Shown here: positions 1 through 34,600 of the stretch, in pieces
Numbering within the stretch: the first letter of the stretch is position 1
How the letters are laid out: every line of letters starts with the position of its first letter
Virus record (IMG/VR): IMGVR_UViG_3300023237_001126
Location: 1-34,600 of that record
From: a virus
Length of the DNA: 34,600 nucleotides
Direction: 5' to 3' (one strand)
The notes under the pieces: generated by a model
Seen by the model: the letters and a program-made list of their open reading frames with translations, nothing else
The model's database searches: none
What the model was told of the DNA's origin: nothing
Program-made: the position numbers and the translations under genes

Positions 1-223
1 GTAATTCAGTTAGCTTATCAGCATTATCTGGCGATATGTCATCCCCACAGATTTTAGCTTTTGATGATAATACTGCGACGCTGCTGATAAGCGATGGTAA
101 TTCAGTTAGCTTATCAGCATTATCTGGCGATATGTCATCCCCACAGATTTTAGCTTTTGATGATAATACTGCGACGCTGCTGATAAGCGATGGTAATTCA
201 GTTAGCTTATCAGCATTATCTGG
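1..223 (+). repeat. Perfect 96-bp tandem repeat, in frame
   Basis: The unit starting gtaattcagttagcttatca recurs at 1, 97 and 193. Copies 1-96 and 97-192 appear identical, and 193-223 is a partial third copy that diverges after tctgg. The period of 96 bp equals 32 codons, so copy-number change keeps the reading frame. The array continues to the left edge of the window, so the total copy number is unknown. Confidence 0.95.
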
Positions 224-1181
224 TAGCACGTATAAAGAGACTGACCCAATATTTTCAGCATTTCAACTATCAGGCGGTAATATAGCCGGGCCGTTAACTA
301 TTATTGGACCCTTATCTTCTAATGATTACCTAGGGGTAAATTCACTATCTAAAGAGTGGCAGCAGAATAGTCACGGTTTCGCTGTCGGTGAAATTATATA
401 TGGATCAGAAAACAACTGGGTGAAGAGTATAGCTGATGATTCTGGTCAGTCTGAAATGTCTGGTATAGTAACTGCAATTAAAGATGATAACACATTTACA
501 CTATCTTCAGATGGTTATATTAAAGGACTGACTGGATTAAGTGCAGATTCACTATATTTTTTATCTGATACTGTAGCAGGCTCTATGACTAGTGTAAAGC
601 CAACAACCATAGGTTTTATTAATAAGGCGGTATTTTGGGCTACATCAGATAGTGGGGGATATATTAAGCATTATATTGGGGATGTTATTACCAGTATTAA
701 TGCAGAGACCGCAGCGGAATTATTAGTATTATTAGGGGTGCACCATCATAAGGTACAGACATATACCGGAGATTTACAACTAGTAACTACTACCCATGTA
801 GATGTTGTAGGCTCAGATTATACAGTCACACCAAAACTATCAAATAGTAGAATTTTATATAATTTATCACTATCTATAAGCCCACAACCGCAAGAAGTGC
901 TTAATAATAATACAGGTGGTGTCTGTCACTTTAAATGCTGGGTAGATGGGGTAGAGATTACAGCGTTTAGAAAAACTACTGAAACCTTCCCGGGCGATAA
1001 TATGGTAAATGTCTCGTTTGTTTATGAAAATACCTCTTTAACTGAAAAGGATTTTAAATTAACATGTAGAGAGTATTCTACGACTCGGGAGATGCGACTA
1101 CATACAACGAATGAGTGGGATGGTTCATTAGATGATCAACCGAGCGGTGCAGTATTAACGGTAACCGAATATGCTCCCTAA
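1..1181 (+). CDS. Tail-fibre-like structural protein, 5' partial
   Basis: The reading frame is open from base 3 with no stop, so the gene begins upstream of the window; the ATG at 36 lies inside a repeat and is unlikely to be the true start. The N-terminal part is a 32-residue repeat (core SDGNSVSLSALSG) present as two full copies and a partial third. The repeated 'LxxSDGNSVSLSxLSG' pattern resembles beta-rich or coiled repeats of phage fibre proteins. The middle (GLSADSLYFLSD, then YIKHYIGDVI) looks like a fibre-associated beta domain. The last 140 residues (TYTGDLQL to TVTEYAP) look like a compact beta-sandwich tip. No enzyme motif is visible. The role as fibre or adhesin is inferred from repeat style and the phage context. 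It is followed after 18 nt by another plus-strand gene. Confidence 0.6.
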   Translation, partial: NSVSLSALSGDMSSPQILAFDDNTATLLISDGNSVSLSALSGDMSSPQILAFDDNTATLLISDGNSVSLSALSGSTYKETDPIFSAFQLSGGNIAGPLTIIGPLSSNDYLGVNSLSKEWQQNSHGFAVGEIIYGSENNWVKSIADDSGQSEMSGIVTAIKDDNTFTLSSDGYIKGLTGLSADSLYFLSDTVAGSMTSVKPTTIGFINKAVFWATSDSGGYIKHYIGDVITSINAETAAELLVLLGVHHHKVQTYTGDLQLVTTTHVDVVGSDYTVTPKLSNSRILYNLSLSISPQPQEVLNNNTGGVCHFKCWVDGVEITAFRKTTETFPGDNMVNVSFVYENTSLTEKDFKLTCREYSTTREMRLHTTNEWDGSLDDQPSGAVLTVTEYAP

Positions 1182-1182
1182 T

Positions 1183-1190
1183 AATAAATA
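1183..1190 (+). promoter_or_regulatory. Late-promoter-like octamer AATAAATA
   Basis: AATAAATA lies 9 nt before the ATG at 1200, just after the stop of the fibre-like gene. It matches the T4 late promoter core (TATAAATA) at seven of eight bases. The same word followed by ACTATA occurs before gp21, so this looks like a family of sites rather than chance. Confidence 0.55.
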
Positions 1191-1199
1191 ACTATAGTA

Positions 1200-1973
1200 A
1201 TGCAAAGTGAAATTGACAAAGATATCGACTCTCTTCTGGATCTGTTTAGGAATCCGCCGGTAAACCCTCCTGGTGGAGATGTAGAGAATTATAAGGCAAT
1301 CTTAGAGTTTAAGATAAAAAAATTATTAAGACAGAAGTTTGAAGATATTAATAGCTCTCTAGAGACTGATTTTCAATCTCTTATGGTACAACTTCGTCGT
1401 GGTTCTCAGATTGAAATGAAAAATACAGATAATAAGATGTCTGCTCAAAAGATGGCAATGGATCGGTTAGAGAATGATCCTAATCATTATACTAAACAGC
1501 CAGATATTAATGTACGGGAAAATTTTAATAGTAAAAATGATGCATTTAATAATATTAGTACGATAGCCGCCCTGCTTGAGAGAGAGGAGCTGGGCCTAGT
1601 TGAGACTATTAAGATTGGTGGAATTGACTCAGCAATTGAGGCCTTAATAGACTCAGGCAACGGAGCACATAATGTACTCCATGGGGTAGATATCGAAGAT
1701 TCTGGGAATCAGGTATCATTTACTACTGTCGATGATATAAGAATGACAGTAGATAAAGTAGATAATATAACTATCCACGTCGGCGCAGGCAATGATGAGG
1801 AAAGACCTGTAGTAGAGTTTACAATTGAACTAGGTAGTAAGGTATATCCTTCTGTTTTATTTAGTATAGGAGATAGAACAGAAAATCAGCACCCAGTATT
1901 AATAGGTGCTGATTTTATAAGCCAGATCGATGCGCTAATCGATGTAAATAAAACTATGGTAACTACTATCTAA
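1200..1973 (+). CDS. Hypothetical protein (257 aa), probable virion-associated
   Basis: I do not recognise this protein. The first ~110 residues are charged and probably helical (SEIDKDIDSLLDLF, KIKKLLRQKFEDIN), suggesting a coiled segment. After residue ~140 it becomes beta-rich (VSFTTVDDIRMTVDKVDNIT, VVEFTIELGSK). This helix-then-beta layout, and its place directly behind a fibre-like gene, would suit a fibre accessory or chaperone, but that is inference. It has no signal peptide or membrane segment. The ATG at 1200 sits 9 nt after a late-promoter-like octamer. Its 3' end overlaps the convergent folE gene by 8 bp and carries a perfect hairpin. Confidence 0.75.
   Translation: MQSEIDKDIDSLLDLFRNPPVNPPGGDVENYKAILEFKIKKLLRQKFEDINSSLETDFQSLMVQLRRGSQIEMKNTDNKMSAQKMAMDRLENDPNHYTKQPDINVRENFNSKNDAFNNISTIAALLEREELGLVETIKIGGIDSAIEALIDSGNGAHNVLHGVDIEDSGNQVSFTTVDDIRMTVDKVDNITIHVGAGNDEERPVVEFTIELGSKVYPSVLFSIGDRTENQHPVLIGADFISQIDALIDVNKTMVTTI
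1882..1916 (-). terminator. 12-bp perfect hairpin, probable terminator for folE
   Basis: AAAATCAGCACC (1882-1893) pairs perfectly with GGTGCTGATTTT (1905-1916) around an 11-nt loop. Read on the minus strand the stem ends in a T run, about 50 nt past the folE stop codon, which is where a terminator for folE would be expected. It lies inside the end of the plus-strand coding region (encoding ENQHPVLIGADF), so on the plus strand it would cut that gene short if it worked in both directions. Confidence 0.6.
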
Positions 1974-2610
1974 TATCTTTTTTTGCAAATTCAATAAACT
2001 TATAAAATTCTACGCGACTCGTATCACCTTTATCTAAAAAGGTACCAGTCATTCTTGCAGTTCTCATAGTAGAGTTATGTTTAATTCCTCTATTCGAGCA
2101 GCAAGTATGATTCGCTTCGATTACTACTGCAACACCTTGATTATCTACACATATCTCATCAATAAATTTAGATATTTGAGAGGTCAAGGATTCTTGAACT
2201 TGGGGGCGGCGAGCAAACCAATCAACTACTCGATTTAACTTACTAAGACCTATAACCTTACCGCCAGCTGACGGTATATACCCAACGTGAGCAACGCCAC
2301 TAAAGGGCATCCAGTGATGTGAGCATATAGATTTAAGATCAATGTTTGTTTGAGCGACTATACCATCATAATTATCAGTATTATCGAAAGCTGTAATTTT
2401 CGGACCATCGTGGAAGCAACCAGAGCATATATCATTAACAATTGCCTTTGCAAATCGCATCGGTGTATCTCTTGAGTTTGGGTCTTCTTCCCACTTAAAT
2501 CCGAGACTTGACATAAACTCTCCAAAGTGACCGGAGGCTTCTTCTATTCGCTTTTGACGCTCTTTATCATCAAGAGGCATATTTTGATTGGCATATTTAA
2601 TAAATTCCAT
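1966..2610 (-). CDS. folE: GTP cyclohydrolase I
   Basis: FolE converts GTP to 7,8-dihydroneopterin triphosphate, the first step shared by folate and by 7-deazaguanine (preQ0, queuosine) synthesis. The family signatures are all present: RDTPMRFAK (47-55), the zinc site ICSHHWMPF (Cys96, His99), KVIGLSKLNRVVDWFARRPQVQE, and the second zinc/active-site segment EANHTCCSNRG (His168, Cys170). At 214 aa the length is normal. It is convergent with the gene on its right-hand side in transcription, overlapping it by 8 bp, and a hairpin follows the stop. In phages, FolE with QueD usually feeds DNA base modification rather than folate; a QueD homologue lies 1 kb away, on the other strand. QueE and QueC are not in this window. 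Confidence 0.95.
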   Translation of the reverse strand: MEFIKYANQNMPLDDKERQKRIEEASGHFGEFMSSLGFKWEEDPNSRDTPMRFAKAIVNDICSGCFHDGPKITAFDNTDNYDGIVAQTNIDLKSICSHHWMPFSGVAHVGYIPSAGGKVIGLSKLNRVVDWFARRPQVQESLTSQISKFIDEICVDNQGVAVVIEANHTCCSNRGIKHNSTMRTARMTGTFLDKGDTSRVEFYKFIEFAKKDIR

Positions 2611-2674
2611 ATATATAATGATAGTATATAAAGTAGAAATTTAAAGGTTTTTTTTTGTTTTTTTTTCAATATAG

Positions 2675-2682
2675 CATAAATA
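2675..2682 (+). promoter_or_regulatory. Late-promoter-like octamer CATAAATA
   Basis: CATAAATA lies 5 nt upstream of the GTG at 2688, the same 5-nt spacing seen before gp21 and phoH. This supports GTG rather than the upstream TTG (2655) as the start of the following gene. Confidence 0.5.
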
Positions 2683-2687
2683 TATTT

Positions 2688-3596
2688 GTGAAGCAGTTTA
2701 ATAAAATATTAAATTCCTATATTTCATCCCGTAAAGGTCTAATTAAGGTCAGGCTGAAGGTTGACCCTAGAAATAGAGAAGGGGTAGATTATAGGTCGTT
2801 TGATGGATATGAGGGATATATACTCAGAGAAGGTGAGAGTTATAATGTAATATTGTTAGAGACTGACCTTCCAGTTATGCGAGTCCCGTTCTCTATTGTC
2901 CAGATATCTAAGATAAGTGACCCTGATAAATTTGATCAGGTAAAATATGCTGCGATAAAGCAGCTAAAGTCTGAAAATAAATTAAGCGATCGTAAAGCTT
3001 GTGTAATTAAAAATTGTAAGAATATTGATTTTTTTGAGCAATATCTACGAGCAGAGGGTATGACAGATTTTGATATTAAAAATATATATAAAAAATCTCT
3101 TTTTAATATTAGCCTCTCTGAGAAGGTAAATTGGAATAATATAAGGAAGGTCGCTAAGGTTGCAGGTAAGGCAATAATTGCCCCGTCAGCTGTTATAGAT
3201 GATGCTCTCGCTTCAACAACGTCCAAAAAAATAAAAGAAAGAGCAACAAATATATTTAAATCGCCTAATAATCAGACTGATGCATCGTCGAGCCGATCCT
3301 GGGGCCCTATTCATACTCAACAATTTGAAAGCTCATTAGTATCAGGTGAGTGGCATATAAATGATATATCGAGTGTAGGTAATATTAAAATATTTGAGAG
3401 AAAGATAGAGAATGCGACTGAATTACTCTTTATAACCTACGATAATAATAATATTTCTAATATTACTACAAATATATCTGCGGATATTATATCTCAATAT
3501 GATCTCACCCGTCTTAATAAGATATTAAATACCTTTTCCCCTACATTAATTAACACTATTAGTAACAGTAGCAAAAATATAGTATCTTTATTGTAA
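2688..3596 (+). CDS. Hypothetical protein (about 302 aa)
   Basis: I do not recognise this protein. The frame also opens at a TTG at 2655, but that lies in a T-rich stretch ahead of the promoter-like octamer, so I prefer GTG 2688. The N-terminal 60-70 residues (GLIKVRLKVDP, FDGYEGYILREGESYNVIL, MRVPFSIVQIS) have the alternating pattern of a small SH3-like beta barrel. A Lys-rich helical middle follows. After ~190 a polar segment (NNQTDASSSRSWGPIHTQQF) leads to a second beta domain (LVSGEWHINDISSVGNIKIF). It sits between folE and queD but shows no enzyme motif, so a role in that pathway cannot be claimed. Confidence 0.7.
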   Translation: MKQFNKILNSYISSRKGLIKVRLKVDPRNREGVDYRSFDGYEGYILREGESYNVILLETDLPVMRVPFSIVQISKISDPDKFDQVKYAAIKQLKSENKLSDRKACVIKNCKNIDFFEQYLRAEGMTDFDIKNIYKKSLFNISLSEKVNWNNIRKVAKVAGKAIIAPSAVIDDALASTTSKKIKERATNIFKSPNNQTDASSSRSWGPIHTQQFESSLVSGEWHINDISSVGNIKIFERKIENATELLFITYDNNNISNITTNISADIISQYDLTRLNKILNTFSPTLINTISNSSKNIVSLL

Positions 3597-3643
3597 TATA
3601 AGTTGCCCATAAGGAAAACGACATTATATTATATATATACATT

Positions 3644-4330
3644 ATGAGTTCATTTGAATCCACTAAGATCGTCGAATTAGGTTCTACAGCTTTCCGTCAA
3701 TGGAAAGCGACTGATTCCCATTGCCAATTTTTACACGGATACCAGCTTAAGGCTAAGTTATGGTTTAGTGCGAGTACACTAGATGAAAACAATTGGGTAG
3801 TAGATTTTGGAGGTTTGGATTCAGTAAAGGAAGCATTAAAATCTTTATTTGACCATACTACATGTGTCGCTGCCGATGATCCAAACCTGGAGTTTTTTAG
3901 AGAGATGGCAGATAAAAAGATTATAGTACTTAATGTTTTTAATGAGGGAGTTGGTATTGAAAAATTTGCTGAGTATGTATTTAATCTGGTAGATACTATT
4001 ATTAAATCTGCTACTAACGATAGGTGCCGGGTATCAAAGGTGGAAGTATTTGAACATGCTGAAAACTCAGCGATTTATAAACCTCAGAATTCACCATCAG
4101 AGGCTGCAGGCAGCGTATCAATTACTCAAGAAAAGTTAGTTGGTGTATTAGCTGAGTTAGCGGCTTCATTTCCGCAGAATTTAACATCACCTAAAGTAGA
4201 TACTAAGTCGCCTCCTGAAGATTCTAAGAACCCTCAGGAAGCTATTGGTCATGCAATTGATGAGAGGTCTACTGCTGCTCCATTGTATTCAGATAGAACA
4301 AAGTCTCTTGCAGAGATACTTAGTACTTAA
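3644..4330 (+). CDS. queD: QueD-like 6-carboxytetrahydropterin / 6-pyruvoyl-tetrahydropterin synthase
   Basis: The PTPS/QueD family acts on dihydroneopterin triphosphate, the product of FolE, on the way to preQ0. The N-terminal ~150 residues carry the family pattern: FRQWKATDSHCQFLHGY (His26, Cys27, His31), WVVDFGGLDSVKEAL, LFDHTTCVAADDP, EKFAEYVFNLV and VEVFEHAENSAIY. Position 33 is Tyr (HGY) where classical QueD has the third zinc His (HGH). I recall a PTPS subfamily with DSHCxFLHGY, so this is probably a subfamily trait with another ligand, not inactivation. Residues ~155-228 form a polar Ser/Pro-rich tail absent from the ~120-aa bacterial enzyme. It has no Shine-Dalgarno. It ends 4 bp inside the convergent phoH gene. 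Confidence 0.82.
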   Translation: MSSFESTKIVELGSTAFRQWKATDSHCQFLHGYQLKAKLWFSASTLDENNWVVDFGGLDSVKEALKSLFDHTTCVAADDPNLEFFREMADKKIIVLNVFNEGVGIEKFAEYVFNLVDTIIKSATNDRCRVSKVEVFEHAENSAIYKPQNSPSEAAGSVSITQEKLVGVLAELAASFPQNLTSPKVDTKSPPEDSKNPQEAIGHAIDERSTAAPLYSDRTKSLAEILST

Positions 4331-5061
4331 GTATTTTTAATACTCGTTAATACTTCGCATATATGTGCTAGTATCGGGTGTCTAACAATTTGCGAAGCAT
4401 CGAATGTAAAGGAACCAATTCCTACATCATTCGATGCTTCTGTGTTAAACGCATTAAATACATCTTTGAAGCCAGATCGATTACCTATATCACTCTGTGT
4501 ACAGTCGCCTAACAGCACGTATGATGAGCCTTTGCCGAATCTAGTTAGCACTGTCTCCAGTTCTGACACGGTCATATTTTGACACTCATCAACAATAACT
4601 AAACTGTTTCTAAACGTGAGACCCCTTGAGAGATTAACAGGAATACATCGTACAATCTTGGCCCTCATTATATGTTTTGTCTCCCCTGGGTCGAGTAACT
4701 CCTCTACCTTATCATAAAATGGTATTGACCAGGGTTGGAACTTATCTTCAACTGTACCGGGGAGATGGCCGAGTTTACTACTTGCTGACTCAACAACACT
4801 TCTTATATATACTATTTCTTCTACTATATTCTTTTTAATGCATAGAAGACCTGCTAATACTGCTATAAATGTCTTTGCACTACCTGCAGGGCCATTTACA
4901 ATACTTACATATGTATCATCGCTTAATATATGCTCTAAAAAATCCTTATGAGGCCCCTCAATTTTATATGGATTAGTTATAGTATACTTATTACTCCACT
5001 GACGCTCTAAACTACTTTCGATTTCATCAGCTGCTTTTGCATTGCGATATTTTTTTGGCAT
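4327..5061 (-). CDS. phoH: PhoH-family P-loop ATPase
   Basis: A PhoH-like ATPase, common in aquatic T4-like phages, where its role is unsettled (RNA metabolism or phosphate stress have been proposed). Walker A is GPAGSAKT (57-64) and Walker B is VIVDECQNM. Between them are the conserved YIRSVVESASSKLGHLPGT and PVNLSRGLTF segments, and LLGDCTQSDIG matches the following sensor motif. At 244 aa it is a stand-alone PhoH core with a short basic N-terminus (MPKKYRNAK). It starts 5 nt from an AATAAATA octamer on the minus strand, so it may be expressed late. Its end overlaps queD by 4 bp, tail to tail. Confidence 0.92.
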   Translation of the reverse strand: MPKKYRNAKAADEIESSLERQWSNKYTITNPYKIEGPHKDFLEHILSDDTYVSIVNGPAGSAKTFIAVLAGLLCIKKNIVEEIVYIRSVVESASSKLGHLPGTVEDKFQPWSIPFYDKVEELLDPGETKHIMRAKIVRCIPVNLSRGLTFRNSLVIVDECQNMTVSELETVLTRFGKGSSYVLLGDCTQSDIGNRSGFKDVFNAFNTEASNDVGIGSFTFDASQIVRHPILAHICEVLTSIKNT

Positions 5062-5066
5062 ACATA

Positions 5067-5074
5067 TATTTATT
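5067..5074 (-). promoter_or_regulatory. Late-promoter-like octamer for phoH (AATAAATA on minus strand)
   Basis: On the minus strand AATAAATA is followed by TATGT and the phoH ATG, a spacing of 5 nt. It is identical in layout to the gp21 site. Confidence 0.5.
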
Positions 5075-5136
5075 CAAATTTATACCAAAAAAATGCAATA
5101 TATAAAAACAGATATAATTAGTTATACATATTGTTG

Positions 5137-5161
5137 CTAACTATCAAAAGTTAGATAAATA
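5137..5161 (+). promoter_or_regulatory. Small dyad plus late-promoter-like GATAAATA
   Basis: GATAAATA (5154-5161) lies 6 nt before the ATG at 5168. Immediately upstream is a 6-bp inverted repeat, CTAACT (5137-5142) and AGTTAG (5149-5154), which shares one base with the octamer. This sits in the divergent phoH/kinase intergenic region (5062-5167), the largest gene-free gap in the window. The dyad could be an operator; it is short enough to be chance. Confidence 0.4.
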
Positions 5162-5167
5162 CATTAT

Positions 5168-5872
5168 ATGAGAATAGCCATATCAGGGACCGGGTGTCAG
5201 GGGAAGAGTACCTTTCAATTAGATTTTTTAGATAAGTGGCCGCAATATAAGGCCCCAAAAAAAACATATAGAGATGTTATAACGGAAAAAAACCTAGCTC
5301 ATAGTACAAAGACTACAAAGATTACACAGAGATTCATACTAGACTTTATGGTAGAATCTATGAAGGGTTATACTGTAGATGATAATATAATCTATGATAG
5401 GTGCCCTTGGGATGCCTTGGTTTATTCAATGTGGGGATTATCTGACAGTACCTCTGATATAGATGAAGAGTTTATTGATGAAATAATCCCAATAGTCAGA
5501 GAATCTATGAGGGAGCTTGACCTTATATTTTTTATACCTATTTCAAAAGTTTCTCCGATTTTAATCGTAGAGGATGAGATGAGAGAGACAGAGGCAGAAT
5601 ATATAAATAGTATAGACAATATATTTAAAGACTTTTATAGGAGATATGCTCATCAGAGCTTTGAACCATTTTTTCCGCAAAATGATGTACCCGCTATTAT
5701 AGAAATTTTTGGTTCTCGGACTGAGAGATTGCACATAGCTAATTTATATATTGATGTGGATGGTGATTCTATACCTGGTGATATGGATAGTCTTATAAAG
5801 GGAATGGAGGACCTTGTAAGTGATCACAAGGCTGAGCTATTTAAAACTTCTGGGATTATTACAACCTCCTAA
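5168..5872 (+). CDS. P-loop nucleoside/nucleotide kinase-like ATPase
   Basis: The protein opens with a Walker A loop, ISGTGCQGKST (GxxxxGKS, residues 7-14), right at the N-terminus as in thymidylate/deoxynucleoside kinases and AAA_28/NadR-type kinases. IIYDRCPWDALVY (about residues 74-86) fits the substrate-binding 'DR' motif of such kinases. LDLIFFIPIS is a core strand, and YAHQSF to LYIDVDGDS covers the C-terminal core. The substrate cannot be read from sequence; a role in phage nucleotide supply is plausible. It is preceded by a late-promoter-like octamer and ends directly against the convergent 5873-6772 gene with no gap. Confidence 0.7.
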   Translation: MRIAISGTGCQGKSTFQLDFLDKWPQYKAPKKTYRDVITEKNLAHSTKTTKITQRFILDFMVESMKGYTVDDNIIYDRCPWDALVYSMWGLSDSTSDIDEEFIDEIIPIVRESMRELDLIFFIPISKVSPILIVEDEMRETEAEYINSIDNIFKDFYRRYAHQSFEPFFPQNDVPAIIEIFGSRTERLHIANLYIDVDGDSIPGDMDSLIKGMEDLVSDHKAELFKTSGIITTS

Positions 5873-6772
5873 TTATAGAGCTACAGGAACTCTTGTTGGT
5901 TCATCAGCCTCATAGTTGACATCCCCTATATTAAAAATATCCTCTAAGTCTATTAACTCACAAGTTAACTGAACCGGCCAAGAGGTTCCATAATAGTGAG
6001 CAAAATCACCAACTGGTGGTTTTGGTATTGTTGATACATTTAAGGAACCATCACCGACCGAAATATTACCATCAGTTGAAACTCTTAGACCTACCGGAGA
6101 GGTTCTGCATATATTAAAAAAACCAAATATAGTAGATGTAATGGCAGTTTTTCCATATAGACCAGCTACTGGGACATGTTTTATATCACTGATAAGCATT
6201 GATCTAGATGGTGAATCATATTGATATAAATCGGTCATTATATTGCAGCCATATGCATCACCGACATATTGATTCGTTTGCTCATAATGCCGTTTCGGGT
6301 TTCTTACAGCAAATGTACTAACAGCTCTCACTCTATATGTACCTTTAGGTAACACTATTGCATTACTCAGTAATAGGCCACGTGCTTGCTTTTCCTCTTC
6401 TACTTCAACAGCATTAGCTGAAATATGATTTAAAGGCAGCGCAAAATTATTCTCTCTATTAATTACAAAATCTAAATTAGATTCAGGGTTAGTAGCATAA
6501 TATGCTGCTACTGCACCCCTAAAAGGGAGACGTTGTATTATACTGCTTTGAATTAAGCTAAATCTCTTTCTTGTTAATGAAGCATTTTCTTTTGCAGCAT
6601 CTACCTTTAAAGATAATTCAGTGCTATCATTTTTAAAAGTTAATTCTTTTAATGGTTTTTTATAAATACCATCTCCGGTTTCAATAGCTATATCGCCGGA
6701 AATATTTGTGCCCCCTGGTATATATGTTTTAGGTGGTAATTCATTACCTGAAATGTTTATAAACTTACTCAT
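5873..6772 (-). CDS. Structural protein paralogue, last gene of the minus-strand operon (299 aa)
   Basis: No enzyme motif. The N-terminus (GDIAIETGDGIYKKPLKELTF) matches in layout the N-termini of the 6774-8156 and 9686-12778 products (ILDSEDSGRLKLLKVDNI; ILETEDSGTVRVEFGDLRF). A central VLPKGTYRVRAVSTFAV (about 136-152) matches CLPRGTYKITCTVSISP and LSPGVYRVECTGTFTLA in those two. The LPxGTYxVxx strand followed by more strands suggests a jelly-roll domain like those in phage fibre tips. I infer a virion surface or fibre-associated role. It starts 1 nt after the preceding gene, so translation is probably coupled. Confidence 0.65.
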   Translation of the reverse strand: MSKFINISGNELPPKTYIPGGTNISGDIAIETGDGIYKKPLKELTFKNDSTELSLKVDAAKENASLTRKRFSLIQSSIIQRLPFRGAVAAYYATNPESNLDFVINRENNFALPLNHISANAVEVEEEKQARGLLLSNAIVLPKGTYRVRAVSTFAVRNPKRHYEQTNQYVGDAYGCNIMTDLYQYDSPSRSMLISDIKHVPVAGLYGKTAITSTIFGFFNICRTSPVGLRVSTDGNISVGDGSLNVSTIPKPPVGDFAHYYGTSWPVQLTCELIDLEDIFNIGDVNYEADEPTRVPVAL

Positions 6773-6773
6773 A

Positions 6774-8156
6774 TTATATTTTATTAACGGATGTAATTAC
6801 CCCTGTATTATCTACCCTAAAGGTATAATCAAACTTATCACCTACAGTCTTTTCCGAATCGTTTCTAACATACCCCCACCATCCTGATGTAAGCATTTGC
6901 AGCTTAGAATCTCTAATATCATAAGATTCGCTATTTATAGGAACTGCATCTAAGTCTAAATCTGGTAACTCTGATCTATATTTTGCAATATCACCAACAT
7001 TCATAGTAGCTCCATCAGTACTACTAGGGTCACTAAAATATACTCTCGCGCCCCCTATTATAGAATCAAAAGTTTCACTATAGAAAAATAATAAAAATTT
7101 TATTGTAGATTGATCACCAGTAGGAGCTGACGGTGTATCCCCTACAGCATTTAATTTTGTTACCCAACCCGATTTATACATTAAATTTATTGACGCTGGA
7201 TATTTAAATGATTGAGATCTCCTTAATTTAACAGAATCTTCTGTAGGCAATAATACATTTTCATTAGATAGCTTTTCAAGAATTAAAACACTCTGATTTA
7301 TCTGCGTGGTATTAAAAAGAGTACGACCAGGTACAGCAGCAGAGAGAGTGTTACCTATAGACGTTGTATTCGCTCCTGGCATAAATGACCCTATGGTGCT
7401 AACAGTAACCCCATATTCCTCTATTTCATCTACATATATAAAACCATTTAAATTTAAGGTGACAGTAGATCCAGATTCTGTATATGTACAAACTGAGTCA
7501 CCATTTATCACAAATCGTTTAGGTGATGTTAAATTATATAGCGATAAAAATGCCCATATATTTTCTCTTGCATCTATATCTGCCTGTGTTGGTAAAAGCG
7601 GTATATCTATTTGAGGGATCACATATGGTGAAATAGAGACGGTACATGTAATTTTATATGTACCTCTTGGTAGACATATAGTCCCCCTATTTATATAGTT
7701 TTTACATGGGGCACATTCACTAGTATCCAAACTCGATATATCTACATCAATATTACTTACAAAGATATCGTTAAATTTAATTATATTAAGAGGCCCTATT
7801 ATTGTATTATCTTGAAATTTAGTCTCCTCATTAAATTCTGGAGTTCCAGCTGTACCAGAACTAGTTGTTGTGATTGTAGTGACCTTTTGATCTACCGTCG
7901 TTAGTCTCGCTGAACTATCCGCAGCGGCTTTAAGTATCTCTAGATTATTCTCTGACGTTTGGGCAATATATATTGAATCATCATATGCCTTATATACTAT
8001 AGGGTTAAATGTAGTTTGATTCTCTCTGATATAAATATTATCAACTTTAAGTAGTTTTAGTCTGCCTGAATCCTCACTATCTAATATTAAAATATTATCT
8101 CTATCTGGTAAGATGCTATCTATAGGCTGGAGTTCCGATATGGATGGTATACTCAT
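6774..8156 (-). CDS. Structural protein paralogue (460 aa)
   Basis: The layout parallels its neighbours: an N-terminal beta tag (NILILDSEDSGRLKLLKVDN, about 20-39), a short helical stretch (ENNLEILKAAADSSARLTTV), a Thr/Ser-rich linker (TTITTTSSGTAGT), then a beta domain with TICLPRGTYKITCTVSISP. The C-terminus contains SGWWGYVRND and FDYTFRVDNTGVI, resembling DGWYGLITKK and FDTFFRLQDNTV in the 8166-8981 product. So the C-terminal domain is shared with one neighbour and the jelly-roll-like domain with two others. A fibre or head-decoration role is inferred. It follows the upstream gene after 9 nt. Confidence 0.65.
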   Translation of the reverse strand: MSIPSISELQPIDSILPDRDNILILDSEDSGRLKLLKVDNIYIRENQTTFNPIVYKAYDDSIYIAQTSENNLEILKAAADSSARLTTVDQKVTTITTTSSGTAGTPEFNEETKFQDNTIIGPLNIIKFNDIFVSNIDVDISSLDTSECAPCKNYINRGTICLPRGTYKITCTVSISPYVIPQIDIPLLPTQADIDARENIWAFLSLYNLTSPKRFVINGDSVCTYTESGSTVTLNLNGFIYVDEIEEYGVTVSTIGSFMPGANTTSIGNTLSAAVPGRTLFNTTQINQSVLILEKLSNENVLLPTEDSVKLRRSQSFKYPASINLMYKSGWVTKLNAVGDTPSAPTGDQSTIKFLLFFYSETFDSIIGGARVYFSDPSSTDGATMNVGDIAKYRSELPDLDLDAVPINSESYDIRDSKLQMLTSGWWGYVRNDSEKTVGDKFDYTFRVDNTGVITSVNKI

Positions 8157-8165
8157 TTATTATAT

Positions 8166-8981
8166 TTAAGTTATATACTCATTATAGTTTTGACCGTATG
8201 CAGATAAATTATTAATATAATCCTCAGGGTATAGTGAGCTAAACTCTGTAACAGTGTTATCTTGCAGTCTAAAGAAAGTATCAAAATCTATACCAGTCCC
8301 CCCAGCTAATAAATGTGGAGTACTTTTCTTTGTTATTAGACCATACCACCCATCGTTTAGGCATAATGCCTCTTCTTGTAGTATATCACCTTCATTATTA
8401 TAATTTGATATATAACTATTACTGTTAATCTCGCCAAACCCCCCCTCCCCTATAAATTTATTTTTATTAGTACTATTTAGTATAGATACAGGAGTACGAT
8501 TTTGAATACTCATATTTTTTGCAAACAGTTTACTACCTAGATTAATACTACCTAACATATCGGGGGAATACGCTTGTATATCGCCCCCCCACAAATTCCA
8601 ATTACCTACTGAAGATGATATAGGAATAAACTCTGTACTATTAGAATTAGACCTTATAGGTGTTTGCATTGTATATCGCCTAGCGGTAGCCGCAATATAA
8701 TAAAATCTCTCCTGGATAGAAGTCTCAAATATACTGAGAGTTGAATTTAAATCTTCTTTTTTTAACGATATTGACTCAATTACATCTTCCGGCTTATTTA
8801 CAAAGTCTAAATTAGATCCTTGTAAATTAGCACGAGCTTGAGGGGTAGTATCAAAATTAGTATTTTTAGGTAAATTTAGCCAAGACCAGCTATTTATATA
8901 AAATAAAAAACCTGTGAACTTAAGAAAATCGACGGTTGTATCCACAGATCGATTGAGATTTATATAATTAACTTGTGCCAT
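8166..8981 (-). CDS. Structural protein paralogue (271 aa)
   Basis: I do not recognise a named family. It is Asn/Ser-rich. It lacks the LPxGTY strand of its neighbours, but its C-terminal 75 residues (LCLNDGWYGLITKK, FDTFFRLQDNTV) resemble the C-terminus of the 460-aa product. The N-terminus (AQVNYINLNRSVDTTVDFLKF) reads as a beta domain, and residues 71-100 (ESISLKKEDLNSTLSIFETS) may be helical. Neighbours and composition suggest a virion protein. A minus-strand AATAAATA (8993-9000) lies 11 nt upstream, inside the end of the previous gene, so it may have its own late start. Confidence 0.6.
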   Translation of the reverse strand: MAQVNYINLNRSVDTTVDFLKFTGFLFYINSWSWLNLPKNTNFDTTPQARANLQGSNLDFVNKPEDVIESISLKKEDLNSTLSIFETSIQERFYYIAATARRYTMQTPIRSNSNSTEFIPISSSVGNWNLWGGDIQAYSPDMLGSINLGSKLFAKNMSIQNRTPVSILNSTNKNKFIGEGGFGEINSNSYISNYNNEGDILQEEALCLNDGWYGLITKKSTPHLLAGGTGIDFDTFFRLQDNTVTEFSSLYPEDYINNLSAYGQNYNEYIT

Positions 8982-8984
8982 ATA

Positions 8985-9680
8985 CTACCATTTATTTATT
9001 GGACAACTTTCAGTCTGAACCATTAGTTTAAATTTAGTTGAGCACCCACATAATGTACATCTTCCAGTTCTACCTAAAGCTTCTGCATCCCACTTATCGC
9101 AATCCTTACATATAGCTAATCGTTCTGCTACCATAGCTTCTGATGATACAGAGAATCCATTGTTCAACCAATCACTCATACTTTTTGTAAAATTGTGTGC
9201 CATATCCTTACCGGATGGGTAATTATCATTACTATTAGCTAGTAGTATCGATTTGACTTTTCTTGATGCCCCTTTGAGAGTTACCCTTATATTTTCATTT
9301 TTAGGCTTTCTTATAGTCTTATGTTTATAAAATATTAATTCATCATAAAAATTAAAGTAAGATGCCTTTTCAATTTCGAATTTTCTTGCGTATATTCTTA
9401 ATTTCCACCTATACTTGTATAATATATTTAAAAATTCACTAGAATCCTTAACTACTTCTTTATTAAAAATATCTATAACTCTACCATAGGCCGGTAACAT
9501 AGTACCGTTATATATATTTCTACCTTTTGTAGCATATATAATATCTAAATCCTCACCCAGAGCTGGGAACTCGACCTTTAAATCTCTTATAAATTTTAAT
9601 TTAAACCTAATGCCGTAAATAGCGGCTGGTATAGCTATCGTAATAGGTATATTTGTACCTGGTATTTTTCTAACCTTCAT
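8985..9680 (-). CDS. Zinc-ribbon protein of unknown function (231 aa)
   Basis: The C-terminal ~45 residues hold a cysteine cluster: ICKDCDKWD, then CTLCGCSTKFKLMVQ, then SCPINKW. Two CxxC-type pairs plus the terminal 'CPxxKW' make a zinc ribbon of a kind often seen at the C-terminus of small phage proteins. The N-terminal two thirds is basic (YKYRWKLRIYARKFEIEKAS, KHKTIRKPKNENIRVTLKG) and unrecognised. Nucleic-acid or protein binding is possible. It is odd to find it between structural genes; it is 5 nt downstream of the 1030-aa gene and 3 nt upstream of the 271-aa gene. A structural or assembly role is not excluded. Confidence 0.7.
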   Translation of the reverse strand: MKVRKIPGTNIPITIAIPAAIYGIRFKLKFIRDLKVEFPALGEDLDIIYATKGRNIYNGTMLPAYGRVIDIFNKEVVKDSSEFLNILYKYRWKLRIYARKFEIEKASYFNFYDELIFYKHKTIRKPKNENIRVTLKGASRKVKSILLANSNDNYPSGKDMAHNFTKSMSDWLNNGFSVSSEAMVAERLAICKDCDKWDAEALGRTGRCTLCGCSTKFKLMVQTESCPINKW

Positions 9681-9685
9681 ATTAT

Positions 9686-12600
9686 CTATTCAATACACCC
9701 CAGATGGTATGTACCATCCGCTGCAGTATACCCATCTGCAGTCTTTGCATTAGGTAAAGGGCTGTTTAGTATAGCAACAATATCCACAAAATATCCCATC
9801 CACGGATACTTCCTTTTTATTAGTTCTTGATCCCATACCTCTTTTCCCCCGATTTCCTTCTCATACCATTTTTCATGATCTGTAACTTTACCATCCTCAT
9901 CTATTATAGGTATTAGTAAATCCTTATTCCAAAAGTAGGCCTCTATAATCATACTCTCTCGTCGCATACAACAATTCCCAGAAGTTTCTAATACAGAGCT
10001 AGTACGACCACCAGTATTTTTACCATTACCAAATAGATCTCCTGCAACCTGAGCTCTATCAGGATCTCCTTCTGAATCCTTAATTATAGTTGCGAGTAGA
10101 TTAGACTTCCACCATGCTCTCATAGATAAGAAGCCACTCTTAGTATTTGCTCGCTGCCAAAATTTAACTGCATCTAGCCCAGACCCAACTGTACTAGCAA
10201 GATTAGATGTATATACAAAAAAGTCACATTGTATTACATACTCCGCTAATTTGTATAATTTTGCAAAGTTACTCTCCGACCGTGACCCGATGTTTCCACT
10301 TTTTATATTATCTAAAAATGATTTTGATATATCTTTATTAATCCCTATATATTTATTTAATAAGGCTAGATTATCCATATCTTCTAGAAGTTCTACCAGA
10401 AGAACTTCTAGATTTTTATCATTTGCGACGGATAAATAATCAGTAAACGGTGTAATTAATAAAATTTTGATTTTAGGTATTATCTTATCCTCTAACTCAA
10501 ATTCCTCTTTAGTCCTTTGACCTAGCTTTACATTATCCGCTAATTGATTCTCCCAATTATTATCTGCCTCGACCCTCGATGCCTCTATATTTAAACTACC
10601 CTCAATATAATTATCTATATATCGCTGCTTGAGAGTCTCGAGAGTTGGAGGTATATCAACCTGAAATAATTTTTCAGCCTCCTCATGCAGAGTCTTTCTT
10701 TTATCTGCATTTAGAGAATTTACTACTACAGGCTTTAATTTTTCAAAACCAGATATAGCATCTTTTACTCGCTTCTCTGGCTTTAAGTCATCAATTTTTG
10801 TACCATCTGGATTCACACTAGATTTATATTTTGAAGATCCAAAATCTTTAACATAGCAAGGGTATATCAGAGATACATTACATGTATATGTATCCCCAGT
10901 TGTATCATCATCGTATAGATGATTAAATTCCCCGTCACCCATATCGGGGTAAATATTAGGTAAATAGTAACCTAAATATACTTGATAATCAAATTCAGCT
11001 GATGCTGCATCATAAAACGGTGTACCTGGGGTTGGGGTCAGCCACCCACTAAAAGATGGCTGCGCGCATTTCGGCTTTTCTTCCTCACCCCCCTCACCGT
11101 CTGTTTCAGAATCTGTTTCAGATCCCTCAGCCTGACAAAACTTCTGGTTGGAATGAGGGCTACTCTGCATCGGGGGTACTGGGAATCCGTACGGTTTAGG
11201 TCCATTTCCTAAATCTCTACACATATCGCACATTTTATGCCCAGAATTGTTATTATTACTCTCTGGGCGATTTGCTTCGCAATTACTTTCTATACTCTCT
11301 ATATAGGAATCATAATTTGACTTCCCAGACTGATCAGTCCCATCAAAGACATGCCACCCCCCCTCACCAGTTTCAGGGTTCTCATGCCAAGTTCTACCCA
11401 TTAAATACGCACCGTCCCATATATCACCTTCCCATTCCCTATCCTCTTTCTCCTCAGCAGTACCCGGATCGAAGTGAAGAGATTGTATTAGTATCGGTTG
11501 AAGATTTCCACCTGCGCTAACATGAATTGTTTGAGCAGCATTAGCAGACTCATATTCACTATACCAAGCCCATCCAGGCAAATCTAAAGATCCAGCATCC
11601 CATCTACCTCGACCACCACCTATCCAGGAATTGCTGCACAAGTTTAAACTTCTACAGTCTTCCAACTCTGGAGATTTTTCTCTAGTTGGACCACCCGGTG
11701 ATCCGCTCCCACCTCCACCTCCACCACCACCACCGCCACCGTTAGTGCTTCCGGAGCTGCTGGTAGATGTTCCAGGAATAAATATAGGATCAGCTATATT
11801 TACTACACCTGGAGCTGACGTTGTAGTATTTACTACAGTAGGTGGAAGTGGTGGTAGAGATGGAGGAGCAAGCGTGGTTGTTACGAGGGGCGTAAAGCCA
11901 GTCAATGTATCTAGTTCTCCTGAGGCAATATCAAATATTAATGGATCTGAATTAATTTTTTCAAATATTATTTGAATAGGGTTTAAAAAAGTGTCGGAAA
12001 AATCTCCGGCAGATTGATTATCAATGGACCCAATTATATATTCGCCAGCGGTTTTTGCTCTCAGCTTTAATATAGATGGGTTACATACTGATATATACCC
12101 ATACATATAGCATGTTGATGTATAAGAGGTCTCGTCAATATTACCGCTTGTAGCTCTTTCAAATGACGGAGTACTATATAGTAATATTTCATTAGGTGTA
12201 GTCTCTTTAAATAGCTCTAAGACAATATATGCCTTATCACCATTACCGAATGATTTACCTCGAAGATCTACTCCTCCAGGTACTCCAGCTAGTGTAAACG
12301 TCCCTGTGCATTCGACCCTATAAACTCCTGGCGATAGTATAATTTCAGTTGAACTATATTCCCTAGCAATAGATTTACCCGTGGTCGCATTTTTTGATAT
12401 AGGTAAATTGTTTGTCAGATCTACATTTTTAATTGTATTGACATGCTCTTCAAAAGGTATATCCGTCAATACGTGACCTGCGATGCCTATTGTATCTCCC
12501 TGAATATTTGATGGTACTTTATACTGTAAGGCTAAAATTTCTGGAGTTTCAAAAGACGAAAGTTTATTGTTTGTTGTAGTATTAATGTAAGAGGATAGAG

Positions 12601-12778
12601 AATCTATTGCCGTTAATAGCCCATTAATATTTATATCTGGAAAATTATTCGATGAAAATCTAAGGTCTCCAAACTCTACACGCACTGTACCCGAATCCTC
12701 TGTTTCTAATATAATTTCGTCAGAAATAGATATAATCTTATCTTTTGGGGGAAATGTATCTCTTAAATTTTCAGACAT
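9686..12778 (-). CDS. Large modular structural protein (1030 aa) with Pro/Thr/Gly linker
   Basis: First gene of the minus-strand operon. Residues 1-40 share the beta tag of its paralogues (IILETEDSGTVRVEFGDLRF). Around 155-250 is a jelly-roll-like domain (LSPGVYRVECTGTFTLA). Residues ~290-365 are a linker: Thr/Pro-rich (TTTLAPPSLPPLPP), Ser-rich, then a run of 11 Gly. The ~370-660 region is Trp-, Gly- and Cys-rich (NSWIGGGRGRWDAG; CEANRP, MCDMCRDLG, KFCQAEG, KCAQPSF, TCNVSL, YPCYVKD). The last ~370 residues are mainly helical and charged (KLFQVDIPPTLETLKQRYID onward). This reads as an N-terminal virion anchor joined by a flexible hinge to domains of unknown function. I do not recognise the C-terminal half. 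Confidence 0.65.
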   Translation of the reverse strand: MSENLRDTFPPKDKIISISDEIILETEDSGTVRVEFGDLRFSSNNFPDININGLLTAIDSLSSYINTTTNNKLSSFETPEILALQYKVPSNIQGDTIGIAGHVLTDIPFEEHVNTIKNVDLTNNLPISKNATTGKSIAREYSSTEIILSPGVYRVECTGTFTLAGVPGGVDLRGKSFGNGDKAYIVLELFKETTPNEILLYSTPSFERATSGNIDETSYTSTCYMYGYISVCNPSILKLRAKTAGEYIIGSIDNQSAGDFSDTFLNPIQIIFEKINSDPLIFDIASGELDTLTGFTPLVTTTLAPPSLPPLPPTVVNTTTSAPGVVNIADPIFIPGTSTSSSGSTNGGGGGGGGGGGSGSPGGPTREKSPELEDCRSLNLCSNSWIGGGRGRWDAGSLDLPGWAWYSEYESANAAQTIHVSAGGNLQPILIQSLHFDPGTAEEKEDREWEGDIWDGAYLMGRTWHENPETGEGGWHVFDGTDQSGKSNYDSYIESIESNCEANRPESNNNNSGHKMCDMCRDLGNGPKPYGFPVPPMQSSPHSNQKFCQAEGSETDSETDGEGGEEEKPKCAQPSFSGWLTPTPGTPFYDAASAEFDYQVYLGYYLPNIYPDMGDGEFNHLYDDDTTGDTYTCNVSLIYPCYVKDFGSSKYKSSVNPDGTKIDDLKPEKRVKDAISGFEKLKPVVVNSLNADKRKTLHEEAEKLFQVDIPPTLETLKQRYIDNYIEGSLNIEASRVEADNNWENQLADNVKLGQRTKEEFELEDKIIPKIKILLITPFTDYLSVANDKNLEVLLVELLEDMDNLALLNKYIGINKDISKSFLDNIKSGNIGSRSESNFAKLYKLAEYVIQCDFFVYTSNLASTVGSGLDAVKFWQRANTKSGFLSMRAWWKSNLLATIIKDSEGDPDRAQVAGDLFGNGKNTGGRTSSVLETSGNCCMRRESMIIEAYFWNKDLLIPIIDEDGKVTDHEKWYEKEIGGKEVWDQELIKRKYPWMGYFVDIVAILNSPLPNAKTADGYTAADGTYHLGCIE

Positions 12779-12788
12779 TACTAATAAT

Positions 12789-12796
12789 TATTTATT
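12789..12796 (-). promoter_or_regulatory. Late-promoter-like octamer for the minus-strand structural operon
   Basis: On the minus strand AATAAATA lies 10 nt before the ATG of the 1030-aa gene. The four genes downstream are separated by 1-9 nt, so this site probably drives the whole 5873-12778 operon, perhaps helped by the site at 8993-9000. Confidence 0.5.
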
Positions 12797-12803
12797 TAGA
12801 TAG

Positions 12804-12831
12804 TTGAAAAACGCCAACTAGATAGTATAAT
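12804..12831 (+). promoter_or_regulatory. Sigma70-type promoter ahead of the glycan cassette
   Basis: TTGAAA (12804-12809) and a perfect TATAAT (12826-12831) are separated by 16 nt. A start 7 nt after the -10 box falls on the A of the ATG at 12838, predicting a leaderless mRNA. An inverted repeat TAGTTG (12801-12806) / CAACTA (12815-12820) overlaps the -35 box and spacer and could be an operator. Confidence 0.5.
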
Positions 12832-12837
12832 TAATTT

Positions 12838-13674
12838 ATGAATAGTAAATTTGGCGTCGGCTTTATAACCTGCAATAGAGAATCCTTCATACATCGATCG
12901 ATGGATTCTTTTTCAAATAGTATATTTGAACATGATTCTAAGGCAAGTAATGTAGTTGTAGTTAATGACGGAGACCCATTAGATAAAACAATAGCCTACG
13001 GAGATTTAATAGATAATCCCAATAATCTTGGTGTAGGTAAGAGTAAAAATATTGCAATAAAAGAGCTAATGGCTCGAGGGTATGATCATATTTTTATAAT
13101 TGAAGATGACATTATACAAAAAGATAAATCAGTAAATGTTTTTGAAAAATATATGGATTGTAGTGATCAAACCGGCATTCAACACTTTATGTTTGGGTAT
13201 CACGGACCCGCTAATAAGGGGAATGTATCAAAAGGGATCCCACAACCTAGATTGGTTGTTAAATATAATGAGAATTGCTCAGTATTACTTAATCTGCATT
13301 GTGTCGGTGCTTTTTGTCATTATACTAGAGAGTGTATAGAAGCAATTGGGATGTTTGACGAAGAATATAATAATGCATTTGAACATGTTGATCATTCATA
13401 TAGAGCTGCTAAACATGGAATGATTCCAGGTTATTGGTGGTGGCCGGATATATCAAACAGTTATGATTATTTAGACGAGATTGAATGTAGTGAAAACAGT
13501 TCATCTATTAGACCTAGGGCAGACTGGGGAGAAAATATACAAAAAGGCGCAGTACATTTCCATAGAATGCACGGTTATCAACCCGCATGGGATAATTATG
13601 TACCAGATCAGTCTGAATATAAAATTAAAAATGCTCTTAAAGCCATTTTCAGTAATTATACAGTTGAAAAATAA
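12838..13674 (+). CDS. GT2-like glycosyltransferase (GT-A fold)
   Basis: The N-terminus has the nucleotide-sugar binding layout of GT-A enzymes: VGFITCNRESFIHRSMDSF, VVVVNDGDP, NLGVGKSKNIAI, and HIFIIEDDI with the metal-binding acidic triplet at 89-91. The second half (VGAFCHYTRECIEAIGMFDE, AFEHVDHSYRAAKHG) matches the acceptor side of family 2 transferases, where the HVD/E residue often acts as base. It lacks membrane segments, so it should act in the cytoplasm. Donor and acceptor are unknown. It is the first gene of a long plus-strand glycan cassette, though a small unknown gene follows it before the next transferase. Confidence 0.8.
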   Translation: MNSKFGVGFITCNRESFIHRSMDSFSNSIFEHDSKASNVVVVNDGDPLDKTIAYGDLIDNPNNLGVGKSKNIAIKELMARGYDHIFIIEDDIIQKDKSVNVFEKYMDCSDQTGIQHFMFGYHGPANKGNVSKGIPQPRLVVKYNENCSVLLNLHCVGAFCHYTRECIEAIGMFDEEYNNAFEHVDHSYRAAKHGMIPGYWWWPDISNSYDYLDEIECSENSSSIRPRADWGENIQKGAVHFHRMHGYQPAWDNYVPDQSEYKIKNALKAIFSNYTVEK

Positions 13675-13683
13675 AAAACGAAA

Positions 13684-13691
13684 AATAAATA
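13684..13691 (+). promoter_or_regulatory. Late-promoter-like octamer AATAAATA
   Basis: It lies 7 nt before the ATG at 13699 in a 24-nt gap. The surrounding AATAAATAACTTTATATG closely resembles the gp21 site (AATAAATAACTATATG). Confidence 0.55.
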
Positions 13692-13698
13692 ACTTTAT

Positions 13699-14160
13699 AT
13701 GAATGAAAAACCTTGGAGCTGGCGAATTAACCATCAACATGAAAATGGCAATGTTGATGCACAAGTAATATCGAGTGATGAAAAATCGTCTCTTTATTTA
13801 AGTAATGTACAACCCGGCTTAGCAGAATCCGTTACATCTCTATTAGAGAGCTCCTTTAAGTGGGGGTATAGCGAAAATGAGCAAGTCAGCTCACCTGAAA
13901 AACAGGCAGAGCTACACGCCTCAATTGATGAATTTCTAGATGGTGGGGATAATGATTTAAAATTGTTGGAACAGGTTGAAGAGAATAATAGGCTCATAGA
14001 GCAAATAAAGGATCTGACTGCAGCGAAAGCAGCCGGTCACACTTCTGCACCTGGTGCAGATATAACAGATGTAACAGAAACTGTAGAACCAAAACCTGAA
14101 CCAAAATCTATAAAATACAAAGCTAAGACAAAAGTAACCCCCGCTAAGGCTACCTCTTAA
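13699..14160 (+). CDS. Hypothetical protein (153 aa) with Lys/Pro-rich tail
   Basis: I do not recognise it. Residues 1-60 are a mixed domain (KPWSWRINHQHENGNVDAQV, SSLYLSNVQPGLAESV). Residues ~70-112 are helical and acidic (SIDEFLDGGDNDLKLLEQVE, RLIEQIKDLTAAKAAG), possibly a coiled coil. The last 35 are low-complexity with basic and Pro residues (EPKPEPKSIKYKAKTKVTPA). It has its own late-promoter-like octamer and sits between two glycosyltransferase genes, suggesting it is a late virion-related gene inside the cassette rather than an enzyme of it. Confidence 0.7.
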   Translation: MNEKPWSWRINHQHENGNVDAQVISSDEKSSLYLSNVQPGLAESVTSLLESSFKWGYSENEQVSSPEKQAELHASIDEFLDGGDNDLKLLEQVEENNRLIEQIKDLTAAKAAGHTSAPGADITDVTETVEPKPEPKSIKYKAKTKVTPAKATS

Positions 14161-14181
14161 AATAGCTTATAATTATATATT

Positions 14182-14994
14182 ATGCTAGATTTTAGCCGTA
14201 TATCTTTTATTTGTCATGTTAGAGTTGATACATATCTACGTGAAAAAAATATTAGAACAATATACGACTATTATAATAAACATACAAATGGTGAGTGTGA
14301 GTTTATATTTGTAGAAGACGATAAATCTCCTTTGCTATCTAAAATATTACCCCCTCCTTCAAATAATATTACGATCGATTTTATTAAGAACGATTGTGAG
14401 GTACATAAATCATTTTGCTATAATAGGGGAGCTAAGTTAGCAACGAGGGAAATTTTTGTATTTTTAGATGTAGATGTAATATTAGACACTCGCTTATTAT
14501 TTGAAACTATAAGCGAAGCTATAGAGAGAGGCAGCTTAGAATGCTTGATAGGGTATAACGGTATAGCTATATACTGCAATACTTCTGCTGAACAGGAATT
14601 CTTAAAATCTCTAGACATAGAGGATTTATACTCTAAAATAAATGACTTGCCATTAAAGACGATGGCTCAAAATCAATTTGCAACAGTAGGTAATACTCAA
14701 GCGGTTGGAGGTTGTTTATGTATGACCAGAGAATCATTTAAAAAAATAAATGGATTTAATCCTTTATTTAAAGGTTGGGGGTATGAGGATAATGAAATTA
14801 TATCTAGAGCAAATAAGTTAGGTCTGCAGGTTTGTAAAAGCTCTATAGCGAATAATTACCTATTCCATCTCCAACATGAGACTGTGTCTATAGATAAGAG
14901 TAAACACAAATTCTATAAAAATAACGGCGACATTGTAAATAATGTAGAGTGTATGTCTCGAGAGGAATTAGAACAATATATTAAGAAATGGTAA
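14182..14994 (+). CDS. GT2-type glycosyltransferase (galactosyltransferase-like)
   Basis: GT-A features are clear: ISFICHVRVDTYLREKN, FIFVEDDKSP, CYNRGAKLATREIFVFLDVD with the DVD metal motif at 96-98, and the acceptor/base motif INGFNPLFKGWGYEDNEI, which is typical of the polymerising and galactosyltransferase-like GT2 subgroup (GW-x-x-ED). GGCLCMTRESF precedes it as usual. The length of 270 aa is normal for a single-domain enzyme. Substrates are unknown. It overlaps the following GT10-like gene by 7 nt, so they are likely translated together. Confidence 0.85.
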   Translation: MLDFSRISFICHVRVDTYLREKNIRTIYDYYNKHTNGECEFIFVEDDKSPLLSKILPPPSNNITIDFIKNDCEVHKSFCYNRGAKLATREIFVFLDVDVILDTRLLFETISEAIERGSLECLIGYNGIAIYCNTSAEQEFLKSLDIEDLYSKINDLPLKTMAQNQFATVGNTQAVGGCLCMTRESFKKINGFNPLFKGWGYEDNEIISRANKLGLQVCKSSIANNYLFHLQHETVSIDKSKHKFYKNNGDIVNNVECMSREELEQYIKKW

Positions 14995-15830
14995 CTATAA
15001 ATATTAGAGACAAAAACTTCGGAGGTGAGGAATCCTCATGTCATAAAGCTACGAATGATTATGTTAAGTGGGATTTCGGAAATAAAGCAATTTCTAATTC
15101 CTGCTTTATTACAGATATGTGCTTAGATGATGTACATAAGGCCTCAGGGGTAAAGCGAAAGATTGCTTGGATCTTAGAGCCACGAGCTATACACCCGCAT
15201 ATATATGATTGGATAGAGAAAAATAATAGACTTTTTGATTACGTATTAACATATGATACTTATTTAATTAATAAGGGAGAAAATTATATATATTACCCAC
15301 ATGGTCGATGTTGGATTACTAGGAAAAAATCTGAAAATGAATATTTTAAGATAGCAAACGGAAAAACAAAGATGTGTTCTATAATTGCCTCAGGTAAGAA
15401 TGACACAGTCGGTCATAAGTTGCGGCATGAAGTTATTTTTAATAATTATTCAAATATAGATGTATTCGGTCATGGTTATAAAAGTGTAGAATTTAAAGAA
15501 GAAGCATTAGAGGATTATAGATTTTCAGTAACTATAGAGAATTCTAAACAGCCAGGGTACTGGACTGAAAAAATTGTAGATTGCTTTGCAACTCAAACTA
15601 TTCCTATTTTTTGGGGTGATGAATCTGTATTTGATCACTTTGACTCATCTGGTATAATTACATTTAATACCATATATGGGCTAGAAGAAATATTAGACAA
15701 TATAAATGAGAACGGGGAAGAGATATATCGCTCTATGCAGCCAGCGATCGCTCATAATTTAAAATGTGTAGAGCAATATAGAATACCAGAAGATTGGATT
15801 TATAAAAATTACAATTTTTTAATGAATTAA
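14988..15830 (+). CDS. GT10-like fucosyltransferase
   Basis: The C-terminal half carries the GT10 (alpha-1,3/4-fucosyltransferase) signature: FSVTIENSKQPGYWTEKIVD followed by CFATQTIPIFWGDESVFDHF. The upstream KIAWILEPRAIHP, DYVLTYDTYLI and IYYPHGRCW fit the GDP-sugar enzyme's N-terminal lobe. GT10 enzymes use GDP-fucose. A GDP-mannose 3,5-epimerase encoded 3.5 kb downstream would make GDP-L-galactose or GDP-gulose, so the donor may be a GDP-L-sugar other than fucose. At 280 aa it is near the short bacterial forms. No membrane anchor is visible. Confidence 0.82.
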   Translation: MVTINIRDKNFGGEESSCHKATNDYVKWDFGNKAISNSCFITDMCLDDVHKASGVKRKIAWILEPRAIHPHIYDWIEKNNRLFDYVLTYDTYLINKGENYIYYPHGRCWITRKKSENEYFKIANGKTKMCSIIASGKNDTVGHKLRHEVIFNNYSNIDVFGHGYKSVEFKEEALEDYRFSVTIENSKQPGYWTEKIVDCFATQTIPIFWGDESVFDHFDSSGIITFNTIYGLEEILDNINENGEEIYRSMQPAIAHNLKCVEQYRIPEDWIYKNYNFLMN

Positions 15831-15835
15831 AATTT

Positions 15836-16630
15836 ATGAATATTGGTATAATTGGTTTAGGGGCTGTAGGTACTGCAAATTCGAATGGATTTAAGCAGGT
15901 TGGTAATACAGTAAAAGAGCATGATATCAAGATGGGGACATCTATTACTGATATTATAAATACAGAACTAGTATTTATATGTGTGCCAACTCCCGCAGCA
16001 GAAGACGGCTCATGCGACGTTAGTATAGTGCATACAATTATTAATGATCTTAATGATCTTAAATATCAAGGCGTCATTGCAATTCGTAGTACATGTTATC
16101 CGGGATTTACACAATCAATTATAGATAAATATAAAGATCTCCATATTGCATTTGCTCCAGAATTTTTACGAGAGCGATTTGCCGATGAGGACTTCTTACA
16201 CAATCATAATTTATTAGCGGTCGGTACTGAAGATGAAGAGATTTTTAATTTAATTACTCACGCACATTCATTTTTACCAAAAAATACTGTAAGGCTCACA
16301 CCTACAGAAGCTGAATTATTAAAGTATTATAATAATGTATACGCCGCATCACGAGTTGTATTTGCAAATATAATGTATGAGCTTTGCTCCAAATTAAATT
16401 GTAATTATACGGAAATTAAAAATGCATATATAAAGACTGGTAAAGCAACCGATCTATATCTTGATGTAAATGATAATATGAGAGGGTATGGTGGAATGTG
16501 TTTACCTAAGGATACTAAAGCTATAGCTGATCTTTTATCGAAGCATAATTTAGACTTCGATTTAATTAAAGCGATCGATAGTGACAATTCGAAGCTCAAG
16601 ACTACAGTATTCCCCGGGATGCGTTCATGA
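15836..16630 (+). CDS. Shortened UDP-glucose/GDP-mannose dehydrogenase family protein
   Basis: The family oxidises a nucleotide sugar to its uronate in two NAD-dependent steps. The N-terminal Rossmann motif IGIIGLGAVG, VFICVPTPA, IAIRSTCYPG and FAPEFLRE are all present, as is the catalytic GGMCLPKDT (Cys222, Lys225, Asp226). The usual C-terminal sugar-nucleotide-binding domain is missing: the protein ends ~40 residues after the catalytic Cys, giving 264 aa against about 390-450. It overlaps the next gene by 4 nt (ATGA) with no sign of a decayed 3' end, so the short form may be natural. Whether it is active alone, or with a partner, is unclear. Confidence 0.85.
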   Translation: MNIGIIGLGAVGTANSNGFKQVGNTVKEHDIKMGTSITDIINTELVFICVPTPAAEDGSCDVSIVHTIINDLNDLKYQGVIAIRSTCYPGFTQSIIDKYKDLHIAFAPEFLRERFADEDFLHNHNLLAVGTEDEEIFNLITHAHSFLPKNTVRLTPTEAELLKYYNNVYAASRVVFANIMYELCSKLNCNYTEIKNAYIKTGKATDLYLDVNDNMRGYGGMCLPKDTKAIADLLSKHNLDFDLIKAIDSDNSKLKTTVFPGMRS

Positions 16631-17577
16631 AAAATATACTTGTAACAGGTGCGGCTGGTTTTATGGGCAGCCATTTATGCGATCGCCTCCTTGCTGATGG
16701 TCATAATGTAATTGGTGTAGATAATTTATTCAGGGGTAGTATAAATAACTTACAGATGGGAAATCCTGCATTCGAATTAGATCAATGCGATTTATCATAC
16801 GATAGTAGCAGATTGCATCTCCGACAGATTATCCAATCAGAAAAAATTGATACAGTATTTCATTATGCTGCAATCAATGGAACGGAATATTTTTATGATA
16901 TACCGTATGAGGTTTTTAGGGATAATAATCAGATAACAAGAAATGTTCTAGGTGCATTAGCTGGTACGACTGTTAAAAAGTTTGTATATACATCCTCTTC
17001 TGAAGTTTATGGTGATGAGCCAATTATACCAACTCCAGAAACTAGTCCAATACTGCTTAATATATTTTCAGATAGAGACAGTTATGCTAGCTCGAAAGCT
17101 ATGGGGGAATTTGATGTAAAATTTTCTTGTGAGAGGTCTAATATATCCTATGTTATTCTGAGACCATTTAATACATACGGGTCGAGAATGGTAGATACTA
17201 AATATGGTCAAGTTATTCCTGAATTTATTAAAAGAGTATCTGATGATGCGAAATTTACTATTATAGGGGACGGGACTCAGCAGAGAAGTTTCTGCCATAT
17301 TAGTGATCATGTACGATTGGTAGTATCAGGTATTAATAAAATGCATAACGAGATTATAAATATTGGCAATCAAGAAATGATTACAATTAATAACTTAGCT
17401 GAGCGGATACATAAAATAGCCAATAGAGAATTTAAGCCGAAATATTTAACAGGGCGAGAATACGATACTCAACATAGACAGCCATGTATATCTAAAATAA
17501 ATAAATTATATCCAGAGTATAAATTTGCCAATTTAGATAAAGAGCTTAATATATTATATAATGAACCTACTTATTAG
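16627..17577 (+). CDS. NAD-dependent nucleotide-sugar epimerase/dehydratase (extended SDR)
   Basis: Extended SDR with TGAAGFMGSHLCDRL (GxxGxxG, 7-15), VDNLFRGSINNL, FHYAAINGTEYF, the Ser active-site strand FVYTSSSEVYGD, and the catalytic YASSK (Tyr153, Lys157). FNTYGSRM, IIGDGTQQRSFCHISD and INIGN follow in the standard order. Members with this pattern include UDP-glucose 4-epimerases and UDP-glucuronate decarboxylases. Because the gene directly follows a UDP-glucose-dehydrogenase relative, a UDP-uronate substrate is plausible but not shown. It overlaps the next gene by 17 nt. Confidence 0.88.
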   Translation: MKNILVTGAAGFMGSHLCDRLLADGHNVIGVDNLFRGSINNLQMGNPAFELDQCDLSYDSSRLHLRQIIQSEKIDTVFHYAAINGTEYFYDIPYEVFRDNNQITRNVLGALAGTTVKKFVYTSSSEVYGDEPIIPTPETSPILLNIFSDRDSYASSKAMGEFDVKFSCERSNISYVILRPFNTYGSRMVDTKYGQVIPEFIKRVSDDAKFTIIGDGTQQRSFCHISDHVRLVVSGINKMHNEIINIGNQEMITINNLAERIHKIANREFKPKYLTGREYDTQHRQPCISKINKLYPEYKFANLDKELNILYNEPTY

Positions 17578-17956
17578 TATACCAGTTGGAGACGCCTTTG
17601 ATAAATTGTCTATATTAGAAATTAAAAGAGATCATGCAGATAATAATACTCCACAAAAAACGAATATAGAGAATGAGATTAATTCTCTCAGCGGTGATTT
17701 AAATCATTTATGGGAAGGTGGAGGTGATAGACTTCTCAATCTGTATGATGAGTTGAAATCGACTAATTTAGAGATGTGGGTCATTGAAGATTCTATTAGA
17801 CTAAAGGAGAAAGCTAAACAATTTGATTCAGAGTTCATTCAGCTAGCTAGAGATGTATATTACACTAACGATAGACGGTGTAGAGAAAAAAATAAGATAA
17901 GTAAGTTAATGGGGAGCAATTTAGTTGAAGAGAAAATTTACGAAAGTTATGAGTAA
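17561..17956 (+). CDS. DUF6165-like protein
   Basis: The N-terminal LLISIPVGDAFDKLSILEIK matches the start of the DUF6165 family, small proteins encoded in bacterial polysaccharide loci and having no known activity. The rest is helical (DELKSTNLEMWVIEDSIRLK, QFIQLARDVYYTNDRR), ending in a basic stretch. The length of 131 aa suits the family. It overlaps both neighbours (17 nt upstream, 8 nt downstream), so it belongs to the glycan operon. Confidence 0.65.
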   Translation: MNLLISIPVGDAFDKLSILEIKRDHADNNTPQKTNIENEINSLSGDLNHLWEGGGDRLLNLYDELKSTNLEMWVIEDSIRLKEKAKQFDSEFIQLARDVYYTNDRRCREKNKISKLMGSNLVEEKIYESYE

Positions 17957-18683
17957 AGTTTGTTTAATATATCAGCCAGCAGGTATAGGTGATATATTAT
18001 TTTGCCAGGGAATTGCGAAGAATTTTGTAGATCGTGGATATAGAGTTATATTTCCAATTTTAAATCGGTTGATGTTTTTACAGGATTATATTAATAACCC
18101 CGGTGTAGAGTTTGTAGACGAAGCCTTAGAGTTTGAATATAAAGATAAGTATAATCAATCTATAGGGTCCTATAATGAAGATAATTTTTCATTTGTAAAT
18201 ACAGATACATCAACTAGCCAGATACCCTCAAATAGCCCTAATGGTATATATATAATGCCATCAAAATATGAACATATAGGTCTAAATTTTAGAGAGTGGT
18301 CATCGGGATTCAATCTAATACGAAATAAGGCTAGGGAGGATAAACTTTTCTATGACATTTTAAAGCTAACCGATAAAGATGAGTATGCAGTATGTAATAA
18401 CAAGTACGGTACGCCACCAAACACTATTGAATACCCAATCCCAGAAATTGAATCTAAACGAAGAATAGTACATATGGAATTTATAGATGGTACTAATATT
18501 ATGGACTGGTGTAAGGTGCTTGAACGGGCAAATGGTATAGTAACTGTGGATACCTGTATATTATATATTATGACGATGCTGAAAATAACACATTATGATA
18601 TGTACTACTGCTATCTGCGACCTGGTTGGACTAAAGAGCAATATAATGAAATTACACCCTTTGCTTGGAAATATTTAAACTAA
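17949..18683 (+). CDS. GT-B/GT9-like glycosyltransferase-related protein
   Basis: The N-terminus VCLIYQPAGIGDILFCQGIA has the 'GxGDxL' loop seen in ADP-heptose-transferase-like (GT9) and related GT-B proteins. The C-terminal half has RIVHMEFIDGTNIMDWCKVL and ANGIVTVDTCILYIMTMLKI, resembling the GT9 segment in which the acceptor/donor loop carries D-(T/S) after a short helix. I chose ATG 17949 over the in-frame TTG at 17925: it gives 244 aa and the usual 8-nt overlap. It might be an inactive relative rather than an enzyme. Confidence 0.55.
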   Translation: MSKVCLIYQPAGIGDILFCQGIAKNFVDRGYRVIFPILNRLMFLQDYINNPGVEFVDEALEFEYKDKYNQSIGSYNEDNFSFVNTDTSTSQIPSNSPNGIYIMPSKYEHIGLNFREWSSGFNLIRNKAREDKLFYDILKLTDKDEYAVCNNKYGTPPNTIEYPIPEIESKRRIVHMEFIDGTNIMDWCKVLERANGIVTVDTCILYIMTMLKITHYDMYYCYLRPGWTKEQYNEITPFAWKYLN

Positions 18684-18690
18684 TAAAGTT

Positions 18691-19302
18691 ATGGGAGATT
18701 TAAGTATATTTGACTTATCACATATTAAGAATACTAATAATATAAATGTATTAGTAGAAACAGGCACATTTAAAGGTGACGGTACCTTGTTTGCAAAGTC
18801 TGTTTTTGATACAGTACACTCTATAGAGATAGATGAAGAGCTTTATAATGACGCTACCGAAAGATTTAAAGATGAGCCAAATATTAATATATATTTAGGA
18901 AATTCAGTAGACATATTACCTAGAGTATTACCCGCTATTACTGAAAATGTATTATTTTGGCTGGATGCTCACTTCCCAGGTGCAGATTGTCATAAAAAAG
19001 CATATGATAGTGAGTCGGATAAAGTAAAAAGAATTCCACTCACTGAAGAGTTAAAGCTAATCTGCTCCTTAAGATCTGGTAACGATGTAATTATTATAGA
19101 TGATTTATGGTTATATGAGGATGGTCCGTTCGCATGGGGATCGTGGGATGATCACTCCGCAACGTGTGGGTTTAATGTTACTAGAGAAGACCTAATGAAG
19201 GGAGAGACTCTTGATGAGAGTATAGAATTGCTCTCCAATACGCATAATATCCGACGGCAGTACGACCATCAGGGATATCTCATCTGCACACCTATTATTT
19301 AA
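18691..19302 (+). CDS. SAM-dependent methyltransferase-like protein
   Basis: A class I Rossmann methyltransferase pattern: motif I is NVLVETGTFKGDGTLFA, motif II ends in the acidic VHSIEIDEELYNDA, and motif IV-like NVLFWLDAHFPGADCH and VIIIDDLWLYED follow. The 'ETGTFKGDGT' loop is typical of methyltransferases found in sugar and polysaccharide loci. The substrate may be a glycan hydroxyl. It lies 7 nt after the GT-B-like gene and 1 nt before the GME gene, so it is in the same operon. Confidence 0.72.
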   Translation: MGDLSIFDLSHIKNTNNINVLVETGTFKGDGTLFAKSVFDTVHSIEIDEELYNDATERFKDEPNINIYLGNSVDILPRVLPAITENVLFWLDAHFPGADCHKKAYDSESDKVKRIPLTEELKLICSLRSGNDVIIIDDLWLYEDGPFAWGSWDDHSATCGFNVTREDLMKGETLDESIELLSNTHNIRRQYDHQGYLICTPII

Positions 19303-19303
19303 T

Positions 19304-20299
19304 ATGAAAGACAATCAAACAAAAACAGCTCTGGTATTAGGGGCAGGTGGATTCATCGGGAATCACCTTGTTAATAGATTAAAGGATGAAGGTTATTGGG
19401 TTCGGGGGGTAGATTTAGTACCACCAGAATATGAAAAAATATCCTCCGCAGATGAATTTATTATAGGTGATTTAAGAGATACCGGATTTACATCTGTATG
19501 TATGACCTCCCCAAATCAAATATCCAAGACTGCAGGAGGCTTTGATGAAGTATACCAATTAGCGGCTGATATGGGTGGCGCTGGGTATATATTTACTGGA
19601 GATCATGACGCAAATGTGATGCATAATTCTGCTACAGTTAATCTTAATGTAGCTCACCACTCAAATCTGCTGGGGGTAAAGAAATTATTTTACAGTAGCT
19701 CTGCATGTATGTATCCTGAGTATAATCAACTTGATCCTAATAACCCTAATTGCTCAGAAGATTCTGCATATCCAGCCGCTCCAGATTCAGAGTATGGATG
19801 GGAAAAACTGTTTAGTGAGCGACTGTATTTAGCTTATGCTAAAAACTATAAATTGAATGTAAGAATCGCGAGATTTCATAACATATACGGCCCTAAGGGT
19901 ACATATAAGGGAGGGAGAGAAAAGGCTCCGGCTGCAATATGCAGAAAGGTAATTACTGCTACAGATACTATCGAGATTTGGGGTGACGGGAAACAAACTA
20001 GATCATTTTTATATATAGACGAATGTATTGAAGCTATTCGAAGAATTATGGAGAGTGAGGTAACGGAACCACTCAATGTTGGCTCGGATGAAATGGTAAC
20101 AATAAATGAATTAGTAAATATAGCTGAGACCGTAGAAGGTAAACAGTTACGTAGAGAATATAAACTAGACGCACCACGGGGAGTAGCTGGTAGAAATTCC
20201 TGCAATAAACTAATTATGGAAAAACTTGGTTGGGCCCCAAACTTTTCGCTTGAAAAAGGTATAGGTATAACCTATAATTGGATAAAGAACCAATTATGA
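19304..20299 (+). CDS. GDP-mannose 3,5-epimerase-like SDR
   Basis: GME converts GDP-D-mannose to GDP-L-galactose (and GDP-L-gulose). Signature segments match that enzyme closely: GAGGFIGNHLVNRL, YWVRGVDLVPPEYE, YQLAADMGGAGYIF, the SSSACMYPE loop with Cys135, the catalytic Tyr164-GWE-Lys168, RFHNIYGPKGTYKGGREKAP, and IWGDGKQTRSFLYIDE. The length of 331 aa is normal for the family. In the cassette it would supply a GDP-L-sugar, perhaps for the GT10-like transferase. Its stop overlaps the next start by 4 nt (ATGA). Confidence 0.92.
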   Translation: MKDNQTKTALVLGAGGFIGNHLVNRLKDEGYWVRGVDLVPPEYEKISSADEFIIGDLRDTGFTSVCMTSPNQISKTAGGFDEVYQLAADMGGAGYIFTGDHDANVMHNSATVNLNVAHHSNLLGVKKLFYSSSACMYPEYNQLDPNNPNCSEDSAYPAAPDSEYGWEKLFSERLYLAYAKNYKLNVRIARFHNIYGPKGTYKGGREKAPAAICRKVITATDTIEIWGDGKQTRSFLYIDECIEAIRRIMESEVTEPLNVGSDEMVTINELVNIAETVEGKQLRREYKLDAPRGVAGRNSCNKLIMEKLGWAPNFSLEKGIGITYNWIKNQL

Positions 20300-20889
20300 A
20301 ATTAACAAATATTCCAGTATATGACGGAGAAATGATCCACGATCGCTTTGCGTATAAATACTTCCGAGAAAATACATCACCGTTAGGCAATATTGTAGCT
20401 TTTAGAGCTCCAATGGATGTACCCGTACATAATATGATTGATCTGGAGGATGTGCTTGAAGAGGATACTATTACTAGTAGAGATGCCATTAATTTTTGTT
20501 GGGAAATACCCAACCTTTGCGCACTCGGCGCTGTAGCATTTCAAAGATTATTTAATACTCATATAGCATCAATTTTATCTTCTAAAATAATAAATAAGCC
20601 TATTGCTGTAGATGGTGATGACCTAATGGTTCCAGAAAAGTTTACAGGGCATGACGGCGTTCAATATGACGAAGGTAAGTGTAGTGTTTCTATTACATAC
20701 TCAAAATACGACGTCGCATTAGGACATACGGGTATTAATGTTGTTGCTGGTACAAAGGCACCAGGATTTGCATATTCTACTAATATGAATGATGAGCAAT
20801 GTGAAGAATTTATGCGTCTATGTATTGAGCAGTTTTACTTTATTTTAGGAGGCCTTTTTACTGCTACGACTAAAATTATAATAAAATGA
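20296..20889 (+). CDS. DUF366-like protein
   Basis: I chose ATG 20296, which overlaps the GME stop, over a TTG at 20278. The protein (197 aa) shows the pattern I associate with DUF366: an N-terminal IPVYDGEMIHDRFAYKYF, then IVAFRAPMDV, NMIDLEDVLEEDTI, an internal FQRLFNTHI, a VDGDDLMV strand, and CSVSITYSKYDVALGHTGIN. The family has no settled biochemical function. I recall, without being able to check, that DUF366 proteins have been linked to phage 7-deazaguanine DNA modification; FolE and QueD in this window make that relevant. It is followed by the gp62-like gene with a 4-nt overlap. Confidence 0.6.
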   Translation: MKLTNIPVYDGEMIHDRFAYKYFRENTSPLGNIVAFRAPMDVPVHNMIDLEDVLEEDTITSRDAINFCWEIPNLCALGAVAFQRLFNTHIASILSSKIINKPIAVDGDDLMVPEKFTGHDGVQYDEGKCSVSITYSKYDVALGHTGINVVAGTKAPGFAYSTNMNDEQCEEFMRLCIEQFYFILGGLFTATTKIIIK

Positions 20890-21263
20890 CCATATTTAAT
20901 ATTTTAAATTCTATATTATTTTCTAAAAAATATATAGATTTAAATCAGGACGACGAATCGCAGTTTAATTGTTATATGGTTAATAGATGGATGTCTATGT
21001 ACTCTATAGATATGGTATCTATTATTAATGATACATCAAATAGATATGGACATATAATAAAAACCAAAAGAGATCAATTCAATTGGCTCTATAATTTCTT
21101 CCCCCGCCTCCGTTTTAAGAGGATATCTTATATTAAAAAAGCAAAGGCAGCTGAAGATCAAGATAACTCTATCTCAAATGATGAGTTATTATTTCTTGCA
21201 AAAAATATGGAAATAAGTTCTAGAGAGTTGAGAGATTATAGATCCTTAGGGTTAATTAGTTGA
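20886..21263 (+). CDS. gp62: Sliding-clamp loader small subunit, T4 gp62-like
   Basis: T4 gp62 joins gp44 to load the gp45 clamp. The diagnostic central segment is present: FNCYMVNRWMSMYSIDMVS, followed by KTKRDQFNWLYNFFPRLRFK and ISYIKKAK, matching the FMVxxxLSxxP...HFNYLMxxxPRGKRYGKW region of T4 gp62. At 125 aa it is shorter than T4 gp62 (187 aa), lacking part of the N-terminal region. gp44 and gp45 are not in this window. The overlap with the DUF366-like gene implies joint expression. In T4 the clamp also activates late transcription, which fits the late promoters seen here. Confidence 0.65.
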   Translation: MTIFNILNSILFSKKYIDLNQDDESQFNCYMVNRWMSMYSIDMVSIINDTSNRYGHIIKTKRDQFNWLYNFFPRLRFKRISYIKKAKAAEDQDNSISNDELLFLAKNMEISSRELRDYRSLGLIS

Positions 21264-21293
21264 TATTTTTGAAAAAACCGATAATTATATTAT

Positions 21294-21719
21294 ATGAGAG
21301 AATCCATTGATAAATTAATACCAGAGAGAGGCTTAATCCAATTATCTGCCGAAACTTCGATCGATTTTAATATCGACGATTTTCAACTATCACGACTTAA
21401 CGGTGATGTACTATTATGCGAGTATATAGATATTACAGAAGATGGTGATAGTATCTATAGAAACGGTCTACATGTACCAATTCATAGCCAGACAAAAGCC
21501 TGGAGGAAAGCGAGAGTTGTACTTACCGGTCAAGATACTCAATGGTCAAGTGTAGGGGATGTTGTTATATTCCCGAACAACTTTGGAGTGGAAGTACATA
21601 AAATGGACGTGAAGGGTCACGGGTCGTTAAAGCATGGGGTATTTCTGAACGAGTCGCGTATATTTGGTGCATGCGAAGCAAAGGCATCATCTAAGGTGAA
21701 AAGTAAGGTTAAAGCTTAA
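21294..21719 (+). CDS. GroES-like/gp31-like co-chaperonin candidate
   Basis: The core has the layout of a Cpn10 barrel: NGDVLLCEYIDI, then a polar loop ITEDGDSIYRNGLHVPI that could be the GroEL-binding mobile loop, then KAWRKARVVLTGQD and SVGDVVIFPNNFGVEV (the 'GDxVxxxxxxG' strand of GroES), and a final strand HGVFLNESRIFG. T4 gp31 replaces host GroES to fold gp23. At 141 aa it has extra N- and C-terminal tails; the C-terminus is Lys-rich. The match is by pattern only. Confidence 0.5.
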   Translation: MRESIDKLIPERGLIQLSAETSIDFNIDDFQLSRLNGDVLLCEYIDITEDGDSIYRNGLHVPIHSQTKAWRKARVVLTGQDTQWSSVGDVVIFPNNFGVEVHKMDVKGHGSLKHGVFLNESRIFGACEAKASSKVKSKVKA

Positions 21720-21730
21720 TATTATAATTA

Positions 21731-22108
21731 ATGAAAATAGCTAGGGCAAGTTTACAATCTCTACTACTACAAAATGTAGCAGAGATTAGATTTAGACGAC
21801 GAACTATGGATTCCATTAGATCACCATATAGAACTATGCTGTGTACTAACAGTAATGAGATTTTATATGGAGTAAATGGTAGAACAACTCTAAATTTTAA
21901 GCCACCGAAAAAAGCTATAAAATATATACCAGCTGCAAAAAATATAGTACTTACTTGGGACTTATTAATGCAAGAGTTTAGGGCAGTATCTATGGAGGAT
22001 TGCGAGGTTATTAATAAATATCCAGCCACCGACGAATTTTGGAAGATGTTTAATGAGAAATTTTTTATAATGTCCCCTGAACAAAAACTTTTATATATGA
22101 ACGCATGA
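21731..22108 (+). CDS. Conserved T4-like phage protein, possible SH3-like (DUF2693-type) fold
   Basis: A 125-aa protein of a type I recall as conserved in aquatic T4-like phages: EIRFRRRTMDSIRSPYRTML, TLNFKPPKKAIKYIPAAKNI, LTWDLLMQEFRAVSMEDCEV, ATDEFWKMFNEKF. The 'FRRR...YRxMLCT' and 'VxWDLLMQ(E/D)(F/Y)R' segments resemble SH3 beta-barrel (DUF2693) phage proteins. Function is unknown. It overlaps the next start by 4 nt. Confidence 0.6.
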   Translation: MKIARASLQSLLLQNVAEIRFRRRTMDSIRSPYRTMLCTNSNEILYGVNGRTTLNFKPPKKAIKYIPAAKNIVLTWDLLMQEFRAVSMEDCEVINKYPATDEFWKMFNEKFFIMSPEQKLLYMNA

Positions 22109-22476
22109 TTAATTCTTTTTCTCTTAATGGAATGATTAACACCGAGAAGCTGGAAAAGAAGTTGGAGCACTTATTGCAGCGCGAAGTTAGATTTGAAGTA
22201 AACGGGAAGGTATTACGGCGAGGGAAGCTCCAGATATATCAGGTGAAAGATTTTTATATAAATTTTACAATTATTAATGATCGGGGCGATATTAAGAAAT
22301 ATGATGTACCGTATCCATTCGCAATAAATATAACCGAAGATAGCGCATTTTTAAGCTACACTTTAGAGCATTTAGCGTGCGGTAATAAAATGCTACATCA
22401 TAGGCTTAAGTGTGTTAATAAAATTAAGAAAAATAAATTATATAATAGTATTTTAAAAATTATACCTGATATTTAA
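22105..22476 (+). CDS. Hypothetical protein (123 aa)
   Basis: I do not recognise it. The N-terminus is helical (GMINTEKLEKKLEHLLQREV), followed by a beta-rich core (RFEVNGKVLRRGKLQIYQVK, FYINFTIIND) and a basic helical end (RLKCVNKIKKNKLYNSI). There is no signal or membrane segment. Start overlap with the preceding gene (ATGA) indicates translational coupling. Confidence 0.65.
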   Translation: MINSFSLNGMINTEKLEKKLEHLLQREVRFEVNGKVLRRGKLQIYQVKDFYINFTIINDRGDIKKYDVPYPFAINITEDSAFLSYTLEHLACGNKMLHHRLKCVNKIKKNKLYNSILKIIPDI

Positions 22477-22489
22477 AGTACTATTTAGA

Positions 22490-22517
22490 TTGACTTATCT
22501 ATTTTATTTCCTATAAT
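22490..22517 (+). promoter_or_regulatory. Sigma70-type promoter ahead of the helicase gene
   Basis: TTGACT (22490-22495), 16-nt spacer, perfect TATAAT (22512-22517). A start 7 nt on is base 22524, one base before the ATG at 22525, again predicting a leaderless mRNA. A second overlapping TATAAT at 22517-22522 has a poorer spacing. Confidence 0.55.
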
Positions 22518-22524
22518 ATAATAG

Positions 22525-24111
22525 ATGACAATCTTAAAGGACTTCCCTGATGGCTTTCAGCCACGACCTATTCAAATTAAGCTTTTAAATGATATTGAAA
22601 AAGCTTTTAAGGAGTATAATATTGTTATTTGTTCTGCTCCTACTGGTACAGGTAAATCTTTCTTAGCGAAAACTCTGAGTAATTCAGGAGTTGAAGTAGA
22701 TAATGATTTTGTAGATAGTGTAAACTCATACAGCGCGTATACCAATACCGGGACAAAATCACAATATCAAGGCACTGCCTGCTTAACTATAACAAAAGCC
22801 CTTCAGGAGCAATATAAAGAGCTATTTACTGACGGTGAATCGCTGAAGGGTAAAAGTAACTACCAATGCAAGGTAGATCCAAATGTAGATGTAGAGTTAG
22901 GGCCATGTGTATGTCTACCCAAGATAAAAAAAGATTGCTGGAGTAATGATATCTGCCCATATTTTTCTCAACGTAATAGATCCCTAACAAGTAAGTTTTC
23001 GATATATAATTACAATATGTTTATGGCATTGCCTGATCATCTTAAGAATCAGGAGTATATAATATGCGATGAAGCTAGTGAAATAGAGGATCAATTAGTA
23101 CAACATTTTTCACTATCATTAAATTCTAAGACTTTAAAATATCTTGAGATACCATCCCCAGAGCTCCCTAAGATCACAAACTATAAAAATTTCTACGATT
23201 GGCTAGTAACACTTGAAGCAGATATTGTAGATAGCTTAGATAAATACAAAGTTATAGTTCAATCAAATACAAAAACAGAATCAGCAGTTTCTAAATATAG
23301 AGCCTTGCTGAGGATGAGTGATAAGATAAATTTAATTATAAACTCCTGGAGCGAGTGTGAGTATGTGCTATCTATTACTGAGGGTAATCTTAATATTGTA
23401 CCATTGTATGTATCAGCCTTAAGCTCTGAGATATTTAAATATGGTAAAAAAATATTATTAATGTCTGCTACTATTATTGACCCTCAACATTTTGCAAAGT
23501 CTCTAGGTATTGAACGATATAAATTTGTTGAGGCTAAGTCTACTTTTCTTAGTGAGAAGTCCCCTATTCATATCTCTAATAAATTTAAATTAAATTATAA
23601 AAACCTCCAAGCTAATCTACCGAAGGTAACAAAAGCAATCCAAGATATATGTGATTTTCATGGAGAAGAAAAAGGCGCTATTCATACTCACACTGGGAGA
23701 ATTACAGACTATTTACGTGATAATTTACTAGGTGATCGTTTTCTATTCAGATTTCAAGATAACAATAATGAAAAACTAATTTTATCTCATACATTATCAG
23801 AGCTACCAACTGTAGTTGTCAGCCCGTCGATTACACATGGTGTTGATTTTAAGGATGATTTAGCCAGATTTCAGATTATAGTAAAATTACCATATCTACC
23901 GCTTGGAGATGCACGTGTCAAAGCGTTGTTTGAGGTTGATAGTGATTGGTATACAAACAAGATGCTAAGTACGTTAGTACAGTCCTCTGGAAGAGGTAGT
24001 AGAAGTCAAGATGATTGGTGTACTACATATATATTAGATGGTACAGCCGCCGCCGTAATTAATAGATCGAAAAACAAAATCCCAGAATCATTCCTAGAAC
24101 GGATTCATTAA
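22525..24111 (+). CDS. DinG/XPD-type superfamily 2 helicase with Fe-S-like cysteine cluster
   Basis: Motifs in order: Q-like FQPRPIQIKLLNDI, Walker A APTGTGKS (38-45), a four-cysteine insertion between motifs Ia and II (Cys114, Cys128 or Cys130, Cys138, Cys144) as in the Fe-S domain of XPD/DinG, motif II as DEAS (182-185) instead of DEAH, motif III-like LLMSATI, and motif VI VQSSGRGSRSQDD. The length of 528 aa is short for DinG but complete. Such helicases unwind DNA 5' to 3'. It probably acts in replication, repair or recombination. It has its own sigma70-type promoter, so it may be expressed early, unlike the head genes that follow. Confidence 0.85.
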   Translation: MTILKDFPDGFQPRPIQIKLLNDIEKAFKEYNIVICSAPTGTGKSFLAKTLSNSGVEVDNDFVDSVNSYSAYTNTGTKSQYQGTACLTITKALQEQYKELFTDGESLKGKSNYQCKVDPNVDVELGPCVCLPKIKKDCWSNDICPYFSQRNRSLTSKFSIYNYNMFMALPDHLKNQEYIICDEASEIEDQLVQHFSLSLNSKTLKYLEIPSPELPKITNYKNFYDWLVTLEADIVDSLDKYKVIVQSNTKTESAVSKYRALLRMSDKINLIINSWSECEYVLSITEGNLNIVPLYVSALSSEIFKYGKKILLMSATIIDPQHFAKSLGIERYKFVEAKSTFLSEKSPIHISNKFKLNYKNLQANLPKVTKAIQDICDFHGEEKGAIHTHTGRITDYLRDNLLGDRFLFRFQDNNNEKLILSHTLSELPTVVVSPSITHGVDFKDDLARFQIIVKLPYLPLGDARVKALFEVDSDWYTNKMLSTLVQSSGRGSRSQDDWCTTYILDGTAAAVINRSKNKIPESFLERIH

Positions 24112-24124
24112 CTAAATATAAGTA

Positions 24125-25258
24125 GTGAAAAATAGAGCATTTCATTGGGAGACAAAAGATATAATTGCGCAATTCATTGCGGCTTTTGATGATGTAGTAA
24201 TCGGCAGGTATAATAGAGATAGAGAAGAGAGGGATACAATAGCGGTTGCATATGTGTATTCCCCTAAGCGTCGAGTAATTCATGACCTAGAAAATAGATC
24301 GCAAAATTTAAATTTACCCATAGTCGCTGTAACTATGGGAGGTATTACTAGAAATGCATCTCGTTCCTTTAATAAGGCTGAAGGTTTTACATACCCTAAT
24401 ACGAGATACCCCGGGCAGAATGCAACATCATCTGCAAGAATTCCTCCCGCGGTGCCTATAGATATTGATGTTAATATGTCTATATTGACGTCATATCAGT
24501 CTGATCTTGATCAAATTGTAAGTAACTTTGCTGCTTACGCGAACCCATATATAATGATATCATGGAAGGTACCAGAAGCAATGGGCCTACCAGCAGGAAT
24601 GATTATAAACTCGAAGGTTGAGTGGTCTGGATCTACCACGTTTGATTACCCCGTGGATATAAATCACGCTTCAAGATCAGTAATTACAGCGGATACTTCC
24701 TTTAGAATAGAAGGTTGGTTATTTAAAGAAGAGGTAGATCCGCTAAATCATATATATTATATAGAATCTAATTTCCATAGTAACAACTCATTATCTGCAG
24801 GCAATTATATTACATACGATAGTTATAATACATTATCTGGAAGTAATTCAGTATTAGATACTATAACATTGTCAGGGACACCAACTATAACAAACGCTTA
24901 TTTCCGTCCGGAAGATAGATCAAAGGCAATTAATATAACTAATACTAATTACACTATTAGTACCCCTGGTAGTATAGTTTTATATGGTACGAGATTCGAG
25001 GAAATAGATTATGTAATGCTTAGTGGTGGTAATAATTTTTATGGCAACAATACATCCCTTTCTGGGTTTGATTATTTCCCAGATTTAACAGCAGCGATAA
25101 TACCATTGAGTTCATATAGGGTTGTAACCGATAATATTTTAGAAATTGATATAGTTAACGAATTAAATAATTCAGGTAAATTTGATATAGTTGTAGTTAC
25201 GCCAGCTGGCTGGTTTACATCATACGAAAGTATAGCTGGTCATTTCATAAAACCCTAA
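24125..25258 (+). CDS. gp15: Tail sheath stabiliser and completion protein, T4 gp15-like, with C-terminal extension
   Basis: The first ~215 residues follow T4 gp15: RAFHWETKDIIAQFIAAFDD, IAVAYVYSPKRRVIHDL, LPIVAVTMGGI, IDIDVNMSILTSYQSDLDQI, FAAYANPYIMISW, and SFRIEGWLFKEE. In T4 gp15 caps the sheath and binds the neck. The protein is 377 aa against 272 in T4; the added ~130 C-terminal residues (SIVLYGTRFEEIDYVMLSGG, FDIVVVTPAGWF) look like an IPT/TIG-type Ig-like domain. The start is GTG at 24125, chosen because the pattern begins there. Portal gp20 follows immediately. Confidence 0.82.
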   Translation: MKNRAFHWETKDIIAQFIAAFDDVVIGRYNRDREERDTIAVAYVYSPKRRVIHDLENRSQNLNLPIVAVTMGGITRNASRSFNKAEGFTYPNTRYPGQNATSSARIPPAVPIDIDVNMSILTSYQSDLDQIVSNFAAYANPYIMISWKVPEAMGLPAGMIINSKVEWSGSTTFDYPVDINHASRSVITADTSFRIEGWLFKEEVDPLNHIYYIESNFHSNNSLSAGNYITYDSYNTLSGSNSVLDTITLSGTPTITNAYFRPEDRSKAINITNTNYTISTPGSIVLYGTRFEEIDYVMLSGGNNFYGNNTSLSGFDYFPDLTAAIIPLSSYRVVTDNILEIDIVNELNNSGKFDIVVVTPAGWFTSYESIAGHFIKP

Positions 25259-25264
25259 TAAATA
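25257..25264 (+). promoter_or_regulatory. Late-promoter-like octamer for the portal gene
   Basis: AATAAATA starts inside the last codon (TAA) of gp15 and lies 8 nt before the gp20 ATG at 25273. Confidence 0.55.
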
Positions 25265-25272
25265 TATAATAG

Positions 25273-27069
25273 ATGGCTAAGAATTTTACTGGATCAGGAA
25301 AAGAATCAACTTTCGGTCGCAACTTAATGAATTATGTTGCAGCAAAACTACCATACTCTGGGTATAGTGCAATAGACCTCACATCAGAGACAAACCCAAA
25401 ATTTAAATATTTTGAAAATATGGGGTCACGGAGAGCAGAAGTTCTCTCTAAACATTCAATCTCACAATCTAATGATTATAATGAGCAAGGTGTAGGCGAA
25501 ATTGGTGCTGATAGTAACTTTAGCGAGATGATGTACGCTAATGTACAGAAGGATAAAGATTCCAGAATACAAGATTATAGAGTAATGGCCGCCTTTGCGG
25601 AGGTTTCTGATGCATTAGATGAGATTTGTGATGAGATAATCAACATAGATGATCAGGGTGAGATAGTTAAGTTGCATATCGATAATAGATTAGAGACTGA
25701 GCTCAGCGCTGAGTTAAAAACTCAGTTAACTGATGAATTTCATAAGTACATTCAGTACTACGAGTTAGATGATAAAGGTTGGAATTATTTCCGAGACGTA
25801 TTAATCGAAGGGGAAGTATATTTTGAGCATATTATGCACTCAAAGCACCCAGCTGAAGGGGTGTTAGGTATTGTAAGAGTCCCATCTGAATTAATAGACC
25901 CTATTTATACTAATATACAAAATATGTTAATAAAGGGCTTCTTATATCGAAAGCCTATTATGGAGCCAGATAAATTAATTCAGGGTGAAGACTTCGAATT
26001 TATACCTCTTGACTCTAATCAGATTGTTTATTCGGATAGTGGTATTTGGAATGAAAATAAATCTATTAAGATGCCCTTTATTGAAAATGCCAGAAGAGCA
26101 TATAGACAATTATCTCTAATTGAGGATGCTATACTTATATATAGATTAGTCAGAGCGCCTGAACGGTTAGTATTTAATGTAGATGTCGGTACTATGTCAC
26201 CGCCTAAAGCTGAGCAGTACCTTAGAAAGCTAATGTCGCAATATTGGTCCACAAAAACATTTGATGGCAATCAAGGCGATATTGTTAATAAATTTAACCC
26301 ACAATCGATGCTAGATGCTTTCTGGTTTGCAAAAAGAGCTGGATCCGAAGGTACAGAGGTCAGTCAGTTAGAGGGAGGTGCTAATTTAGGTGAGTTAGCT
26401 GACTTAATGTATTTTGTTAAGAAATTATATAAAGCTCTTAAGGTACCTACCAACAGATTAGAAGCAGAATCTACATTAACAGATTCAAGTGCGATGCTTA
26501 GAGAGGAATTAAAATTCGCAAAGTTTGTTGTTAGGTTGCAGAGAAAATTTGCAGGTGGGTTAAAGCTGGGATTTATAACTCATTTAAAAATGATCGGAGC
26601 CTGGAAGGATTTAGATATGAAGGAGCATGATATATTCCTCGAGTTCAACCCCCCTTCAAACTTCTATGAGCTACGTGAAGCTCAAAAATTAGGAATAAAA
26701 GCTGATAACTACAATAATATGGCCAGCTCGGAACTGGTATCTCCTACCTATTGTCAGAAAAAATATCTCGGTTGGGATGATAGGGATATACTTGCAAACC
26801 GAAGTTATATGAGAGCCGATGCCTCATTTACATGGGAGAAGCAACAGATTGAATCATTAGGGCCCGACTGGGAGAAGCAAATTGCTGCTCAGGCTGACCA
26901 ATTGGCTGGAGAAGAACCGATGGGTGATATGGGTATGGGTGGTGGAGATCTAGGAGCAGGAGGACCACCTGCTTTTGGAGGTGGTCCTGGCAATCTAGAT
27001 TCAGATGATGCTATAGTAGACGAACCTATATCGGGTGAGGTCGAAACAGTAGAGGCTCCAGAGTTGTAG
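25273..27069 (+). CDS. gp20: Portal vertex protein, T4 gp20-like
   Basis: The portal forms the dodecameric channel at the head vertex. Family features include YRVMAAFAEVSDALDEICDE near 110, DDKGWNYFRDVLIEGEVYFE, VRVPSELIDPIYTNIQNM, LIYRLVRAPERLVFNVDVGT, AEQYLRKLMSQYW, WFAKRAGSEGTEVSQLEGG, and LKVPTNRLEAESTLTDSS, the strongest T4-portal signatures. At 598 aa it is longer than T4 gp20 (524 aa), mostly from a low-complexity Gly/Met-rich C-terminal tail (MGDMGMGGGDLGAGGPPAFG). It is the first of the head genes and carries its own late-promoter-like octamer. Confidence 0.95.
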   Translation: MAKNFTGSGKESTFGRNLMNYVAAKLPYSGYSAIDLTSETNPKFKYFENMGSRRAEVLSKHSISQSNDYNEQGVGEIGADSNFSEMMYANVQKDKDSRIQDYRVMAAFAEVSDALDEICDEIINIDDQGEIVKLHIDNRLETELSAELKTQLTDEFHKYIQYYELDDKGWNYFRDVLIEGEVYFEHIMHSKHPAEGVLGIVRVPSELIDPIYTNIQNMLIKGFLYRKPIMEPDKLIQGEDFEFIPLDSNQIVYSDSGIWNENKSIKMPFIENARRAYRQLSLIEDAILIYRLVRAPERLVFNVDVGTMSPPKAEQYLRKLMSQYWSTKTFDGNQGDIVNKFNPQSMLDAFWFAKRAGSEGTEVSQLEGGANLGELADLMYFVKKLYKALKVPTNRLEAESTLTDSSAMLREELKFAKFVVRLQRKFAGGLKLGFITHLKMIGAWKDLDMKEHDIFLEFNPPSNFYELREAQKLGIKADNYNNMASSELVSPTYCQKKYLGWDDRDILANRSYMRADASFTWEKQQIESLGPDWEKQIAAQADQLAGEEPMGDMGMGGGDLGAGGPPAFGGGPGNLDSDDAIVDEPISGEVETVEAPEL

Positions 27070-27113
27070 TATTTACCATCAAAGAGTCACTGTTACATTA
27101 AATAGATATAACA

Positions 27114-28289
27114 ATGGCTTGTAATATTACACCGGTATCTGCGTTCCAGACAACAAATCTAAATAATAAGATTGATACATTCAATCGATTAGCAGATAGA
27201 ATTGTTCGATCTTTAGGAGCGCCTCTCGTTCAAGTTGAACTACATCAAGATCAATTATTTGAAAATATCTCTATTGCGGCTGAGATGTTTTCAAAATTTG
27301 CTGGTTATACGGAAGAGTATTTGGTATTTGACTCTAATTTATATGAAGCAAATGTAGGCTTACGGTTAGATCATTTGTTTACATTAACTAATCCTACATT
27401 AACTATCCAGGATAAAGTGGATAATAAAATAACTGCTCCTGAAGCAGGATATTACTTTGAAGATAGATCTACTATGTATATAGCTACTTCTACAATACCC
27501 GCTACTACATTTTCCAGCGTATCGGCTCTGAGTGCGATATTTGATGAGGGTATATTTCAACATCAAATATTTGACGATTTGACATATACTAGTGTTATTA
27601 CAGCTTTTGCTGCTACACCTAGTACTAGTACTATACCGATATCGTCTCACTTTATAGAATCATATGTAACAAAAAGAACAAGATCTGGAGATGAGATAAC
27701 TCCAGATTCTGAAACCCGCTCTAATAATATGTTCGATTATGATCTTCTAGATTATAGAAAAGTTATTGCTGTCAGTAACTTCGAGGAAGGTTCTTCTACT
27801 GGCATAAATACTCTATTTACAATAGAGCAGACTATGGCGCAACAAACATATTTTTCTTATGCTATGGGTAATAATGGTTTCGATCTAGTATCTTGGTATA
27901 CTTTAAAGGAGTGGATGGAAATGAGAGAAAAATTATTAGCATTAAAAAGATCATTTAAATTTGATGAAAGAACTCAAATTCTCCAAATATACCCCGAGCC
28001 TAAAAATACGAGATTTTACGGAGTTATCTCCTGTTATGTCGAAAGACCTATCAGAGATATTATCAAAGAACAATGGGTATATCAATATGCACTAGCTTTA
28101 TGTAAGATAACTTTAGGGCAAGTTAGAGGTAAATTTGGTAATATAACTCTCTTCGGGGGTCAGACATTTAATGCTACTGACATAATGACTGCTGGAATCT
28201 CAGAAAAAGAAACTCTAGAGACTAAGTTGTATGAAGGCGCATCTCCGGGGTTTGGAGACGCAGATCCAATTTGCTTTCTTGTTGGTTAA
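27114..28289 (+). CDS. gp13: Neck protein, T4 gp13-like
   Basis: gp13 and gp14 form the neck that seals the filled head. The first ~80 residues match gp13 style: LADRIVRSLGAPLVQVELHQ, DQLFENISIAAEMFSKFAGY (the 'LGxPxxxVxxxxxQxxxxIxxA' pattern). The C-terminal third also fits: WVYQYALALCKITLGQVRGK, FGNITLFGGQTFNATDIM, and a terminal helix with acidic residues. At 391 aa it is longer than T4 gp13 (309 aa). The ATG at 27114 follows a weak TTAAATAG box. A gp14 homologue was not recognised in the window. Confidence 0.75.
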   Translation: MACNITPVSAFQTTNLNNKIDTFNRLADRIVRSLGAPLVQVELHQDQLFENISIAAEMFSKFAGYTEEYLVFDSNLYEANVGLRLDHLFTLTNPTLTIQDKVDNKITAPEAGYYFEDRSTMYIATSTIPATTFSSVSALSAIFDEGIFQHQIFDDLTYTSVITAFAATPSTSTIPISSHFIESYVTKRTRSGDEITPDSETRSNNMFDYDLLDYRKVIAVSNFEEGSSTGINTLFTIEQTMAQQTYFSYAMGNNGFDLVSWYTLKEWMEMREKLLALKRSFKFDERTQILQIYPEPKNTRFYGVISCYVERPIRDIIKEQWVYQYALALCKITLGQVRGKFGNITLFGGQTFNATDIMTAGISEKETLETKLYEGASPGFGDADPICFLVG

Positions 28290-28320
28290 TATTTTATTGT
28301 TTGTAATATTTACACTATGA

Positions 28321-28328
28321 TATAAATA
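28321..28328 (+). promoter_or_regulatory. Late promoter, exact TATAAATA
   Basis: A perfect T4 late octamer in the 64-nt gap after gp13, 25 nt before the ATG at 28354. An 8-codon open frame (ATG 28331 to TGA 28357, peptide MVYTKKLL) lies between it and that ATG and overlaps it as ATGA. Confidence 0.7.
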
Positions 28329-28353
28329 CTATGGTATATACTAAAAAATTATT

Positions 28354-28671
28354 ATGATAGGAAATGAAGATACAAAATTAATGATGGAGGCTTGGAAGAA
28401 GTATAAGGACGAATGTGAGGAAACATCATCTAATACCCTACTCTCAAAGGCTACTGTAGATCCAAAATCTTACGAATTGAGACTAATGAAGATGTATGGG
28501 TTGGATTGGGACGATATACAAGAGGAGTGGGATGAATATGTGGGGTTTATATATCCCATAGATGAAGTGGGAGTAGTTGAGTCAGTTCCGGAAGAGGTCA
28601 CTGGTAGAGACTTAAAGCAGTTGATTAATATATTCCAATCCGATGCTCCAGAGAATATAGATACAAATTAA
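28354..28671 (+). CDS. Small acidic protein with putative prohead-targeting N-terminus (105 aa)
   Basis: I do not recognise the body of this protein. The N-terminus, MIGNEDTKLMMEAWKKY, resembles that of two nearby small proteins (MHNNDVELIWEA; INDTDTDLIYEA). Each ends its tag in x-E-A at residue 11-13, close to the T4 gp21 cleavage rule [L/I]-x-E|. Here the site would be MME|A, with Met at the key position, so the fit is weaker. The body is strongly acidic (LDWDDIQEEWDEYVGF, ESVPEEVTG). This would suit a DNA-mimic-like or internal head protein, but that is inference. An exact late promoter precedes it. Confidence 0.7.
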   Translation: MIGNEDTKLMMEAWKKYKDECEETSSNTLLSKATVDPKSYELRLMKMYGLDWDDIQEEWDEYVGFIYPIDEVGVVESVPEEVTGRDLKQLINIFQSDAPENIDTN

Positions 28672-28679
28672 ATAAAATT

Positions 28680-28985
28680 ATGCACAATAATGACGTAGAA
28701 TTAATATGGGAAGCTTTATCATCCTCACAATATGCTGGTACAATGGCATCTCTAATGAGCACACCTTGTGAGTTTACGATTGAAATAAGTTATACCCCAG
28801 ACATGGACTATGATGGGAATGAAATTTCCAGAGTAGAGGGTAATCTATTTAAAGGTGATGAATTTTTAGAGAGATTATATGGATCTGAACTTGAAGACGC
28901 TATAGATAAATTAGAGTCTGAGTGCCCAGATAATATTATTGATAGGGACTCTCAAAATGCGATCGCTGGCAGAACTACTTATTAA
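28680..28985 (+). CDS. Small acidic protein with putative prohead-targeting N-terminus (101 aa)
   Basis: I do not recognise the body of this protein. The N-terminus MHNNDVELIWE|ALSSS contains a canonical-looking gp21 site (Ile-Trp-Glu|Ala, cut after residue 11). The rest is acidic and beta-rich at first (CEFTIEISYTPDMDYDGNEI), then helical (FLERLYGSELEDAIDKLE). It has no Shine-Dalgarno. It starts 8 nt after the previous gene, and its stop overlaps the next ATG by one base (TAATG), so these small genes form an operon. Confidence 0.7.
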   Translation: MHNNDVELIWEALSSSQYAGTMASLMSTPCEFTIEISYTPDMDYDGNEISRVEGNLFKGDEFLERLYGSELEDAIDKLESECPDNIIDRDSQNAIAGRTTY

Positions 28986-29323
28986 TGGTAACATTCAGGC
29001 AATATATTATGGGACCGATTAATGAATCATGCAGCTCTCCTGCTTTCTTTAGAGCAAAAAAGTTATTACTATCTGCTTTACCTTATATCCCTAGAAAATT
29101 TAACAAAAAAGTAAAGATTTGGGAAGATACTCTAAACTCCCCTAAACTAGTAAGGTCGAAGATCAATATACATTATATAGCAGCAGATATAATAGATACT
29201 TTAGGCCCAGGTACTCGTCGAGTTTTTCCAAAGATAATAGGGAATGATATATATACTTTAGCAAGAGCAGTATCTTCTAAATACAAGCCACGGCCAAAGA
29301 CTGACCCTGATAATGATGCCTAA
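28985..29323 (+). CDS. Small basic protein with putative prohead-targeting N-terminus (112 aa)
   Basis: The N-terminus MVTFRQYIMGPINE|SCSS resembles T4 internal-protein targeting peptides, which I recall as starting MKTYQEFIAE and being cut by gp21 after Glu; the site here would be Ile-Asn-Glu|Ser, cut after residue 14. The predicted mature part is rich in Lys/Arg (FFRAKKLLLSALPYIPRKFN, VSSKYKPRPKTD), as is common for DNA-bound internal head proteins. The body is otherwise unrecognised. It overlaps the next gene (gp4) by 11 nt. Confidence 0.7.
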   Translation: MVTFRQYIMGPINESCSSPAFFRAKKLLLSALPYIPRKFNKKVKIWEDTLNSPKLVRSKINIHYIAADIIDTLGPGTRRVFPKIIGNDIYTLARAVSSKYKPRPKTDPDNDA

Positions 29324-29777
29324 GAAAAGAAAAAAGCCATCTACACAATATAAGCAAGGTATATTTAAACCAAAAAATTCTGATAAATTTGATGGCACAG
29401 CTGCAAAATATAGAAGCTCATATGAATTAAAATTTTTTAGATGGTGTGATGATAATATAAATGTACAAAAGTGGGGATCGGAAAATGTAGTAGTCCCTTA
29501 TTTGAACCCACTTACTAATAAAGTTTCTCGGTATTTTGTAGATAATTTTATAGTCTTAACGGAAGGGTGTAATACAAAAAAATATCTTATAGAAATTAAG
29601 CCAAAACGCCAAACAAGGCCACCATGTGTAAATAGATATAGGAATAATAAAAACCTCATATATGAAACAAACATGTGGGAGCAAAATCAGGCGAAGTGGT
29701 CTGCTGCAGATAAATGGGCTAAAAAACACGGTGCAGAATTTATCATATTAACTGAAAAGGAACTTTTTAATAAATAA
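29313..29777 (+). CDS. gp4: Head completion protein, T4 gp4-like nuclease fold
   Basis: T4 gp4 is needed to finish DNA-filled heads and belongs to a PD-(D/E)XK-like (TnsA-N-like) fold. The pattern is clear: a basic N-terminus with KQGIFKPKNSDKFDGTAAKY, the acidic SSYELKFFRWCDD, VQKWGSENVVVPYLNPLTNK, YFVDNFIVL (catalytic-type Asp) and YLIEIKPKRQTRPP (E-x-K). The C-terminal WSAADKWAKKHGAEFIILTE completes the fold. Length (154 aa) equals that of T4 gp4 within a few residues. Two consecutive ATGs (29313, 29316) are possible starts. Confidence 0.88.
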   Translation: MMPKKRKKPSTQYKQGIFKPKNSDKFDGTAAKYRSSYELKFFRWCDDNINVQKWGSENVVVPYLNPLTNKVSRYFVDNFIVLTEGCNTKKYLIEIKPKRQTRPPCVNRYRNNKNLIYETNMWEQNQAKWSAADKWAKKHGAEFIILTEKELFNK

Positions 29778-29827
29778 TTATAATTATTATTTTTAATTAA
29801 CGGTAGTTAATAATGATTTATACTAAA

Positions 29828-29835
29828 TATAAATA
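29828..29835 (+). promoter_or_regulatory. Late promoter, exact TATAAATA
   Basis: An exact octamer after the gp4 gene. A start 6 nt past its end would fall at about 29841, inside the open frame described next, so the relation between this promoter and that gene's start is unclear. Confidence 0.6.
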
Positions 29836-30116
29836 TTATAAACGATACCGATACAGACCTTATATATGAAGCGTATGCCGATAGATTGTTAACTGAAGGG
29901 TTAATCGATAAATTACAAGCTGCATTAGATGTTGCAGGTCTAGAGCCTACTATAGGTACTGGTGCAGATGCCGTCAATACTGCAATATCAGCCTTGAGAG
30001 CGATAGCAGCAAAAGAGCCAGATGATCGTAATAAGCATATAATTAATGCTGGTATATCTGCGATATCTCTTATACCATTTGGAGATGTAGCAAAGATGTT
30101 AAAAATAAACATATAA
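29835..30116 (+). CDS. Small protein with putative prohead tag and hydrophobic toxin-like segment; start uncertain
   Basis: A conventional caller would start at TTG 29886 (76 aa). But the frame is open upstream to 29814, and the codons from ATT 29835 read INDTDTDLIYE|AYADRL. This aligns with the tags of the 28354 and 28680 products and holds a gp21-type site (Ile-Tyr-Glu|Ala). I therefore extend the gene, with a non-standard ATT start or an error in the read. The body, GTGADAVNTAISALRAI then HIINAGISAISLIPFGDVAK, recalls the membrane-active or linker segments of bacterial polymorphic toxins; this is from memory. A role as an injected protein is inference. Confidence 0.5.
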   Translation: MINDTDTDLIYEAYADRLLTEGLIDKLQAALDVAGLEPTIGTGADAVNTAISALRAIAAKEPDDRNKHIINAGISAISLIPFGDVAKMLKINI

Positions 30117-30141
30117 AGTAGCGGATAAAGTGCCGACACGT

Positions 30142-30149
30142 AATAAATA
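30142..30149 (+). promoter_or_regulatory. Late-promoter-like octamer AATAAATA ahead of gp21
   Basis: The spacing to the gp21 ATG is 5 nt (ACTAT). With the T4 late start 6 nt past the octamer, transcription would begin exactly at the ATG (30155). Confidence 0.6.
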
Positions 30150-30154
30150 ACTAT

Positions 30155-30838
30155 ATGGGATTTCGTTTGATTACTGATGAGGCAGCTGCCACACTCGATG
30201 AGTTTGAGTATATTTTTGAGGAGAAAGGCCGTAATGAGCCAAGATCATTGTATATACAAGGACCTTATATGGTAGCAGATGTAGTTAATAGAAATAAGCG
30301 AAAGTACCCCATACACGAAATGCGTAGGGAAGTCGATAGATATCGAGAGGAAATGATTAATAAAAAGCGGGCGATGGGAGAGTTAAATCACCCACAGTCA
30401 CCTGATTTAGATTTAGAGCGTGCCTGCCACATGGTAGAGAATTTAAAAGAAGAGAAGGAAGGTGAAAAATATATATTTACCGGTAGATCGAAAGTACTAA
30501 CAACGCCATGCGGGAAAATTGTACAATCATTAGTTAACGACGGTGTGTCTGTTGGAATGTCATCCAGAGCATTAGGTCAATTAAATGAGAAAGTGACCTA
30601 TAACGAAGTTAGTCAGATGAGATTGGTTGCAGTCGATTGCGTTGCAGACCCATCATTTACAGAAGCTTTTGTAAATGGTATATTAGAATCTAAGGAATGG
30701 GTATTAAAAGATGATGGGCAGTTTGAAGAAGATTATGACAAATTTAGCAAGTCTTTAAGGAAGCTACCTAAGGGATCGGTTGCGACAAAAGACCATATTA
30801 CAGAACAAATTATAAGTTTTATAAAAAATATTCACTGA
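30155..30838 (+). CDS. gp21: Prohead core protease, T4 gp21-like
   Basis: gp21 is the serine protease that matures the prohead by cutting after [L/I]-x-E. The catalytic His is in GELNHPQSPD (His79); the nucleophile is in DGVSVGMSSRALG (Ser136 or Ser137); and VAVDCVADPSF supplies the third conserved segment. YIQGPYMVADVVNRNKRKYP is the typical N-terminal part. Length is 227 aa against 212 in T4. Candidate self-cleavage sites are YIFE|E (after Glu22) and GILE|S near residue 176. It precedes the core genes in the order 21-67-22-23; in T4 the gp67 gene lies before 21. Confidence 0.95.
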   Translation: MGFRLITDEAAATLDEFEYIFEEKGRNEPRSLYIQGPYMVADVVNRNKRKYPIHEMRREVDRYREEMINKKRAMGELNHPQSPDLDLERACHMVENLKEEKEGEKYIFTGRSKVLTTPCGKIVQSLVNDGVSVGMSSRALGQLNEKVTYNEVSQMRLVAVDCVADPSFTEAFVNGILESKEWVLKDDGQFEEDYDKFSKSLRKLPKGSVATKDHITEQIISFIKNIH

Positions 30839-30842
30839 GTAG

Positions 30843-30870
30843 TATAAATATTCATTGGGAAGCATAAATA
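30843..30870 (+). promoter_or_regulatory. Two tandem late promoters (TATAAATA, CATAAATA)
   Basis: TATAAATA at 30843-30850 and CATAAATA at 30863-30870 are 20 nt apart, upstream of the gp67-like gene (ATG 30880). No late octamer lies between here and gp23, so these probably drive 67-22-23. Doubling the site in front of the scaffold and capsid genes would suit their high output. Confidence 0.65.
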
Positions 30871-30879
30871 TATATTAGA

Positions 30880-31035
30880 ATGGACGCACAATCTAGAATA
30901 CACGTAAAGAAATTGATAGGGGCTATTCTAGATAAGAATTATAATAGCGCTCAAAAGCACCTGCAAGAAGCTGTTGATACAAAAATTAAAAACAGAATTA
31001 AGCTTGCAAGTAAAAATAAACTTTTTGACAAATAA
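30880..31035 (+). CDS. gp67: Small prohead core protein, T4 gp67-like (51 aa)
   Basis: A short gene between gp21 and gp22. The peptide MDAQSRIHVKKLIGAILDKN continues with YNSAQKHLQEAVDTKIKNRI and a basic end. The layout matches T4 gp67 (LIEAIKSNDLVAARKLF, EAMAARTVDLI...), though without the acidic tail of T4 gp67. HLQE|A is a good gp21 cleavage site, as expected for a core peptide that is degraded during maturation. Its stop overlaps the gp22 ATG by one base (TAATG), and tandem late promoters lie just upstream. Confidence 0.7.
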   Translation: MDAQSRIHVKKLIGAILDKNYNSAQKHLQEAVDTKIKNRIKLASKNKLFDK

Positions 31036-31973
31036 TGGATCCGAAAAAAATTAAACAACAGGGGAGTGATATTAAGCGAATATTAAAGGAGGCCACTAAT
31101 GGTCTATTAGACTCTGAATCGCTGGCAGCTATCGAAGAAGCCTTCAATCATGAGGTCGAAGAGAGGTCGGTATTGAGAGAGTCAATTGCCTTAAATATTC
31201 AAGATGAGGAGTATTCTACTAAATTGATCGGAGTACTTGAGGCAGTTGATCGTGATAATGCTAAAAAGCTCATTAAGGTTGTCGAATCTGTAGATAAGAG
31301 TAATGCTCGCAAGCTTAAAAAAGTAGCCCAGAAGTTTAAGACAGCTCTAAATTCAGATGCTACTGCCTTTAAGGAATCTACTATTACTCATATAAGTGAT
31401 TACTTAGATCTGTATATTGAAGAGAATATTCCGCAATCGGCAATTAATGAAGCTGTAAAAAATAAACAGGCGATGTCTGTACTAAGCGCTTTACGTGATC
31501 AACTATCCATTGGTACATCTCTATTAGATGAGTCAGTTAGAGCTGCCGTCCTAGACGGTCGAAGCCAGCTGGACACATTGACTGAATCTCTTAAAGCTAA
31601 AGATGAGCAATTAACTTTAGTAAATGAAAAGCTGAGAGCAGTTTCTGCTAATTTACTTCTCGAACAGAGGAGTGCAGGTCTACCAGCTAAAAAGAAAGAA
31701 TATTTAAAGAGAGTACTCAATAACAAGTCGCCGGAATTTATACAAGAAAATTTCGACTATACTTTAAAGCTATATGAGCGGAAAGATAATGAACATCGCT
31801 CAACTTTAAAGGAGGAGGCTATGACTAGCAGAACAACGCAGGAAGATACTGTAGAGACTACTAGATTCCGTCACCCAGCTAATAGAGAAAAACTAATTAA
31901 CGAGCAAGCCTCTTTAACTCGATCGAGAGAAGCAATTAACCCATATTTGGAACAATTGGCTAAATACAACTAA
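31035..31973 (+). CDS. gp22: Prohead scaffold (core) protein, T4 gp22-like
   Basis: Mostly helical and charged, as expected for the scaffold, with HEVEERSVLRESIALNIQDE, KLIGVLEAVDRDNAKKLIKV, then RSAGLPAKKKEYLKRVLNNK near the C-terminus, a conserved portion of the family. The sequence is rich in possible gp21 sites: ILKE|A, AIEE|A, AINE|A, LLDE|S and LINE|Q. This agrees with its breakdown to small peptides in T4. At 312 aa it is longer than T4 gp22 (269 aa). It lies directly before gp23 with a 57-nt leader between them. Confidence 0.92.
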   Translation: MDPKKIKQQGSDIKRILKEATNGLLDSESLAAIEEAFNHEVEERSVLRESIALNIQDEEYSTKLIGVLEAVDRDNAKKLIKVVESVDKSNARKLKKVAQKFKTALNSDATAFKESTITHISDYLDLYIEENIPQSAINEAVKNKQAMSVLSALRDQLSIGTSLLDESVRAAVLDGRSQLDTLTESLKAKDEQLTLVNEKLRAVSANLLLEQRSAGLPAKKKEYLKRVLNNKSPEFIQENFDYTLKLYERKDNEHRSTLKEEAMTSRTTQEDTVETTRFRHPANREKLINEQASLTRSREAINPYLEQLAKYN

Positions 31974-32030
31974 TTTTTAACTAATTTTAATGAGGCTCAA
32001 AGGGCCTGAACTAAGGAAACAAAACGAAAC
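31974..32030 (+). promoter_or_regulatory. Capsid gene 5' leader with hairpin and A-rich ribosome region
   Basis: The leader has a small hairpin, AGGC (31993-31996) with GCCT (32004-32007), then AAGGAAA (32013-32019) and an A-rich stretch up to the ATG. AAGGA is 13 nt from the start, too far for a strong Shine-Dalgarno; the A-rich run resembles initiation regions of hosts that do not use one. No late octamer is present here, so gp23 is probably read from upstream promoters. Confidence 0.45.
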
Positions 32031-33524
32031 ATGAAAAATAACTCATACATCGACGGGAATAAGGCAAAAGCGCTTCTTGAAAAGTGGGCTCCAGTATTGG
32101 ACTACACTTCAAAGAACATTGCACCTATTGAGGATGAACGTACTCGCACGAACACAGCGATCATGCTCGAGAACCAAGAAGACTGGTGTCAAGACCCGGA
32201 TGGAGGCCTCCTTATGGAGACTTCGTATGCCGGTTCTAAGGCAGGTGGTGCTTTTGGTTCAAGCCAGCAGGGAACTGCTGGTGTAAAGAGTGGTGATAAC
32301 TATGCTTCAGGTGACGCACGTCTTCCGAAGATTCTCATCCCGATGATTCGTCGAACTTTCCCTGAATTGATAAGTAATGAGATCGTTGGAGTTCAACCAA
32401 TGAGCGGACCTGTCGGACTTGCCTTCGCTTTGCGATACAAGTACAACAGTGAAACTTTAGGTGATACTGTCATCGACGGTAAGTCAGGCGCTGCGGATAA
32501 CCGTGCCGGCAGACAAACCGCCCCAAACTTTGGTTCCGGTAACGGAAAAAATGAGCTTGGGTGGCAACATCTTGATACTCGCTTTACGGGCGTGTCTACA
32601 AATCAACTTTCAGGTGATGGAAATTACTTCAATTTTTCAGCTCAGGATCAAGGCGTTGCCGAGATTCTTAAGAACTGGGAAATTAGTAACAAAATCCCTC
32701 AGGTTGATATCTCTTTTGAGAAGACCGCTGTTGAAGCAGGTACTAGACGCCTCGGTGCACGCTGGAGCGTTGAACTGGAACAAGACCTCAAGAACATGAA
32801 CGGTATCGATGTTGATGCTGAGATCACAAACGCCATGGCGTACGAGATCCAAGCTGAAATCGACCGCGAAATGATTATCCGGATGATACAGACTGCGCTT
32901 AATGCCGGTTATGGTTCTGGATTTTCTATCTGGTCCCCAGCTTCTGCTGATGGCCGATGGATTGTTGAGAGAAATAGAGATTTCTATCAAAGACTTATCG
33001 TCGAAGCGAACCGAATTGCTACACGTAACCGTCGTGGTGCTGCTAACTTTATTGTTTGTACGCCACGTGTTGCCGCTATTCTCGAAATGCTTCCGGAGTT
33101 CCAATGGGCTCCGGTACAAGGCAACGTGAATACACAGCCAGTTGGGATCGCCAAAGTCGGTAATCTTGGTGGACGTTTTAATGTCTATCGCGATACTCGT
33201 ACAGAGGCTCAAAACGCTAGCGTTTATGGAGATCAAGGATATGGAAACCAGCCTAATGGTACTGCCTACACAGAGGGTGTAGAATATGCATTGCTAGGCT
33301 ATAAGGGTCCAGAATTCTATGATACCGGTATTATATACTGTCCATATATTCCAGTGATGGTCCAACGTACTATCGGTCCGCAAGATTTTGCGCCTCGTGT
33401 CGGTCTTTTGACTCGATACGGTGTTGTAGATAATATCTTCGGTGCAGATTTGTACTACCACGTTATCATTGTTCAGGGATTAGGAGCGGCTTTTACGCCT
33501 GCTTCACAGAGTGTATACTTCTAA
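32031..33524 (+). CDS. gp23: Major capsid protein, T4 gp23-like
   Basis: gp23 forms the hexameric head lattice. The start contains LLEKWAPVLDYTSKNIAPIE and RTRTNTAIMLENQE, a family hallmark. LPKILIPMIRRTFPELISNE, VGVQPMSGPVGLAFALRYKY, RRLGARWSVELEQDLKNMNG and EIDREMIIRMIQ are further strong signatures. The propeptide site is probably LLME|T after Glu63, close to Glu65 in T4. At 497 aa it is slightly shorter than T4 gp23 (521 aa). G+C content and codon choice (many cgt, ggt and C-ending codons) are visibly higher than in neighbouring genes, as expected for the most highly expressed gene. Confidence 0.97.
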   Translation: MKNNSYIDGNKAKALLEKWAPVLDYTSKNIAPIEDERTRTNTAIMLENQEDWCQDPDGGLLMETSYAGSKAGGAFGSSQQGTAGVKSGDNYASGDARLPKILIPMIRRTFPELISNEIVGVQPMSGPVGLAFALRYKYNSETLGDTVIDGKSGAADNRAGRQTAPNFGSGNGKNELGWQHLDTRFTGVSTNQLSGDGNYFNFSAQDQGVAEILKNWEISNKIPQVDISFEKTAVEAGTRRLGARWSVELEQDLKNMNGIDVDAEITNAMAYEIQAEIDREMIIRMIQTALNAGYGSGFSIWSPASADGRWIVERNRDFYQRLIVEANRIATRNRRGAANFIVCTPRVAAILEMLPEFQWAPVQGNVNTQPVGIAKVGNLGGRFNVYRDTRTEAQNASVYGDQGYGNQPNGTAYTEGVEYALLGYKGPEFYDTGIIYCPYIPVMVQRTIGPQDFAPRVGLLTRYGVVDNIFGADLYYHVIIVQGLGAAFTPASQSVYF

Positions 33525-33573
33525 GAAATTAGAGATATTATCTTTGCCTAGTTAAGACAATCAAACAACCGAA

Positions 33574-33603
33574 GGCCGTGTAGGGAAACCTACACGGTCT
33601 TTT
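33574..33603 (+). terminator. Intrinsic terminator after gp23
   Basis: The stem 33574-33584 pairs with 33589-33599 (nine Watson-Crick pairs CCGTGTAGG/CCTACACGG plus a G-T and a G-C) around a GAAA tetraloop, followed by TTTT (33600-33603). It is the strongest terminator in the window and ends the late head transcript. Confidence 0.9.
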
Positions 33604-33611
33604 CGTGTATA

Positions 33612-34370
33612 TTAAGATTCCCCTAAAAGAAACTCTTGAGTACGAATCATCGATTCTGGAGTACCCATATCTGACCAGAAATTATTAAATGCATACCATT
33701 CAGTTTCTTTACGATTTGCATAATACTTATTTATATCTGTGATCTCTAATTCACCTCTAAGAGAAGGTTTCAGCTGATCTGCAACTGTATAAACTTGCGA
33801 TGTATAATAATACATCCCAGTTACTGCCGAATCGGATATAAATGTTTTAGGTTTTTCTATTATATCAATTATCACAGAGTCAGTAAAACCATCAAATTTA
33901 GCAATACCAAATCGTTCCCATTCGTCAGTATGTGATAAAAATAAGCCAGACTTTACATCTGGAGAGTTGGAGCACATATTTATGAAATTAATTATGTTGT
34001 TGTCCTCTTCATAGAAGTTATCCCCTAAGATCACTATGAAGTCTTCAGAATTTGTAAACCCTTGGGAGAGCTTAAGAGCGCTTGCGATTCCAGGGGGTCT
34101 CGATGGATCGCTCATGTCTTGTATTTTATAAGAAAAATCTAACCCGCTCGCAAATCCATCCCCCAAATACTCGACTATTTTACCGCAGTGCTCTTGAGAG
34201 GTAATTATTAAAATGTCTGTTATACCAAGCGACTTCAATGTATTCACAGGGTATTGTATCATTGGCGTTGCTCCTGATTTAGAATATACCGGAAGTAAAT
34301 GTTTATTTGTTGAGCTCGTGGCTGGGTTCATTCGAGTGCCTAAGCCCCCCGCTAGTATAATACCTTTCAT
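33612..34370 (-). CDS. Sugar nucleotidyltransferase, RmlA-like
   Basis: Residues 1-28 carry the nucleotide-binding signature IILAGGLGTRMNPATSSTNK followed by LLPV, as in glucose-1-phosphate thymidylyltransferase and relatives. MIQYPVNTLKSLGITDILII, a PPGIASAL segment, and VILGDNFYEE (metal-binding Asp) follow, then GIAKFDG and IIEKPKTF. RGELEITDINKYY and WSDMGTPESM complete the family pattern. At 252 aa it is shorter than RmlA (about 290 aa), losing C-terminal regulatory helices. It may make a dTDP- or other NDP-hexose. Its start overlaps the upstream reductase-like gene by 3 nt, so both sit in one operon convergent with gp23. Confidence 0.88.
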   Translation of the reverse strand: MKGIILAGGLGTRMNPATSSTNKHLLPVYSKSGATPMIQYPVNTLKSLGITDILIITSQEHCGKIVEYLGDGFASGLDFSYKIQDMSDPSRPPGIASALKLSQGFTNSEDFIVILGDNFYEEDNNIINFINMCSNSPDVKSGLFLSHTDEWERFGIAKFDGFTDSVIIDIIEKPKTFISDSAVTGMYYYTSQVYTVADQLKPSLRGELEITDINKYYANRKETEWYAFNNFWSDMGTPESMIRTQEFLLGES

Positions 34371-34600
34371 AAATTATTTGCTGCTGCAACATCAATTAGT
34401 CGTTGGTGAGCACTTGGTATAGGTCTACCTAACGCTTCAGTTATTTTATCTACTGATAATACACAATTGCTTCTTCTACATTTCATAATATTCTGTGACA
34501 AAAGATCATCTGTTGAGTAAAATCTCTTTTTATAAATATAACTACTACAAGTATTGAGTATATCTTGTGCAGTTTTAGCGCCAGGGTTGACTATATTATA
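34367..34600 (-). CDS. C-terminus of RmlD/SDR-like sugar reductase (partial)
   Basis: The frame is open across the window edge; only 77 C-terminal residues are visible: VNPGAKTAQDILNTCSSYIY, then CRRSNCVLSVDKITEALGRP and HQRLIDVAAANNL. The 'R-x-x-N-C-x-L-S-x-D-K-I-x-x-x-L-G' segment resembles the C-terminal substrate-binding end of dTDP-4-dehydrorhamnose reductases and related SDR proteins. It fits with the RmlA-like gene it precedes. Identity beyond the family is uncertain because the NAD-binding N-terminus lies outside. Confidence 0.6.
   Translation of the reverse strand, partial: YNIVNPGAKTAQDILNTCSSYIYKKRFYSTDDLLSQNIMKCRRSNCVLSVDKITEALGRPIPSAHQRLIDVAAANNL

What the first reader, a model, noticed from the sequence alone, without database searches (positions are those of the whole stretch)
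28354..30116. Four small unknown proteins with gp21-type cleavable N-terminal tags: candidate internal head proteins or injected effectors
Between gp13 and gp21, four small unknown proteins start with short peptides ending at a likely protease site: MIGNEDTKLMME|A, MHNNDVELIWE|A, MVTFRQYIMGPINE|S and INDTDTDLIYE|A. T4 gp21 cuts after [L/I]-x-E, and T4 internal proteins (IPI, IPII, IPIII) and Alt carry such capsid-targeting peptides; IPI is a known inhibitor of a host restriction enzyme. Three tags align with each other. The bodies differ completely: two acidic, one basic, one with a hydrophobic segment. A shared tag on unrelated bodies is what a packaged effector set would look like. The first site (MME) is a weaker match.
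Basis: partly seen in the sequence, partly recalled or inferred. Interest (0 to 1): 0.88.

Follow-up and report, generated by a model that had tools for sequence, protein, structure and literature searches.

The report
Capsid-packing tags on phage cargo proteins
An uncultivated T4-like virus carries a run of small unrelated proteins that begin with short peptides of the kind T4 uses to load proteins into its head and then cut off, so they are probably packed in the virus particle and injected into the host, and a second form of the tag marks other unknown proteins in related viruses.

Summary
P1, P2 and P3 are real ORFs with the quoted N-termini. P4 has its tag but no ATG/GTG/TTG before it, and relatives suggest its working cut is LLTE|G. 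An untagged gp4-like head-closure nuclease lies between P3 and P4. P3 carries the T4 IPI/IPIII class of tag; P1, P2 and P4 carry a second class ending L-I-x-E|A. The gp13-gp21 gap is a variable cargo slot: relatives hold other tagged bodies there, one a GNAT acetyltransferase, and two P4 relatives keep the body but carry the T4-type tag. In viral contigs, letting the P1 residue of the second tag vary over six residues added no match to the 84 with Glu; leaving P3 free still gave I/L in 72 of 74 gene-length matches, as for T4 gp21. In a published S-CREM2 virion proteome 5 of 6 T4-type tagged proteins were detected against 47 of 213 others, but in S-SZBM1 only 1 of 3 tagged. I found no virion data for the second class or for this virus. 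Best reading: T4-style capsid-targeted, gp21-cut internal proteins, probably injected; what the bodies do is unknown.

The parts
28354..28671 (+). P1, 105 aa, acidic body (pI 4.1); tag MIGNEDTKLMME|A = 28354-28389 (second class; P3 residue is Met, a weaker match)
   Evidence: no Pfam/PHROG family at usable E-value; among the loci held, found only in the same virus
28680..28985 (+). P2, 101 aa, acidic body (pI 4.05); tag MHNNDVELIWE|A = 28680-28712 (second class)
   Evidence: no family; structure model unusable (pLDDT 39.8)
28985..29323 (+). P3, 112 aa, basic body (pI 10.1); tag MVTFRQYIMGPINE|S = 28985-29026 (T4 IPI/IPIII class)
   Evidence: T4 ipI/ipII/ipIII N-termini read from NC_000866; no family at usable E-value; PDB sequence matches only at E 0.026-0.8
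29313..29777 (+). gp4-like head-closure nuclease (TnsA-like N domain), untagged; neighbour, not cargo
   Evidence: PF08722 2.7e-16, phrog_218 1.2e-45
29838..30116 (+). P4, about 92 aa, hydrophobic body; second-class tag INDTDTDLIYE|A (29838-29870) and downstream site LLTE|G (Glu ends at 29897); start codon ATA 29838 or ATT 29835
   Evidence: homologues L005 and G008; no family; AlphaFold mostly helical, pLDDT 59.2
30155..30838 (+). gp21, prohead protease, the presumed tag-cutting enzyme
   Evidence: PF03420 3.6e-27, phrog_207 9.2e-54
31035..31973 (+). gp22-like scaffold, named from position; presumed binding partner of the tags; its own N-terminus contains RILKE|A
   Evidence: position between gp21 and gp23; no family above noise
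32031..33524 (+). gp23 major capsid protein; GLLME|T aligns with T4 FLTE|A (E65|A66)
   Evidence: 65-residue T4 propeptide from PMC9026906 passages
27114..28289 (+). gp13/head-tail adaptor-like protein, upstream border of the cargo slot
   Evidence: phrog_211 2.2e-23
28321..28328 (+). TATAAATA, T4-late-promoter-like (motif recalled), 25 nt before P1; weak evidence
   Evidence: 19 matches in the window, 11.45 expected, 5 of 100 shuffles reach 19

Best explanation
P1-P4 are internal head proteins of a T4-like virus. Each N-terminal peptide binds the prohead core (gp22 and partners) so that the protein is enclosed when gp23 assembles around it. gp21 then cuts after [L/I]-x-E and frees the mature body inside the head, and the body leaves with the DNA into the host. 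Two interchangeable tag classes are used: the T4 IP class (M-x-[TS]-F-x-x-[YF]...[LIV]xE; P3) and a class with an acidic residue and L-I-x-E|A (P1, P2, P4), which has the spacing of the N-terminus of T4 gp24. The gp13-gp21 gap is a turnover slot for such cargo, and further tagged proteins are encoded elsewhere in related genomes. The mature bodies most likely act at once after entry, against host defence or to start takeover, as T4 IPI, IPIII and Alt do. Shown: the tags, their recurrence, their conserved cleavage-site residues, a tag swap on one body, and virion detection of T4-type tagged proteins in a cultured relative. Inferred: binding to gp22, cleavage in this virus, injection, and any effector function.
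For: Slot: 58 of 98 sequences had both gp13 and gp21. The gaps held 44 ORFs besides gp4, 32 non-redundant; 13 of 32 match the tag patterns against 53 of 1148 elsewhere, and 10 of 28 without this virus. Internal-Met control: 23 of 3406. L042 has two neighbouring genes that both start MKTFKQYFLE|S on unrelated bodies, one a GNAT acetyltransferase (PF13508, 3.8e-9), one with a match to the C-terminal part of phrog_2579 (2.3e-28). Tag swap: the P4 body is 62% (77 aa) and 63% (62 aa) identical to homologues in L005 and G008 that start MKTFKQYYGNQRLIQE|A and MITFKEYYQVNE|Q. Specificity: the MNxD[ST]xxLIFEAY DNA pattern gave 84 stretches in viral contigs; letting P1 be K/N/Q/H/E/D again gave 84, with the same 80 listed; with P4-P2 free, 72 of 74 gene-length distinct matches have I or L at P3. 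Bodies of 81 such proteins fall in 14 families; one contig has 7 tagged ORFs in two tandem runs. gp21 (PF03420) is in 10 of 20 tagged contigs chosen for size, including all 8 above 110 kb. gp23 of this virus has LLME at the T4 cut position. Virions: in S-CREM2 5 of 6 strictly tagged proteins were detected, 47 of 213 untagged (Fisher p 0.003).
Against: I found no virion data for this virus or for any second-class tag; tblastn against isolates gave no match for the four queries tried (P4, the L161 300-aa tagged family, L042_349, L088). In S-SZBM1 only 1 of 3 strictly tagged annotated proteins was detected. With looser patterns the S-CREM2 excess shrinks (7 of 14 tagged detected, p 0.025; 14 of 36, p 0.02). 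The authors of the S-CREM2 and S-SCSM1 studies say such proteins might have stayed in the preparation after CsCl. The slot patterns were shaped partly after seeing the slot proteins, so that p-value is descriptive. Most second-class hits (58 of 81) belong to one family. P1 has Met at P3. P4 lacks a usual start codon, and a TATAAATA just before it would start RNA past the ATA. P1 and P2 are acidic, unlike the basic T4 IPs. gp22 is named from position only.
Confidence: 0.78

Rival explanations
1. The proteins are packaged and cut, but serve head assembly or DNA packing (like core components gp67/gp68 or the assembly role of IPIII) and are not effectors in the host.
For: They lie among head genes next to gp21; T4 IPIII mutants assemble heads at about half the rate (PMC9026906 passage); P3 is small and basic like a DNA-condensing protein.
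Against: The slot contents turn over between close relatives (no ORF of 40 aa or more besides gp4 in L002-L004, L007, L008; a GIY-YIG-like ORF, by inspection, in L009); bodies are unrelated and one is an acetyltransferase. A core part would be conserved.
Confidence: 0.2
2. The N-terminal motif is a docking or regulatory peptide that is not cut and does not mark virion proteins.
For: Tags also occur on proteins outside the head region (53 of 1148 non-redundant); I found no report of cleavage for the LIFEAY class; 2 of 3 tagged S-SZBM1 proteins were not detected in virions.
Against: Invariant Glu and I/L two residues before it with a variable residue between, as at T4 gp21 sites; exchange with the T4-type tag on P4 homologues; S-CREM2 virion data.
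Confidence: 0.12
3. Chance: short hydrophobic-x-Glu motifs are common and the reader picked four.
For: [LI]xE within the first 18 residues occurs in 36 of 219 S-CREM2 proteins by the loosest pattern; P1 is a weak match.
Against: Positional peak at residues 10-11, internal-Met rate 23 of 3406, near-identical tags on unrelated neighbours.
Confidence: 0.03

Closest known systems
T4 internal proteins IPI, IPII, IPIII and their capsid targeting sequence (CTS)
   Same: P3-type tags match the T4 N-termini in layout: MKTYQEFIAE|A (ipII, ipIII) and MKTFKEFTSTTTPVSTITE|A (ipI), read from NC_000866 (cut positions recalled); unrelated bodies behind a shared tag; gp21 and a gp22-like ORF present
   Different: No body similarity found; P1 and P2 are acidic; the genes sit in the gp13-gp21 slot, not beside e and 57 as in T4; a second tag class with an acidic or Asn residue in place of the aromatic one
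N-terminus of T4 gp24 (also gp22, gp21 N-termini)
   Same: MAKINELLRE|S (gp24; sequence, 10-20-residue propeptide per PMC5694885 passage) has the spacing of MNKDSHLIFE|A: hydrophobic pair, one free residue, Glu at position 10
   Different: The LIFEAY tag is on at least 14 unrelated body families, not on a capsid vertex protein
Virion-associated enzymes of T4-like cyanophages (SAM hydrolase, APH-like kinase, NMNAT-like cytidylyltransferase)
   Same: They carry the T4-type tag (S-CREM2 gp6, gp14, gp154; S-SZBM1 140; cytidylyltransferase homologues of P-RSM6, S-CREM1, P-TIM40); the S-CREM2 and S-SZBM1 proteins were found in virions by their authors
   Different: 'capsid targeting' occurs 0 times in PMC10665884; these are enzymes, P1-P4 are not recognisable
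phiKZ/SPN3US ejection proteins cut by a gp21-like prohead protease
   Same: Cut after x-x-E, packed in the head and thought to be ejected (PMC5694885 passages)
   Different: Many propeptides there are far longer (79 to over 120 residues); motif AxE/SxE, not [LI]xE
Polyvalent proteins (Iyer et al. 2017)
   Same: Predicted effectors injected with phage DNA (PMC5512222 passages)
   Different: Those are multidomain proteins with 2 to 15 domains; P1-P4 are single small bodies with a cleavable-looking tag

Membership tests
T4-type CTS-bearing internal head proteins | N-terminal propeptide of about 10-19 residues ending [L/I]-x-E | tested here: met
   Met by P2 (I-W-E|A) and P3 (I-N-E|S); P1 has M-M-E|A (weaker); P4 has I-Y-E|A and L-T-E|G but an unusual start
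T4-type CTS-bearing internal head proteins | Targeting residues at positions 4 and 7 (Y4, F7 in IPIII) | tested here: inconclusive
   P3 has F4 and Y7; P1, P2 and P4 do not have an aromatic residue at 4, so the second class does not meet it literally
T4-type CTS-bearing internal head proteins | gp21 protease and gp22 scaffold in the same genome | tested here: met
   gp21 by PF03420/phrog_207; gp22 by position only
T4-type CTS-bearing internal head proteins | Shared tag on unrelated bodies | tested here: met
   No family for P1-P4 and no hits between their bodies in tblastn over the loci; L042 pair with identical tags; 14 body families behind the LIFEAY tag
T4-type CTS-bearing internal head proteins | Present in the virion | not testable with these tools
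   No virion of this virus; T4-type tagged proteins detected in S-CREM2 virions, 5 of 6, and in S-SZBM1, 1 of 3
T4-type CTS-bearing internal head proteins | New N-terminus after the tag Glu | not testable with these tools
   Needs semi-tryptic mass spectrometry
Homologues of IPI, IPII or IPIII (by body) | Sequence similarity of the mature body | tested here: not met
   No Pfam or PHROG family at usable E-value; no direct pairwise comparison with the T4 bodies was made
Small basic internal proteins as in T4 | Basic mature body | tested here: inconclusive
   P3 yes (pI 10.1); P1 and P2 no (pI about 4.1); P4 slightly acidic and hydrophobic (pI 5.07)
Late head genes | T4-type late promoter upstream | tested here: inconclusive
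   TATAAATA 25 nt before P1, but 19 in the window against 11.45 expected; the one at P4 (29828-29835) would start RNA after the ATA (promoter motif and start distance recalled)

The most novel reading that the evidence does not exclude
T4-like viruses of natural environments share a dual capsid-import code. Besides the T4 IP tag, a second tag, MNxD[ST]xLIFEAY and its variants, sends many unrelated proteins (7 in one 74-kb contig, 9 in one 230-kb contig) into the prohead, is cut by gp21, and so defines a large, mostly unknown set of injected effectors that can be read from sequence alone. Cargo is exchanged between viruses by swapping tags and slots.
Probability: 0.6. Interest if true: 0.85.

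Novelty: new variant of a known kind. Interest (0 to 1): 0.74.

Why it matters
What a phage injects besides DNA is mostly unknown outside a few models. If the tags are read correctly, packaged proteins can be predicted from the N-terminus, in isolates and in uncultivated viruses alike. That gives a short list of candidates that act at the first moment of infection (anti-restriction, host takeover), would explain why enzymes such as an NMNAT-like transferase, a SAM hydrolase and a kinase turn up in cyanophage virions, and yields new peptides for loading proteins into T4-type capsids.

Tried and rejected
Chance: disfavoured by the positional peak, the internal-Met rate (an earlier, coarser count gave 30 of 2000 N-termini against 23 of 6225 internal Met) and the P1 control scan. 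Homology of P1-P4 to known families: none usable; P3 against PDB sequences gave antibody and Rv1364c matches at E 0.026-0.8, taken as noise; the P4 profile gave none. P1-P3 relatives: only the same virus in the loci held. P4 relatives: none in isolates; a viral-contig scan with the L005 body found only itself. Structure: P2 alone pLDDT 39.8, P4 with three sequences pLDDT 59.2; no fold search was run on such models. A pretoxin-like reading of P4 came to mind but Pfam gave nothing for its three homologues even at E 10, so it is dropped. Late-promoter argument: weak. The slot regex misses the two L042 MKTFKQYFLE tags (Phe at P3), so 13 of 32 is two short by eye. Ten more tagged proteins of G002, G009 and G010 scanned with PHROGs: 2 of 10 have hits, all to families of unknown function.
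Full report
WHAT IS THERE. The window is a 34.6-kb virus record, probably a fragment. Its gp23 is about 31-34% identical to the listed cyanophage capsid proteins (best 60 of 2495 records), and the last 8.6 kb has no near DNA relative among phage isolates. Order: gp15 (24125, PF16724), a portal-like ORF (25273, named by inspection), gp13-like (27114), P1, P2, P3, a gp4-like head-closure nuclease (29313), P4, gp21 (30155), a 51-aa ORF (30880) and a gp22-like ORF (31035), both named from position, then gp23 (32031). P1-P3 are ATG ORFs with coding-like codon use. P4's frame has its tag but no usual start codon. The same sequence is in contig L001.

TWO TAG CLASSES. P3 (MVTFRQYIMGPINE|S) is laid out like the N-termini read from the T4 record: ipII and ipIII MKTYQEFIAE|A, ipI MKTFKEFTSTTTPVSTITE|A (cut positions recalled). 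P1 (MIGNEDTKLMME|A), P2 (MHNNDVELIWE|A) and P4 ([I/M]NDTDTDLIYE|A) are a second class. T4 gp24 starts MAKINELLRE|S, which has the same spacing. The gp23 of this virus has LLME where T4 gp23 has FLTE65, the cut position (65-residue propeptide stated in PMC9026906, passages seen). If that site is conserved, its gp21 accepts L-x-E.

THE SLOT. gp21 of the window found 18 loci in viral contigs; gp23 gave 80 more, a capped list, with some contigs in both sets. Close relatives differ in the gp13-gp21 gap: no ORF of 40 aa or more besides gp4 in L002-L004, L007 and L008; a P4 homologue in L005; two related tagged proteins in L006; a GIY-YIG-like ORF (by inspection) in L009. In the larger set 58 of 98 sequences had both markers, 31 with a gap above 600 bases. 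Tagged slot proteins by eye: L042 (MKTFKQYFLE|S twice, and MINDQNLIFEQY on the other strand), L060, L029 (MSNDIKSIFEKY), G008 (MSNDSNLIFERY), L006 (MKTFKEFFKQYALQLVSE|S, MLTFNNFYLYRVINE|S), L087, L088, L091 (one body family), G010/L071 (MNKDTKLIFEAF), L005/L021 (same contig). One L042 body is a GNAT acetyltransferase; its neighbour matches the end of phrog_2579, 'ParB C-terminal domain' (2.3e-28). The other eight scanned had no family above noise. Ten of about 17 untagged non-redundant slot ORFs were scanned with Pfam: five have hits (desaturase, FkbM methyltransferase, SNase, two with DUF723, one of these also DUF4379), five have none. So 'untagged means known function' is only half true. By fixed patterns 13 of 32 non-redundant slot ORFs are tagged against 53 of 1148 elsewhere; leaving out this virus, 10 of 28 (p 6e-7). 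The patterns were drawn after I had seen the slot, so this p-value is descriptive. The rate from internal methionines is 23 of 3406.

TAG SWAP. The P4 body is 62% identical (77 aa) in L005 and 63% (62 aa) in G008. Their N-termini are MKTFKQYYGNQRLIQE|A and MITFKEYYQVNE|Q, the T4 class. In the alignment of three, the L005 site falls where P4 has LLTE|G and the G008 site is nearby, with a short gap. One body with two tag classes, each ending in [LIV]xE, argues that the tag is a module and that the classes do the same job. G008's copy lies at one end of that contig, not in the slot.

HOW WIDE AND HOW STRICT. The strict DNA pattern for MNxD[ST]xxLIFEAY gave 84 stretches in IMG/VR, 80 listed. In the 80 loci held there are 83 matches; bodies of 81 fall into 14 single-linkage families, the largest with 58 members. 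The per-position chance is about 1.5e-13 at an assumed 40% GC. When P1 was allowed to be K, N, Q, H, E or D, the scan again returned 84 stretches with the same 80 listed, so no other residue was seen; under the same base model Glu would be 14% of such codons. When P4-P2 were left free and residue 3 restricted to K/N, 82 stretches came back, 80 listed; of 75 distinct matches in the loci held 74 have ORFs of 60 aa or more, and 72 of those have I (58) or L (14) at P3; the other two are one protein type with Pro. A random codon gives I or L about 19% of the time. Many of these belong to the one large family, so they are not 74 independent events. P2 varies (F, A, Y, S, N, G, L; F in 61 of 74). This is the [L/I]-x-E rule of T4 gp21 (rule recalled; T4 N-termini seen). 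Contig IMGVR_UViG_3300046698_000515 has seven tagged ORFs in two tandem runs (L194 three, L203 four); the five of them that were compared are unrelated to each other. gp21 (PF03420) was found in 10 of 20 tagged contigs chosen for size, in all 8 above 110 kb; all 20 may be fragments. In the 229.7-kb contig G009 nine LIFEAY-type and several T4-type tagged ORFs were found; the latter include an M15/endolysin-like protein and a cytidylyltransferase-like one (both below Pfam cut-off), DUF6267 and a Zn_protease-like protein.

VIRION EVIDENCE. None of three second-class queries (P4, the L161 family, L042_349) matched an isolate. For the T4 class, S-CREM2 gives a test (PMC10665884; Table 3 in section 18 read, other passages seen; genome). 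A strict pattern built on T4 residues 4, 7, 8 and 10 hits 6 of 219 proteins: SAM hydrolase gp6, gp13, kinase gp14, gp136, cytidylyltransferase gp154 (all detected) and gp175 (55 aa, not detected). So 5 of 6 against 47 of 213 (p 0.003), and outside the paper's 32 structural proteins 5 of 6 against 23 of 181 (p 0.0003). I had seen the N-termini of the detected proteins before fixing this pattern. The Cas9-like gp12, also detected, has RFASFMAE|A at residues 18-25 and is caught only by a looser pattern, which does worse overall (7 of 14, p 0.025). In S-SZBM1 (PMC9146016, Table 1 read, passages seen) the tagged cytidylyltransferase was detected; two other tagged proteins (191, 192) were not. An NMNAT was also reported in S-SCSM1 virions (PMC9602691 passages); I did not see its N-terminus. 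Cytidylyltransferase homologues of P-RSM6, S-CREM1 and P-TIM40 begin with such a tag; those of S-ShM2 and ACG-2014d end one (TFISE|A, KKFSDFLSE|A) but their first residues lay outside the stretch, and for Sf-FS3 the N-terminus was not fetched. The authors caution that non-structural proteins may have remained in the preparation.

MECHANISM. T4 work, as summarised in PMC9026906 and PMC3012670 (passages) and PMC9391042 (passages), shows that the IP tag alone packs foreign proteins, that it is removed proteolytically, that IPI blocks a type IV restriction enzyme and that IPIII is needed on one E. coli strain. By analogy P1-P4 are packed, trimmed and injected. For function I favour immediate counter-defence or takeover, because the slot turns over like an arms-race locus. 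The strongly acidic P1 and P2 could be DNA mimics; this is a guess with no test here.

KNOWN OR NEW. The principle is known. In the open-access library searched, 'LIFEAY' is in 0 papers, 'capsid targeting' with 'cyanophage' in one review, and 'capsid targeting' with 'metagenom' and 'phage' in 0. Subscription papers were not searched, so earlier description is possible.

Noticed in passing
L194:4555-5545 and L203:2734-4564 (IMGVR_UViG_3300046698_000515): Seven ORFs in two tandem runs, each starting with a LIFEAY-type tag, several overlapping end to start by one to four bases.
   Followed up: partly
window 1966-2610 (-) and 3644-4330 (+): GTP cyclohydrolase I and 6-pyruvoyl-tetrahydropterin-synthase-like genes, with a possible QueE-like ORF (by inspection; no Pfam hit) in the longer contig of the same virus (L105:2674-3507): perhaps a 7-deazaguanine DNA modification path, which would fit injected anti-restriction proteins.
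   Followed up: partly
window 29835-29840: P4 tag frame opens with ATT-ATA and no usual start codon; a TATAAATA overlaps just upstream. Either a rare start codon or a recently lost ATG.
   Followed up: partly
G009 170652-173664 (L129) and L142:6872-11535: A run of T4-type tagged genes in G009: a cytidylyltransferase-like protein, DUF6267, a Zn_protease-like protein; the matching neighbourhood of Methylophilales phage Melnitz also has tag-like N-termini.
   Followed up: partly
S-CREM2 OR473000 gp12 (L143:7704-10313, minus): A Cas9-like nuclease reported in virions has a tag-like RFASFMAE|A at residues 18-25; the annotated start may be too early.
   Followed up: no
G002 109653-111596 (L111): Three tandem paralogues starting MDPIFEAYKQIL or MDPIFEVYKQIL, perhaps a shortened form of the same tag.
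   Followed up: no
L042, L060, L029, G008 slot, first gene: A lipoprotein-like or spanin-like untagged protein (hydrophobic N-terminus ending in Cys) follows gp13 in four relatives (by inspection).
   Followed up: no
window 12838-20300: Cluster of glycosyltransferase, sugar-nucleotide dehydratase and UDP-glucose-dehydrogenase-like ORFs on the + strand (by inspection).
   Followed up: no
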